Below are positions 1 through 64,000 of a stretch of DNA of 64,000 nt, one piece after another. A model generated the notes under the pieces. It did not search any database and was not told where the DNA came from. It saw only the letters and a list, made by a program, of their open reading frames with translations. The stretch comes from Lysobacter niastensis (GTDB lineage Bacteria; Pseudomonadota; Gammaproteobacteria; Xanthomonadales; Xanthomonadaceae). How positions within the stretch are numbered: position 1 is the first letter of the stretch; the number at the start of each line of letters is the position of its first letter. Location of the stretch: assembly GCF_015453285.1 (NCBI RefSeq), contig NZ_JADLZT010000005.1:62001-126000 (forward strand), given 5' to 3'. The translations under genes were made by a program, and so were the position numbers.

Positions 1-1422
<1,422 letters not shown>

Positions 1423-3999
1423 TCAGGACAGCGCTTTCAGGCGGTAAAGCGCCTCGAGTGCCTGCTTGGGCGTGAGGTCGTCAGGATCGATCGATGCGAG
1501 CGCGTCGAGTGCGGCGGACGAGGGTGCGAACAGGCCGAACTGCTGCGGCGCGTCCAGCGCTGCAGGCGCCAGCGAAGGCATCGGCGCATCGCGGCTCTGC
1601 TGTTCGAGCTCCGCCAGCCGTCCACGCGCCTGCTGCACCACGGCTTTTGGCAGGCCGGCCAGCGCCGCCACCTGCAGGCCAAAGCTGCGATCGGCGGGCC
1701 CGTCCTTGACCGCATGCATGAAGACCAACTGGTCGCCGTGCTCGACCGCGTCGAGGTGCACGTTGGCGATGCCGCTGCCGGGTTCGGCCAGGGTGGTCAG
1801 TTCGAAGTAGTGCGTGGCGAACAACGTGTACGCGCGATTGTGGTGCGCCAGGTGGCGTGCACACGCTTCGGCCAAGGCCAGGCCATCGTAGGTCGAAGTG
1901 CCGCGGCCGATCTCGTCCATCAGCACCAGCGACTGCGACGTGGCGTGGTGGAGGATGTAACTGGTTTCGCTCATCTCGACCATGAAGGTCGACTGGCCAC
2001 GGGCAAGATCGTCGCCGGCGCCGATGCGCGTCAGGATGCGGTCGATCGGGCCGATCACGGCTCGCGAAGCCGGCACGAAACTGCCGATATGTGCCAGCAG
2101 CACGATCAGTGCGTTCTGGCGCATGTAGGTCGATTTACCGCCCATGTTCGGACCGGTGATGACCAGCATGCGGCGGTCGCCGTGCAGGATCAGGTCGTTG
2201 GGCTCGAACGGATCGGTGCGCACCGCTTCGACGACAGGGTGACGGCCGCGCTCGATGCGCAGGCCCGCATCGTCGGACAGGTCCGGTTGCGCCCAATCCA
2301 GCGATTGCGCCCGCTCCGCGAAGCAGGCCAGCACGTCCAGTTCGGCCAGCGCGGAGGCGCAGCGCTTGAGCGGCTCCAGGCGTTCGTTGAGCGCGTCGAG
2401 CAACTGCTCGTAGAGGAAACGCTCGCGGCCGAGAGAGCGTTCCCTGGCCGACAGCACCTTGTCCTCGAACTGCTTCAGCTCCTCGGTGATGTAACGCTCG
2501 GCGCCGGTCAGCGTCTGCCGGCGGGTGTAATGCGTCGGCGCCTTGTCGCTCTGGCCCTTGCTGATTTCGATGTAGTAACCGTGCACGCGGTTGTAGCCGA
2601 CCTTGAGCGTCGGAATGCCGCTGCTGGCGCGTTCGCGCGCTTCCAGGTCGATCAGGAACTGGTCGGCATGGGTCGACAGCGTGCGCAGTTCGTCCAGCTC
2701 GGCGTCATAGCCTTCGGCGAAGATGCCGCCGTCGCGTGCCAGCACCGGCGGCTGAGGGACGATCGCAGACTTAAGCAGGTGCGCATGCTCGTCATGCTCA
2801 CCGAGTTCGGCGCAGAGTTCGGCCAGGCGGGGCGAGTCGACAGGTGCCAGCAGGCCGCGCACATCCGGCAGCAGGCCGAGACCGTCGCGCAGCGTCGACA
2901 AATCGCGTGGGCGCGCGCTGCGAAGCGCGATGCGAGAGAGGATGCGCTCCAGGTCGCCCAGAGCGCGGAACGACTCGCGCACACCGTCCCCGGTGCGGGA
3001 TTCGACCAGCGCGGCCACCGCCTGCTGCCGCATCCGCAGCGGGATGCGTTCCCGAAGCGGGCGATGCAGCCAGCGGCGGAGCAGGCGCCCGCCCATTGGC
3101 GTCACCGTCGAATCGAGCACGCCAAGCAGCGTGTGGCGGTTGTCGCCATCGATGCGCGTGTCGAGTTCGAGATGGCGGCGCGTGGCCGCGTTCATCGCGA
3201 TCGCGCCATCGCCGGATTCGACCGCGATCGACGTCAGGTGCGGCAAACGCTGCTTCTGGGTTTCCTCGACGTAGCCGAGCAGGGCGGCGGCGGCGGCCAC
3301 CGACAACGGCTTGTCTTCCAGGCCGAAGCCCGACAGGTCATGGAGGTTGAAGAAGCGCAGCAGCTGGCGGCGGCCGCTGTCGGCGTCGAACAGCCATGGC
3401 GCCCGGCGCCGCAGGCCGGTGCGCTCGCCGAGGAATGCCGGCCAGCCGTCCTCATCAGCGATCAGTGTTTCTGCCGGTTCCAGGCGCGCGAGCTCGGCTT
3501 CCAGCGCGTCCTCATTGGCGACCTCGTTGACCAGGAAGCGGCCACCGGCGAGGTCGGCCCAGGCCAGGCCGAAGCCGGATTTCCCCCGGGCCACGGCCAG
3601 CAGCAGGGTGTCGCGGCGCTCGTTGAGCAGGGCCTCGTCGGTGACGGTGCCCGGCGTGACGATGCGCACCACCTTGCGCTCGACGATGCCCTTGGCCAGG
3701 GCCGGGTCGCCGATCTGCTCGCAGATCGCGACCGACTCGCCGAGTGCCACCAGCCGGGCCAGGTAGCCTTCGGCGGAGTGATGCGGCACGCCGGCCATCG
3801 GAATCGGCTGGCCGCCCGACTGGCCGCGCTGGGTCAGGGTGATGTCGAGCAGCCGCGCGGCTTTGCGCGCATCGTCGTAGAACAGCTCGTAAAAGTCGCC
3901 CATCCGGAAGAACAGCAGCACGTCCGGATGCTCCGCCTTGGCGGCGAAGAACTGCTTCATCAGGGGGGTGTGCTCGGGCGGCCGGTCGGCTGGACTCAT
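1423..3999 (-). CDS. mutS: DNA mismatch repair ATPase MutS
   Basis: Mismatch-recognition ATPase of methyl-directed repair. From the ATG at 3999 it is 858 residues, close to the 853 of E. coli MutS. The N-terminus ([17 protein letters not shown]) matches the family start. An in-frame GTG at 4044 would add 15 residues without better support. The mismatch-wedge Phe-X-Glu lies in MGDFYELF near the N-terminus. Walker [10 protein letters not shown] starts at residue 616, with Lys622, and is followed by Walker [13 protein letters not shown] and the FATHYFELT switch. The C-terminal tail is intact. It stands alone on the minus strand, divergent from the TonB receptor. Confidence 0.98.
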
Positions 4000-4273
4000 G
4001 GAATCTGCAGGCAATTCAGGCAAAGGGGTGGCCAAGTCGGCCACGAAAGGCCGCCTAGGCTATCAGCCAAGGACTCTGGCGTGATCCCCGGCCGCCTTGG
4101 AACAGGCCGGATGTTGCGCTGCGGCGTGTTGGCCGGCCCCCGGCGTGTTTAATTTCCTCTTAACGTTCGCTGCCGTACGCCCGATCTTGGGCGCGAGGTG
4201 TTGGGGAGCACAGGCGACGTCAGCCGCGACGAGGGGCGCGGTCCATAAATCACATAAATAGAAAGGGGGAGCG

Positions 4274-6859
4274 ATGCGTTCGATTACGTCGGCCGTGCCT
4301 GTCGGAACCCGGAAGCTGCTGGCGCTGGCCATCTCGGCCGCGTTCGCGTCGATGCCGGTGCTTGCGGCATCCGCCCAGGAACCCGCCGGGCAGAAAAAGG
4401 AAGAGAAAGAGGCGACCACGCTCGCCGCGCTCACCGTTACCGCGCAGAAACGCGAGGAGGCCCTGCAGGAGGTGCCGATCGCGATCACCGCGCTGCCCGA
4501 ACAACTGCTGCAGGACACAGGCGTGCGCGACGTCAAGGACCTGCAGGTGCTGGTTCCCGGCCTCACCGTCACCAGCACCCAGAGCGAGGCGCAGACCGTC
4601 GCGCGTATCCGCGGCATCGGTACCGTCGGCGACAACGCAGGCCTGGAATCCTCGGTCGGCATTCTGATCGATGGCGTGTACCGTCCCCGCAACGGCGTCG
4701 GCTTCGGCGACCTCGGCGAGATCGAGCGCATCGAAGTGCTGAAAGGTCCACAAGGCACGGTGTTCGGCAAGAACACTTCCGCCGGCGTCATCAACGTCAT
4801 CACCAAGCGTCCGCACTACAACACCACGGTCGAGGGCGAGCTGACCGTCGGCAACTACAACGCGCTGGGCGTGTCCGGCTCGCTCAACACGCCGATTGGC
4901 GACAACGCCGCATTCCGCATCTACGGCGCCAAGCGCAAGCGAGATGGCTATACCGACGTGCGCACCGGCGCGGGTCCGCGCACGGAGACCGAGGACGGCG
5001 ACCAGAACTTCCACACGCTGCGCGGCCAGTTGCTGTTCGAACCGACCGACACACTCGACATCAACCTCATCGCGGACTTCACCAGCCGCGAGGAGAACTG
5101 CTGCGTCGGCGTCACCACCGTGCGCGGCGCGACGGCCAACATCATCGACGCACTCGCGCCGGACGAGGGCGTGGTGCGCGTGGCCGACCCGTTCGCACGC
5201 GTCGCCTACAGCAACCGCAGCACCGAGCAGGACATCAAGGACAAGGGCGTCGCTGCCGAGGTCAACTGGATCACGCCCTGGTTCGACGGCGCCACGCTGA
5301 CCTCGATCACCGCATGGCGCGACTGGGGTTCGATCAATGGGCTGGACTTCGACTTCAGCAGTGCCGACCTGCTGTATCGCGATGCAAAGGAGAACGAGTC
5401 GTTCACCGGCTTCAAGACTTTCAGCCAGGAGTTCCGGCTGACCGGCTCCAGTGACAGCTTCGACTGGATGTTCGGCGCGTTCTATTCCGACGAGGACCTC
5501 GACCGCAACGAAACGTACCGCATCGGCAATGCCTACGAGCCGTACCTGTCGGTGGCGCTGCTGTCGATGATCAACCCGGCGCTGGGGCAGAGCCCGACTG
5601 CGCCGCTGTTCCTGTCGCAGGCCACCGGGCGGCCGTTCGGCACGGTGTTCGCCGGCTTCGGCGCCAATGACGTCTATCGCCAGAACGCCAAGAGCGCGGC
5701 ACTGTTCACCAACAACACCTGGCATGCGACCGACGCGCTCGACGTCACGCTGGGCCTGCGCTACACGACCGAAGACAAGAAGCTCGATTCGACCTACAGC
5801 AACCCCAACGGCAGCCCAGGCTGCTCGGCCATGCTGGGCCCAGGCGGACAGGCGCGAGTGGCGCAGGCGCTGCTGGCGCGGGGTGTGCCGGCAGCGGCAC
5901 TGCCGCAGGTGATTCCGCAGGTCATCGGTTTCTCGTGCCTGCCCTGGGCGAACCCGCTGCACAACGGACGCGCGACCCATCAGGAGAGCGAAGAGAAGGA
6001 GTGGTCGGGCACGCTCAAGGCGGCCTACCAGTTCAACGAGCACGTGATGGGCTACGTGTCGGGCGCGCGCGGCTACAAGGCCGGCGGCTTCAACCTCGAC
6101 CGCGTGCAGTCCAATACGGGCCTGTCCAGCGGTGGCTCGGGCATCCTGCCGGTGAACGACACTTCGTTCCCGGGCGAGTTCGTCGACAGCTACGAGCTCG
6201 GCGCCAAGACCACCTGGGCCGACGGCAACCTGCTCGCGAATGCCACGTTGTTCCACCAGGAATACGAAGACTTCCAGCTCAACAGCTTCCTCGGCACCAG
6301 CTTCGTGGTTCGCTCGATTCCTGAAGTCGTGTCCAAGGGCATCGACACCGAACTGCTGTGGCAGGCGACCGACGGCCTGATGCTGCAGGGCGGCGTGACC
6401 TATGCCGACACGCGTTACGGCGACAACATCCCGGGCGGCGATTTCGTCGCGCCAACCGGTGCGCTGTACAAGCTGCCGGGAAATCGCGTCAGCTTCGCGC
6501 CTTACTGGTCTGCAGCGGGCTCGGCCACCTACGAGATGGATATCGGCAACAGCCTTGTTGCGCGCTTCAACCTGGGCGCCAAGTACATGTCCGACTACAA
6601 CACCGGCTCAGACCTCGATGTCGAGAAGGTGCAGGACAGCTTCACGGTGTGGAATGCGAGAGTCGGTTTCGGCGCACGCAACAAGCGCTGGATGGTGGAG
6701 CTGTGGGGGCTGAACCTCACCGACGAGGAATACGTGCAGGTCGGCTTCGACGCGCCGCTGCAGAATGTCTCTCCCGCGCCGAACAACCCGTTCAATTCGT
6801 TCAATGCATTCCTCGGTGCCCCGCGCACCTACGGCATGACACTTCGGGTGATGTACTGA
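4274..6859 (+). CDS. TonB-dependent outer-membrane receptor
   Basis: 861-residue ligand-gated outer-membrane porin of the TonB-dependent family. The signal peptide ends near AASAQ (about residue 35), followed by a charged linker and a TonB-box-like segment (TLAALTVTAQKREE). The plug domain includes RIRGIGT, a DGVY motif and EVLKGPQGTVFGKNTSAGVINV. The remaining ~650 residues alternate like a 22-strand barrel and end in an aromatic residue (LRVMY). An AAAGGGGGAG ribosome-binding site precedes the ATG. The substrate cannot be read from the sequence. The plug resembles the large Xanthomonadaceae/sphingomonad receptor families used for siderophores, vitamins or glycans. No transport partner lies next to it. 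Confidence 0.93.
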   Translation: MRSITSAVPVGTRKLLALAISAAFASMPVLAASAQEPAGQKKEEKEATTLAALTVTAQKREEALQEVPIAITALPEQLLQDTGVRDVKDLQVLVPGLTVTSTQSEAQTVARIRGIGTVGDNAGLESSVGILIDGVYRPRNGVGFGDLGEIERIEVLKGPQGTVFGKNTSAGVINVITKRPHYNTTVEGELTVGNYNALGVSGSLNTPIGDNAAFRIYGAKRKRDGYTDVRTGAGPRTETEDGDQNFHTLRGQLLFEPTDTLDINLIADFTSREENCCVGVTTVRGATANIIDALAPDEGVVRVADPFARVAYSNRSTEQDIKDKGVAAEVNWITPWFDGATLTSITAWRDWGSINGLDFDFSSADLLYRDAKENESFTGFKTFSQEFRLTGSSDSFDWMFGAFYSDEDLDRNETYRIGNAYEPYLSVALLSMINPALGQSPTAPLFLSQATGRPFGTVFAGFGANDVYRQNAKSAALFTNNTWHATDALDVTLGLRYTTEDKKLDSTYSNPNGSPGCSAMLGPGGQARVAQALLARGVPAAALPQVIPQVIGFSCLPWANPLHNGRATHQESEEKEWSGTLKAAYQFNEHVMGYVSGARGYKAGGFNLDRVQSNTGLSSGGSGILPVNDTSFPGEFVDSYELGAKTTWADGNLLANATLFHQEYEDFQLNSFLGTSFVVRSIPEVVSKGIDTELLWQATDGLMLQGGVTYADTRYGDNIPGGDFVAPTGALYKLPGNRVSFAPYWSAAGSATYEMDIGNSLVARFNLGAKYMSDYNTGSDLDVEKVQDSFTVWNARVGFGARNKRWMVELWGLNLTDEEYVQVGFDAPLQNVSPAPNNPFNSFNAFLGAPRTYGMTLRVMY

Positions 6860-6869
6860 TCGGTTGCCC

Positions 6870-6897
6870 GGAGGTCCTCCATCCGTGGAGGGCCTCC
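6870..6897 (+). terminator. Hairpin after the TonB receptor gene
   Basis: A 12-bp stem (GGAGGTCCTCCA / TGGAGGGCCTCC, one G-T wobble) with a TCCG tetraloop begins 10 bases after the receptor stop codon. There is no T-run, so it is a transcript-end or mRNA-stabilising hairpin rather than a classical intrinsic terminator. Confidence 0.5.
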
Positions 6898-6928
6898 TGG
6901 CGCCGTAAGCGCCACCACGGCTTGCCGT

Positions 6929-6934
6929 TATAGT
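6929..6934 (+). promoter_or_regulatory. Candidate -10 element of pncC (possibly leaderless)
   Basis: TATAGT sits 7 bases before the ATG at 6942, so a start site at the usual distance would fall on or next to the start codon. No good -35 box is visible 17 bases upstream, and there is no ribosome-binding site before the ATG. Confidence 0.35.
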
Positions 6935-6941
6935 GGGCGGC

Positions 6942-7442
6942 ATGAAAACCGACGTTGCCGACGACTCCCTTCGCCGCCTTGCCGAACAGGTGGGCGAAGC
7001 CGCACGCATCAACCGCCATACCCTGGTCACCGCGGAAAGCTGCACCGGCGGTTGGATCGCGAAGATGCTGACCGACATTCCGGGCTCCTCGGGCTGGTTC
7101 GAGTGCGGCCTGGCGGCCTACAGCTACGAGGCCAAGCAGGCCTTGCTCGGCGTGCGGCCGCAGACCCTGGAACAGCACGGTGCGGTGAGCCGCGAGACGG
7201 TGATCGAGATGGTGTCCGGCGCATTGGTCCATTCCGGAGCCACGCTTGCGGTCGCAGTGACCGGCATCGCCGGGCCCACCGGCGGCACCGAGGACAAACC
7301 GGTCGGCACCGTCTGGATTGCATGGAAGCGCCGTGGCGGTTATCCCACGGCCGTGACCTTCCATTTCGATGGCGATCGCGATTCGGTCCGGCGCCAGAGC
7401 GTCGCCGCCGCCCTGCATGGCCTGGCCGAGCTGATGACCTGA
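6942..7442 (+). CDS. pncC: Nicotinamide-nucleotide amidase (CinA C-terminal domain family)
   Basis: 166-residue stand-alone CinA C-terminal domain enzyme, which deamidates nicotinamide mononucleotide to nicotinate mononucleotide in NAD recycling. Family motifs are TAESCTGGWIA near the N-terminus, GSSGWFECGLAAYS, and AVTGIAGPTGG in the second half. ATG at 6942 was chosen over an in-frame GTG at 6933, which lies inside the -10-like TATAGT. It directly precedes lexA, as in related genomes; only 51 bases separate the stop from the lexA ATG, and these hold the lexA promoter. Confidence 0.92.
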   Translation: MKTDVADDSLRRLAEQVGEAARINRHTLVTAESCTGGWIAKMLTDIPGSSGWFECGLAAYSYEAKQALLGVRPQTLEQHGAVSRETVIEMVSGALVHSGATLAVAVTGIAGPTGGTEDKPVGTVWIAWKRRGGYPTAVTFHFDGDRDSVRRQSVAAALHGLAELMT

Positions 7443-7455
7443 TCGGCGGGCGGGG

Positions 7456-7496
7456 TTGACGCCCGCGAAAATCCATTAGTAGTATTGCTACTAATG
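7456..7496 (+). promoter_or_regulatory. lexA promoter with LexA operator overlapping the start codon
   Basis: A -35 box TTGACG (7456-7461) and -10 box TAGTAT (7480-7485) are spaced by 18 bases. An inverted repeat with 9-base arms (CATTAGTAG 7474-7482, CTACTAATG 7488-7496, 5-base centre) covers the -10 box and ends in the ATG of lexA. The core is one base from the TTAGN6TACTA box described for Xanthomonas LexA. It implies autorepression. A start site about 7 bases after the -10 box would make the mRNA leaderless. Confidence 0.85.
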
Positions 7497-8141
7497 GACA
7501 TCACCGACACCCAGCGCGCCATCCTCGCCCTGATCGCCGAGCGGATCGATGCTGAGGGCGTGCCGCCCTCGCAGACCGAGATCGCCCGCGCCATGGGCTT
7601 CAGCAGCGTTCGTGCGGCCCAGTATCACCTCGAGGCCCTCGAGCAGGCAGGCGCGATCCAGCGCATGCCGGGTCGCGCCCGCGGCATCCGCGTGTGCGTC
7701 CCCCCGGAGCAGATTGCATCTGCGACGGTCGCTGCGGAGGCGCCGGCATCGGATGACGCCCTGCGCCTGCCGGTGCTGGGGCAGGTGGCCGCCGGGCGGC
7801 CGATCGGCGCCGATATCGGTTCGGACAACGTCGTGCTGCTGGATCGCGTGTTCTTCTCGCCGACGCCGGACTACCTGCTCAAGGTCAAGGGCGACTCGAT
7901 GCGCGACGAGGGGATCTTCGACGGCGACCTGATCGGCGTGCACCGCACGCGCGACGCACGCTCGGGGCAGATCGTGGTGGCGCGCATCGATGACGAGATC
8001 ACAGTGAAGCTGCTGAAGATAGGCAGGGACCGGATCCGCCTGCTGCCACGCAACCCGGATTACGCGCCCATCGAGGTCGAGCCCGGCCAGGACTTCGCCA
8101 TCGAGGGGCTGTACTGCGGACTGGTCAGGCCGAACCGGTGA
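7494..8141 (+). CDS. lexA: SOS repressor LexA
   Basis: 215-residue SOS-response repressor. The N-terminal winged helix-turn-helix spans about residues 1-65 (TQRAILALIAER, then PSQTEIARAMGFSS). The Ala-Gly self-cleavage site is in LPVLGQVAAGRP, and the catalytic Ser/Lys dyad is in KVKGDSMRDEG and EITVKLLKIG. The ATG at 7494 is preferred because the LexA box and promoter end there; starting further upstream would put coding sequence inside the -10 box. It is followed after 183 bases by recA, its co-protease, and recX, the usual xanthomonad SOS cluster. Confidence 0.97.
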   Translation: MDITDTQRAILALIAERIDAEGVPPSQTEIARAMGFSSVRAAQYHLEALEQAGAIQRMPGRARGIRVCVPPEQIASATVAAEAPASDDALRLPVLGQVAAGRPIGADIGSDNVVLLDRVFFSPTPDYLLKVKGDSMRDEGIFDGDLIGVHRTRDARSGQIVVARIDDEITVKLLKIGRDRIRLLPRNPDYAPIEVEPGQDFAIEGLYCGLVRPNR

Positions 8142-8324
8142 TCTCCCATGGAGGTTTCCGCAACCAGGACTGCGGCGCTTTCCGACCTCCCGATCCTCGA
8201 TCCCCTGCCTACATCGCTTTCTCCACACCACTAATTTCTGCAACGGGCTCCGGTGTCTCAACTCGTGCGACCAGTGCCCGCTAGATTGCCCTCCAACAAG
8301 CAACCGACCTCCAAGGAATCCACG

Positions 8325-9362
8325 ATGGACGAGAACAAGAAGCGCGCCCTTTCGGCCGCACTGGGCCAGATCGAAAAGCAGTTCGGCAAGGGCTCGGTGA
8401 TGCGTATGGGCGACCGCGTGGCCGAGCCGGCCGAGGTCATTGGCACCGGCTCGCTGATGCTCGACATCGCCCTCGGCATCGGTGGTCTGCCCAAGGGCCG
8501 CGTAGTCGAGATCTACGGACCGGAGTCCTCCGGCAAGACCACGCTGACGCTGCAAGCCATCGCGCAGTGCCAGAAGCTCGGCGGTACGGCGGCTTTCGTT
8601 GACGCCGAGCATGCGCTCGATCCGACCTATGCCGCCAAACTCGGCGTCAACGTCGACGACCTGCTGGTCAGCCAGCCCGACACCGGCGAGCAGGCGCTGG
8701 AAATTGCCGACATGCTGGTGCGCTCGGGCGCGGTCGACATGGTGGTGATCGACTCGGTCGCGGCACTGACGCCGAAGGCCGAGATCGAAGGCGAGATGGG
8801 TGACCAGCTTCCGGGTCTGCAGGCCCGCCTGATGAGCCAGGCGCTGCGCAAGCTGACCGGCAACATCAAGCGCAGCAACTGCATGGTGATCTTCATCAAC
8901 CAGCTGCGCATGAAGATCGGCGTGATGATGCCGGGCCAGAGTCCGGAAACCACCACCGGCGGCAACGCGCTGAAGTTCTATGCCTCGGTGCGCCTGGACA
9001 TCCGCCGCATCGGCTCGATCAAGAAGGGCGACGAGATCATCGGCAACCAGACTCGTATCAAGGTGGTCAAGAACAAGCTGGCGCCTCCGTTCAAGCAGGT
9101 TGTCACCGAGATCCTCTACGGCGAAGGCATTTCGCGCGAAGGCGAGCTGATCGACATGGGCGTCGATGCCAAGCTGGTCGAGAAGTCCGGCGCCTGGTAC
9201 AGCGCCTATGACGAGCGCATCGGGCAGGGCAAGGAAAACGCCCGCCAGTACCTCAAGGACAACCCGGAAGTGGCGGCGCGCCTGGAAGCTGCCCTGCGCG
9301 AGAAGTTCGTGCCGGCCGAGGCCAGCCGCGACGAAGGCGCAGGTGAGGGTCAGGACGACTGA
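8325..9362 (+). CDS. recA: Recombinase RecA
   Basis: 345-residue ATP-dependent recombinase and LexA co-protease. Walker A is GPESSGKTT, Walker B is [11 protein letters not shown], and the L2 loop carries the [15 protein letters not shown] signature. The tail is acidic, as usual. The ATG at 8325 (MDENKKRAL) fits the family start and has AAGGA upstream at 8313-8317; an in-frame start at 8253 would add 24 residues with no family counterpart. No clear LexA box is visible in the 183-base gap after lexA, so control may come through the lexA promoter or a diverged box. recX follows after 17 bases. Confidence 0.98.
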
Positions 9363-9379
9363 TCTGCCGGAGGTTCCGG

Positions 9380-9892
9380 ATGCACGATGATCACGCGGAT
9401 GGCGGAGAGGGCGAAGGCGGGCGCAGCCCCGCCAAGCGCAAGCGCGTCCGCGAACAGAGCCCGACGCAGCGCGCGCTCGGGCTGCTGGTCAGGCGCGAAC
9501 ATTCGCGCAAGGAACTGACCCGCAAGCTCTCCGCCCGGGGCCTGGAGTCCAATGAAGTGGCCGCCGCGGTCGACCGACTGGCCAGGGAGGGCTGGCAGGA
9601 TGACGCCCGGTTCGCTGAAGGGCTGGTCCGCAGCCGGGCTAACAGTGGCTACGGACCCATCCGCATCCGGGCTGAACTCGCCACGCATGGGCTCGATCGC
9701 GAGCTGATCGCCCGTGCGATGGACAGCCATGAGGGCGACTGGGGGCAGATCGCGCAGGACCTGGTCCGACGCCGTTTCGGCGCATCCATGGATGACCTTG
9801 CAGCGCGGCGCAAGGCTGCCGATTTCCTTCTCCGCCGCGGCTTCGACTCGTCCACCATCCGCAGCGCCACACGGTTCGACCCTGACGATTGA
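9380..9892 (+). CDS. recX: RecA modulator RecX
   Basis: 170-residue regulatory protein that limits RecA filament growth. After a basic, disordered N-terminal ~25 residues come three-helix RecX repeats ([58 protein letters not shown]). It lies 17 bases after recA in the same direction, so the two are almost certainly co-transcribed. The GC-rich stem at 9903-9916 after the stop has no T-run. Confidence 0.93.
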
Positions 9893-10055
9893 GCCCTGAT
9901 GGGCGGGCCTGCCCGCATCTGCGCACGCGGCCGTGGCTCCTGATACCCTAGCGGGCTTTCGGGTTTTGGGTTGCCTGCTCCAGTCTTGCCCCCATTCTGG
10001 GGGGTACCGGCCGGTCTGAGCGTCCGCTCCCGGTCCACCGAACCTGCGCGCAGCA

Positions 10056-12689
10056 ATGAAGACCACTACCGAAATCCGCAGCGATTTCCTCGAATTCTTC
10101 CGTGGCAAAGGCCACACCATCGTGCCGTCCGCGCCCCTGGTGCCGGCGAACGACCCGACGTTGCTGTTCACCAACTCGGGCATGGTCCAGTTCAAGAACG
10201 TGTTCCTGGGCAGCGAGAAGCTCGGCTTCGTCCGAGCGGCCGACGTGCAGCGCTGCCTGCGGGCAGGCGGCAAGCACAACGACCTCGACCAGGTCGGCTA
10301 CACCGCCCGTCATCACACCTTCTTCGAGATGCTGGGCAACTGGTCGTTCGGCGACTACTTCAAGGAAGACGCCATCGCCTGGGCTTGGGAACTGCTGACC
10401 AAGGTCTGGAAGCTGCCGGCCGAGCGCCTGCTCGTCACGGTCTATCACACCGATGACGAAGCGTTCGCAATCTGGAACCAGAAGATGGGTCTGCCGGCCG
10501 AGCGCATCGTTCGCATCGGCGACAACAAGGGCGCGCCGTTCGCCTCCGACAATTTCTGGCAGATGGCCGACACCGGCCCGTGTGGTCCCTGCACCGAGAT
10601 CTTCTACGACCATGGCGCCCACATCGCCGGTGGCCCGCCGGGCTCGCCTGACGAGGACGGCGACCGCTTCATCGAGATCTGGAACCTGGTGTTCATGCAG
10701 TTCGATCGCCAGCCCGACGGCACGCTGTTGCCGCTGCCGGCTCCGTGCGTGGATACCGGCATGGGGCTGGAGCGTCTCGCTGCCGTCCTGCAGGGCGTGC
10801 ACGGCAATTACGAGATCGACCTGTTCCGCCACCTGATCGGCAAGGCTGCCGAGTACACCGGCACCGCCGACCTGGGCAACAAGTCGCTCCGCGTCATCGC
10901 CGATCACATCCGCGCCTGCGCGTTCCTGATCGTCGACGGCGTGTTGCCGTCCAACGAGGGGCGTGGCTACGTGTTGCGCCGGATCATCCGTCGCGCACTG
11001 CGCCATGGCTGGATGCTCGGTCAGAAGGGGCCGTTCTTCCATCGCATGGTTGCGCCGCTGGTCGAGGTGATGGGCGATGCTTATCCGGAACTGACGGCCA
11101 AGCGCGATTTCGTCGAACGCGCACTGCTGGCCGAAGAAGAACGCTTCGCCGAGACGCTCGATGCTGGCATGCGAATCTTCGACGAGGTGGCCGCACGTTC
11201 GAAGGGCGTTATTCCTGGTGTCGATGCGTTCCGGCTCTACGATACCTATGGGTTCCCGGTGGACCTGACCGCCGACATCGCGCGCGAGCGCGGCCTGTCG
11301 GTGGATATGGAAGGCTTCGATGCCGCCATGGAACAACAGCGCGAGACCGCGCGCGCCGCGGGCAAGTTCGGCAACGCTGCGACGATGCCGGCTGAGTTGG
11401 CCGCCCAGCTCGCGCCGACCCAGTTCCTCGGTTACGAGCAGCTGAGTGCGGATGGCCTGGAAGTGCTGGCCCTGCTCAAGGACGGCCGTCCGGTCGAGCA
11501 GGTGACGGCAGGCGAAGAAGTCGTCGTGATCCTGGATCGCACACCGTTCTATGCCGAAAGCGGCGGCCAGGTCGGCGACACCGGCGAGTTCGAAGCCGGC
11601 GCGGCGCGCTTCGCTGTGCGCGACACGCAGAAGTTCGCCGGGCAGTTCCATGGCCACGTGGGCGCGCTCGCGTCGGGCACCCTCAAGCGCGGCGATCGCC
11701 TCCGTGCCACGGTCGACGCGTCTCGCCGGGCCGCCACGGTATTGAATCACTCGGCAACGCACCTGCTGCACGCCGCGCTGCGTGGCGTTCTCGGCGATCA
11801 CGTGACACAGAAGGGCTCGCTGGTCGCGCCCGACCGGCTGCGCTTCGACTTCGCCCATTTCGCCCCGCTCACGGGCAGCGAGCTGGCGGAGATCGAACGT
11901 CGCGTCAACGCCGAGATCCGTGGCAACTCCGAAGCCGAAGTGCACCACATGGGCATGCAGGAGGCGCTGGATTTCGGTGCGATGGCTCTGTTCGGCGAGA
12001 AGTACGGCGACCACGTGCGCGTGCTGCGCATGGGCGAAACCTCGACCGAGTTGTGCGGCGGTACCCACGTGTCCCGGACCGGCGACATCGGCCTGTTCAA
12101 GGTGGTGTCAGAAGGTGGTGTGTCGGCTGGCGTCCGCCGCATCGAGGCGTTGACCGGGCAGGGCGCCCTGGATTTCGTCTCTGACGAGGAGCGCAGACTC
12201 GGCGATGCGGCCCGCCTGCTCGGCGGTAATGTGTCGGATGTCACTGATAAGCTAAAGGCTCTGCTGGACCGCCAGAAGCGGCTCGAGCGGGAGCTGGAGG
12301 GCCTCAAGGCCAAGGCGGCTTCGGGCGCCACGGCCGATCTGGCCTCCGCCGCGACCGATGTCGGTGGCATCAAGGTCGTGGCGACGCGGCTGGAAGGGTT
12401 CGATGCCAAGGCGTTGCGCGAGGCGGTGGACCGCCTGAAGCAGCAGCTCGGAGATGCCGTGATCCTGTTGGCCGGGGCCAGTGATGGCAAGGCCGCTCTT
12501 GTCGCCGGAGTGAATGGTGCGGCCACCGGCAAGATCAAGGCGGGTGAACTCATCGCCGAGGTTGCGGGTCGAATCAATGGAAAGGGAGGCGGCCGTGCGG
12601 ATATGGCCCAGGGTGGAGGCGACGATGGCCCCGCACTGGCACAGGCTCTGTCCGAGGTAGCCGCCTGGGTAGGTAGCAGGCTGACCTGA
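10056..12689 (+). CDS. alaS: Alanyl-tRNA synthetase
   Basis: 877-residue class II synthetase charging tRNA-Ala (E. coli enzyme 876). Motif 2 region [18 protein letters not shown] and the aminoacylation core lie in the first half. The editing domain has [12 protein letters not shown] and the zinc-binding Cys/His motif CGGTHV. The C-Ala domain ends with [11 protein letters not shown]. The start [15 protein letters not shown] is canonical. It follows recX after 163 bases and precedes csrA after 141 bases, a gene order shared by many gammaproteobacteria. Confidence 0.98.
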
Positions 12690-12713
12690 ACGATGAACGG
12701 TGCGTGCCCTCGC

Positions 12714-12743
12714 TTGTGACCGGAAACGGCCGCTCGCTATGAT
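12714..12743 (+). promoter_or_regulatory. Candidate csrA promoter
   Basis: TTGTGA (12714-12719) and TATGAT (12738-12743) are separated by 18 bases, giving a start about 80 bases before csrA. It is based on consensus only. Confidence 0.5.
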
Positions 12744-12830
12744 GGTTTAACGTACATAGGAAATTGGAAGCGTCCTGGTCATGCGGGGCGCCAGAGCCGG
12801 CAAACGATTTGCCGGCAGAGGAGAATCACC

Positions 12831-13031
12831 ATGTTGATCCTGACGCGTCGCGTCGGCGAAACCCTGATGATCGGCGACTCGGTGACGGTTACCGTGCTCG
12901 GCGTGAAGGGTAATCAGGTGCGTATCGGCATCACCGCACCGAAGGATGTTGCGGTTCATCGCGAAGAAATCTATCAGCGCATCCAGCGCGGCGAAGAGCC
13001 GTCCGAAGATTCTGGCAAGAGCGCCGGCTAA
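12831..13031 (+). CDS. csrA: Carbon storage regulator CsrA (RsmA)
   Basis: 66-residue dimeric RNA-binding global regulator that binds GGA motifs near ribosome-binding sites and controls translation, motility and often exopolysaccharide output. The canonical beta-strand start [16 protein letters not shown] and the RNA-binding segment [12 protein letters not shown] are intact. A strong AGAGGAGA ribosome-binding site precedes the ATG. In xanthomonads CsrA/RsmA is known to affect EPS and virulence, but no link to the EPS locus downstream can be read here. Confidence 0.97.
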
Positions 13032-13053
13032 TAAACCGCGGCTGACAAAAAGT

Positions 13054-13082
13054 TTGCCGTGCGGGTGCCGAGCCGTTATGCT
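13054..13082 (+). promoter_or_regulatory. Promoter of tRNA-Ser
   Basis: TTGCCG (13054-13059) and TATGCT (13077-13082) with 17-base spacing, followed by a GC-rich discriminator (TTGCGCCC) as usual for stringently controlled stable RNA promoters. The predicted start is about 20 bases before the mature tRNA. Confidence 0.6.
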
Positions 13083-13110
13083 TTGCGCCCGCAAGACGTC
13101 GTAGTCCCGC

Positions 13111-13203
13111 GGAGACTTGCCCGAGAGGCCGAAGGGGCTCCCCTGCTAAGGGAGTATGGGGTCAAAAGCTCCATCGAGGGTTCGAATCCCTCAGTCTCCG
13201 CCA
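13111..13203 (+). tRNA. tRNA-Ser(GCT)
   Basis: 93-base class II tRNA with encoded CCA. The acceptor stem GGAGACT pairs with AGTCTCC (13193-13199), followed by discriminator G. The anticodon stem CTCCC/GGGAG encloses CTGCTAA with anticodon GCT at 13145-13147. It has a long variable arm and a TTCGAAT T-loop. It reads AGC/AGU. csrA followed by tRNA-Ser(GCT) and tRNA-Arg(ACG) is the conserved gammaproteobacterial order. Confidence 0.98.
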
Positions 13204-13271
13204 GTTCTTCAACGCCTTGCGGTGTTGGTCATTCGGTCCGCGATCGGATGACAGAAAGATCCGGAAAATGT

Positions 13272-13300
13272 TTGACGAATCGGTAACGAGCAGTCATAAT
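13272..13300 (+). promoter_or_regulatory. Promoter of tRNA-Arg
   Basis: TTGACG (13272-13277) and CATAAT (13295-13300), 17-base spacing, ending 11 bases before the tRNA. It shows that tRNA-Arg can be transcribed independently of tRNA-Ser. Confidence 0.75.
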
Positions 13301-13311
13301 TTTCCGACTGA

Positions 13312-13388
13312 GCGCCCGTAGCTCAGCTGGATAGAGCACCAGGCTACGAACTTGGTGGTCGGGAGTTCGAATCTCTCCGGGCGCGCCA
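13312..13388 (+). tRNA. tRNA-Arg(ACG)
   Basis: 77-base tRNA with encoded CCA. The acceptor stem GCGCCCG pairs with CGGGCGC. The anticodon loop CTACGAA has anticodon ACG at 13346-13348 (A34 normally becomes inosine, reading CGU/CGC/CGA). D-arm GCTCAGCTGGATAGAGC and T-loop TTCGAAT are normal. The EPS locus begins directly beyond its terminator. Confidence 0.98.
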
Positions 13389-13397
13389 CTACAAATG

Positions 13398-13439
13398 CAC
13401 AAAGGCCAGTGAAGCAATTCACTGGCCTTTGTGTTTTTT
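13398..13439 (+). terminator. Strong rho-independent terminator of the tRNA unit
   Basis: A 16-bp perfect stem (13398-13413 with 13418-13433) closed by a GCAA tetraloop is followed by six T residues. The A-rich left side is too short to make it clearly bidirectional. It separates the housekeeping block from the EPS locus. Confidence 0.95.
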
Positions 13440-13479
13440 GCGCCGATTTTGCGAGCAGGTCGAATAGCGCATCGCCACG

Positions 13480-14118
13480 TCATGAATGGCGATTACGCGG
13501 TGGCCAACGATTGACCACGTAGCGTCCAGGCTCGCTCATCGAGATCACCCGCGCTGGATTGCCGGCAACGGTCGCACCCGCAGGAACGTTCTTCACCACA
13601 ATGGCGCCGGCGCCGATGGTGGCATCGTTTCCGACACGCACGGCTTCGACGATGCAGACGCTCGGCCCGATGTACACGTTGTCGCCGATCACGGCGGCTT
13701 GCTCGTAGTTGGAACCTATCGTCGTGAACTGGCTGATGTTGCAGTTGTTGCCGATCCGCGCCGTGTGATTGACCAGGATGCCTATGGGATGGCCGATGTA
13801 GAGGCCGAAGCCGATCTCGCAGTCGGCATGGATGCGAACCCCGTACTTGAATCGCAAATGTCTGTGCATGACCGCAGCGATGAAGCGCAGCGGAGCGAAC
13901 TTTGCCCGGCGAAGCCGCAGCCAGAAGCTGTATTTGAAGGAACGGTTGAAAGTCAGGTGCTTGAGCATTGCGCTCAGCGAGGTGGTCCCTGCATACCGGT
14001 ACAGGTCGCTTTTGATGTACTCGTATGGCGAAACCGGATCCGGTGTCCGGATTGCGGATCCTGTGGCTCGGAGCACGTTCTTCTCACGGCGTTCCGTCAA
14101 CGGGTCCTGCTGGAGCAT
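13480..14118 (-). CDS. Serine-acetyltransferase-like hexapeptide O-acetyltransferase, copy 1
   Basis: About 212 residues if started at the ATG at 14118. Family homology begins near YEYIKSDLYRY, so a shorter TTG or GTG start is possible. A short helical N-terminus (RSFKYSFWLRL) precedes a left-handed beta-helix of hexapeptide repeats (HTARIGNNCNISQFTTIGS, VIGDNVYIGPSVCIVEAVRVG, ATIGAGAIVVKNVPAG) ending with AGNPARVI. This is the CysE/WcaB/EpsC type that acetylates serine or, in EPS clusters, sugar hydroxyls. It is a clear tandem paralogue of the next gene, 41 bases away. With no cysteine-synthesis genes nearby, glycan or peptide O-acetylation is inferred. The start is uncertain. Confidence 0.85.
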   Translation of the reverse strand: MLQQDPLTERREKNVLRATGSAIRTPDPVSPYEYIKSDLYRYAGTTSLSAMLKHLTFNRSFKYSFWLRLRRAKFAPLRFIAAVMHRHLRFKYGVRIHADCEIGFGLYIGHPIGILVNHTARIGNNCNISQFTTIGSNYEQAAVIGDNVYIGPSVCIVEAVRVGNDATIGAGAIVVKNVPAGATVAGNPARVISMSEPGRYVVNRWPPRNRHS

Positions 14119-14159
14119 CCGCGCCGGAAAGCGCGACGCGCGCGGGCGCAGCGGCGCGT

Positions 14160-14750
14160 CTACGGCCGAATCTGGGCATGCTGCTGCGCTGTCACGGATT
14201 TGGCTGCGTTTCCAGACCATCGGTTGGCGACATAACGTCCAGGTTTGTTCATCGAAATGACCCGGGCCGGATTTCCCGCCGCTGTTGCGCCTTCCGCGAC
14301 GTCGTTCACGACGACTGAACCGGCCCCGATCGTGGCGTTGCTGCCGATGACGACGTCCTCGACGATGCACGCCCCAGGGCCGATGTATACGTTGTCGCCG
14401 ATGACGGCCGCGTGCTCGTGGTTGGAACCGATGGTCGTGAACTGACTGAGATTGCAGTTGCTGCCGATGCGCGCCGTGTGATTGACCACCAGTCCGACCG
14501 CATGGCCGATGAAGAGGCCATGCCCGATCTGCGTGCTCGCAGGAATGTGGATGCCGTACTTGATCGACAAGTGCCGGTGGACGATCTTGGCCACCACGCG
14601 AACCACTCGGGACCTGCAGCCGCAAAGGCGCAGCCAGAAGCTGTAGCGGAATGACCAGTTGGTGGCCAGGTGCCGGAGCAGGGCGCCGGAGGAAGTCCCG
14701 CCTTCGTAGCGGTGGAGGTCGCTGAGGATGTATTCGATGACCGCGCTCAT
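14160..14750 (-). CDS. Serine-acetyltransferase-like hexapeptide O-acetyltransferase, copy 2
   Basis: 196 residues from the ATG at 14750 (MSAVIEYILSDLHRY); a start at 14789 adds 13 residues without family support. Layout and sequence match copy 1: HTARIGSNCNLSQFTTIGS, VIGDNVYIGPGACIVEDVVIG, ATIGAGSVVVND, AGNPARVISMNKPGRYV. The catalytic His of the SAT family is expected around IGHAVGLVVNHTARIG. Two adjacent copies suggest acetylation of two positions or residues. It is co-directional with the ATP-grasp gene and lies 70 bases after that gene's stop codon, so the four minus-strand genes here may form an operon. Confidence 0.88.
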   Translation of the reverse strand: MSAVIEYILSDLHRYEGGTSSGALLRHLATNWSFRYSFWLRLCGCRSRVVRVVAKIVHRHLSIKYGIHIPASTQIGHGLFIGHAVGLVVNHTARIGSNCNLSQFTTIGSNHEHAAVIGDNVYIGPGACIVEDVVIGSNATIGAGSVVVNDVAEGATAAGNPARVISMNKPGRYVANRWSGNAAKSVTAQQHAQIRP

Positions 14751-14820
14751 GGCACTCGCCTCACCCGATGAGGGGCTGGAATCCCCCACTCGGGTGAACG
14801 GCTTCGCGGTCAGCTACCGG

Positions 14821-16002
14821 TCAGGTCAGGAACCCCCGCACCAGCCTCCAGGACGCCAGCAGTCCGGGACCTGGATCGTCCATGCGGAATACGTGGTGGT
14901 AGGAACGCAACCACTGCCCCAGTGTTTTCAGCAGCGGGGCCCGGTTGGCAGGATCCTGGGCGAGCACGGAGCGGAAATCCGACACCAGGTTCACGCAGCT
15001 TGCGCCGATCGGATAGTTCCTGGATGAGGGCGTGACCGGCCTGTCTAGCGCGTCCTCATACGCCATCCGGCAGACATTGACGCCGCAGCGCGTGGCGAAC
15101 TCCACGTACCACCAGGCACGCGTGTTGACCTCGAGGATGCGGAACTCGCCGTTCCTCGAGTCGCGCTTGAACTCGGCGCTGAAGATCCCGCGGTATTGCA
15201 GCTTTTCCAACAACAGCGTCAGGCCTTCGAGTGCGCTTCCCACTTCGCTCAGCGGAATGCTCCTGGAATACGTGCTGTTGCCGAAGTCCGGCGGATAGAG
15301 CCGCTCCCGGCGCCGGGCGAACAGCCCGGGCAAGTTCCCATCGCGGTCGCGGAATCCGTCGATGAGGTAATGGTCGGACGAACTGCCTGGAACGTATTCC
15401 TGGGCGACCAGCTTGAACCCTTGCTCATCCAGCTGATGCCAAACATCCATGAACTCCGAGTGGTCCTTGGCCCAATAGCCTTTTGCACCCGTCGCCCGGC
15501 TGAACTTCTGCGAATCGGCGGGTTTGATGAATACCCGGTCCAACTCCGCGAACGGGATGGCTGCGATGTCGTCGAACGAAGTGATCGTGAACGTGCGCGG
15601 ATGCGGAATCCCGATGTGCCCCAGGAACTCACCGAACAGGGTCTTGTCCTGAAGGATCTGCAGGCTTGCGTGGCTGCTGGAAGAAACCTTGAAGCGTTCC
15701 GATAGCGGAGTTCCCGGAAGTTTGGATAGCCAGAGCGCGGCGTCGTCGGCGCCCGGCACCAGCACCGCCTTTTGCAATGGCATCTGCTCCAGGGCGCGCA
15801 TCGCTTCCGGACCGATCGTGCCGTCCCATGGCGTGGCGCCGGGTGTTGGCCGGTACCAGCGCGAGCGTGTGGCGACGTCATCGCCCGGGCAGGCGATGTA
15901 CGTGGGGATTCCCGCCGTGGCGAGCGACCGCAGCGTGCCGAGTCCGGTGTAGCCGCGTCCAAGCGCAATCGCCGGAATCGCTTTGTCGTTACGTTTCGAC
16001 AT
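14821..16002 (-). CDS. ATP-grasp family ligase of unknown substrate
   Basis: 393 residues from the ATG at 16002 (MSKRNDKAIPAIALGRGYTGLGTLRSL); an ATG at 16041 is the alternative. The N-terminal Rossmann-like preATP-grasp part (to about residue 110) resembles D-aspartate ligase/carbamoyl-phosphate-synthase-like proteins. The ATP-grasp follows: a nucleotide-binding Lys in DRVFIKPADSQKF, VAQEYVPGSSSDHYLIDG, and metal ligands in FSAEFKRDSRNGEFRILEVNTRAWW. Such enzymes couple a carboxylate to an amine through an acyl phosphate. Position in an EPS/NRPS locus suggests ligation of an amino acid or peptide to a sugar uronate or to the NRPS product; this is inference. The substrate cannot be read. Confidence 0.85.
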   Translation of the reverse strand: MSKRNDKAIPAIALGRGYTGLGTLRSLATAGIPTYIACPGDDVATRSRWYRPTPGATPWDGTIGPEAMRALEQMPLQKAVLVPGADDAALWLSKLPGTPLSERFKVSSSSHASLQILQDKTLFGEFLGHIGIPHPRTFTITSFDDIAAIPFAELDRVFIKPADSQKFSRATGAKGYWAKDHSEFMDVWHQLDEQGFKLVAQEYVPGSSSDHYLIDGFRDRDGNLPGLFARRRERLYPPDFGNSTYSRSIPLSEVGSALEGLTLLLEKLQYRGIFSAEFKRDSRNGEFRILEVNTRAWWYVEFATRCGVNVCRMAYEDALDRPVTPSSRNYPIGASCVNLVSDFRSVLAQDPANRAPLLKTLGQWLRSYHHVFRMDDPGPGLLASWRLVRGFLT

Positions 16003-16237
16003 GCTCGTTGCGACCCCTGTCTTTCTCGTGGTATCGGACATCCGGCGGGCGAATCCTCGCCTGCGGCACGCGTGCTGCAGACCAAGTCGACGTGCGTGGT
16101 TCGCGCTGATGGTGCGACGCGAGGTGCTGTGTTGCCTAGACACCTGATCGGGTTAGGTACGGCAAACCCTGTGCAGGAAGTGTCATGCTTAATAGTTATG
16201 TTTGTTATTGCCTTGCTTCGGAACGCCGCAATGCGGA

Positions 16238-17077
16238 CTAGTCGTCGGCGCGGCGGAAGTAGATGCCGGTGTAACGATCGATCGCGAGATCGTCGGAGAA
16301 GGGGACGCGCAATCCGCGCTCTTGCGACTCCCATCGGTCGACCACGGAGTAACCGAGTTTCTCGATGGATGCGATGAACTCCCCGGTCGCCATGACGCGA
16401 TAGGGGCAAATCGCCACACCGATGTTCTGCAGGGTGAAGAACCCGCGATGGGGATGCATCGGCGTCAGGTTCACCAGGATATGTCGCGGGGGGTCCAGCA
16501 GTTCCTCGAGCAGTTCGGACAGCGTGTAATCCAGGTATTGCAGCGCGCCGGACGATATGAGCACGTCATGGCCGTCGGCCGCCTGGCGCGATTCGGTGAA
16601 CGAGAGGCGCTGCTCCGGATCCAGTTCGCTGGCGCGTTGGCGCCCTGCGGTGACCACCGCCGGCACGTCGTGGACCAGCCACCGCAGGTCGTCCGGGTAT
16701 TCGAGATGCCGGCGGAAGCCGTAGTAGCTGATGCCGATATGACCGCCGAGATCGAAGATGCGGCGCTGTCCCGCCTGCAGGAGACGCGACAACCAATACA
16801 CCATCGGGTAATCGCTGACCCGGATACTGTCGATGCGCTCCGCGTACATCTTGCCCGCCGCGGCCAGGTCGTAGGTCGCCGGCAACGATTCGGGCACTAC
16901 CGCCTTGGCCTGGGCGTAGCTGTCGAACACGCCGTAGTAGGCATTGCCGTCCCAGTACGGGCGCTTGAAGGCACGCCGGTACAGCGGCTCCGTCATCAGC
17001 CGAACCACCGGGAGCTCCGCGGCTTCGCGTGCGATCAGTTTCAGCTTGCTGCGGAAGACGCGGGCACTGCTACGCAT
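16238..17077 (-). CDS. SAM-dependent methyltransferase, TIGR04325-like
   Basis: 279 residues from the ATG at 17077 (MRSSARVFRSKL); an upstream ATG at 17116 is less likely. The N-terminal basic segment is followed by YWDGNAYYGVFDSYAQA, typical of the 'putative methyltransferase, LIC12133 family'. The SAM-binding motif I is IFDLGGHIGISYYGF (about residue 105). Then come VHDVPAVV and the motif-IV-like DVLISSGALQYLDY. Members occur in O-antigen/EPS loci and are thought to methylate sugars. It is divergent from the phosphopantetheinyl transferase gene with 126 bases between, and about 235 bases upstream of the ATP-grasp gene. Confidence 0.85.
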   Translation of the reverse strand: MRSSARVFRSKLKLIAREAAELPVVRLMTEPLYRRAFKRPYWDGNAYYGVFDSYAQAKAVVPESLPATYDLAAAGKMYAERIDSIRVSDYPMVYWLSRLLQAGQRRIFDLGGHIGISYYGFRRHLEYPDDLRWLVHDVPAVVTAGRQRASELDPEQRLSFTESRQAADGHDVLISSGALQYLDYTLSELLEELLDPPRHILVNLTPMHPHRGFFTLQNIGVAICPYRVMATGEFIASIEKLGYSVVDRWESQERGLRVPFSDDLAIDRYTGIYFRRADD

Positions 17078-17203
17078 CTGGAGACCCTGGTTCGTTGAAG
17101 GCGACTTGCAACGCAACGCTCATCAATCCTGTACGGGAAACAGCGCGTTTCGGGGACAAAATGCGCGTAATGGTGCGGTCGGAATCGTATCCAGGGCGCC
17201 GTC

Positions 17204-18121
17204 ATGTGGCCGTGTTTTGCCGTTCGATTGCGTTCTATTGCTTCGGACAACGCGCAACGATCGGGGAATCCGGTGTCACGACTTGGTTGCATTTCTGAAC
17301 AAAAGCCGAAGCCGTCCATTGATGCGCGTATCCACCACACCTTCATCGAAGCGTGGGAGGCGCGTGACGCGGGCACGCTCGAATCCCCGACAATTCTCGT
17401 TGCCTTGGCTCGGACGCTGGCATGGCGGCCATGGCTGCCGCAGGCGGAGCGGATGCTGGATGCGGCCGATCTCGCCAGGGTGCGCCGCCGGCGGGCCAGT
17501 CGTGATCGCGAACAACTGACGTTGGCATACGCATTGCATAGGGCGATGCTCGGCGCGGTGCTTGGAATGCCGCCCGAAGGAGTGCCGCTGTACCGCGACG
17601 CGAAAGGGTGTCCCCGACTGGAGGGCGGTATTGCCGCGACCAGCCTGAGCCACACCGATGGCGCAATCGCCATCGCGGTGACCCGCGCTTCGACCGTGGG
17701 CATCGACATCGAACCGGCGGAACGCGCGGGCGTCATGAGCGAGATCGCCGGTCGCCTGTGCCATCCACGCGAACTCCACGCAGCCAATGCCACGCCCGAA
17801 CCCCGGCGAGGTGCCGCTTGGCTTGCCTTGTGGGTTCGCAAGGAAGCCCTGTTGAAAGCGGCCGGAACGGGATTCGAGATCGAACCCGACGCTTTCGAGG
17901 CGCCGGACCAGACCGTGGTCGAACTGCCGGGCGCCGGTGGACTCGCCGTCGGCATGCTCGACGCCGGACACGGCTGGAGCGCCGCCGTCGCAGGGATGCC
18001 CGGCGCGGCGATCGAGTATGGCTGGACCGGACCGCACGGCCCGCTGCGTTATCAGAAGTTGGGACTGGCCGCAGGACGCCCCGTGGAGGCGGCCGCCGGA
18101 ACTTCGGAGTGGAAAGCGTGA
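17204..18121 (+). CDS. Sfp-type 4'-phosphopantetheinyl transferase
   Basis: Transfers the phosphopantetheine arm of coenzyme A to the Ser of carrier domains. 305 residues from the ATG at 17204; a GTG at 17276 would remove 24 residues of little family similarity. Diagnostic motifs are VGIDIEPAER (Asp168, Glu170) and WVRKEALLKAAGTG (Lys213, Glu214). The length fits the Sfp group rather than AcpS. Its likely substrates are the two carrier domains of the PKS/NRPS protein at 21263-28516 and the two of the NRPS at 28513-35004. The stop codon overlaps the GTG start of the sugar transferase by four bases, so translation of the two is coupled. Confidence 0.93.
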   Translation: MWPCFAVRLRSIASDNAQRSGNPVSRLGCISEQKPKPSIDARIHHTFIEAWEARDAGTLESPTILVALARTLAWRPWLPQAERMLDAADLARVRRRRASRDREQLTLAYALHRAMLGAVLGMPPEGVPLYRDAKGCPRLEGGIAATSLSHTDGAIAIAVTRASTVGIDIEPAERAGVMSEIAGRLCHPRELHAANATPEPRRGAAWLALWVRKEALLKAAGTGFEIEPDAFEAPDQTVVELPGAGGLAVGMLDAGHGWSAAVAGMPGAAIEYGWTGPHGPLRYQKLGLAAGRPVEAAAGTSEWKA

Positions 18122-19512
18122 AGGCTGCGCTGACGAGCCGGAAAAGCCGGGTCATCCGCCTGCTCTGGCTGGCGGAGCTGGTACTGCTGGTGCTTGCCGT
18201 CATGCTGGCGGCCTGGGTGCGCTTCCTCAAGGACCCGGAGGGGTTCGCCGTCTTCATCAGCGACGCGCCGCTACGTGCAGTGGTCGTGGCTAGCTTCATC
18301 ACGGTCGCGATGCTGGCCTTCGGCCTGTACCAGGTCCACGTCAGGTTGAACCGGCTCGATTTCGTGCTGCGCCTGCTCATGTCGTTCGCGTTCGGCGGCA
18401 TCGGCTTGCTGGTTCTCTATTACCTGGTGCCGGCTGCCTACATTGGCCGTGGAGTGCTGGCATTGGCGCTGTGCCTTGGGCTGCTGGGCGTGCTGCTGCT
18501 GCGCTGGCTGCTGCTTACGGTGCTGGGTGCGGATGCCTTCAAGCGGCGCGTGCTCGTGCTTGGGGCCGGTGGCAACGCCTGCCTGATCACCAAGCGCCTG
18601 CGCCGCAGGAACGATCGCCAGTCGTTCGTGCTCGTCGGTTTCATTCCGGCGCCGGAACAACCCGTGATGGTTCCGGAAGAGATGCTGCTGAGCACGAACT
18701 TCGGAGTGGCCGAGATCGCACGCTGGCTGCACGTCGACGAGATCGTCGTGGCCGTCGACGAACGTCGCGGCGGGTTGCCGATGGCCGAAATGCTGGCATG
18801 CGCGCAGGAAGGCGTGGTGGTGTCTGACCTGTCGACGTTCTTCGAGCGCGAAGCGGGCATGGTGAGGCTGGACGTGGCCGACCCGTCATCGCTGGTGTTC
18901 TCCGGAGGATTCGATCACTCCGTGCCCAGGCGCCTGAACAAGCGGTTGTTCGACCTGATGGCGGCCAGCGCGCTGCTGCTGGTCGCCTGGCCCTTCATGC
19001 TCCTGGTGGCATTGGCGATCTGGCACGAATCTGGCGAACCGATCTTCTATCGCCAGACCCGCGTGGGGTTGAATGGACGGCCGTTCGAGCTGGTCAAGTT
19101 CCGCAGCATGCGCGTGGATGCCGAGCAGGATGGCGTGGCGCGTTGGGCGCGCCGGGACGACGATCGCAGCACGCGGGTCGGGCGCTTCATCCGCACGACC
19201 CGGCTCGACGAACTGCCGCAGTTGTTCAACGTGCTTCGTGGCGAGATGAGCTTCGTCGGCCCGCGTCCGGAGCGGCCGCAATTCGTCGACATGCTCAGCC
19301 AGGAAATCCGCTACTACGACGTCAGGCACTGCATGAAGCCCGGCCTGACCGGATGGGCCCAACTGCGGTATCCCTATGGCGCCTCGGTGGAGGACGCTGC
19401 CGAGAAGCTGACCTTCGACCTGTTCTACGTGAAGAACCACGGCCTGCTGTTCGACCTGATGATCCTGTTGCAGACGGTCGAGGTGGTGCTGTTCCGGCGT
19501 GGAGCGCGCTGA
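18118..19512 (+). CDS. EPS-initiating polyprenyl-phosphate sugar phosphotransferase (TIGR03013-like)
   Basis: 464 residues from a GTG at 18118 with CGGAG eight bases upstream. It transfers a sugar-1-phosphate to undecaprenyl phosphate, the first step of repeat-unit assembly. The N-terminal half has four membrane segments (about residues 13-125) and a Rossmann-like CoA-binding domain (RRVLVLGAGGNACLI). The C-terminal bacterial sugar transferase domain has the family signatures KRLFDLMAASALLLV, FYRQTRVGLNGRPFELVKFRSM, TRLDELPQLFNVLRGEMSFVGPRPERP and KPGLTGWAQLRYPYG. The best family fit is the EPS/PEP-CTERM-associated type. Finding the initiating transferase coupled to a PPTase and 20 kb from the other glycosyltransferases is unusual. 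Confidence 0.93.
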   Translation: MKAALTSRKSRVIRLLWLAELVLLVLAVMLAAWVRFLKDPEGFAVFISDAPLRAVVVASFITVAMLAFGLYQVHVRLNRLDFVLRLLMSFAFGGIGLLVLYYLVPAAYIGRGVLALALCLGLLGVLLLRWLLLTVLGADAFKRRVLVLGAGGNACLITKRLRRRNDRQSFVLVGFIPAPEQPVMVPEEMLLSTNFGVAEIARWLHVDEIVVAVDERRGGLPMAEMLACAQEGVVVSDLSTFFEREAGMVRLDVADPSSLVFSGGFDHSVPRRLNKRLFDLMAASALLLVAWPFMLLVALAIWHESGEPIFYRQTRVGLNGRPFELVKFRSMRVDAEQDGVARWARRDDDRSTRVGRFIRTTRLDELPQLFNVLRGEMSFVGPRPERPQFVDMLSQEIRYYDVRHCMKPGLTGWAQLRYPYGASVEDAAEKLTFDLFYVKNHGLLFDLMILLQTVEVVLFRRGAR

Positions 19513-19531
19513 TCCGCGGAACACCGGTCGG

Positions 19532-20134
19532 TCAGTGGACGGCGATCGCTTCCCGCGGCTTGCTTGCTTCCGGCGTCTCCTTCGACGCTCCGGTAGGCCG
19601 GGTTTCTTCCGATGCCGGCACGCTTTCGGTGCGGCCCATGCTGTTGGCGGTGGAACCTTCGACAGTCGTCGAAACAGCGGTTTCGGGCACGATGCCGACC
19701 GGCAACCCGCTCACCTCGTCACCGACATTGGACGACAAACGATCCCAGGACGTCTGCAGGATCAGCAGCAGTGCGATCAGCAGGATCGCGATGATGAGCG
19801 TGCGGGCGAACGGCAGCTTTGGCTCGTCCTCGCGTGCAGGAGGCGACGCCGGTGGCATCCGGCGAGGTGTTGAACGAAGCGGCGCCGACGCAGCGCTGCG
19901 TACATGCAGCCCGCCGGGCAGGCGTCCGTACTGCCTGTGAAACTGGATTGCGGCGGTGTAGAGCGCGATCAGGTCGGGCAGCGCCAGGTTCTGTTCGACT
20001 TCCGGAGGATGTAGTCCAGCGCGGTCCGGATGCAGTTCGGCAACTCGCCGGCGGTAGGCACGCTTGAGCTCCACCAACGTGCAGCCGGGGCGCAGACCCA
20101 GTTCCGAGTAGAGCTGTGCGAAATCCTGCGTCAT
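19532..20134 (-). CDS. J-domain protein with one membrane helix
   Basis: 200 residues from the ATG at 20134 (MTQDFAQLYSELG). The N-terminal ~45 residues form a DnaJ-type J domain: YSELGLRPGCTLVELKRAYRRRVAELHPDR, with the essential HPD. A Pro/Arg-rich linker leads to a membrane helix (LIIAILLIALLLILQTSW, about residues 112-130) and a Ser/Thr/Glu-rich C-terminal part of about 70 residues, probably periplasmic. It would place an Hsp70 (DnaK) recruiting domain on the inner membrane. It is convergent with the sugar transferase (19 bases) and divergent from the JmjC gene. Its role in the locus is unknown; membrane J-domain proteins occur now and then in EPS clusters. Confidence 0.8.
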   Translation of the reverse strand: MTQDFAQLYSELGLRPGCTLVELKRAYRRRVAELHPDRAGLHPPEVEQNLALPDLIALYTAAIQFHRQYGRLPGGLHVRSAASAPLRSTPRRMPPASPPAREDEPKLPFARTLIIAILLIALLLILQTSWDRLSSNVGDEVSGLPVGIVPETAVSTTVEGSTANSMGRTESVPASEETRPTGASKETPEASKPREAIAVH

Positions 20135-20297
20135 CACATCCGCGGATGGAGGGCCCTGTTGGGCATAGCGTAGCGCGCCGCAGCGCCTGTGTACGCATTT
20201 TGCTTGGTATGCCCGGATTGGCCGCTGGTCCCGGGTCGGTACGTTCCTATCTAAGCCCTAAATGGCGCATCCCACAGCGCAAGAGGGAGTTTAGAGG

Positions 20298-21260
20298 ATG
20301 GCCCTTACAGTTCCGAAGCCGGTGGCGCTCGCGAAGGATGAGCACCAGCGGCTGGTGCCGCAGATCGAGTTCGACCCGGCGGCGTTCGACCCCTGGCGCA
20401 TACAGCCCGTGCGCCATCTCCTGAGCGACCATCCACTGCTTCAGCTCGAGGCGCTGACGGCGTTGGGTGCACGACTGGAAGCGGCGGGGCGCATCCGTAC
20501 GCACGCCAACGATGCGACCGCCGGAACGCCTTTCAACAACGCGCCGGATCTGCATCCGAATACGCGCTCGGCCGTGGACACCTTGAGTTCGCTGCGCGAA
20601 GCCAAGGCGTGGACGTCGCTGCTCAATGTCCAGACCGATTCCGTCTACCGCGAACTGGTCGGCATGGTGCTCGACAGCGTCCAGCCGCTGGTCGAGCAGC
20701 GCGACCCCGGCATGTGCCATCGCGCGGGGTGGATATTCGTTTCCTCGCCGCGCACGGTCACGCCATTCCATTTTGACAAGGAACACAACTTCATCCTGCA
20801 GATCCACGGCCGCAAGCGCGTGTACGTCTGGGATCACCGTGACACCGTCGTCGCCAGCGAGCTGGCGCGCGATCGCTTCCACCAGCGCCACGACCGCGAC
20901 CAGCTGCAGTGGAAGGAATCGTTCCGCGAGCGTGCGCAGGTGTTCGACCTGCTGCCGGGGCAGGGCGCCTACATGCCGTCGACCAGTCCGCACATGGTCG
21001 AGAACGGGGACGATCCATCGATCACGATCAGCTTCACGTACTACACCGATTCAACGCGGCGCGACGCAATGCTGCACAAGACCCATGCGGTGTTGCGCGA
21101 TCTCGGCGTGACACTCCCCGAGGTCGGGCGCTGGCCGCTGCTCGACGGTGCGACGGCGGTTGGCGTGCAGAGCGCGTTGGCGCTGCGCGCATTGGCCGCG
21201 CGCCTGACCGGTCGAGCCGGCGCGCCCGGGTACGCGCGTTTCGCGCAGGTGGGCATGTAG
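20298..21260 (+). CDS. JmjC/cupin-type Fe(II)/2-oxoglutarate oxygenase
   Basis: 320 residues with an AGAGGGAG ribosome-binding site upstream. The cupin core carries the facial triad His158-X-Asp160 (TPFHFDKEHNF) and His232 (TSPHMVENGD). A basic residue in LQIHGRKRVYVW is a likely 2-oxoglutarate ligand. It resembles the FIH/JmjC-like hydroxylases (cupin_8), which hydroxylate amino acid side chains on proteins or carrier-bound substrates. The gene ends two bases before the PKS/NRPS start and must share its transcript, so beta-hydroxylation of a carrier-bound amino acid or of the product is the favoured inference. No signal peptide is present. Confidence 0.87.
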   Translation: MALTVPKPVALAKDEHQRLVPQIEFDPAAFDPWRIQPVRHLLSDHPLLQLEALTALGARLEAAGRIRTHANDATAGTPFNNAPDLHPNTRSAVDTLSSLREAKAWTSLLNVQTDSVYRELVGMVLDSVQPLVEQRDPGMCHRAGWIFVSSPRTVTPFHFDKEHNFILQIHGRKRVYVWDHRDTVVASELARDRFHQRHDRDQLQWKESFRERAQVFDLLPGQGAYMPSTSPHMVENGDDPSITISFTYYTDSTRRDAMLHKTHAVLRDLGVTLPEVGRWPLLDGATAVGVQSALALRALAARLTGRAGAPGYARFAQVGM

Positions 21261-21262
21261 GG

Positions 21263-24200
21263 ATGGCCATGCACGCACCGAACCAGGAAGAAAGGCTTTC
21301 ATTGCTGGACGTGCTGCCCCAGCGTGCCGGCGATGCCGGGTGCGCGGCCATGCGCTTCACGCTCGATCCGGACCTCGCTGACATTGATCAGGAGGCGTTG
21401 ACGGCGGCGCTCGCCGTGGTCGAATCGCGCCTGACCGGCCAGGACGACGTCGTCGCGACGAAGATCGGCGCGGGCATCGTGCAGGTCGACGCCCGCGTTC
21501 CCCAGCGTGGACCCTGCGCGGATTGGAGTGCCCATCTTGCCTCGGCGATGCGTGCCGGTACGAAACCCCTGCGGCAGGTGGCGTGGGCCACTTGCAGTGG
21601 CGAGCCGGACACCGCGTCGGCGAATTCGGCCTGGCGCGTGGTCGACGGAAGCACAGTCGAGGTGACCTATCGCGAGCCGCTGGGTTCCGAGGCCATGGAA
21701 CTGGTATGGCAGTGCGTGCAGCGGGCGCTGCACTGGCTTGCGCAGCCGGCCGCGACCTTCGAAGGCCTGGACCTGATGAGCGAGGACGAGCGTTCGCGGG
21801 TGATGGGCGAATGGAACGACACCTCGGTCGCGAAGAGCGGAAGTGCGACCGTCCACGGCCGTTTCGCCGAGATCCGCGACCGGCAGCCGGATGCGCCCGC
21901 GGCCATCGACGACGTTTCGACGCTGAGCTATGCCGAACTCGACCGCCGTGCGGACATCCTGGCGCGACGCCTGCATGCGGCCGGCGTCCGGCCGGGCGGC
22001 GTCGTCGCCGTCGCCGCGCAACGCTCGGTGTCGGCCGTCGTCGCGGTGCTGGGCATCCTGAAGGCGGGCGCGGCGTACCTGCCGCTGGATGCGCATCATC
22101 CCTGCGAACGCCTGAAGTTCATGGTCGACGACGCAGGTGCCAGCGTGGTGCTGGTCGACCTGGATGGCGACGAGCTCACGCTGCCGTCGGGTACGCACGC
22201 GCTGGTCATCGATGACGGCTGGAGCGACCACGACTGGGCGGCCACCGACGACATCGTCAGCACCGGCGATTCGCTCGCCTACGTGATGTACACGTCGGGA
22301 TCGACCGGAACACCCAAGGGGGTGGAGATCCGTCATCGTTCCATCCTGCGCCTGGTCTGCGGCGTCGCTTACATCGAGCTGGGTTCGAGCACGCGGATGT
22401 TGCATGCGGCCCCGCTGGGGTTCGATGCATCGACGCTTGAAATCTGGGGCGCGCTGCTCAATGGCGGTTGCGTGGTCGTGCACGGGGAAGCGGTTCCGAC
22501 TGGCGAGGGGCTCGCCTCGACGATCTCGCGCCATGGCGTGACCACGGCCTGGTTGACGGCGGCGCTGTTCAACACCGTAGTCGACGAGAATCCGCAGCAC
22601 CTGGCCGGGCTGGACGAGCTGTTCACCGGGGGCGAGGCGCTGTCGGTGGAGCACGTGCGCCGCATGCGGCTGGAGGCGCCCGCCACGCGCCTGCGCAACG
22701 GCTACGGCCCCACGGAATGCACCACGTTCACCTGCACCCACGCGATCGATGACGTTCCGGACGAGGACAGCACTTCGATTCCGATCGGGCGTCCAATTGC
22801 GGACACGCAGGTCTACATCCTCAATGCCCGCCGGGAGCCGGTACCCGCCGGCGTGATCGGCGAGCTGTACGTGGGCGGGGAGGGTCTGGCCCGGGGCTAC
22901 CTCAACCGTCCGGAGCTGACCGCCGAACGCTTCGTCGCCAATCCCTTCGGTGAAGCGGGCGACCGGCTGTATCGCACCGGCGACCAGGTGCGTTGGCGTG
23001 ACGACGGCACCATCGAGTTCGTCGGCCGCGCCGATACGCAGGTCAAGATCCGCGGTTTCCGCATCGAGCTGGGCGAGATCGAAGCCACGCTCGCGCGTCA
23101 CTCCGCGATCCAGTCGTGCGCGGTGCTCGCGCGCGCCGATCAACCCGGCGACAAGCGCCTGGTCGCCTATTATGTCGCCCGTCGCGAGCCGCCCTCGGCG
23201 ACCGCGTTGCGGTCGTATCTCGCCTCACGTCTGCCTGATTTCATGGTGCCGGTGCGATACATCCGGCTTGGCGCTTTGCCCGTCACCGCCAACGGCAAGC
23301 TCGATCGCCGTGCGCTGCCGGCACCGGACCGGAGCCGTCCCGAACTGGCCGCCGCGTTCGAACCCGCGGTCAACGACGCCGAACATCGGATCTGCGAGGC
23401 CTTCGCGTCGCTGCTGGACGTCGAGCGCGTCGGGCGCAACGACAACTTCTTCGAACTGGGCGGCAGCTCGCTGGTCGGGTTGCGCCTGCTCGAACAACTG
23501 CGCCACCTGTTCCCGGTGCATGCCGCGGGCATCGCCGTGACCGTCCTGTTCCGTTGCCCGACGCCGGCGATGCTGGCGTTGGAGCTGGGCACGCGTGCCG
23601 CCACCGCGAAGCAGGAGCCGCGTGAGCCGGTCTTTGCCAGCGCAGACAGCGTGCACGAGGCGATCGCGATCGTGGCGATGGCCGGCCGTTTCCCGGGGGC
23701 CGGTGACATCGAAGCCTTCTGGAACAACCTGTGCGAAGGCAGGGACTCGATCACCGTGTTCGCCGCGGACCAGCTCGATCCGTCCATCGGCTGGGCCGAG
23801 CGCAGCGATCCGTCGTATGTGCCCGCGCGCGGCGTGATCGAGGGCGTGGATCAGTTCGATGCGGCGTTCTTCGGCATCAGTCCGAATGAAGCCGAATTGA
23901 TGGATCCGCAGCAGCGCATCTTCCTGGAGCTGTGCTGGGAATGCCTGGAGCGTGGCGGGCACGTGCCCGACGAAGGAACGTCGCGGATCGGCGTGTTCGC
24001 CGGCATGTACAACGCCACCTATTTCCAGAGGCACCTGGCGGGACGCGGTGACCTGATCGACCGCATCGGCGCATTCCAGGTGATGCTCGACAACGAGAAG
24101 GACTACATCGCCACCCGAACCGCCCACAAGCTCAACCTGACGGGGCCTGCGATCAGCGTCCACACGGCCTGCTCGACTTCTCTGGTGGCGATCTGCCAGG

Positions 24201-27200
24201 CGATGGACAGCCTGCGTGCGGGCCGCTGCGGGATGACCCTGGCCGGAGGCGCGTCGGTAACGTGCCCACCGCACAGCGGCTACCGCTACCAGGAAGGCGC
24301 GATGCTGTCGCCGGACGGGCATACGCGCACGTTCGACGCGCGCGCGCAGGGCACCGTGTTCAGCGACGGCGCGGCCGTGGTGCTGCTCAAGCGCTGGTCC
24401 GACGCAGTCCGCGACGGCAATCCGGTCTATGCGGTGATCCTCGGCGGCGCGGTCAACAACGACGGCGGTTACAAGGCCAGCTTCACCGCGCCGAGCAGCG
24501 AGGGGCAGGCGGCGGTGATCGCCGCCGCGCACGATGACGCCCGCGTGGCGCCGCGCAGCATCGGCTACGTGGAAGCGCACGGCACGGCGACGCCGCTGGG
24601 TGACCCGATCGAGATCGAAGGCCTGACCAAGGCGTTCCATCGCAGCACGCAGGACACCGGCTTCTGCCGCATCGGTTCGGTCAAGACCAACGTCGGCCAT
24701 ACCGTCATCGCAGCGGGAGCCGCGGGTGTCATCAAGACCGCTCTGGCGCTGACCGAGGAGCGCATCCCGGGCAACGTGCATTTCCATGCGCCCAATCCCT
24801 CGATCGCGCTAGATGGATCGCCGTTCGTGGTCAACGCGTCGCTGAGTGCGTGGCCGCGCGGCGAACAGCCGCGCCGCGCAGGTGTCAGCTCGTTCGGCGT
24901 TGGCGGCACCAATGCCCACGTCGTGCTCGAAGAAGCGCCGCTGCGACCCGAGTCGCAACCGGCCGAAGGTCCGCAACTGCTGGTGCTTTCGGCGCGCACG
25001 CCCACTGCACTGGCGCGCGCCGCGGCCGACCTCGCCGGGCACCTCACCAGCCACCCGGATGCCAACCTGGCCGACGTTGCCTGGACACTGGCCGTAGGAC
25101 GCAAGGCCTTCGCGCATCGTCTGGCGATCGCCGCCGACAGTGTGGAGGCGGCCGCGACCGCGCTCGATTCGCCCGAGACCAATGCCACCGCGATGCGCAG
25201 CCGTCCTGCGCGCGGGCGCGACGCCGTGCTTCTGTTCCCGGGGCAGGGCGCCACTTATCCCGGCATCGGGCGCGGACTTTACGACAGCGAGCCGGCATTC
25301 CGTGCTGCCGTTGACGAGTGCGCCGGCATGCTGGCGGACGAACTCGGCTTCGATCTGCGCGAGCGGATGTTCTCGGTCGACGAGCAGGCACTGCTGCAGA
25401 CATCGATCATGCAGCCGGCCACGTTCGCGATCGAGTACGCGCTGGCACGTCTGTGGATGAGCCATGGCGTGACGCCAGCAGCAATGATCGGCCACAGTGT
25501 GGGTGAGTTCGTCGCGGCCACGCTGGCCGGCGTCTTCGCGTTGCCCGATGCGTTGCGCCTGGTGGCGCGACGGGGCGCGTTGATGCAGGCGCAGCCGGCG
25601 GGCGGCATGCTGTCGGTACGCCTGGCGCTGGACGACCTGCTGCCGAGGATTCCCGAGGCGTTGTCGCTGGCGGCCGAGAACGCGCCCGGCAGTTGCGTCG
25701 TCGCCGGTCCCTTGGAAGCATTGGCGGCGTTCCAGGCGCAACTGGAAGGCGAGGGCGTCGCGTGCCGCGCACTGCGTACCTCGCACGCTTTCCATTCGGC
25801 CATGATGGATCCGGTCGTCGCGCCATTCCGCGCGGAAGTGGCCGCGATCACGCGATCGGCGCCCTCCATTCCGATCATCTCGACCGCCACCGGCGATTGG
25901 CTCGACGCGAACATGGCGGTGTCGCCGGACTACTGGGCAAGGCACCTTCGCGAGCCGGTGCGCTTCGCGGCGGCGTTGGGACGCCTGCTTGAGAACACCG
26001 GCCACGTGCTGCTCGAAACGGGCCCACGAGCAACCTTGTCGACGCTGGCGCGGCAGCATCCGTTGGCGCAGAAGCAGCAGACCGTCGCCATCGCCACGCT
26101 GGCCGACGAGCCCGATCGCGAACGCTCCGCGTTCTTCGCGGCTGCGGGTGCGTTGTGGTGCAGCGGCGTCGCGCCCGACCTGGAAAGCTTCGACCGGCGT
26201 TCGCACCGTCGCCGCCTGCTGTTGCCCACCTATCCCTTCGAACGCCAGCGCTACTGGGTCGATGCCGCTCCGGCCATGCCGGCGGTGGCTGCCGATATCG
26301 CGCCGGCTCCGTCCCCCGTGGCCGTCGACGAGACGGTTCTGGAGAACACCATGCCGCAATCCGCCATTCCCGCCGTGTCCGTCGATCGTCGTCCGCGCCT
26401 GGTCGCGCAACTGAAGGACGTGTTCGAGGATGTGGCCGGATTCGACATGGCCGACGCCGAGCCCGAGGCGAACTTCATGGAGCTCGGGCTCGACAGCCTG
26501 ATGCTGACCCAGGTCGCGCTGCAGCTGGAGAAGACGTTCGGCGTCAAAGTCAGTTTCCGGCAGCTGATGGGTGACTGCGCCAGCCTCGAACGGCTCGCGG
26601 CGATGATCGACGCGGCGCTGCCACCCGATGCGATGCCCGCACCGTCGCCCGCAGTGGCACCGCCCGCAATGCCGGCTGCCGCTGCTGGACAGGCGGTTGC
26701 CGCGATCCCGCCGATCCCGGCGATGCCTGCGGCGGCCGGAACAAGCGATTTCGCCCGCCAGGTCATCGCGCAGCAGATGCAGTTGATGGCGCAGCAACTT
26801 GCGCTGCTGTCGGGCAGTCCGGCAATGGGCGGCGCGGCGCCGCCGATGGCGCCTGCCGCATCCGTCGGACCGCCGCCTCCGGTGGCGCAGGCGCCAGTCG
26901 TCGCTGCTGCGCCGCCGGCCGCTGGCGAAGGCGGAACCGACGAAGAGGCCGCATTGGCCCACACCCGCTACGACGTGAAGAAGGCCTTCGGCGCGATCGC
27001 GCGTATCGACAGCCACTCGATGATCGAACTCAGCGACCGGCAGCGCGCCAGGCTCGACGACTTCATGGCCCGCTACGTGGCGCGCACGCGCAAGTCGAAG
27101 GAGTACACGCAGCAGCATCGCGACCACATGGCCGATCCGCGTGTCGTCAACGGCTTCCGCCCGCTGACCAAGGAGATCGTTTACCAGATCGTGATCGAGC

Positions 27201-28512
27201 GCTCCAAGGGCTCGCACATGGTCGACCTCGATGGCAACGACTACGTCGACGCGCTCAATGGCTTCGGCATGAGCCTGTTCGGATGGCAGCCGGACTTCGT
27301 GCTCGATGCGATCCGGCAGCAGCTCGAGCTGGGTTACGAGATCGGTCCGCAACATCCGTTGGCGGGCGAGGTGGCCAGGCTGGTCTGCGACGTCACCGGG
27401 CACGACCGCGCCGCCTTGTGCAATACCGGCTCGGAAGCGGTGCTCGGCGCGCTGCGCGTCGCCCGGACCGTCACGGGCCGCGAGACCGTGGTGCTGTTCA
27501 CCGGCTCCTACCACGGCATCATCGACGAGATGATCGTGCGCGGCACCAAGAAGCTGCGCGCGGTGCCAGCCGCACCTGGCATCCTGCGCAACACCGCCGA
27601 GCACGTGCTGGTGCTGGATTACGGCACGCCGGAATCGATGCAGATCATCCGCGAGCGCGCCAGCGAGATTGCCGCGGTGCTGGTGGAGCCGGTGCAGAGC
27701 CGGCGCCCGGACTTCCAGCCGCGCGAGTTCCTGAAGGAACTCCGCCAGGTCACCTCCGATGCCGGCGCTCTCTTGATCTTCGATGAAGTGGTGACCGGTT
27801 TCCGCGCGCATCCGGCCGGTGCACAGGGGCTGTTCGGCATCGCTGCCGACCTGGCAACGTATGGAAAGGTGGTCGGCGGCGGCTATCCGATCGGCGTCAT
27901 CGCCGGAAAACGCGATTATATGGATGCGCTGGACGGCGGCCATTGGCAGTTCGGCGACGACTCCGTGCCGACCGTGGGCGTCACGTACTTCGCGGGCACC
28001 TTCGTGCGGCACCCGCTGGCGCTCGCAGCCGCGCACGCCGTGCTGACCCACATCAAGGCGCACGGCGAGTCGCTGCAGCAATCGCTCAACGATCGCGCCA
28101 AGGCGATGGTTACGGAGCTCAACGGGTTCTGTTCCGAGCGCGGAGCGCCGATCGAAGTCAGGAGCTTCTCCTCGGTATGGAAGACGTTCTTCCTCGAGGA
28201 CCACCCGCTGCAGGACCTGCTGTTCGCGATGATGCGCAGCCGCGGCGTGCACATCCTCGACAACTTCCCCTGTTTCCTCACCACGGCGCACACCGAGGCC
28301 GACATCCAGCGCATCGTCACCGCCTTCAAGGAGTCGGTGGTCGAGTTGCAGGAGGCCGAGTTCCTGCCCCGGCACAGCGCGACGCCGAACACCGTGATGG
28401 ATTCCACCCGGCCGACGGTGGCCGGTGCGCGGCTCGGGCGCGATCCCGACGGGCGTCCCGCCTGGTTCGTACCGAATCCCGATCAGCCCGGCAAATACCT
28501 GAAGGTGGGGGG

Positions 28513-28516
<4 letters not shown>
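21263..28516 (+). CDS. Hybrid NRPS-PKS: A-T-KS-AT-T-aminotransferase
   Basis: 2417 residues from the ATG at 21263; AGGTGGG lies 8 bases upstream. Domains in order: residues 1-195 a C-domain-like remnant without HHxxxDG; adenylation ~195-685 (YTSGSTGTPKG at 343, GYGPTE at 480); carrier T1 with Ser736; ketosynthase ~798-1225 with Cys970 (HTACSTSL) and the His motifs EAHGTATPLGDP and NVGHT; acyltransferase ~1325-1640 with Ser1412 (GHSVGEF) and HAFH at 1508, the malonyl-CoA pattern; carrier T2 with Ser1745; a Pro/Ala linker; and a class III PLP aminotransferase ~1965-2350 with Lys2202 (ATYGKVVGGG). The specificity code read by eye is DALWFGGTFK, closest to Val codes. There are no KR, DH or ER domains. 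The expected action is loading an aliphatic amino acid, adding malonyl, and converting the beta-ketone to an amine, as in iturin/mycosubtilin synthases. The stop overlaps the next start (ATGA). Confidence 0.95.
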
Positions 28517-35004
<6,488 letters not shown>

Positions 35005-35065
35005 TCCGCAGGCACCACCACCGGTGCGTGCATGGAACCCGCAGGCCAACCTGCGGGCGGAAGGA

Positions 35066-35875
35066 ATGACCGTGGGCGTCTGGGAACCGTTCTGGCTCGG
35101 TGCTGGCGAGCAGCGCCTCTACGCCGCCCTGCACCGGGCGAATCTGCCATCGCCTCGTCTCGGCCTGGTGCTGGCGCCGCCTCTCTTGCATGAGCAGCCG
35201 CGCAGCCGTCGCCTGTTGACCGAGCTGGCGACGGCGCTGGCGCAGGAAGGCGTGCCGTGCGTGCGCTTCGATTACTTCGGAACAGGCGATTCCGACGGCA
35301 GCGGCGAGCAGCTCGACTTCGCCTCGATGCGCCGGGACCTGCAGTTCGCGGCGGACAGCCTCATCGCACGCGGCGGCGTCGAGCGGATTGGCGTGCTGGC
35401 CGTGCGCGGCGCGACCTTGCCGGTCTTCTCGTGGCTTCGCGGCGGCGGCGCGGCGAACCTGCTGGTGCTGTGGGAGCCCGTGGTCGACGGTGAGAGCTGG
35501 CTCGCCGAACTGGAGACCCGCGATGCGATGGAGCGCCGGTCGCCGTTGCGCTATCCGACCGCAGCCGGCGCGCCTCCGAATGGCGTCTCCAGCGATGATC
35601 TGCAGTTGATGGGGTATCCGGTGTCCACGCAGTTGCGTCGCGACATTGCCCAGGCGCGTGTCATCGACGACGGCGTGCGCGCCTTCCCGCGCTGCTGGAG
35701 CGTGCTCCGCGAGGATGCCGACATGCTGCCGGTCACGTGCGAGCGCGTGTTCCGGCTGCCGACCGATACTCCGTTGATTGGCGGCGCGGTCAGCATGGAT
35801 GCCTCGGTGTTCGTCACGCCGGGGCTGCAGCGCGTGGTCGATGAACTGGCTCAAGCCTTGCGAAAGGAGCGCTGA
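35066..35875 (+). CDS. Alpha/beta-hydrolase-fold protein, degenerate nucleophile (exosortase-associated hydrolase 2-like)
   Basis: 269 residues from the ATG at 35066 (MTVGVWEPFWLG); a GTG at 35024 would extend it. The fold is recognisable from LGLVLAPPLLHEQPRSRRL, ALAQEGVPCVRFDYFGTGDS and LVLWEPVVDG. These resemble the 'hydrolase 2, exosortase A system-associated' family (TIGR03101). The nucleophile elbow reads GVLAVRGATL with Arg114 where Ser is expected, and no C-terminal catalytic His is evident, so it is probably not a hydrolase by the usual mechanism. It follows the NRPS after 61 bases and precedes its sister by 4 bases. A binding or partner role for the second hydrolase is inferred. Confidence 0.8.
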   Translation: MTVGVWEPFWLGAGEQRLYAALHRANLPSPRLGLVLAPPLLHEQPRSRRLLTELATALAQEGVPCVRFDYFGTGDSDGSGEQLDFASMRRDLQFAADSLIARGGVERIGVLAVRGATLPVFSWLRGGGAANLLVLWEPVVDGESWLAELETRDAMERRSPLRYPTAAGAPPNGVSSDDLQLMGYPVSTQLRRDIAQARVIDDGVRAFPRCWSVLREDADMLPVTCERVFRLPTDTPLIGGAVSMDASVFVTPGLQRVVDELAQALRKER

Positions 35876-35879
35876 GGCG

Positions 35880-36698
35880 ATGGACACCATGGTGCAGTTC
35901 GGACCGGAGCAGCGCCTGGTCGGCGTGCTGACCGGTAATCCAGGGGCGTCGGGCATGCCGCTGGTGGTGTTGCCCAGTGCGGGCCTGTTGCCCCGGGCCG
36001 GTCCCTTCCGCCTGCATGTCGAGCTGTCCCGCCGACTCGCACGCCAGGGCGTAAGCAGCTTCCGTTTCGACGTGCCGGGTGTCGGCGAGGCGCCGCGCCT
36101 GAAAGGTTGCGGCAGCCGCGAAGCGACACTGGCCGCGCTCGAGCATCTCGCCAGCATGCACGGTGCGCGGCAGTTCATCGTCGGCGGCGTTTGCAGCGCG
36201 GCCGACGTGGCGTGGAGCGTGGCACTGGCGGATTCACGCGTGTGCGGCGTGCTGATGCTCGATGGATTGAGCTACACCGGTCCCTGGTTCCGGCTCGCCC
36301 TCGCGGCCGGCGTGCTGAGGCGGCCGATGCGCGAGTGGCCGAGCGTGATGAAGCGTTTGCTCGGGCGCATGCAGGAAAGCTCGAGCGAGCGCGCGCCAGT
36401 GATCGAGGATTACCGCGACTGGCCCGAGCGGCCCCAGGCGCAGAGTGAGTTCGCCAGGCTGGTCGCGCGCGACGTTCGTTCACTGTGGGTCTACACGGGC
36501 GGCTACACCGCACGCTTCCTGCATCCACGCCAGTTCGCCTGGAGCTTTGGCGGCGCCGTGCGCGACCGTCGCGTGGCGATGCACTACTGGCCCGACTGCG
36601 ACCACACGTTCTTTGCCCGCGTGCACCGCGACCGGTTGATGGATACCGTCGAAGGCTGGCTCGTCAGTAACTTCCGGTCGCAGGGCGCGCCGGCATGA
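35880..36698 (+). CDS. Alpha/beta hydrolase with Cys nucleophile, candidate release enzyme (exosortase-associated hydrolase 1-like)
   Basis: 272 residues from the ATG at 35880; AAAGGAGC lies 10 bases upstream. Typical parts are PLVVLPSAGLLPRAGPFRLHV, LARQGVSSFRFDVPGVGEA, the elbow VGGVCSAADVA with Cys105, and the C-terminal His242 in DCDHTFF. A Cys elbow of this form is characteristic of 'hydrolase 1, exosortase A system-associated' (TIGR03100). Its position directly after an NRPS without a thioesterase makes it the best candidate for off-loading or transferring the peptide. Its start lies 4 bases after the previous stop and its end overlaps the next gene by 4 bases. Confidence 0.82.
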   Translation: MDTMVQFGPEQRLVGVLTGNPGASGMPLVVLPSAGLLPRAGPFRLHVELSRRLARQGVSSFRFDVPGVGEAPRLKGCGSREATLAALEHLASMHGARQFIVGGVCSAADVAWSVALADSRVCGVLMLDGLSYTGPWFRLALAAGVLRRPMREWPSVMKRLLGRMQESSSERAPVIEDYRDWPERPQAQSEFARLVARDVRSLWVYTGGYTARFLHPRQFAWSFGGAVRDRRVAMHYWPDCDHTFFARVHRDRLMDTVEGWLVSNFRSQGAPA

Positions 36699-38374
36699 GC
36701 GCCGAACCGGCGGTACCCGACCTCACGTCGTCCACCGGGGAGCGCGTGAGCGCGCATACGCCACTCTATGCAACCGCGCATGCACGACGCTTGCGTGTGG
36801 CGTGCGTGATGCCCGCGCGCGCACCTGCCTGGCTCGCGCACCTGCAGGAGTTGGCGTCGGAACACGATTGGCTGGAATGGACGTCCATTCCGGTGGCGGG
36901 GCCGGAAGCGTCGGCGGCAGCGCGGATGCCGCGCGACCTGGCCGCGTTCCTGCGTCACGAGCGTTCGCGGCTGCATGGCGTCGGCGCCTTCGCGGCCACG
37001 ACACTGCCCGTGTCAGTGCGCTCGGGAAATCCGGACGCGGTGGCGACGCGGGTGGCGGCGTTGCGGCCGGACCTGATCCTGTTGCGTGGCCCTGATTCGT
37101 GGGCTGCGACGCTCGCACCGCTTGCGGCATACGGCTGCTGGCTCATCGACGATACGCTCGGCGATGAGGGAGTCGCGGCGCAAGCGTTGCTTGCGCCGTT
37201 GCTTCGCGGCGACGACGCCACCGCGGTCGAACTTGAACTCGTGTCGCAGGACTCTCCGAGTGCCCGGCTCGTTGCCAGTTGGGGCTCCACCTGCAAGGCG
37301 TCGGTCACGCAGCAATGCGAACTCGCATTCCGCAAGATGCCAGCGCTGGTGCTGCGTTCACTGCGCCGGCTGCATCAGGGCGATCATCCGCAAGGAACGT
37401 CGCATGCCATCGCAACCTTGCGGCTGAAGGCTCGTCCGGTGCCGCCCCTGCCGGGTTTGCGCGCGATGGTGCGCACGTTCGCGGAACGCGTCGCGATCCG
37501 CTGGCGGCAGAAACACCAACCGTACGAGGATCCGTGGTTCGTGCTGATCCGACAGGATGGCGAGCCGCTGCGGCCCGAGCGCCCGGATGTGCCGGGCTTT
37601 GCCAGGCTGGTGGCTTCGAGTGCGCTCGGGGTGCAGGTCTGGGCCGATCCCTGCTGCGTCGAGGACGGTGATCGCCGGTTTGTTTTCGTCGAGGAATGGA
37701 CACCCGGGGAAAGCAAGGCCCACATCGCATGCCTGGAGGTTCCGCAGCAAGGACCGGTGCGTCGCCTGGGCGTCGTGCTGGACCGCCCCTACCACCTGTC
37801 GTTTCCGCAGGTGTTTTCCTGGGAGCGGCAGTGGTACATGACGGTGGAATCGGGACAGGCGCGCTGCGCCACGCTGTATCGCGCGCAGGGCTTCCCGATG
37901 ATGTGGCATCCGGTAAAGGACCTGATCAGCGGGCGCCAGTGCGTCGATCCGGTGTTGCATCACCACGAGGGCCGCTGGTACCTGTTCGCCAACATCGCCG
38001 AAAGCGGCGGCAGTACCTGGGACGAGCTTTTCCTGTTCGTCGCCGACTCGCTCACCGGTCCGTACGTACCACACCCGGCCAACCCCATCGTTGCCGACGT
38101 GCGCCGTGCCCGGCCGGCGGGACGCCTGTTCGTGCGGGATGGTCGCCTGATCCGTCCGGCGCAGGACTGCGCGGCCAGTTACGGTGCCGCGATCGTGTTC
38201 AACGACGTGTTGGAATTGAGCCCGACCCATTATTCAGAACAACCGCTCGGACGGCTGGACGCGTCGTTCGCGAAGGGCCTGGACGGATGCCATACCTACA
38301 GCGAGAGCGGTGGCCTGGAAGTCCTGGACGCACGCGGCGTCCCGGAACGCGTGACGCACAGGCAGGTGGTCTGA
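36695..38374 (+). CDS. Fused protein with C-terminal GINT1/GH43-like beta-propeller, possible glycan-modifying enzyme
   Basis: 559 residues. About residues 30-215 resemble a formyltransferase/NAD-independent Rossmann-like segment (LRVACVMPARAPAWLAHL, VAALRPDLILLRG). Residues ~270-545 form a five-bladed propeller of the GH43/glucosamine inositolphosphorylceramide transferase type (WFVLIRQ, WADPCCVEDGDRRFVFVEEW, LSFPQVFSWERQWYMTVES, CVDPVLHHHEGRWYLFANI). Propeller acids at DPCCVED and E of VES may be functional. In plants this domain is found in a sugar-transferring enzyme, and in bacteria it occurs in glycan loci. It is the last gene of the plus-strand series (ATGA overlap with the hydrolase). 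A role in attaching or processing a sugar-linked group is inferred; the activity is not established. Confidence 0.7.
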   Translation: MSAEPAVPDLTSSTGERVSAHTPLYATAHARRLRVACVMPARAPAWLAHLQELASEHDWLEWTSIPVAGPEASAAARMPRDLAAFLRHERSRLHGVGAFAATTLPVSVRSGNPDAVATRVAALRPDLILLRGPDSWAATLAPLAAYGCWLIDDTLGDEGVAAQALLAPLLRGDDATAVELELVSQDSPSARLVASWGSTCKASVTQQCELAFRKMPALVLRSLRRLHQGDHPQGTSHAIATLRLKARPVPPLPGLRAMVRTFAERVAIRWRQKHQPYEDPWFVLIRQDGEPLRPERPDVPGFARLVASSALGVQVWADPCCVEDGDRRFVFVEEWTPGESKAHIACLEVPQQGPVRRLGVVLDRPYHLSFPQVFSWERQWYMTVESGQARCATLYRAQGFPMMWHPVKDLISGRQCVDPVLHHHEGRWYLFANIAESGGSTWDELFLFVADSLTGPYVPHPANPIVADVRRARPAGRLFVRDGRLIRPAQDCAASYGAAIVFNDVLELSPTHYSEQPLGRLDASFAKGLDGCHTYSESGGLEVLDARGVPERVTHRQVV

Positions 38375-38381
38375 GGCAGGC

Positions 38382-38413
38382 AAAAAAAAGGGGTGCCCGG
38401 TTAGGGGCACCCC
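38382..38413 (-). terminator. Rho-independent terminator of beta-helix gene 1
   Basis: Read on the minus strand: a 9-bp stem (GGGGTGCCC/GGGCACCCC) with a 6-base loop followed by eight T residues (plus-strand A-run 38382-38389). It begins 24 bases after the stop at 38438. The plus-strand side lacks a T-run, so it does not serve the gene ending at 38374. Confidence 0.93.
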
Positions 38414-38437
38414 ACAACGTTCGACTACGAACGAGGA

Positions 38438-40759
38438 TCAGTAGACCGAGAAGGTCGAGTTGGCGGTGGCCGTCTTGCTGCTGTAGGTAGCGGCAGAGGT
38501 CAGCTTGTAGGAGCCCTTCGAGCTCGAGCCGGTACCGGTCACGAAGCTCCAGCGGGCATAGCCATCAGCACCGGTGGTCACGGTCTTGACGATCGTGTCC
38601 ACGCCATTCGGCTTGAGCGCGGTGAACTTCACGGTGGCGCCGCTGACAGCCTTGCCGTCGAGGAGCACACGCGAGCTCATGGTCACGGTCGAACCGGCGG
38701 CGTACGACGTCTTGTCGGTGCCCACGGTGTCGGTCAGGCCGGTCGGAGCCGGAGCGGTCGCCGAGCCGACGGTGAACGTCGAGTTGGCAGTGGCGCTCGC
38801 AGAGCCGCTGGTGGCGACGGCCGACAGCTGGTACGTGCCGATCGAGGTCGAACCGGTACCGGTGACGAAGTTCCAGCGGGCATAGCCGTCGGCGCCAGTG
38901 GTCACGGTCTTGACGATCTTGTCGATACCGTTCGGCTTGACCGCGGTGAACTTGACGCTGGCACCGCTGACGGCCTGGCCGTTGAGCAGCACGCGCGAGC
39001 TCATGTAGACGGTCGCACCGGCCGCATAGGCAGTCTTGTCAGTGGCAACGGTGTCGCTCAGGCCCGTGGCCGGCGGCGGGGTCGGGTCGGTCGTCGGCGG
39101 CAGAGTCGGATCGGTCGGCGGGTTGGTCGGCGGAGTGGTCGGCGGGGTGGTGCCACCGGCCTGGACCTCATAGGCACCGATGTCGGCCTGGGCACCCGAC
39201 GGACGCGGAGCCAGCACGAAGTCGCTGTTCACGCCGCTGATGACCGGAACCTTGTCGATCACCGGGCTGCCGGCGAGCGGCTGCGCGTCGAACGAGGCGA
39301 GGTTCGTGTTGGTCAGCTTCGGATCCTGACAGACGCTGCCGGACGGGCACTGGCTGTTCTTGACGTTGTAGAACAGGTTGCCGGCGTAGCTCACCGTGGC
39401 CGTGCTGTTGTAGACGATGTGACCGATCGACTGCACGTTGGTGCCGGCGACGGCCGCCAGGTAGTACGGCTTGCCGATGATGGCGTTGTTCTGGATGTTC
39501 AGCTTCGCGGAAGCCGAACCGCCGGTGTTCATGATCGCACCCTGGCCTTCGCTGATGATCGTGTTGTGACGCACGTTCACCACGTTGCCGTCCACCATCG
39601 AGATCGACAGCGCGTTGCCGTTGGCGCGGCACTGGTCGCCGGCCTGCATGAAGCCCTTGCCGCTGTAGTAGCTGCAGTAGCCGGTCAGGACCGAGTTCTC
39701 GATCGTCGCGTTGCCGTTGGTCTTGAGCTGGTTGCCGGCATTGGCGTACGAGTGCAGGCGACGCACGGTCAGCGTGGTGCCGGCCTTGCCGTCGAGGTAC
39801 AGCAGGTCGACGCCGTCGGACGTGTTGTGGTGGACGTCGGAGTCCTCGATCAGCCACTGGCCGCCGGTGTAGTAGGTGCCCAGACCGTCGCCGTAACCGC
39901 CGGCCTTCTGGCCCCAGCAGTTGACCTTCTCGCCGGTCGACGGGTTCTCACCGCAACCGTTGTAGGCGATTTCGACCTGGCGCAGGATCATCTGGCCGCT
40001 GTTGCTGCTCGACGATTCGCCGACGTTGCCGTCCCAGCCGGCCCAGCCGTTGGCGTTGATCTTGACGCGCTCCATCGTCCAGTTGGCGAGACCGCCGGCG
40101 TTGACGCCGTGCAGGCCCAGGCCATGGATGTTGAGGTCGTGCAGATAGACGTTGCTGGAGGCGCTGGCAGACAGGCCGATCGAGGCCCAGTTGCCGGTGG
40201 TGGCGCACTTGGCCGCAGCGTTGCTGTGGCCCTTGATGCACTGGTCCTTGTCGGTGATTTCGAGGTTACCGATCTCGACGTTGTTGCTGCCGTTGAGGTT
40301 CAGCACGCTCCAGGTGCCATTGGCGCCCCACAGCTTCGGTGCCTTGGAGCCGGTACCGAGGATGCGGGTCTTGGCAGTGGCGCTCGGGCCGCTGGGGATC
40401 TTGCTGAGCGAGCACGAGCTCTTGTCGCCGGTCGCACAGCCGCCGCCCATGCCGGGCGCGCCGTAGCCGATCATGTATTCACCGGAACCGATGTACAGCG
40501 TGTCGCCGCCGGCGATACGCGGCGTGCCGCTGTTCGGCAGCGCGAAATAAGGATGCTTCCACGCGCAGTTCTGACCGGTGCCGCTGCCGGAATAGGGAGC
40601 GTCAGCCTTGCCGTTACATTGCGTGGCGTCACCGCCGTCGGTACGGACGTAGAAGTTGGTGGCGGCCTGGGCGGAGCCCATGGCGGCGAAACCGATCGGG
40701 GCGAGGAGCAGGGAGAAAGCAGACTGCGTCAGAGCGCGACGCGAAATAGCGAGAGACAT
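38438..40759 (-). CDS. Secreted parallel beta-helix protein with two Ig-like repeats
   Basis: 773 residues from the ATG at 40759 (AGGAG about 10 bases upstream). The signal peptide ends at GSAQA. The first ~530 residues form a right-handed parallel beta-helix of the pectate-lyase/PL6-like class: NFYVRTDGGD, PRIAGGDTLYIGSGEY, NNVEIGNLEI, HHNTSDGVDLLYLDG, TIENSVLTGY, VRHNTIIS. A Thr/Pro linker and two ~108-residue Ig-like repeats follow. Cys-rich loops suggest disulfides. It is strongly paralogous to the protein at 43697-45331. A polysaccharide lyase or EPS-binding surface protein is inferred; no catalytic residues can be assigned with confidence. Confidence 0.85.
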   Translation of the reverse strand: MSLAISRRALTQSAFSLLLAPIGFAAMGSAQAATNFYVRTDGGDATQCNGKADAPYSGSGTGQNCAWKHPYFALPNSGTPRIAGGDTLYIGSGEYMIGYGAPGMGGGCATGDKSSCSLSKIPSGPSATAKTRILGTGSKAPKLWGANGTWSVLNLNGSNNVEIGNLEITDKDQCIKGHSNAAAKCATTGNWASIGLSASASSNVYLHDLNIHGLGLHGVNAGGLANWTMERVKINANGWAGWDGNVGESSSSNSGQMILRQVEIAYNGCGENPSTGEKVNCWGQKAGGYGDGLGTYYTGGQWLIEDSDVHHNTSDGVDLLYLDGKAGTTLTVRRLHSYANAGNQLKTNGNATIENSVLTGYCSYYSGKGFMQAGDQCRANGNALSISMVDGNVVNVRHNTIISEGQGAIMNTGGSASAKLNIQNNAIIGKPYYLAAVAGTNVQSIGHIVYNSTATVSYAGNLFYNVKNSQCPSGSVCQDPKLTNTNLASFDAQPLAGSPVIDKVPVISGVNSDFVLAPRPSGAQADIGAYEVQAGGTTPPTTPPTNPPTDPTLPPTTDPTPPPATGLSDTVATDKTAYAAGATVYMSSRVLLNGQAVSGASVKFTAVKPNGIDKIVKTVTTGADGYARWNFVTGTGSTSIGTYQLSAVATSGSASATANSTFTVGSATAPAPTGLTDTVGTDKTSYAAGSTVTMSSRVLLDGKAVSGATVKFTALKPNGVDTIVKTVTTGADGYARWSFVTGTGSSSKGSYKLTSAATYSSKTATANSTFSVY
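38444..39070 (-). repeat. Two tandem ~324-bp repeats encoding Ig-like domains
   Basis: Two direct copies offset by 324 bases (for example GTCGAGTTGGC at 38454 and 38778, GGTACCGGT at 38531 and 38855). Each encodes a domain with the core SSRVLL-G-AVSGA-VKFTA-KPNG and VKTVTTGADGYARW. High DNA identity points to a recent in-frame duplication. Confidence 0.85.
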
Positions 40760-41376
40760 CAGGAATGAACTCCTGTAGGCCACCGTAGTAGCGGGAAGAA
40801 ACGAGGTGGCACCTCCTTGAGCCAGGGGCGCATCCTAGGGACGGGTAGCCGGGCAAAATGTGGCACGCTTCACAAATCGTGCCCGCATGAGGTCACGGGT
40901 CCTTCACGGCCCCGTTCACGAATGTGGACCGTTCACAAAAGCCCGGATTCACTGAAATCAAGCGTAAAAACGCGGTTAACCGTGGCTGGGCACGGGTCAC
41001 AGTTGCGCCGCGGCGCGCGGCTGCCGCGCATCCCCATGGGCTCGGCGCGGCCTGTTCACGGTTGAGCGGCGATCCCCGTTTTCATCCGTTCGTGGCGAAC
41101 TTGAACCGCTTTTCAGCAAGCGGCGTGGCGGTGCATGCACGGCTGTACTGGCCGTTGGGTAGTCCCGCGCACGTTGGTTGATATGTGCCGACGCTGTGCC
41201 TTCCCCGCATGCGTCGTCGCCAAATCCACAACAAAGGCGGGCCGTGAGCGGGCAAGAACGATGCAGGCATTTCCCAAGATCGCGATGACCGCCCCTGTTT
41301 CCTGCGAACCACCCGACTTCCGCGATGCATGCCTCAGGCAAGGCGTGCGGGCTGCATGCGGCAGCATCAATGGGCG
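40760..41376. promoter_or_regulatory. 617-base divergent intergenic region with repeated TTCAC motifs
   Basis: No credible gene is present. The region must hold the promoters of beta-helix gene 1 (minus) and the flippase (plus). TTCAC occurs at 40869, 40903, 40915, 40932, 40948 and 41055, mostly as (C)GTTCACRAA. Two inverted repeats are present: GAGGTG-N1-CACCTC at 40803-40815 and GGCACG-N10-CGTGCC at 40862-40883, the second enclosing the first TTCAC. No convincing -35/-10 pair was found. Confidence 0.45.
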
Positions 41377-42924
41377 ATGGCGCCGATGACGCCGCCGTCT
41401 GCCAACAGCATCAGCCAGGGCCAGTCGGCGGCATCCGTGAAACCCGCGAATACCGTCGGCGTCGGCAAGCACTACATGCGCTATTCCAGCGCGACCGTGC
41501 TGGTGATGCTGGCCGGGCTGATCTCGTTTCCGGCGCTGACGCGCCTGCTCGACAACACCCAGTACGGCATCCTCGGCTACTACGACACCTGGATCATGAT
41601 GACCGTCGCGGTCATCAAGCTCGGCGCGCAGCACGCGATCCTCAGGCTTTATCCGTTCGGCGGCGACGAAACGCGGCTGACCCACTTCGCCACCAACCTC
41701 GTGTTCCTGCCGATGATCATCTCGGTGGCGTTGTGGAGCATCGGGATCATCGCCTTCAGCAGCGTCGCCTGGTGGCAGGGCGACACGATCCAGCCGGTGC
41801 TGTGGTGCGCGATCATTTCGATCCCCCTGCTGGTGTTCAACAGCCAGGTGGAGATGACGCTGCGCGTGAGCGAGCGTTCGCGACTGCTCACCACGACCAA
41901 GATCGCTTCGCGCTGGATGGAACTGGTCATCGTGCTGAGTGCGGTGGTGCTGATCCAGCGCAGCGCGCTGTCGGTATATGTCGGCAAGCTGCTGTCGATG
42001 TCGGTCGTGGTCATTTTCTATGCGCGCTGGGTGTACCAGCATCTGCACTTCTCGAGGAAATCGATCGACCTGACGGCGTACCGGGCTTCACTGCATTACA
42101 GCGTTCCGCTGGTCATCAATGAGATCGCCGGTGCGGCGCTGGTCTCCATCGACCGCGTGATGCTCAAGCACATGACAGGCGATTTTGCCGCCGTGGGCAT
42201 CTACACCATCGGGTATGCGCTGGCGATGCAGCTGGGTGTGCTGGTCAACGCACCGATGTGGGACGCCTTCAACCCGGTGGCCAATCGCGTGCATGAAGTC
42301 GAGGGTGCCGCCAAGGTGCGGGCGTTGAAGGCCAAGGTGCTGCTGCCGGCGACCTACGCCTGCATCGGCGTGGCCGTGGCGATCTGGGCGATCGGTTCCG
42401 ATGGGCTGCAGATGCTGAGCGGACCCGGCAAAGCGGCATCGGGCCCGGTGTTCGCCTGGGTCGGCACGATGTTCGCGCTGGTGCTGCTGCTGGACCTGAG
42501 CGGCTATGGCCTGCTGCTGCTCAAGCGATCGAAGACCGTGCTGGCCCTGATGCTGCTGGCGCTGGCGGTCAACATCGGGCTCAACCTGATCTGGATCCCG
42601 GCCTACGGCTACATGGGCGCGGTGTATGCCACCGTCGCCGGTTACATGACGCTGGGCATCTCGCGTTGCCTGTTGTGCCCGCGGGACCTGTTCCAGGGCC
42701 CCGATCCCCGCGCGCTGGCCACTGCGATCGGGGGCGCGGCTGCCTTCCTGGTGGCCGTGCACTTCGCCGACCTGTCGGCGTTCCACGCGCCATGGCAGCG
42801 GGTCCTGGCGGCTGGCGCATTGTGGATCGCGTGCTATGCGTTGCCGGTGCTCTTGCTGGATCATCGCGTCTGGCGCCTGATCACGCACTGGCGCACCGAG
42901 ATGTCGTTGGGCCTGGGGCGCTGA
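41377..42924 (+). CDS. Wzx-type polysaccharide flippase
   Basis: 515 residues if begun at the ATG at 41377; 41386 is equally possible and no ribosome-binding site decides. It has twelve to fourteen hydrophobic helices, starting with YSSATVLVMLAGLISFPALTRLLD and continuing through YSVPLVINEIAGAALVSIDRVMLKHM and AVYATVAGYMTLGIS. The pattern is that of the polysaccharide transporter (MATE-like, RfbX/Wzx) family that moves undecaprenyl-linked repeat units across the inner membrane. It is the only flippase in the window and so the partner of the Wzy-like polymerase at 45334-46674. It is followed after 18 bases by the YdcF-like gene. Confidence 0.9.
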   Translation: MAPMTPPSANSISQGQSAASVKPANTVGVGKHYMRYSSATVLVMLAGLISFPALTRLLDNTQYGILGYYDTWIMMTVAVIKLGAQHAILRLYPFGGDETRLTHFATNLVFLPMIISVALWSIGIIAFSSVAWWQGDTIQPVLWCAIISIPLLVFNSQVEMTLRVSERSRLLTTTKIASRWMELVIVLSAVVLIQRSALSVYVGKLLSMSVVVIFYARWVYQHLHFSRKSIDLTAYRASLHYSVPLVINEIAGAALVSIDRVMLKHMTGDFAAVGIYTIGYALAMQLGVLVNAPMWDAFNPVANRVHEVEGAAKVRALKAKVLLPATYACIGVAVAIWAIGSDGLQMLSGPGKAASGPVFAWVGTMFALVLLLDLSGYGLLLLKRSKTVLALMLLALAVNIGLNLIWIPAYGYMGAVYATVAGYMTLGISRCLLCPRDLFQGPDPRALATAIGGAAAFLVAVHFADLSAFHAPWQRVLAAGALWIACYALPVLLLDHRVWRLITHWRTEMSLGLGR

Positions 42925-42942
42925 GCAACCGAGGAAGAGGGG

Positions 42943-43692
42943 ATGTGGCTGTTGTCGCCGTTGAGCTGGCTGCTGCTGGCAGGGGTCGGCGCCTGCGTCG
43001 CTGCACGGCGGCGCTCGCGGCGTTGGCTGCGCGCGTGCCTGGGGTTGGCTTTGCTTTCGGTGGTGGCGATGACGCCGCTGTTCGCCAATCTGCTGCTCGG
43101 ATGGCTGGAGCGTCCGCTACCGGTGCCCGCGGATTGCAGCACATCGCCGCCTCGGGTGGCGGTGGTGCTGGCCGGTGGCGTGGACGCGATTTCCAGCGAC
43201 GAGAACGACCTGTCCGTGCTCGGCGTGGCTTCGCGGCGCCGGATGGAGCGTGCTGTCGATTGGTGGCGTGAGGCGCCCGGACGCACGATCGTGATCGCCG
43301 GTGGCCCCGCCTGGCGCGGAGGAGTCGCAGAGAGCCGCTGGATGATCGGGCACGCGCGGCGCCTGGGTGTGCCGGCTGCGGTGCTGCGTGGCGAGACGCG
43401 TTCCTCGAATACGTGGGGGAACGCGCACGAACTGGCGGCACTCGTGCCGCCGTTGCCCAGGCGGGTGGTGCTGGTGAGCTCGGCGATGCACCTGCCGCGT
43501 GCGCGTTATGCGATGGAACGCGCGGGCTTCCAGGTTTGCCCGATCGCGACCGACTGGCGGCGGACCACCTTCGGCATTCCCGGCTACTTCATCCCACAGA
43601 GCAGCGCGTTGCTGAAGACCGAAGCGGCGCTGCATGAACTTGCGGGTTCGGCCTACTACCGTTGGCTGGCCTGGCGCGAACGGCGCGGCTGA
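42943..43692 (+). CDS. YdcF/ElyC/SanA family membrane protein (DUF218)
   Basis: 249 residues with a GAGGAAGAGG ribosome-binding site. Two N-terminal membrane helices precede a DUF218 domain: RVAVVLAGGVD, TIVIAGGPAWRGG, SRSSNTWGNAHEL and VVLVSSAMHLPRARYAMERAGF, including the conserved acidic/His pattern. ElyC of E. coli affects use of the lipid carrier in peptidoglycan and enterobacterial common antigen synthesis, and relatives often sit in polysaccharide loci. Co-transcribed with the flippase. It ends 4 bases before the convergent beta-helix gene 2. Confidence 0.88.
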   Translation: MWLLSPLSWLLLAGVGACVAARRRSRRWLRACLGLALLSVVAMTPLFANLLLGWLERPLPVPADCSTSPPRVAVVLAGGVDAISSDENDLSVLGVASRRRMERAVDWWREAPGRTIVIAGGPAWRGGVAESRWMIGHARRLGVPAAVLRGETRSSNTWGNAHELAALVPPLPRRVVLVSSAMHLPRARYAMERAGFQVCPIATDWRRTTFGIPGYFIPQSSALLKTEAALHELAGSAYYRWLAWRERRG

Positions 43693-43696
43693 GGAT

Positions 43697-45331
43697 CTAT
43701 TTCGCCGAACCCTTCGCCTGGATGGCGCCGATGTCGGGCGGGCTGCCGCGCGGCTTGCGTTGGAAATCGTCCTTGGGCAAGGGCAGTGCCTTGCCTGCGC
43801 CGATCAATGGGCTGCCGGCGCGCGGCGTCGCGTTGAAGTGGGCCATCGACTCGTCCGTCAGCGCGGGATCGCGCCCGCACACATTGCCGGATGGACAGAA
43901 GTCGCCCTTGAGCTTCCAGAACAGATTGCGTTCGAACACGACCGTGGCGTCGCTGTCGCTGGCGTAATGTCCGCATACCTCGTCGTGGCGGGAGGGGTCC
44001 TTCGACCGCCATTCGCTGCCGCCGAGGAATACGTTGTTCTGCACCAGCACCTTCGCGTCGCCGTTGCCTCCCTGCGTGATCAGCAGGCAATCGCCCTGGC
44101 CGGTGAGCGTGTTGTTGCGAAGTGTCGCGAGCGAACTGCCGGTCAGCGTCAGGGAGATGGTGTTGCCCATCGCGCGGCAATGGTCGGCCTCGATCATGTT
44201 CGAGGTGGGAAAGCTGGCGAAGTAGGCGCAACTGCCGACGGCGATGCTGTTCTCGATGGTCACCGGGCCGGCGGTCTTGATCTGGTTGCCTCCGTTGCCT
44301 TCGGCGCGAACGCGCCGGATCGTCACGCTGCCGCTGCCATCCATGTAGAGCAGGTCCAGTCCATCGGACGTGTTGTGGTGGACCAGCATGTCCTCGAACA
44401 GCCAGTCGCCGCCGCTGCGTGCGGTGCCGAGTCCGTCGCCGTAGCCGCCCTGTTTCTGCCCCCAGCAGCCGAACACCTGCTTGCCGGGATAGCGTTCGCC
44501 GCAGCCGTTCCAGGCGATCTCGCCGCCGCTGAAGACGATCCGTCCGGCGTTGGCGGAGCTGCCGCCCTTGTCCTGGCTGACGTTGCCGTCCCAGCCGCCC
44601 CAGCCATTGGCGCGCAGCTTCACGCGCTGCAGCGTCCAGTCGCGCAGGCGGCCGGCGCGGACACCATTGACCGCCATGCCGTGGATGTCGAGATCGCGCA
44701 GCAGCACATTTGAGGAGTCGCGGGCGTGGATGCCGTACTCGCCCCATTCGCCGAACGGTGCCGCGTCGCTGCGGCAGCGCGCCGTCTCGCCACGGGCGTC
44801 GGCGGCGGCATGGTTGTGACCCTTGATGCAGCTGCTGTGGTCGGTGATCTCCAGGCAGGCGATCTCGACATGCGAGCTGCCGTCGAGGTTTAGCACCGAG
44901 CGGGCACGCTCGGTGGCCCACAGCTCGGGTGGCTTGCCCTTGCATTGCCCGCTCGCGGAGCTGCCGAGGATTCGCGTCGGCTGTGAAGCCGAAGGGCCGC
45001 TGGGCACGGCGGCCATGACGCACTCTGCGCGTGCATCGCCGTCGCAGCCATCGGTATCGGGCGCGCCGAAGCCCATCATGTAGGCGCCATCGTGGATCAC
45101 CAGCGTGTCGCCGCCGGCGATGCGAGGTGGCTTGCCCGGCGGCAGCGCGACGAAAGGATGCTTCCAGGCGCAGGCCTGGTCGCTGCCCTTGCCGGGATAG
45201 GGCGCATCGGCGCGGCCATTGCATTGCCCGCCGTCGCCGCCATCGCTGCGCACGTGCCAAGTCGTCGCGAATGCCGGAGTCGCAGCCGCAAGTTGCAACA
45301 GCACGCAGGCCAGCATGCAGGCGCGGTGCAT
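43697..45331 (-). CDS. Secreted parallel beta-helix protein, paralogue 2
   Basis: 544 residues from the ATG at 45331, with signal peptide MHRACMLACVLLQLAAATPAFA. The body matches the helix of the protein at 38438-40759 throughout (TWHVRSDGGDGGQCNG, PRIAGGDTLVIHDGAYMMGFG, CWGQKQGGYGDGLGT, HHNTSDGLDLLYMDG, VTIENSIAVGSC) but it lacks the Thr/Pro linker and Ig repeats. It starts 2 bases after the polymerase stop and is thus the last gene of the long minus-strand EPS operon. A periplasmic or secreted EPS lyase/epimerase or binding role is inferred from fold and position. Confidence 0.85.
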   Translation of the reverse strand: MHRACMLACVLLQLAAATPAFATTWHVRSDGGDGGQCNGRADAPYPGKGSDQACAWKHPFVALPPGKPPRIAGGDTLVIHDGAYMMGFGAPDTDGCDGDARAECVMAAVPSGPSASQPTRILGSSASGQCKGKPPELWATERARSVLNLDGSSHVEIACLEITDHSSCIKGHNHAAADARGETARCRSDAAPFGEWGEYGIHARDSSNVLLRDLDIHGMAVNGVRAGRLRDWTLQRVKLRANGWGGWDGNVSQDKGGSSANAGRIVFSGGEIAWNGCGERYPGKQVFGCWGQKQGGYGDGLGTARSGGDWLFEDMLVHHNTSDGLDLLYMDGSGSVTIRRVRAEGNGGNQIKTAGPVTIENSIAVGSCAYFASFPTSNMIEADHCRAMGNTISLTLTGSSLATLRNNTLTGQGDCLLITQGGNGDAKVLVQNNVFLGGSEWRSKDPSRHDEVCGHYASDSDATVVFERNLFWKLKGDFCPSGNVCGRDPALTDESMAHFNATPRAGSPLIGAGKALPLPKDDFQRKPRGSPPDIGAIQAKGSAK

Positions 45332-45333
45332 GG

Positions 45334-46674
45334 TCACTTCGAGCCGATCCGGTAGCGTCCGGGCAGGACGCGCTCCGACAGCGGATAACGGCCCGCGATC
45401 GCCTCGGTCAGCGCGATGCGGGGCGTATCGGCTTCGCGGTGCGCCGCGAGTACGGCCCGGCGCTTCAGCAGGGTGTAGCGTTCCACCAGGCCGCACATGA
45501 TCCAGAAATTGGCCATGACCAGGCCTTCGTGGAACGGCGAGCCGTAGAGGTTGCCCATCGCCATCGCGATCACGGCGACCGTGAATCCCAGTCCCAGCGC
45601 CTTGACCTCCACGTCGGCTTCGTCGCCGGATCTTCGCAGCGCCAGCGCCAGACGCAGCATGCGCCACAGCACCCAGAGCAGTGCGATGAGGCCGAGCGGT
45701 CCGCACTCGGCCAGCATCAGCACGTACATGTTGTGCGCGTCGAAGTTCTGGTACTCCGAGTAATCGCCGATCTTGCGGGGGAAGCGGTCGAGGCCGACGC
45801 CGGCGGGATGGTCTTTCCACATCTTCAATGCACCGCTCCAGATGTCGAAACGGCTGGCCGTGCTGACGTCGAGCTGTGCACGACCGGTACTGCTGTACTG
45901 CTGGGTCTCCGCGACACGCTGGGTCACGCCCGGTGGCAGCAGGCTGATCGCCGGAATGGCGGCGAGGCCGAGCAGCACGGCCAGCACCACATGGCGGCGC
46001 ACCATGAGCAGGGCGACGGCGATGACCGCGATCAGATAGGACTGGCGCGAGTAGGTCAGCATGATTGCCGCCGCGACGATCGCGCAGCCGGCGATCGAGA
46101 CGGCAGACCAGATCTTGCGTCCGCGCAGGAACAGCGCGAAGGCCGCGAACATCGGCAGGAACATCGCGAAGAACACGCCCGCGCGGTTGGCGGAGCGGTA
46201 GTCGCCGAATGGCCCGGCAAAGCGGTTGGTCTCGGAGTAGCCGGAAAACGCGTCGTTGGCCAGGCCCTGAAGCACCAGGTCGATGCCCGCAACGACCACC
46301 ACGAGGAGGCTCAGGACGATCAGCTGCCGTGTCCCGCGCAGATCCTGCTTGCAGCGCCGGTAAACGAAGTACAGCAGCGGATAGAACACGAAGTTCTTGA
46401 GGCTGGTGAGGTCGGAGACACCATCGCCGGGCAGGGTGGTGACGGCGATGAAGTAGCCGATCACCACCGTCGCGAACAGGAACAGCAGCGGCGGCGTCAG
46501 CACGCCCATGGTATGGCGGGTCAGCTCGTCGCGCGGGGAGATGAGCAGGGCCATCACCACCATGATCAGCAGCAGGTTGGCGAGGTTGATCGACGGGATG
46601 CCGGTGTCGAGGGGCACGTACAGCAGGTTCGGCATCAGCACGATCGGGATGGCAAGGATCAGGCGCAGCAGCAT
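45334..46674 (-). CDS. Wzy/O-antigen-ligase-type polysaccharide polymerase
   Basis: 446 residues from the ATG at 46674, one base after the AsnB stop, with GGGGAA upstream. There are about ten membrane helices and a large periplasmic loop before the C-terminal helices. The Wzy_C/O-antigen ligase signature lies in SRFDIWSGALKMWKDHPAGVGLDRFPRKIGDYSEYQNFDAHNMYVLMLAECG (Gly-rich, essential His in DAHNMY). It polymerises lipid-linked repeat units in the periplasm together with the flippase and the chain-length protein. The soluble basic tail of about 40 residues is not diagnostic. Confidence 0.88.
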   Translation of the reverse strand: MLLRLILAIPIVLMPNLLYVPLDTGIPSINLANLLLIMVVMALLISPRDELTRHTMGVLTPPLLFLFATVVIGYFIAVTTLPGDGVSDLTSLKNFVFYPLLYFVYRRCKQDLRGTRQLIVLSLLVVVVAGIDLVLQGLANDAFSGYSETNRFAGPFGDYRSANRAGVFFAMFLPMFAAFALFLRGRKIWSAVSIAGCAIVAAAIMLTYSRQSYLIAVIAVALLMVRRHVVLAVLLGLAAIPAISLLPPGVTQRVAETQQYSSTGRAQLDVSTASRFDIWSGALKMWKDHPAGVGLDRFPRKIGDYSEYQNFDAHNMYVLMLAECGPLGLIALLWVLWRMLRLALALRRSGDEADVEVKALGLGFTVAVIAMAMGNLYGSPFHEGLVMANFWIMCGLVERYTLLKRRAVLAAHREADTPRIALTEAIAGRYPLSERVLPGRYRIGSK

Positions 46675-46675
46675 T

Positions 46676-48553
46676 TCAGTTCCCCGCTGGCGTGGCATCG
46701 AGGAAGCGCTGCGCCCACAGCTCCAGGCAGATCACCTGCCACAGCGCTTCGCGGCGGTCGGCGCGTCCGCTGACGTGCTCGTCGAGCAGCGCACGCGCGG
46801 CGCGGTAGTCGCACAGCCCGCGTTCCCGGAAGGCGCGGCTGGTGAACAGGTCGGTGGCCATCCCGCGCAATGGTCCGCGGAACCACTGCGCCAGCGGGAT
46901 CGCGAACCCCTGCTTGGGCTTGGTCAGCGAGCGCTGCGGCAACCAGCGCTCGGCGACGCGGCGCAGCAGAAACTTGCCGCGGCCGTGGCGAAGGCGGAAC
47001 GATTCCGGCAGGCTCAGCGCGAAGCCGGCCAGCCGCGGTTCCAGGAACGGCGAACGGCCTTCCAGCGAGTTCGCCATTGCCATGCGGTCCAGCTTCACGA
47101 GGATGTCGTCGGGCAGGTAGCTCTGCAGGTCGATCGCGACGGCGCGATCGAGCGAAGAGCGTCCCGCGCCGAGATCGGCATCGGCCTCGTCCAGGAACGG
47201 CAGGTGGTAGTGGCGGTCGCCGCCTGCTTCTGGATGCAGCGCACGCGCGGTGTCGGCACGCATCAGCGCGACGCCGCTGAGGTAGCGATGCTCGCGCGGC
47301 AGTTGCAGGCGTTCGCCGATGCGGCCCAGCCGGCCGCCGAGCGGATCGGGCAGCAGCGCTCCGGCCACGCGCAGCGCCGCCGCCGCGGGACGGCCGAGCA
47401 TGCCCAGTTGTTCGAGCGTCAGCAGTCGCAGGTAGCGGTCGTAGCCGCCGAAGAGTTCGTCGCCGCCATCGCCGGTCAGCACCATCTTCACGTGGCGTCG
47501 CGCCAGTTGCGAGACGAGAAACGTGGGGACCGCCGAGGAGTCCGCGAAGGGCTCGTCAAAGTGCCAGGCCAGTTCGTGCAGCAGCGACACCGCGTCGGGC
47601 TCGACCACCAGTTCGTGGTGTTCGGTGCCGAGATGGCGGGCCACCTGGCGCGCGTCGTCGAGTTCGCTGAAGTCGGCTTCCTTGAAGCCGATCGTGAAGG
47701 TCTTCACCGGCTGCGACAGGTGACGCGCCATCAGCGCGACGACGGTGCTGGAGTCGAGGCCGCCGCTGAGGAAGGCGCCGAACGGCACGTCCGACACCAG
47801 TCGGCTGGACACGGCCCGGTCGAGCAGTCCGGCCAGTTCCTCGATGGCGTCGGCTTCGCTGAGCGACGTCTTCGCTTCCAGGCTGGGACGCCAGTAGCGA
47901 TGCAACTCGACGCGGCCGTCGCGGCAACGCAGCCAATGGCCCGGCGGCAGCTTGGAGACGCCGGCGAAGATGCTGCCCGGCGACGGCACGTAGCCGTAGG
48001 TCAGGAATGCGCGCAGCGCGTCCGGCGCGACGTCGCGCGGGCAGTCGGTCGACTGCAGCAGCGATTTGAGCTCGGAGCCGAACAGCAGGCGGCGCGCGTT
48101 GTTGGTGTAGTACAGCGGCTTCTCGCCGAAGCGGTCGCGGGCAAGCAGCAGGTCCTTGCTGCGACGGTCCCAGATCGCGATCGCGAACATGCCATCCAGC
48201 CGCGCGAACACGTCGGCGCCATGGCGCAGGTATCCCTGCAGGATGACCTCGCCGTCGCCATGGGTGCGGAAGACATGGCCTTCGCGTTCCAGTTCGCGGC
48301 GCAGTTCGCGGAAGTTGTAGATCTCGCCATTGAACACCAGGCAGACCTGGCCTTCGGCGGCATAGAGTGGCTGGTGGCCACCCTCGACGTCGATGATCGA
48401 AAGACGGCGCATGCCAAGCATCGCCTGCTCGTCGCAATGCAGTCCGTCGTCGTCGGGGCCGCGATGGCGGATCACGTCGATCATGCGACGTCCCAGCGGC
48501 GCCGATGGCGGCCTCTGGCCCGCGGAAACCACCATGCCTGCGATGCCGCACAT
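46676..48553 (-). CDS. AsnB-type glutamine-dependent amidotransferase (XrtA/PEP-CTERM-associated type)
   Basis: 625 residues. The N-terminal class II glutaminase has Cys2 (MCGIAG), RHRGPDDDG and FNGEIYNF. The synthetase domain has the PP-loop FLSGGLDSS at about residue 260 and TGDGGDELFGGYDRY. Length and the EPS setting fit the 'exosortase A system-associated amidotransferase 1' subgroup of asparagine synthases. Within an EPS operon it probably amidates a uronic acid or similar carboxylate rather than making free asparagine; this is inference. It lies between a GT4 gene (3-base gap) and the polymerase. Confidence 0.92.
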   Translation of the reverse strand: MCGIAGMVVSAGQRPPSAPLGRRMIDVIRHRGPDDDGLHCDEQAMLGMRRLSIIDVEGGHQPLYAAEGQVCLVFNGEIYNFRELRRELEREGHVFRTHGDGEVILQGYLRHGADVFARLDGMFAIAIWDRRSKDLLLARDRFGEKPLYYTNNARRLLFGSELKSLLQSTDCPRDVAPDALRAFLTYGYVPSPGSIFAGVSKLPPGHWLRCRDGRVELHRYWRPSLEAKTSLSEADAIEELAGLLDRAVSSRLVSDVPFGAFLSGGLDSSTVVALMARHLSQPVKTFTIGFKEADFSELDDARQVARHLGTEHHELVVEPDAVSLLHELAWHFDEPFADSSAVPTFLVSQLARRHVKMVLTGDGGDELFGGYDRYLRLLTLEQLGMLGRPAAAALRVAGALLPDPLGGRLGRIGERLQLPREHRYLSGVALMRADTARALHPEAGGDRHYHLPFLDEADADLGAGRSSLDRAVAIDLQSYLPDDILVKLDRMAMANSLEGRSPFLEPRLAGFALSLPESFRLRHGRGKFLLRRVAERWLPQRSLTKPKQGFAIPLAQWFRGPLRGMATDLFTSRAFRERGLCDYRAARALLDEHVSGRADRREALWQVICLELWAQRFLDATPAGN

Positions 48554-48556
48554 GGC

Positions 48557-49744
48557 TCAGGCGCTCCCGTTCGGGACAGCGGTGGAGGCGACGGGTTGTG
48601 GCTCGCCGTCGTACAGCGCGACCAGTCTCTGGAGCACGCCGTCGAGGCCGGCCTGGCGGATGACGGTCGTGCGCGCGGACTCGCCCATCGCATGCCAGCG
48701 ATCGCGATCCAGCGAGGCGGCCTCGTCGAGGCAGGAGGCCAGGCCGTTGCGGTCGCCGACCTCGAACAGCCAGCCGTTCTCGCGATGCCGCACGAAATCC
48801 TCGTTGCCGCTGATGCGGCTGGCCACCATCGGAAGCCCCGACGCCATGCATTCGAGCAGCGTGTTGGACAGGCCCTCCATCCGCGAAGGCAGGACGCCGA
48901 TCGTGGCGTCCGCGAGCAGTGGCTCGATATCGCTGCGATGCCCGGTGAACGTCACGTGGCTGCCGATGCCCAGCGCCTTCACGTCGGCTTCGAGATGGGC
49001 CCGCTGTGGCCCGGTGCCGACGATCGTCAGGTGCGCCCGCGGATGGCGCGGCAGGATGTCGGCGAACGCGGCCAGCAGCGCAGGCAGCCCCTTCTCGCGC
49101 ACCAGCCGGCCGATAAACAGGAATCGGGTTGGCTCGATCGCATCGCGCTCCGGAAGCAGGAAACGCGCCGCATCCACCGCGTTGGGTATCTCGGCGATGC
49201 GTTGCGGTGGAATGCCGCGCGAGGGCAGGGTTGCCGCGATCCGGTGACTGATCGCCTGCCAGGCATCGGCACGCATCAACACGCGACGCACCAGCCGGCC
49301 GCGCCAGCCCGAATCGGGTGACAGCGCACCCATCTCCAGATCCCAGGAGCCCGACACCTTGATGATCACGCGCTTGCCGAGCCAAGGGCCGAGCAGGGCG
49401 CACACGACGCCCCATTGCCGGGCGACGTGGACGTGCCAGACATCGAAGTCATCGCGATGACGCACGAGGAAGCGCGCCAGTGCCAGCCACAGCGCCGGTC
49501 CGCCGATGAACCGGATCTGCGGATAGCGAAGCCGGTACACCGGCACGTTGTCGACGTGCGAGAACTCGAGCTTGGGTGCATGGTCGGTGAGCGGCGCCAC
49601 CACGGCGACCTGAAATCCACGCGCATGCATGGTCCGGGTCAGCGTGCGCACCTGCGCCTCGGCGCCGCCTCCGCGCTCAGGCGGATAGGGGCCATCCAGC
49701 ACCATCAGGACGCGTGCATGGACAGTGGCGTCGTCGCGGCTCAT
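48557..49744 (-). CDS. GT4-family glycosyltransferase
   Basis: 395 residues from the ATG at 49744 (MSRDDATVHARVLMVLDGPYPPERGGGAEAQ), overlapping the previous stop by 4 bases (ATGA). The GT-B fold is shown by the N-terminal GGGAE loop, the central FLFIGRLVREKG, and the C-terminal nucleotide-sugar site LPSRMEGLSNTLLECMASGLP with the EX7E pair. It adds one sugar of the repeat unit from a nucleotide donor on the cytoplasmic face. The donor and acceptor cannot be assigned. Confidence 0.92.
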   Translation of the reverse strand: MSRDDATVHARVLMVLDGPYPPERGGGAEAQVRTLTRTMHARGFQVAVVAPLTDHAPKLEFSHVDNVPVYRLRYPQIRFIGGPALWLALARFLVRHRDDFDVWHVHVARQWGVVCALLGPWLGKRVIIKVSGSWDLEMGALSPDSGWRGRLVRRVLMRADAWQAISHRIAATLPSRGIPPQRIAEIPNAVDAARFLLPERDAIEPTRFLFIGRLVREKGLPALLAAFADILPRHPRAHLTIVGTGPQRAHLEADVKALGIGSHVTFTGHRSDIEPLLADATIGVLPSRMEGLSNTLLECMASGLPMVASRISGNEDFVRHRENGWLFEVGDRNGLASCLDEAASLDRDRWHAMGESARTTVIRQAGLDGVLQRLVALYDGEPQPVASTAVPNGSA

Positions 49745-50919
49745 GTGCGGTCGTCCATGGCGGAACGGCCGGGAAGGCGGCCACCGCTGCGGGTGGTGCG
49801 GGGTTCGGGTCCGCGCAGGACGCGGTCGTAGACCTCGGTGGTGTCGGCGACCATTGCCGGCACGGTATGACGCTCGTGCACCTGGCATTGCGCCTGCGCG
49901 GAGACGCGCTCGCGGAACGCCGGATCGGTCGCCAGGCGGCGCAGGCAGGCACCGAGCGCATGGTGATCGTCGTTGGCGAACAGCAGGCCGGTGCGCCGGT
50001 CTTCGATCAGTTCGCGGTTGCCGCCGACGGCCGACGCGATCACGGGACAGCCCACCGCCATCGCTTCCAGCACGGCGTTGGACATGCCTTCCTGGCACGA
50101 AGGCAGCACGAGGAAGTCGGCGGCCTGCATGAGGTCGGTGGCGTCGCGCCGCTCCCCGAGGAAACTGATGTCGGCCGTCAGCCCCGTGGATGCGACCATC
50201 ATGCCGAGGTCGTCGCGCAGCGGACCGTCACCGGCAATGGCCATCCACGGCCGCGATTGAGGCGACAGGCCGGCGAGTGCCCGGACCATGCAGGCGGGGT
50301 TCTTTTCGCGCACCAGGCGGCCGACGAACAGCCCGAAGGCGCGTCCCTCCGGTGCGCCGATGCGTGCGCGAAGCGCGGCGCGCTGGCGTTCGCCGAGCAT
50401 CGCGGGAATGTCCACGCCATTGGCGACGATGTCGAAGCGCTCCAGCGGTACGCCGGTGCGCATCGACGTCGCCTGCGCGCAAGCCCGTGCGTTGGCGATG
50501 ATGGCGTCGCTGCGGCCGAGCACGAAGCGCTTGAGCTTCCAGAAGCGGGGCGACTCGCTCAGGTACAGCCCGCGCACCGACGAGATCTGTCGCGGGGCGT
50601 GCCGTACGAGCATCCGCGCCACGGCCGTCCACAGCTCGGCGGTCATCGAGAATGCGTGGACGAGGTCGTAGCGGCCCTCGCGCAGCAGCGAGGCATAGCG
50701 CAGCACGAAACCAGGATCGAGGCGTCCTTCCTTGGGCAGGTGATGCACGAGGATGCCCAGATCTTCGACCTCGTCGATCAGGAACGAGGGATTGCGGAAA
50801 TACAACAGCTCCGGTTGCCAGCGCGTGCGGTCCAATCCGCGCAGCAGATGCGTGATCTGGCGCTGGCTGCCGCCGACCTCCATCTCGTCGCTCACCACCA
50901 GCAGTCGCTTAGCGGCCAT
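49741..50919 (-). CDS. GT4-family glycosyltransferase
   Basis: 392 residues from the ATG at 50919, overlapping the upstream gene by 11 bases, with a strong GGAGGT site. GT-B layout: acceptor-side VVSDEMEVGGSQRQI, FGLFVGRLVREKN, and donor site LPSCQEGMSNAVLEAMAVGCPVIAS. The C-terminus ends in a basic ~20-residue tail. Second of three adjacent, translationally coupled GT4 genes, implying a repeat unit with several sugars. Confidence 0.92.
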   Translation of the reverse strand: MAAKRLLVVSDEMEVGGSQRQITHLLRGLDRTRWQPELLYFRNPSFLIDEVEDLGILVHHLPKEGRLDPGFVLRYASLLREGRYDLVHAFSMTAELWTAVARMLVRHAPRQISSVRGLYLSESPRFWKLKRFVLGRSDAIIANARACAQATSMRTGVPLERFDIVANGVDIPAMLGERQRAALRARIGAPEGRAFGLFVGRLVREKNPACMVRALAGLSPQSRPWMAIAGDGPLRDDLGMMVASTGLTADISFLGERRDATDLMQAADFLVLPSCQEGMSNAVLEAMAVGCPVIASAVGGNRELIEDRRTGLLFANDDHHALGACLRRLATDPAFRERVSAQAQCQVHERHTVPAMVADTTEVYDRVLRGPEPRTTRSGGRLPGRSAMDDRT

Positions 50920-52210
50920 GCACCACCTCCGCCATGTAACCGTGCAGGCGGGAGGCTTCCTTGCGCGCGTCGAAGGCGTGCTCGATGCGGGCGCGGGCAC
51001 GCGCGGCCAGGCGCGCGCGCAACTCGGGTTCTGCGAGCAGTTGCTGGATCGCGTCGGCCAGGGCTTCGGGATCGCGCTCCGGCACCAGCAGGCCGTCGCG
51101 GTTGTCCTCGATCAGCTCGGGAATGCCCGACACGCGCGTGCTGATCACCGGACAGCCACTGGCCATCGCCTCCATCAGCGCCACGGGGATGCCGTCGCGG
51201 TTGCCATCGTCGGCCACTTCCGAGGGGAGCACGAACAACGTTGCCGAGTTCATCGATCCGCGCACGACGTCCTGCGTCTGCGCGCCGGCGAAGTCGATCA
51301 TGTCGGCCACGCCACAGTCGTGCGCGAACTGGCGCAGTTCGTCGTCGAGCGGACCGGAGCCGATCAGCCGGCAGTGCAGGTGGGCTCCGCGTTCGCGCAG
51401 CAGTCGCAGGGCGTCGATGAGGGTTGCGAAGCCCTTGATCGGATCGAGCCGGCCGACGGCGAGCAGGGTTGCCGTGGAGCGGTTGTGGGGCTGCCATGCG
51501 TTGCGGTCGAGGTCGACGCCGCAATGCACCACCTTGAGTTTGTCGCTGGCCCTGGGCGTCGCATGCGAACTGAGCCAGTCGACATTGAAGTGCGAAATGG
51601 TGACGGCAAGCGCCGAGTCGTCGATCTTGCGCGCCAGCATCTGCCGTTCGATGAAGATGTCGTGCGCATGGCAGGTGAAGCTGAAAGGACGGTGCAGCAC
51701 GCGGCCGAGCACCCATGCCACCGTGGTGGGATAGGTCGCCCAGTGGGCGTGGATCAGCTGCGGATCGAAGCGCCGCAGCCACGCCACGTGCTCAAGACCG
51801 CGCAACACGGACACCAGCGACTTCACCGCGACGACGGGGTGCCGCCAGCTGTCGGCGACGATGGCAGCCAGCGAACCGAGCACCTGGCGGGGTTCGCGCA
51901 ACGTGACGGCCAGCGATCCGAAGATCGTGCCCAGCAGATGGGGATGCCTCACGCGGTCGAGGAGCGGCGCCGACTCGCGCTGGATGGGATGCGGCGATGG
52001 CGCCTTCAGCGACAGGATGCGCACGTCCACGCCCTCGGAAACCAGCGTGGCGATCTCGCGGGCGATGAAGGTTTCATGCAGGCAGGGGAACTGCGAGACG
52101 ACATACACCACCCGCCGCAGCGGAGCATGGCCCGTGGCAGCCGACGGCGCGACGGTGTCCGTCGCGGCTTGTTGCGGCAGCGTCGCTTGCATGGGAGCGG
52201 GTTCGCTCAT
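50909..52210 (-). CDS. GT4-family glycosyltransferase, WcaL-like
   Basis: 433 residues from the ATG at 52210, overlapping the GT2 stop by 4 bases. The N-terminal VVYVVSQFPCLHETFIAREI motif is that of the WcaL/AmsK colanic acid-type enzymes. HAHWATYPTT and SFTCHAHDIF follow. The donor site has LLAVGRLDPIKGF and GIPVALMEAMASGCPVIST. It probably transfers a hexose or hexuronate of the repeat unit. A ~30-residue disordered N-terminus precedes the fold. Confidence 0.9.
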   Translation of the reverse strand: MSEPAPMQATLPQQAATDTVAPSAATGHAPLRRVVYVVSQFPCLHETFIAREIATLVSEGVDVRILSLKAPSPHPIQRESAPLLDRVRHPHLLGTIFGSLAVTLREPRQVLGSLAAIVADSWRHPVVAVKSLVSVLRGLEHVAWLRRFDPQLIHAHWATYPTTVAWVLGRVLHRPFSFTCHAHDIFIERQMLARKIDDSALAVTISHFNVDWLSSHATPRASDKLKVVHCGVDLDRNAWQPHNRSTATLLAVGRLDPIKGFATLIDALRLLRERGAHLHCRLIGSGPLDDELRQFAHDCGVADMIDFAGAQTQDVVRGSMNSATLFVLPSEVADDGNRDGIPVALMEAMASGCPVISTRVSGIPELIEDNRDGLLVPERDPEALADAIQQLLAEPELRARLAARARARIEHAFDARKEASRLHGYMAEVVHGR

Positions 52211-53388
52211 CGGTACAGCTCCCGGTGCGGCGTCGTCCGCCAGAGGTGGGCGTTTGGATTGCGCACGTAATCGGCCAGCCCGAGCAGGGCGCTGGCGTTG
52301 AGGCTCAGGAATGCCGCGGCGATGCGTGCCGGCATCCAGGCCCGCGCGAGCGCCGGCACGCCACGGCCGAGCAGTGCCAGCGCATAGGCGGCCAGTTGCA
52401 GCAGGAACAGGATCAGATAGACGCGACCGCCCAGCACGGCCAATGCCGCGTTGCTGGCCAGTGCCAGCAGCATCAGCCACGGCGCGAGAAGACGCAGCCA
52501 TTTGTGGCCCCACAGCCGCCACGCCAGCGGATGCGCGCCCGGCACGGCCAGTTGCGGCCAGCGATGCAGCAGCTGGTAGTTGCCGCCGAGCGTGCGCCGC
52601 TTGCGTGTTTCCTCGACGGCCGGATCGCTGGCGGCGGCGTCGTAGGCCAGTGCCTGCGGGACGAACACGACGCGGTAGCCAGCGGACGCGATCCGCAGCG
52701 GGATCCACATGTCGTCGAGCACGATGCCGGCGGGCACGTCGCCGATCACGCTGCGCCGCGCCGCATAGAGCGCGCCGGTGACTCCCACCAGCGAGCCGCT
52801 GGCGCTCTCCAGGCGGCGGATAAGCTTCTCGTAGCGCCAATACGCATCGATGCCCCGGCCGAAACCGTCGGCGGCCTCGAATACCAGTTCGCCGCTGGCG
52901 GCACCCACGTGGTCGTCCGCCAGCGCCGCGGCCAATGCGCGCAGCGCACCGGCATCCACGCGTTGGCGCACGTCGGTGAACAGCACGATGTCGGCGTCGA
53001 GCGAGCCCAGCGTGGCACCGATGCAGGCGGACTTGCCCCGGCGCTCGCGATGCGTGAATACGCGCACGCGCGCAGGATCCGCCAGGTGCGCGATGGCTTC
53101 GGTCCCGTCGCCGCAACCGTCGCAGACGACGTTGATCCGCAGCCGGTCCGATGGGTAGTCCAGCGACAGCAGGTTTCGCAGTTTGGCGTCGAGCTGGCCC
53201 GCGGCATCGTGCACGACCAGCAGCACATCGACCCGGGGTGTCTGTGCGCTCGACCGTACCGGCCGCGGCCGCAACCGTGCCAGGGCCGCCATCAGCAGCG
53301 GATAGCCGGCGTAGGTGAAGAGGAGGGCGCCGACGCTGAGCCAGAACGCCAGCCCGAAAATCGCAACCCCCGGCGATACGGACGGCAT
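52207..53388 (-). CDS. Membrane-anchored GT2-family glycosyltransferase
   Basis: 393 residues. A membrane helix at 8-28 is followed by a GT-A domain: VDVLLVVHDAAGQLDAKLRNLLSLDYP, VVCDGCGDGT, RGKSACIGATL, the metal-binding acidic motif VLFTDVRQRV, and the acceptor-site region GIVLDDMWIPLRIASAGYRVV with KRRTLGGNYQLL (QXXRW-like position reads NYQLLHRW). Three to four C-terminal membrane helices resemble processive GT2 enzymes such as hyaluronan/cellulose synthase relatives. It lies 106 bases downstream of the EpsL-like gene. Confidence 0.88.
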   Translation of the reverse strand: MPSVSPGVAIFGLAFWLSVGALLFTYAGYPLLMAALARLRPRPVRSSAQTPRVDVLLVVHDAAGQLDAKLRNLLSLDYPSDRLRINVVCDGCGDGTEAIAHLADPARVRVFTHRERRGKSACIGATLGSLDADIVLFTDVRQRVDAGALRALAAALADDHVGAASGELVFEAADGFGRGIDAYWRYEKLIRRLESASGSLVGVTGALYAARRSVIGDVPAGIVLDDMWIPLRIASAGYRVVFVPQALAYDAAASDPAVEETRKRRTLGGNYQLLHRWPQLAVPGAHPLAWRLWGHKWLRLLAPWLMLLALASNAALAVLGGRVYLILFLLQLAAYALALLGRGVPALARAWMPARIAAAFLSLNASALLGLADYVRNPNAHLWRTTPHRELYR

Positions 53389-53494
53389 GGTCAGCCCTCC
53401 TGGCCGGGAGCCCGCCGCACTGGCTGGCTGCCGGGCCGATCCGGCTGTGTCGAGCGACGTCGGAGGGCAGGAGCCATTCGCATGGAGGAAGTCT

Positions 53495-54835
53495 TCAGCG
53501 TCGATAGATCACGGTGAGGGTGACGGAGTTGGCTTCATAACTGCGTCCCGCCTCGTTGCTGTCGCGGTCCAGGTATTCGTAGTCGAAGCGGCCAATCCAG
53601 TGCCGCGTGAACTGCTGTTCCAGGCCCACACCCACGACCAGGTTGTCGTCCTCGCGGTCGGTGTCGTCGTAGTCGCGATTCTCGTACCCCGCCAGGAAGG
53701 ACAACGTCGTCAGCGGCCGCAGCCGGTAATCGACGTCGAACAGCGCGCCGGCCCGGACCTGATCCTCGGCCAGGTCATCCAGGTACTCGAAGCTGCGGTA
53801 GTACGGTTGCACGCGGAAGGTGGTTCGCTCGCTCTTGTACTGGTAGACGAGCTTGCCCATGCGCTCGCGATACACCTCGGGCTGGACCAGGATGTCCGGA
53901 TAGGCGAGGTAGATGAGGTCGCGGTTGGAGAAATCGAACGTCGGCGTGACCAGGTTCTGCGTGGCGTCCGTGTACTGGTAGCGCGCGGTCAGTCCGAGCA
54001 GGCTGCGCGAGGAGAAGCGCCAGTCGGCGCGCGCACGCACCAGTGCGCCGGAGTCCTTGTCCGGGCTGATGTCGCGGTCGAGTTCGGTATAGCCAAGATC
54101 GACGTCGAAGCTCAGTTGCGGTCCCTTGCGGCCGTAGCCGACATAGGCGTCGTAGCGCTTGTAGTCGGCCCGTTCGCCTTCGGGGTCGTAGTTGATGTCC
54201 GCCCCCTCCAGGTTGCCGGTGATGTAGGAGACGGCGTCGATGTCGTGACGCACCCGCGCGGCCGCGCCGTAACGGTCGCCATTGAAGTCCTCGCTGGTCT
54301 CGGCCCAGCTGTTGCCGTAGCGCAGGTCGAACTGGCCCCGGGTGGCGGCGCCGAAGCGCGCATACAGCGTGGGTCCGGTGACGAACAGGTTGACCTGCTG
54401 CACGTTGTCGGGCGAGTAGGAATCCAGTTCGTCGATCTGCTGCGGACTGAAATAGTCCTGGAAGACCCAGTCGAAGCGGTCCGGCACGATCATCCAGTCC
54501 AGCGTGCCGGAGAACTTGCCGCGGAAATCGTCGTCGAAGTTGTTCTGCAGGTAGATCGGATAGAACAGGTCGCCGCGGGCCTGCAGCTTGATGTGCGAGC
54601 TGTCCTCCTCCGCGGTGAACCGCACCACCGGGCTCAGCACGGTGTCGCTGACCTCGTTGTCCTCGGTCAGGCTGAGGTTGTCGCCGTACTTCAGCGACAG
54701 GCCGACGTCGTACTCCAGGTCGAGCGCCCCCGACGTGCCCGGCAGGACCGCCAGCAGCGAGAGCAGCAGGGCCGTTCTGCGGATGCGTCGCGGAGCGCGG
54801 TGGATGGCGGATTGCCCCTTGCGAGCGATCGTCAT
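53495..54835 (-). CDS. Outer-membrane beta-barrel EPS protein (EpsL-like)
   Basis: 446 residues with AGGGG before the ATG. After a signal peptide (helix LLLSLLAVLPGTSGA) the whole chain alternates polar and aromatic residues in short strands (DLEYDVGLSLKYGDNLSL, DWVFQDYFSP, RFDYEYLDR) and ends in a strand, typical of the ~16-18-stranded barrel called EpsL/TIGR03014-16 in methanolan-type and PEP-CTERM-associated loci. It is thought to take part in EPS export or surface deposition. Located between the GT2 and kinase-like genes. Confidence 0.82.
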   Translation of the reverse strand: MTIARKGQSAIHRAPRRIRRTALLLSLLAVLPGTSGALDLEYDVGLSLKYGDNLSLTEDNEVSDTVLSPVVRFTAEEDSSHIKLQARGDLFYPIYLQNNFDDDFRGKFSGTLDWMIVPDRFDWVFQDYFSPQQIDELDSYSPDNVQQVNLFVTGPTLYARFGAATRGQFDLRYGNSWAETSEDFNGDRYGAAARVRHDIDAVSYITGNLEGADINYDPEGERADYKRYDAYVGYGRKGPQLSFDVDLGYTELDRDISPDKDSGALVRARADWRFSSRSLLGLTARYQYTDATQNLVTPTFDFSNRDLIYLAYPDILVQPEVYRERMGKLVYQYKSERTTFRVQPYYRSFEYLDDLAEDQVRAGALFDVDYRLRPLTTLSFLAGYENRDYDDTDREDDNLVVGVGLEQQFTRHWIGRFDYEYLDRDSNEAGRSYEANSVTLTVIYRR

Positions 54836-54859
54836 GGATTGCCCCTCATGAGCCGGTCC

Positions 54860-55603
54860 TCACACGCCCTGGTTGAACACGACGCCGGCGAACTTGTTCG
54901 GATCGAAGTTGGCCGCGGCCTGTGCGATCGCGGCGGGACTGTCGCGCCCGTAGCCGGCGACCAGCACCACGATGTCGGCCAGGTCCGACAGGATGCGCGC
55001 GTCGGGACCGGAGCTGACCGGTGGTCCGTCGAGCAGCAGGTAACGCGCCGGGTAACGGTTGCGCAGCGTGTCCAGCAGCAGGTGCATGCGGAACGAAGAG
55101 AAATACTCGCCGCCGAACTCGTCCGGCGAACCGGCCGGGATCAGGCGCAGTCTCGGCACGCCGGTCTCGTAGACGATGTCGCCGAGATCCGTTTCCGGGT
55201 CGCGCAGGTAGTCGGTCAGGCCGCCGCGCACCGGTTCGATGCGCATCGTGGTGTGCTGGCTGGGATGGTAGGGATTGCAGTCCAGGACCATCGCGCTGCG
55301 CGTGTCGTGGAAAGCGAACGCCGCGGCGAGGTTGCGGCACACGTAGCTGGCGCCGCTGCCCGGGCTGACCGCCGTCACCAGCGTGACGAAATTGTGGCCG
55401 TCCGCGGTCGCCTGCAGGCGCGTGCGCAGGTCGCGGAAGGCGTTGACCTCGGGTCGGGGCGCCAGGCTGTTGCTGATGATCGACCGTTCCTGCAACTGTG
55501 CAGGTGTCAGCGTCTGGCGCTCCATCGCCGGAGTGACATTGCGGTCGGATGCCGGCCGTTCGATATCGCCGTTGCGCGGTGACAGCGTGCTGGGCTGGTT
55601 CAT
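54860..55603 (-). CDS. BY-kinase-like CpsD/EpsG protein lacking the Walker A lysine
   Basis: 247 residues from the ATG at 55603 (ATGA overlap with the chain-length gene). The fold of the cytoplasmic tyrosine autokinase partner of Wzz/EpsF proteins is clear: NAFRDLRTRLQ, a P-loop region, MVLDCNPYHPS (Walker A' position) and YLLLDGPPVSSGPDARILSDLADIVVLV (Walker B). The P-loop reads VSPGSGASYVCRNLAAAF: Ala85 stands where GKS/GKT has Lys. The protein also ends at NQGV without the usual Tyr cluster. It may bind the chain-length protein without kinase activity. No frameshift is seen, so this is a conserved-looking gene rather than debris. Confidence 0.85.
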   Translation of the reverse strand: MNQPSTLSPRNGDIERPASDRNVTPAMERQTLTPAQLQERSIISNSLAPRPEVNAFRDLRTRLQATADGHNFVTLVTAVSPGSGASYVCRNLAAAFAFHDTRSAMVLDCNPYHPSQHTTMRIEPVRGGLTDYLRDPETDLGDIVYETGVPRLRLIPAGSPDEFGGEYFSSFRMHLLLDTLRNRYPARYLLLDGPPVSSGPDARILSDLADIVVLVAGYGRDSPAAIAQAAANFDPNKFAGVVFNQGV

Positions 55604-57171
55604 TGGGCGAGGATCCATCGGGCGGACAGGGCGAGTCCGTAGGCCACGGGCACCACCAGGACCAGCAGGCATGCCAGTCGCAGCTTGTGCCTGGATTCGG
55701 CGCGACGACTCTGCGTGTTCTGCATCGGGATCGTCCCGAGCACGGGCAGGCCGGCGAGTTGCTCCACCTGCGCCGGCGAGCGGACGCGGTTGTCCATCCT
55801 CAGCATGCCGAGCAGGAACAGCAGCGGCGCGATGACCGCCAGGAACAGGCCGATGCCGGCCACGTGCACCAGGCGCAGTCCGCCGCTGGGCTGCAGCGGG
55901 ATGGCCGCAGGTTCGAGCACGCGGAACGTCAGGCCCTTCTTGCTCGTGTCCATGTCCATCGCGACCTGGGCGTTCTCGCGGCGCTTGAGCAGGTCCTTGT
56001 AGACGTCGCGGTTCACTTCATAGTCGCGTGTCAGGTCGGACATCTCACCGCTGGCCTCGGCGACGCGGTCGCTGCGCGCCATCTCTTCCTGCAGCAGTTG
56101 CTGGCCGAGCGCGATGCGGGACGCCGAAGCCGCGCCGCGGCCGCGGGCATCGGCCACGCGCGTGGAAAGTTCGCCATAGGCCGGGTTGAGTGTCCCGCCG
56201 GTGGATGCGCCTTTCGGCACCACCAGCGTCGTTTCCGATGCGGCACTGCTGCGCACGCCGTTTTGCAGGTCGCGGATCTGGCTGTTGATGCGAACCACGT
56301 CCGGATGCTGGTCGGTGTAGCTCAGCAGCAGGCGGTTGCGCTCGGCGACCAGTTCGGCCATCTGCACCTGCATCTGGCTGCCACGGCTCTGCATCATGCC
56401 GAGCGGGCTCTGGCGCGAAAGCGCGGAGCGCATGGCGCCTTCCTGCGCCTGCGCATCGAGCAGATCCATGCGCGCGTCGTCGACCGCGCGACGCAGCTCG
56501 GCGATGCGACGGACGACATCTTCGTCGGAGCCTGCCCGTGCGTCGGGATTGGCTTTGCGGAACGCGGCCAGCTTGGCTTCCGCGTCGCGCAGCCGGGTGC
56601 TGTAGCGCGAGACCTGGCCGCTGATGAACTCGTAGGCGCTCCTGGCCTGGCTGGCTCGCGCCGCGAGACTTTCCTCGATGATCATCTCGCCGAGCTTGCC
56701 TGTGACCCGGTACGCACGCAGCGGACTGCTGTCGGTGTAGCTCACGCGCACCACGTTCGGCAGTTGCTTGGACGAGGTGATCTCGGTGTTCTGCGCGATC
56801 TTCTTGATCAGCTGTTCCTGCTCGAGCGCGCTCGGATGGCTGTCCATCCAGCCGCCGGCCTTGAGCACCTCACGCATCACCTTGCGGCTGAAGGCCACCT
56901 CCCGTGCGATGGCTGCACGGTCGACGACTTCGGCGTTCGCGGCGGACTTGCCTGTCGCCAGCGTGTTCTCGTCCACCATGATCGTGGTGGTGGACGAATA
57001 GTTCTTCGACAACGTCAGGCCGAAGAACAGGGCGCCGAGCGCGATCGCGGCGAAAATCGCAGCGAGGAACACGGGGCGGCGGCGAGTCTCCTCGAAGACG
57101 ACGGGCAATAGCGTTGCCGCCGTCGGCAGGCGACTCTCGGGGGCGGTCCACTCGACAAGTGCGGTGCTCAT
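55600..57171 (-). CDS. Polysaccharide chain-length determinant (Wzz/EpsF-like PCP)
   Basis: 523 residues. The N-terminal Wzz domain has a membrane helix (PVFLAAIFAAIALGALFFGLTL), then a long periplasmic helical region (coiled coil about residues 190-420) and a second helix near 450 (GIGLFLAVIAPLLFLLGML) with a third at the C-terminus. A Pro-rich motif VLEPAAIPLQPSGG precedes the second helix, as in PCP-2 proteins. It sets chain length and bridges polymerisation to export. It matches the 'XrtA system polysaccharide chain length determinant' group. It starts 11 bases after the export-lipoprotein stop. Confidence 0.9.
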   Translation of the reverse strand: MSTALVEWTAPESRLPTAATLLPVVFEETRRRPVFLAAIFAAIALGALFFGLTLSKNYSSTTTIMVDENTLATGKSAANAEVVDRAAIAREVAFSRKVMREVLKAGGWMDSHPSALEQEQLIKKIAQNTEITSSKQLPNVVRVSYTDSSPLRAYRVTGKLGEMIIEESLAARASQARSAYEFISGQVSRYSTRLRDAEAKLAAFRKANPDARAGSDEDVVRRIAELRRAVDDARMDLLDAQAQEGAMRSALSRQSPLGMMQSRGSQMQVQMAELVAERNRLLLSYTDQHPDVVRINSQIRDLQNGVRSSAASETTLVVPKGASTGGTLNPAYGELSTRVADARGRGAASASRIALGQQLLQEEMARSDRVAEASGEMSDLTRDYEVNRDVYKDLLKRRENAQVAMDMDTSKKGLTFRVLEPAAIPLQPSGGLRLVHVAGIGLFLAVIAPLLFLLGMLRMDNRVRSPAQVEQLAGLPVLGTIPMQNTQSRRAESRHKLRLACLLVLVVPVAYGLALSARWILAQ

Positions 57172-57181
57172 GACGCCGAGC

Positions 57182-57802
57182 TCAAAGCGCGCGCTCGGGC
57201 ACGGTGATCACATCGCCGGGCGCAACGGCGTAGTTGGTCGCCAGGTCGCCACGGTTGAGGATGCGATCGAGCTTGACCGCATAGTTGACGGTGTCCTGCC
57301 CGTTCTTGCGATACAGCCCGGAGCGGTCAGGCGCCGCGAACTCGGTGACGCCACCGGCGGCGAGCACCGCGTCGAGCACGGTCATGCCCTGGCGGTACGG
57401 AATCGACACCGGCGTGCGCACGGCACCGGTCACGCGCACGCGCGACAGGTATTCGTGGCTGCGCAGTTCGGTGAGGATCACCGTGACCTGCGGCTCGCGC
57501 ACGTAGGTAGCGAGCTTGCTCTGGACTTCCTTGGCGACTTCGTCGGGCAGGCGGCCCGCGGCGGTCACGTCGCCGACCAGCGGCACGGTGATGTTGCCGT
57601 CGGGACGCACGGGAGCGGTGATGCTCAACTCGGGACTGCGCCACACCGATACCTGCACGACGTCATCGACGCCGATGCGGTACGCCGAGGCCGTGGTCGG
57701 CACGTCGGCGGGAGGTGCGGTGGAAACGGCACCACTGGAGCTCGCGCACGCGGCCAGCAGCAGGGAAACACATACAGCCCACAAACCGATCACGACGCGC
57801 AT
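57182..57802 (-). CDS. Polysaccharide export lipoprotein (Wza/EpsE-like)
   Basis: 206 residues with a GGAGAAAAG ribosome-binding site. It has a type II signal with lipobox LLAACAS (Cys near residue 19), then the polysaccharide export sequence YRIGVDDVVQVSVWRSPELS and VRPDGNITVPLVGDV, and a SLBB domain (RVRVTGAVRTPVSIPYRQGMTVLDAVLAAGGVTEFA). It lacks the C-terminal outer-membrane helix of E. coli Wza, so it resembles short EpsE types working with an outer-membrane barrel such as the EpsL-like protein nearby. The first gene after a 105-base gap from the epimerase gene, which may contain an internal promoter. Confidence 0.92.
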   Translation of the reverse strand: MRVVIGLWAVCVSLLLAACASSSGAVSTAPPADVPTTASAYRIGVDDVVQVSVWRSPELSITAPVRPDGNITVPLVGDVTAAGRLPDEVAKEVQSKLATYVREPQVTVILTELRSHEYLSRVRVTGAVRTPVSIPYRQGMTVLDAVLAAGGVTEFAAPDRSGLYRKNGQDTVNYAVKLDRILNRGDLATNYAVAPGDVITVPERAL

Positions 57803-57907
57803 GGCTTTTCTCCGGTATACGCCCTAATTCCGAACGCCTCTGGCGGTTTAACCCGGCCAGCCGAAGCGCCCGGGACATGCAAACCCGGGGCCAACCCGGA
57901 TCTTCGT

Positions 57908-58915
57908 TCAGGTGCCGTAAAAACTGCGGTACCACTCGACGAACTTACGTACTCCTACCTCTACCGGCGTGGACGGCGCGTATCCGGTGTCGCGCTGGAG
58001 GGCCTCGACGTCGGCGTAAGTGTCCGGAACATCGCCCGGCTGAAGAGGCAGCATCCGCATCTCGGCTTTACGGCCCAGGCATTCCTCCAGGACCTCGATG
58101 TAGCGCAGCAGTTCGACCGGGCGGTGGCTGCCGATGTTGTAGACGCGGTAGGGCGCTGACGAACTGGCCGGGTTCGGCACCAGCGGATCGAAGGTGGGAT
58201 CCGGGCCGGGCACACGGTCGAGGGTGCGGATAACGCCTTCGACGATGTCGTCGATGTAGGTGAAGTCGCGGGTGTGGCGGCCGTGGTTGAAGACGTCCAG
58301 CGGCTCGCCGGCGAGGATGCGCCGCGTGAACAGGAACAGCGCCATGTCGGGGCGCCCCCAGGGGCCGTAGACGGTGAAGAAGCGCAGGCCGGTGGTTGGC
58401 AGGTCGAACAGATGGCTGTAGGTATGCGCCATCAGTTCGTTGGCCTTCTTGGTGGCGGCGTACATGCTCACCGGATGGTCGACGCTGTCGGCCACGTCGA
58501 ACGGCAGCTTGCGGTTGGCGCCGTAGACCGAGCTGGAGGACGCGTACACCAGGTGCTCGACGTCGCCGTGGCGGCAGGCTTCGAGGATGTTCATGAATCC
58601 GACGATGTTGCTGTCGATATAGGCGTGCGGGTTCTCCAGCGAGTAGCGCACGCCGGCCTGGGCGGCGAGGTTGACCACGCGTTGCGGTCTGAAGTCGGTG
58701 AACGCCGTCTTCACGGCCTCGCGATCCTCCAGTGACGCCCGCGTGAAACGAAAACCGGCCTGCGGGAGCAGCCGCGCCAGCCGCGCTTCCTTCAGCCGCG
58801 GATCGTAGTAGGCGTTGACGTCGTCGTAGCCCAGGACTTCGTCGCCGCGCTCCAGCAGCCGCTCGCTGAGGCGCGAACCGATGAAGCCCGCGGCTCCGGT
58901 GACCAGTACCCGCAT
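57908..58915 (-). CDS. UDP-uronate 4-epimerase (short-chain dehydrogenase family)
   Basis: 335 residues. NAD site [11 protein letters not shown] at the N-terminus, catalytic Ser in YASSSSVYG and YAATKK (Tyr/Lys). [25 protein letters not shown] and [21 protein letters not shown] are typical of UDP-glucuronate 4-epimerases. It probably makes UDP-galacturonate (or the N-acetyl analogue) from the product of the adjacent dehydrogenase, supplying an acidic sugar. It lies 17 bases after the dehydrogenase stop, the second gene of the minus-strand operon. Confidence 0.92.
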
Positions 58916-58933
58916 GTCGGGCTCCTCGTTCCT

Positions 58934-60223
<1,290 letters not shown>

Positions 60224-60410
60224 CGCGTCACGTTCTCCGGTCTGGCGGCAGTCTTCGGGAGATGAGCACGCGACGCGTGCCCGAAGGCGGACAGATGGCT
60301 CGTGCCGGTTCGATGTCCCCTGTATCGGGACAGAACGTGAAAGTTGCCGGTTACCGGCAAGCACGGGTTTCTGCGTTGTGTTGATGGAGACCGAAAAGGA
60401 GGCGAGCCCG
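60224..60410. promoter_or_regulatory. Divergent promoter region of the EPS operon and galE
   Basis: The 187-base gap between two divergent genes must carry promoters for both directions. A perfect Shine-Dalgarno AAGGAGG (60396-60402) belongs to galE. The inverted repeat CACGCGACGCGTG (60268-60280) is present. No consensus -35/-10 pair stands out on either strand. Confidence 0.45.
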
Positions 60411-61487
60411 ATGCGAATTCTGGTGACCGGCGGTGCGGGCTACATCGGCTGCCACACCTGCGTGGTGCTGGCCGAGCGCGGTCATCAGATCGTCATCGCG
60501 GACAATTTCGTCAACAGCTCGCCACTGGTGCTGCAGCGGCTTGGCCGCCTGACCCAGAAGGTGATCGCATCGCATCGTGTCGACCTGCGCGACCACGAGG
60601 CGCTGAACACGTTGTTCTCCACCTACCGCTTCGACGCCGTGGTGCATTTCGCCGCGCTCAAGGCGGTCGGCGAATCCTGCGAGCGTCCGCTCGACTACTA
60701 CGAGAACAACGTCTGCGGCAGCATCGCCCTGCTGCAGGCGATGGTCCGGGCCAAGGTGCGGCGAATCGTGTTCAGTTCCTCGGCGACGGTCTACGGGGAT
60801 CCGCAGCAGGTGCCGCTGGACGAAGCCGCGGCGGTACAGCCGTGCAACCCCTATGGCCGCACCAAGGCGATGATCGAGCAGCTGATCGGCGACCTCTGCG
60901 CGTCCGACCCGATGTTCACCGCGGCCTGCCTGCGTTACTTCAATCCGGTCGGCGCACATCCGTCGGGCCTGATCGGCGAGGATCCGTCCGGGATTCCCAA
61001 CAACCTGATGCCCTACATCTGCCAGGTGGCGGTCGGGCGTCGCGAGCAGCTGCGCATCTTCGGCAACGACTACCCGACGGCGGATGGCACCGGCGTGCGC
61101 GATTACCTGCATGTGCTGGACCTGGCGCGCGCGCATGCCGATGCGCTGGAGTACCTCGCCGATACCGGCCGCAACCTCACGGTGAACCTCGGCACCGGCC
61201 AGGGCATCAGCGTGCTGCAGCTGCTGCGCGCCTTCGAACAGGCCTGCGGTCGCGAGATTCCATACGAGATCGTCGAGCGGCGTCCCGGTGACGTGGCAAC
61301 GATCTATGCCGACCCCACGCTGGCGGCGTCGACGCTGGGCTGGCGCACCGAGCTGGACCTGGACGCGATGTGCCGCGACGCCTGGAACTGGCAGATGAGC
61401 AACCCGGACGGGTATCGCGCACTGGAGCGCGTGCGGCGGATTCCCGCCCTGCGCACGCGGCGCCGGGGCAACATCGCCCAGGCCTGA
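60411..61487 (+). CDS. galE: UDP-glucose 4-epimerase GalE
   Basis: 358 residues from the ATG at 60411, fixed by AAGGAGG 8 bases upstream. NAD site TGGAGYIGCHTCVVL, FAALKAVGES, catalytic Ser/Tyr/Lys in FSSSATVYG and YGRTK, ACLRYFNPVGAHPSG, and the GalE-specific RDYLHVLDLARAHADALEYL and GDVATIYADP. It interconverts UDP-glucose and UDP-galactose (possibly the N-acetyl forms), supplying EPS precursors. It marks the right boundary of the EPS locus. Confidence 0.95.
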   Translation: MRILVTGGAGYIGCHTCVVLAERGHQIVIADNFVNSSPLVLQRLGRLTQKVIASHRVDLRDHEALNTLFSTYRFDAVVHFAALKAVGESCERPLDYYENNVCGSIALLQAMVRAKVRRIVFSSSATVYGDPQQVPLDEAAAVQPCNPYGRTKAMIEQLIGDLCASDPMFTAACLRYFNPVGAHPSGLIGEDPSGIPNNLMPYICQVAVGRREQLRIFGNDYPTADGTGVRDYLHVLDLARAHADALEYLADTGRNLTVNLGTGQGISVLQLLRAFEQACGREIPYEIVERRPGDVATIYADPTLAASTLGWRTELDLDAMCRDAWNWQMSNPDGYRALERVRRIPALRTRRRGNIAQA

Positions 61488-61632
61488 GGGGGCGCCGCGC
61501 AGAAGTACGGTTGCGGCGATGAGCAACGCGCCGCAGCGCGTGAAGAGGGTGAACTACGGCAGGGAAGGTCTGGAATAGCCGTTGTCATCCCCGCGTCCGA
61601 CTGGACTCCCTCCGGTCGCAGGAAGAACAGGC

Positions 61633-62157
61633 CTAGCGCACGGCTGGCCGCACCGGACCGGCGCTGCCGGCGCGGCGGCGGGCCAGGATGATGCGGCGAA
61701 CCTGCAGCACCGCCCCCATCAGGAACACGAGGAAGGCTATCGCCACGCCCGTCTGGACCACCGGCGCTTCCGGCCCGGAGGCCCACGGCTGCCCCACCGG
61801 CACCCGCGTGGCGGTTTCGGTGATGGCCGGAATCATGTGGAAGAACAGTGTCAACGAGTATCCGACCACCGACACATACGCCGATGCGCGTCCGAACCAG
61901 TTCCAGTGCTCGGCGCACCAGGCGATGGCCAGCACCATCAGCGTCAGGATGCCGAGCGCGTGCGGCTTGCCGAATCCGCCGTGGCGGAAGATGAAAAAGC
62001 CCGTCAGGCAGGTCAGCACCGTCATGACCAGGTAGACGCGGCCGGAGAACGTTCGCGAGCCGATTTCCCCGTAACGCACGAGGGCTGCCACGCCAGCGGC
62101 GACCGCGACCAGGCTGATCACGGTATGGACCATGCCGAACGGTGTGATGCCTAACAT
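61633..62157 (-). CDS. Small five-helix membrane protein of unknown function
   Basis: 174 residues from the ATG at 62157; GGGGAGGG lies upstream. Five hydrophobic segments are visible (about residues 8-28, 42-60, 68-86, 93-113 and 138-160) and a basic C-terminus. His/Trp residues in CAEHWNWFGR and FFHMIPAI lie near membrane edges. I do not recognise the family. It is co-directional with, and 86 bases downstream of, the isochorismatase-family gene, so the two may be co-transcribed. Confidence 0.75.
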   Translation of the reverse strand: MLGITPFGMVHTVISLVAVAAGVAALVRYGEIGSRTFSGRVYLVMTVLTCLTGFFIFRHGGFGKPHALGILTLMVLAIAWCAEHWNWFGRASAYVSVVGYSLTLFFHMIPAITETATRVPVGQPWASGPEAPVVQTGVAIAFLVFLMGAVLQVRRIILARRRAGSAGPVRPAVR

Positions 62158-62243
62158 GACGCCCTCCCCAGGGCTTCTCCGGGTGATTCGCCCCGGTGGA
62201 CCGAAACAACGTGGTTCCGTGCCCGCGGCGGCCACGCCCCGGA

Positions 62244-62870
62244 TCAGGCGTTCACGCCCTGTAGCGCTTCCAGCAACTGATCGGTCGTGAATATCGCATG
62301 GGCGAAGGACGGGGCATTGATCTCGTGCGCGGCATGCATCGCTTCCGGGCTGAACGCCGCGGTGGCGTCGCGCACCAGCGTGACGTGGTAGCCCAGTTCG
62401 GTGGCGAAGCGGCCGGTGGACTCGATGCAGGTATTGGCGATCAGGCCGACCAGGATCACGTGGCTGATCCGCTTCTGTTTCAGCAGGAAATCGAGGTCCG
62501 TGTTGGCGAAGCCGCTGCCGCCCCAGTGCTCCTTGACGATCGTGTCGCCCGGTTGCGGCGCGAACTCGGGGAACCATTCGCCGCCCCAGCTGCCCTTGGC
62601 GAAGACCTGGCCTTTCGCGGTACCGAGCTGGTACGGCGTCGGGTGGTCCCATCCGGCGAAGTCGTCCGGTTCGGAGCGGTGGTGCGGAACGATGAACACG
62701 GGGAGCCCAGCGGCGCGCACCGCCGCCACGATCCGCTTGAGGTTGCCGTGCAGCCCCACGGATTCCGCGACGGCGGCGACCCGCGGCCACAGCTTGCCGC
62801 CGTCGGCCAGGAAATCGTTGTACGGGTCCACGAACAGCAGGGCGGTATGGCCGGCGGGGTAGGTGGGCAT
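62244..62870 (-). CDS. Isochorismatase-family cysteine hydrolase
   Basis: 208 residues from the ATG at 62870 (MPTYPAGHTALLFVDPYNDF); an ATG at 62906 would add 12. The family triad is present: Asp in VDPYNDF, Lys in IVKEHWGGSGFANTDLDFLL and Cys in IANTCIESTGRFATELGY. Members hydrolyse amides or vinyl ethers (nicotinamidase, N-carbamoyl hydrolases, isochorismatase). The substrate is unknown and no siderophore genes are beside it. The AraC-type regulator divergent from it is a plausible controller. Confidence 0.88.
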   Translation of the reverse strand: MPTYPAGHTALLFVDPYNDFLADGGKLWPRVAAVAESVGLHGNLKRIVAAVRAAGLPVFIVPHHRSEPDDFAGWDHPTPYQLGTAKGQVFAKGSWGGEWFPEFAPQPGDTIVKEHWGGSGFANTDLDFLLKQKRISHVILVGLIANTCIESTGRFATELGYHVTLVRDATAAFSPEAMHAAHEINAPSFAHAIFTTDQLLEALQGVNA

Positions 62871-63189
62871 GGGAGGCGTCCGGCGGAGGCAGGAATGAAC
62901 GCGCATGTTCGACCCGCGTGAAGAGGCCGTCTTGTATGCCAGTGCGGGCGCTTCACGCTCTTTTTCGCACCCGCCCTTCCTACTTGGGCCCGTTAGTGCG
63001 TTCGATCCAGACAGGCGGCACCGATCGCCTGCACGAAACCAACCCGCATTCAGCCGCAACGGACCGCGCGTCGGGCGGTGCTGCCGCATTGGAGTGGCAT
63101 CACCCGTTCGAGGCATGGGGCTTCACGCATCCAATGGAGAGGATGCCTGTCTGTCCGCGCCACGGCCATGCATCGACGAGGAGGCTCCG
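62871..63189. promoter_or_regulatory. 319-base divergent region, isochorismatase-family gene / AraC gene
   Basis: No gene or clear promoter was found. It contains the GAGGAGG ribosome-binding site of the AraC-type gene (63179-63185). The divergent arrangement suggests operator sites for the regulator, but none could be recognised. Confidence 0.35.
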
Positions 63190-63639
63190 ATGGACACGTT
63201 CGACGTTTCCTGGAACACGCCGGTAGACGCGCGCGAATGCGCGGCGGTTGCCGTGCCGCAGGAAGCGCCGGACGATGTCCGTGTCCACTCGCGCTGGAAG
63301 CAGGGCTTGCCGCAAGGCACCGTGCTACGCATCCACGACTACATGGCCACGCACATTGGAGAAAGCATCAGCCTGGAGTCGCTGGCGCGCGTGGCCTGCA
63401 TGAGCCGGTTCCATTTCGCCAGGCGTTTCCGCCAGAGCACCGGATGCAGTCCGATGGCGTTCCTGTTGCGCATGCGCATCGAACGCGCTCGCGGCCTGCT
63501 TGCCGATGGCGATACGCGCATCGCCGACATCGCCGCGGAGCTCGGATTCTTCGACCAGAGCCATTTCACCCGCACGTTCCGCCGCACGACCGGCATGAGT
63601 CCGCGGGCCTATGCGCGTGCGCAGGTGACGCTCTCCTGA
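63190..63639 (+). CDS. Short AraC-family transcription regulator
   Basis: 149 residues from the ATG at 63190, preceded by GAGGAGG. After about 45 unassigned residues, only the C-terminal double helix-turn-helix is present: ISLESLARVACMSRFHFARRFRQSTGCSPMAFLLRMRIERARGLL and TRIADIAAELGFFDQSHFTRTFRRTTGMSPRAYAR, both helices intact. No sensing domain, so it resembles the SoxS/MarA size class. It probably regulates the divergent hydrolase gene or itself; this is inference. Confidence 0.93.
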   Translation: MDTFDVSWNTPVDARECAAVAVPQEAPDDVRVHSRWKQGLPQGTVLRIHDYMATHIGESISLESLARVACMSRFHFARRFRQSTGCSPMAFLLRMRIERARGLLADGDTRIADIAAELGFFDQSHFTRTFRRTTGMSPRAYARAQVTLS

Positions 63640-63659
63640 CGGCCGCCGTCCTCGCCGAG

Positions 63660-64000
63660 TCAGTCGTGCTGGATGAAACGCAGGCCGACGCCTGGCTCGG
63701 TGGCGATCCAGCGCGGGGCGGCGGCATCGTCGCCCAGCTTGTGGCGCAGTTTGCCGACGAGGATGCGCAGGTAGTGCGTATCGTGCTGGTGGGTCGGTCC
63801 CCACAGTTCGCGCAGCAGTTGCGGCTGGGTAACGACGCGGCCCGCATGCTGCAGCAACAGCGCCAGCAGTGCGTATTCCTTTCTTCCCAGCGCGACGACC
63901 GCTCCGTCAAGGCGCACTTCGCGGCGCGCCAGGTCGATGTGCAGGCGGCCGTCGTCGTACACCGGCAGGGCTTCGCCTGATGTGGCGTGCGCGCGCAGCA
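63660..64000 (-). CDS. KdpE-like response regulator, C-terminal winged-helix domain (cut by right edge)
   Basis: The minus-strand frame is open from the window edge to the stop at 63660 (113 codons). The OmpR-type winged helix reads LHIDLARREVRLDGAVVALGRKEYALLALLLQHAGRVVTQPQLLRELWG, THQHDTHYLRILVGKLRHKLGD and IATEPGVGLRF. The PTHQHDTHYLR segment is characteristic of KdpE, the potassium-stress regulator. The receiver domain and the start are outside the window, so an internal GTG at 63962 is not the start. The sensor KdpD would be expected next to it, outside the window. Confidence 0.85.
   Translation of the reverse strand, partial: LRAHATSGEALPVYDDGRLHIDLARREVRLDGAVVALGRKEYALLALLLQHAGRVVTQPQLLRELWGPTHQHDTHYLRILVGKLRHKLGDDAAAPRWIATEPGVGLRFIQHD

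What the first reader, a model, noticed from the sequence alone, without database searches (positions are those of the whole stretch)
17204..38374. A complete PKS/NRPS assembly line sits inside an exopolysaccharide locus
PPTase, oxygenase, A-T-KS-AT-T-AMT protein, C-A-T-C-A-T protein, two hydrolases and a propeller protein are on the plus strand, most with overlapping or near-touching ends. The same stretch includes the EPS-initiating sugar transferase, and EPS synthesis/export genes follow directly. I know of no described system with this combination. The simplest reading is a peptide-polyketide group made for, or together with, the polysaccharide.
Basis: partly seen in the sequence, partly recalled or inferred. 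Interest (0 to 1): 0.88.

Follow-up and report, generated by a model that had tools for sequence, protein, structure and literature searches.

The report
Swappable peptide-polyketide assembly line in slime locus
A bacterium carries a small peptide-polyketide factory inside its slime (exopolysaccharide) gene cluster; many relatives in the order Xanthomonadales carry such a factory at that cluster but with different versions of it, which suggests that the slime sugar may be decorated with assembly-line peptides.

Summary
In detail: 17204-38374 encodes a PPTase, a TIGR03013-type EPS sugar transferase, a cupin/JmjC oxygenase, an A-T-KS-AT-T-AMT protein, a C-A-T-C-A-T protein without TE, two alpha/beta hydrolases and a propeller protein, inside a Wzx/Wzy-type EPS locus. 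Corrections: minus-strand genes separate the sugar transferase from the oxygenase and the propeller gene from the flippase.

The linkage recurs. Of 149 family genomes, 43 have the KS-AT region; 38 of these have this sugar transferase: adjacent in 33, on different contigs in four, 690 kb apart in one. Of 29 long-enough named Xanthomonadales loci found by the PKS alone, 27 are EPS-linked. One relative has the same EPS locus at the same site without the cassette; within one genus the line was exchanged while EpsB and Wzx stayed 92% and 89% identical. The line behaves like a serotype-style block.

Against an EPS role: outside Xanthomonadales such lines often lie away from detectable EPS genes, and the hydrolases accompany lines, not EPS. 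Predicted product: Val-derived 3,4-diamino acid-Ser-Gly. Covalent attachment to EPS is my best reading (0.45); it is not shown. No exosortase was found.

The parts
17204..18121 (+). 4'-phosphopantetheinyl transferase (start may be 17453)
   Evidence: PF01648 51.7 bits; in 24 of 32 family stretches with a line, 0 of 16 without
18109..19512 (+). EPS-initiating polyprenyl glycosylphosphotransferase, TIGR03013 type
   Evidence: 543.6 bits, cut-off 393.35
19532..20137 (-). J-domain protein between the two plus-strand runs
   Evidence: PF00226 28.4 bits, cut-off 27.8; same place and strand in many relatives
20298..21260 (+). cupin/JmjC-type oxygenase
   Evidence: PF13621, PF08007
21263..28516 (+). 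A-T-KS-AT-T-AMT hybrid protein; A code DALWFGGTF (Val-like, table recalled)
   Evidence: AMT best PDB match is mycosubtilin synthase subunit A, 6kfm, E 1.5e-120
28522..35004 (+). C-A-T-C-A-T NRPS without thioesterase; A codes Ser-like then Gly-like (table recalled)
35066..35875 (+). hyd2: alpha/beta-hydrolase-like, Arg at the nucleophile elbow
   Evidence: TIGR03101 57.8 bits, below cut-off 202.75; Arg in 45 of 45 aligned
35880..36698 (+). hyd1: alpha/beta hydrolase with GxCS elbow
   Evidence: TIGR03100 57.6 bits, below cut-off 168.45; Cys and His 43 of 43 aligned; fold
36695..38374 (+). protein with N-terminal alpha/beta domain and C-terminal propeller like GH117/GH43
   Evidence: PF24793 110.7 bits; model pLDDT 87.3, Foldseek
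38438..40681 (-). protein with MG2 domains and a choice-of-anchor Q domain; similar to the beta-helix protein at 43697
41377..42924 (+). Wzx-type flippase
   Evidence: PF01943
42943..43692 (+). DUF218 protein
   Evidence: PF02698
43697..45316 (-). right-handed beta-helix protein
   Evidence: PF13229
45334..46674 (-). Wzy-like polymerase
   Evidence: PF04932
46676..48484 (-). asparagine-synthase-type amidotransferase
   Evidence: TIGR01536 489 bits, cut-off 267.1; TIGR03108 below cut-off
48557..53388 (-). four glycosyltransferases
53495..54835 (-). EPS outer-membrane protein (TIGR03016)
   Evidence: 93.4 bits, cut-off 90.85
54860..55603 (-). tyrosine autokinase-like protein
   Evidence: TIGR03018 148.5 bits, below cut-off 230.65
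55600..57171 (-). Wzz chain-length determinant (TIGR03007)
   Evidence: 296.6 bits, cut-off 278.85
57182..57703 (-). Wza-type export protein (TIGR03027)
   Evidence: 201.5 bits, cut-off 180
57908..60223 (-). TviC-like and TviB-like sugar-nucleotide enzymes (below the equivalog cut-offs)

Best explanation
A variable, serotype-like block of an EPS locus. The PPTase activates the carrier domains. The first protein loads an amino acid (Val-like), extends it once with malonate and transaminates the beta-keto group, giving a 3,4-diamino acyl chain; the NRPS adds Ser and Gly; the cupin protein probably hydroxylates a carrier-bound residue. The finished (3,4-diamino-5-methylhexanoyl)-Ser-Gly thioester is taken from the last carrier by the hyd1/hyd2 pair (hyd1 with a Cys nucleophile, hyd2 a partner without one) and is transferred in the cytoplasm to a sugar of the lipid-linked EPS repeat (the propeller protein may bind the glycan) before Wzx flips it. 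Shown by sequence: domains, order, linkage, exchange. Predicted: residues and their order. Inferred: hydroxylation, the release step and covalent attachment to EPS.
For: Linkage: KS-AT in 43 of 149 family genomes; 38 of those 43 have the TIGR03013-type transferase, against 17 of the other 106; adjacent in 33 of 38 (32 by coordinates, G018). hyd1 in 38 of 149 genomes, all 38 with the transferase. Named loci found by the PKS alone: 27 of 29 long-enough Xanthomonadales loci EPS-linked. Same site without cassette: G079 has lexA, recA and alaS, then the transferase, J-domain ORF, wzx and the other EPS genes, and no PPTase, line, hyd1/hyd2 or propeller in the fetched 40 kb; no KS-AT or hyd1 hit in that genome. 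Exchange: in two genomes of one genus (G066, G015) EpsB is 92%, Wzx 89%, propeller 75% identical but PKS 47% and NRPS 41%. The first A domain varies while the last is Gly-like in 30 of 31 lines. No transporter among the window's cassette genes. A hyd2-like domain is fused in frame to the last T domain in four loci (G110, G039, L070, L010; the second and third near-identical), tying it to release. In a separate KS lineage tviB-tviC run straight into the PKS (G095, G109, G077, G033).
Against: No enzyme that joins the peptide to a sugar is identified. hyd1/hyd2 also accompany lines without detected EPS genes in Variovorax and Corallococcus and the unlinked line of G024, and they are absent from the 20 named Rhodanobacteraceae loci as fetched, so they are not an EPS-specific attachment system. 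Variovorax L034 has an RND pump beside the line, as a free product would need. The one Bacteroidota NRPS looked at (L039) ends in a region that reads as a thioesterase by its motif. EPS loci exist without the line. On the EpsB tree the line's presence changes 5-6 times, so EpsB type does not predict it.
Confidence: 0.45

Rival explanations
1. A free small peptide metabolite (enzyme inhibitor, antibiotic or signal) made by a self-contained cluster that is kept at the EPS locus because both are expressed in biofilms; the hydrolases release it and it is never joined to sugar.
For: Homologous lines with PPTase and hyd1/hyd2 but no EPS genes found within 10 kb in six Variovorax loci (L018, L034, L046, L055, L063, L065) and, without the PPTase, in Corallococcus L037; RND pump beside the Variovorax L034 line; unlinked line in G024; thioesterase-like end in L039.
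Against: Does not by itself explain linkage over two families, line exchange at a fixed EPS site, or the lack of an exporter among the window's cassette genes.
Confidence: 0.35
2. Plain hitchhiking: the site downstream of alaS is a hotspot that collects clusters; the line has no functional tie to EPS.
For: The hotspot is real: loci with a line, loci with a stand-alone A-domain-type ORF and one locus with neither follow alaS in relatives.
Against: The sugar transferase lies between the PPTase and the line; linkage survives different gene orders (Rhodanobacteraceae, G095-type) and occurs in a separate KS lineage.
Confidence: 0.13
3. The line makes a lipid-like primer or anchor on which the EPS is built (as proposed for rhizobial RkpA capsule synthesis; recalled).
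For: Position next to the EPS-initiating transferase.
Against: Predicted product is short and polar; a sugar transferase for initiation is present; the same EPS locus exists without the line (G079).
Confidence: 0.04

Closest known systems
Mycosubtilin/iturin synthetase first subunit (MycA)
   Same: Order activation-carrier-KS-AT-carrier-aminotransferase (MycA order recalled); AMT domain is the best PDB match (6kfm, E 1.5e-120)
   Different: Starts with an amino-acid A domain (TIGR01733 451.7 bits), not a fatty-acid ligase (recalled for MycA); only two NRPS modules follow; no thioesterase; sits in an EPS locus
XrtA/PEP-CTERM-type EPS loci (TIGR03013, TIGR03007, TIGR03016, TIGR03027)
   Same: These four models score above their curated cut-offs
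   Different: No exosortase in the genome (PF09721, 0 of 20 genomes searched, own one included); an NRPS/PKS is present
Exosortase A-associated hydrolases 1 and 2 (TIGR03100, TIGR03101)
   Same: Best NCBIfam hits of hyd1 and hyd2
   Different: 57.6 and 57.8 bits against cut-offs of 168.45 and 202.75, so not members
Ligase-type EPS loci at the same site (G125, locus L129)
   Same: lexA, recA and alaS upstream and the same kind of sugar transferase; ACP-like protein plus AMP ligase
   Different: No PKS/NRPS, PPTase or hyd1/hyd2 found in the fetched 40 kb
Orphan hybrid NRPS-PKS cluster reported by antiSMASH in Dyella jiangningensis FCAV SCS01 (PMC6082245; passages read)
   Same: Perhaps this line: L012 is another strain of that species
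   Different: The passages seen report low or no similarity to known clusters and do not mention EPS

Membership tests
Modular type I PKS/NRPS assembly line | A, C, T, KS, AT domains in collinear order | tested here: met
Modular type I PKS/NRPS assembly line | Release domain in the last module (common, not universal) | tested here: not met
   No TE match in the NRPS; two separate hydrolases follow
Iturin/mycosubtilin-type synthetase | Aminotransferase domain after KS-AT-T | tested here: met
Iturin/mycosubtilin-type synthetase | Fatty-acid activating first domain (recalled) | tested here: not met
   First domain scores as amino-acid adenylation, TIGR01733 451.7 bits, code DALWFGGTF
XrtA/PEP-CTERM EPS system | EPS genes of TIGR03013/03007/03016/03027 type | tested here: met
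XrtA/PEP-CTERM EPS system | Exosortase | tested here: not met
   PF09721 absent from own genome and 19 relatives
TIGR03100 / TIGR03101 hydrolases | Score above curated cut-off | tested here: not met
   57.6/168.45 and 57.8/202.75 bits
Wzx/Wzy-dependent EPS locus | Wzx, Wzy, Wzz, Wza and initiating transferase | tested here: met
Polysaccharide acyl-peptide decoration | Peptide covalently on the polysaccharide | not testable with these tools
   Needs NMR/MS of EPS

The most novel reading that the evidence does not exclude
A new class of glycan modification: NRPS/PKS-built beta-amino peptides are covalently added to EPS repeat units, and exchange of the assembly line at a fixed locus acts as serotype switching across Xanthomonadales.
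Probability: 0.4. Interest if true: 0.88.

Novelty: new variant of a known kind. Interest (0 to 1): 0.72.

Why it matters
If the product is on the EPS, assembly-line chemistry is a source of polysaccharide diversity and these orphan clusters should be sought in the matrix, not in culture extracts. If it is free, it is a widespread family of EPS-linked metabolites for which the searches made here listed no product. Either way the cassette-free locus of G079, the exchanged lines of G015 and G066 and the hyd2 fusions make the question directly testable.

Tried and rejected
Exosortase/PEP-CTERM sorting as the function: rejected, no exosortase found. Lipid primer: disfavoured by G079. Idea that ligase-type loci share hyd1/hyd2: not found with profiles built here, and of those genomes only G024 has a hyd1 hit. 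EPS linkage as a general trait of the line: rejected; in the KS-AT tree of 103 rows the label needs 15 changes, 12 forced by starred branches (shuffled mean 30.8), and outside Xanthomonadales it is patchy. My first count of two EPS loci with neither line nor ligase-type ORF was wrong for G103: hyd1 lies 20 kb away, outside the fetched DNA, so only G079 stands. EpsB type does not predict the line. Presence of PF02397 or PF02563 somewhere in a genome says nothing: 49 of 49 records have them; only nearness was used. Literature: nine answered searches; no title or abstract start in their listings describes an assembly line in an EPS locus; beyond the listings only passages of PMC6082245 and PMC11631085 were seen; most subscription journals are not held. 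Promoter scan of 16900-21300 found none, with 0.4 expected; Rfam found only the two tRNAs in 12600-42000.

'EPS-linked' means a tblastn match to window EPS proteins or at least three glycosyltransferase matches within the fetched DNA, a test that is weak for distant phyla (it missed L039); L070 is linked only by a weak TviB-like match, and L021 and L054 by glycosyltransferases, the last two with a PF02397 gene near by. Contig identity was inferred from coordinates. Eight of the 55 genomes with the transferase were not fetched (G034, G044, G093, G098, G120, G127, G128, G142). Six L rows that duplicate G loci (L009, L028, L035, L036, L057, L069) were dropped before the trees and the hyd alignments; the hyd alignments took only matches of at least 200 (hyd1) and 140 bits (hyd2). 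Names of recA, lexA, recX and alaS in the window are by eye; Stachelhaus meanings, HAFH for malonyl, the nucleophile-elbow logic, the RkpA proposal and MycA order and starter are recalled.

Full report
What is there. The window is part of a 4.03 Mb genome (G000:C11:62001-126000). A same-genus genome (G006) has a contig of the same length as that of Lysobacter soli KCTC 22011 (751141 bases), so the family is very probably Lysobacteraceae. The window carries lexA, recA and alaS (named by eye) and two tRNA genes, then an EPS locus. Its left part holds the cassette: PPTase, TIGR03013-type sugar transferase, minus-strand J-domain ORF, cupin oxygenase, A-T-KS-AT-T-AMT, C-A-T-C-A-T, hyd2, hyd1, propeller protein. 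Its right part holds Wzx, DUF218, two secreted-type proteins (one with a beta-helix match, one with MG2 domains), Wzy, an asparagine-synthase-type amidotransferase, four glycosyltransferases, an outer-membrane protein, a tyrosine kinase, Wzz, Wza, TviC/TviB-like enzymes and an epimerase. The condensation-domain model finds in the genome only the two C domains of this NRPS and one match below the cut-off.

Chemistry. The AMT domain is closest in the PDB to that of mycosubtilin synthase. The three A-domain codes are DALWFGGTF, DVWHMSLV (ninth letter D, read by eye) and DILQLGMVW, which by the recalled Stachelhaus table mean Val-like, Ser and Gly. The AT carries HAFH, malonyl-type by recall. This predicts a 3,4-diamino-5-methylhexanoyl-Ser-Gly thioester, perhaps hydroxylated. 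In 31 family lines with an NRPS A domain (the unlinked G024 line included), the last A code is DILQLG(M/V/L)(V/I)W in 30 and DMPQLGMVW in one (G148); the first A domain varies (Val-like, Thr, Pro, Ser and an unassigned DILIIGGIM type). Lines differ at the start and agree on Gly in the last A domain, though in lines of the C-A-T-C-T kind a further C domain follows it.

Release. The NRPS has no thioesterase match. hyd1 has an invariant Cys at the elbow and an invariant His (43 of 43 each; neighbouring Asp 41 of 43), and models as an alpha/beta hydrolase (pLDDT 89.3). hyd2 has Arg at that position in 45 of 45. In four loci (G110, G039, L070, L010) a hyd2-like domain lies in the same open frame as the last T domain; G039 and L070 are near-identical. 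In G003 a segment that reads as a thioesterase by motif lies between two T domains; other Lysobacter loci have the same T-gap-T layout. The propeller protein's C-terminal half resembles GH117/GH43-type propellers.

Linkage. In 149 family genomes the AMT region (E up to 1e-120) is in 30, the sugar transferase (1e-110) in 55, and all 30 are among the 55. The KS-AT region (1e-150) is in 43, of which 38 have the transferase: 32 within 20 kb by coordinates; G018 adjacent by its fetched contig; G067, G098, G103 and G142 on different contigs; G024 690 kb apart. G067 still has an NRPS, hyd2, hyd1 and propeller beside its transferase. G098, of the genus of G024, has line and hyd1 together on another contig and may be a second unlinked case. 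In genomes of about 3-5 Mb, 20 kb either side is about 1% by chance (my arithmetic). The other five (G099, G124, G137, G139, G145) match at 37-49% and have no such transferase.

States at one site. Of 47 fetched EPS loci (of 55), 31 carry a line and 16 do not; among the 48 stretches (these plus the unlinked line of G024) the PPTase is in 24 of 32 with a line and 0 of 16 without, hyd1 and hyd2 in 27 of 32 and 0 of 16. One of the 16 (G103) has hyd1 20 kb outside the fetched part and one (G024) has its line elsewhere. Fourteen of the 16 have a stand-alone A-domain-type ORF; checked for G125 only, it is an AMP ligase (TIGR03098 361.5 bits, below its cut-off) with an ACP-like protein. G079 has the same upstream genes and EPS genes with no cassette gene.

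Exchange. G066 and G015, of one genus, share EpsB 92%, Wzx 89%, propeller 75%, PPTase 73%, hyd1 67%, hyd2 53%, but PKS only 47% and NRPS 41%, over parts of their length; G015's line is split over several ORFs. G049 and G110, of one genus, differ by the AMT domain. On the EpsB tree of 69 rows, presence of the line needs 6 changes, 5 of them forced. This is the behaviour of a variable block in a capsule or O-antigen locus (analogy, recalled).

Beyond the family. In the KS-AT tree (103 rows, quick method) a supported clade of 54 rows holds the Xanthomonadales lines: 50 EPS-linked, 2 on short contigs, 2 not. Of its 31 rows found by the PKS alone, 27 are linked, 2 short, 2 not (L017 begins at a contig end; L073). 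A Bac_transf gene lies within about 15 kb of the PKS in 17 of 17 records searched (16 named Rhodanobacteraceae and Pseudoxanthomonas GM95), and a Poly_export gene within about 50 kb in 13 of 17 (contigs matched by coordinates). Sister clade (mainly Burkholderiales, 19 rows): 6 linked, 11 not, 2 short. Bacteroidota (17 rows): 2 linked, 14 not, 1 short, but one of the 14, Mucilaginibacter flavus L039, proved to have a flippase-type protein and five glycosyltransferase matches around its line. Corallococcus (2) and Leptolyngbya (1): not linked. A separate KS lineage (G109, G095, G077, G033) is also EPS-linked, with tviB-tviC running into the PKS, so the association probably arose more than once; these four loci were, however, fetched around the sugar transferase.

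Reading. The line is a self-contained small-peptide unit that in Xanthomonadales has become a swappable part of EPS loci. Covalent decoration is the reading that best explains this; a free, biofilm-linked metabolite is close behind. Nothing computed here shows where the product goes.

Noticed in passing
window 19532-20137 (-): A J-domain protein sits next to the EPS sugar transferase, on the opposite strand, in the window, in G079 and in many relatives; its role is unknown.
   Followed up: partly
window 7494-20137; L129; G079 (L117, L118): The site downstream of lexA-recA-alaS is an EPS hotspot in several relatives: loci with a line, loci of the ACP/AMP-ligase type and one locus with neither occupy it.
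   Followed up: yes
L129:12330-17215: Ligase-type EPS locus with an ACP-like protein (best NCBIfam hit: ornithine-lipid ACP, below cut-off), an AMP ligase, an NAD synthase-like protein and a polysaccharide deacetylase.
   Followed up: partly
window 38438-40681 and 43697-45316 (-): Two related proteins in the EPS locus, one with a right-handed beta-helix match, one with MG2 domains; homologues occur in EPS loci of relatives, possibly EPS lyases or matrix proteins.
   Followed up: no
G066 (L154) and L053, downstream part: A further NRPS module (C-A-T, in G066 with about 290 extra C-terminal residues) lies beyond the line in some EPS loci.
   Followed up: no
L039:79-9765: Mucilaginibacter flavus has a polysaccharide flippase-type protein and several glycosyltransferases around its homologous line.
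   Followed up: partly
L034:24902-29280: RND pump and membrane-fusion genes beside the Variovorax line.
   Followed up: partly
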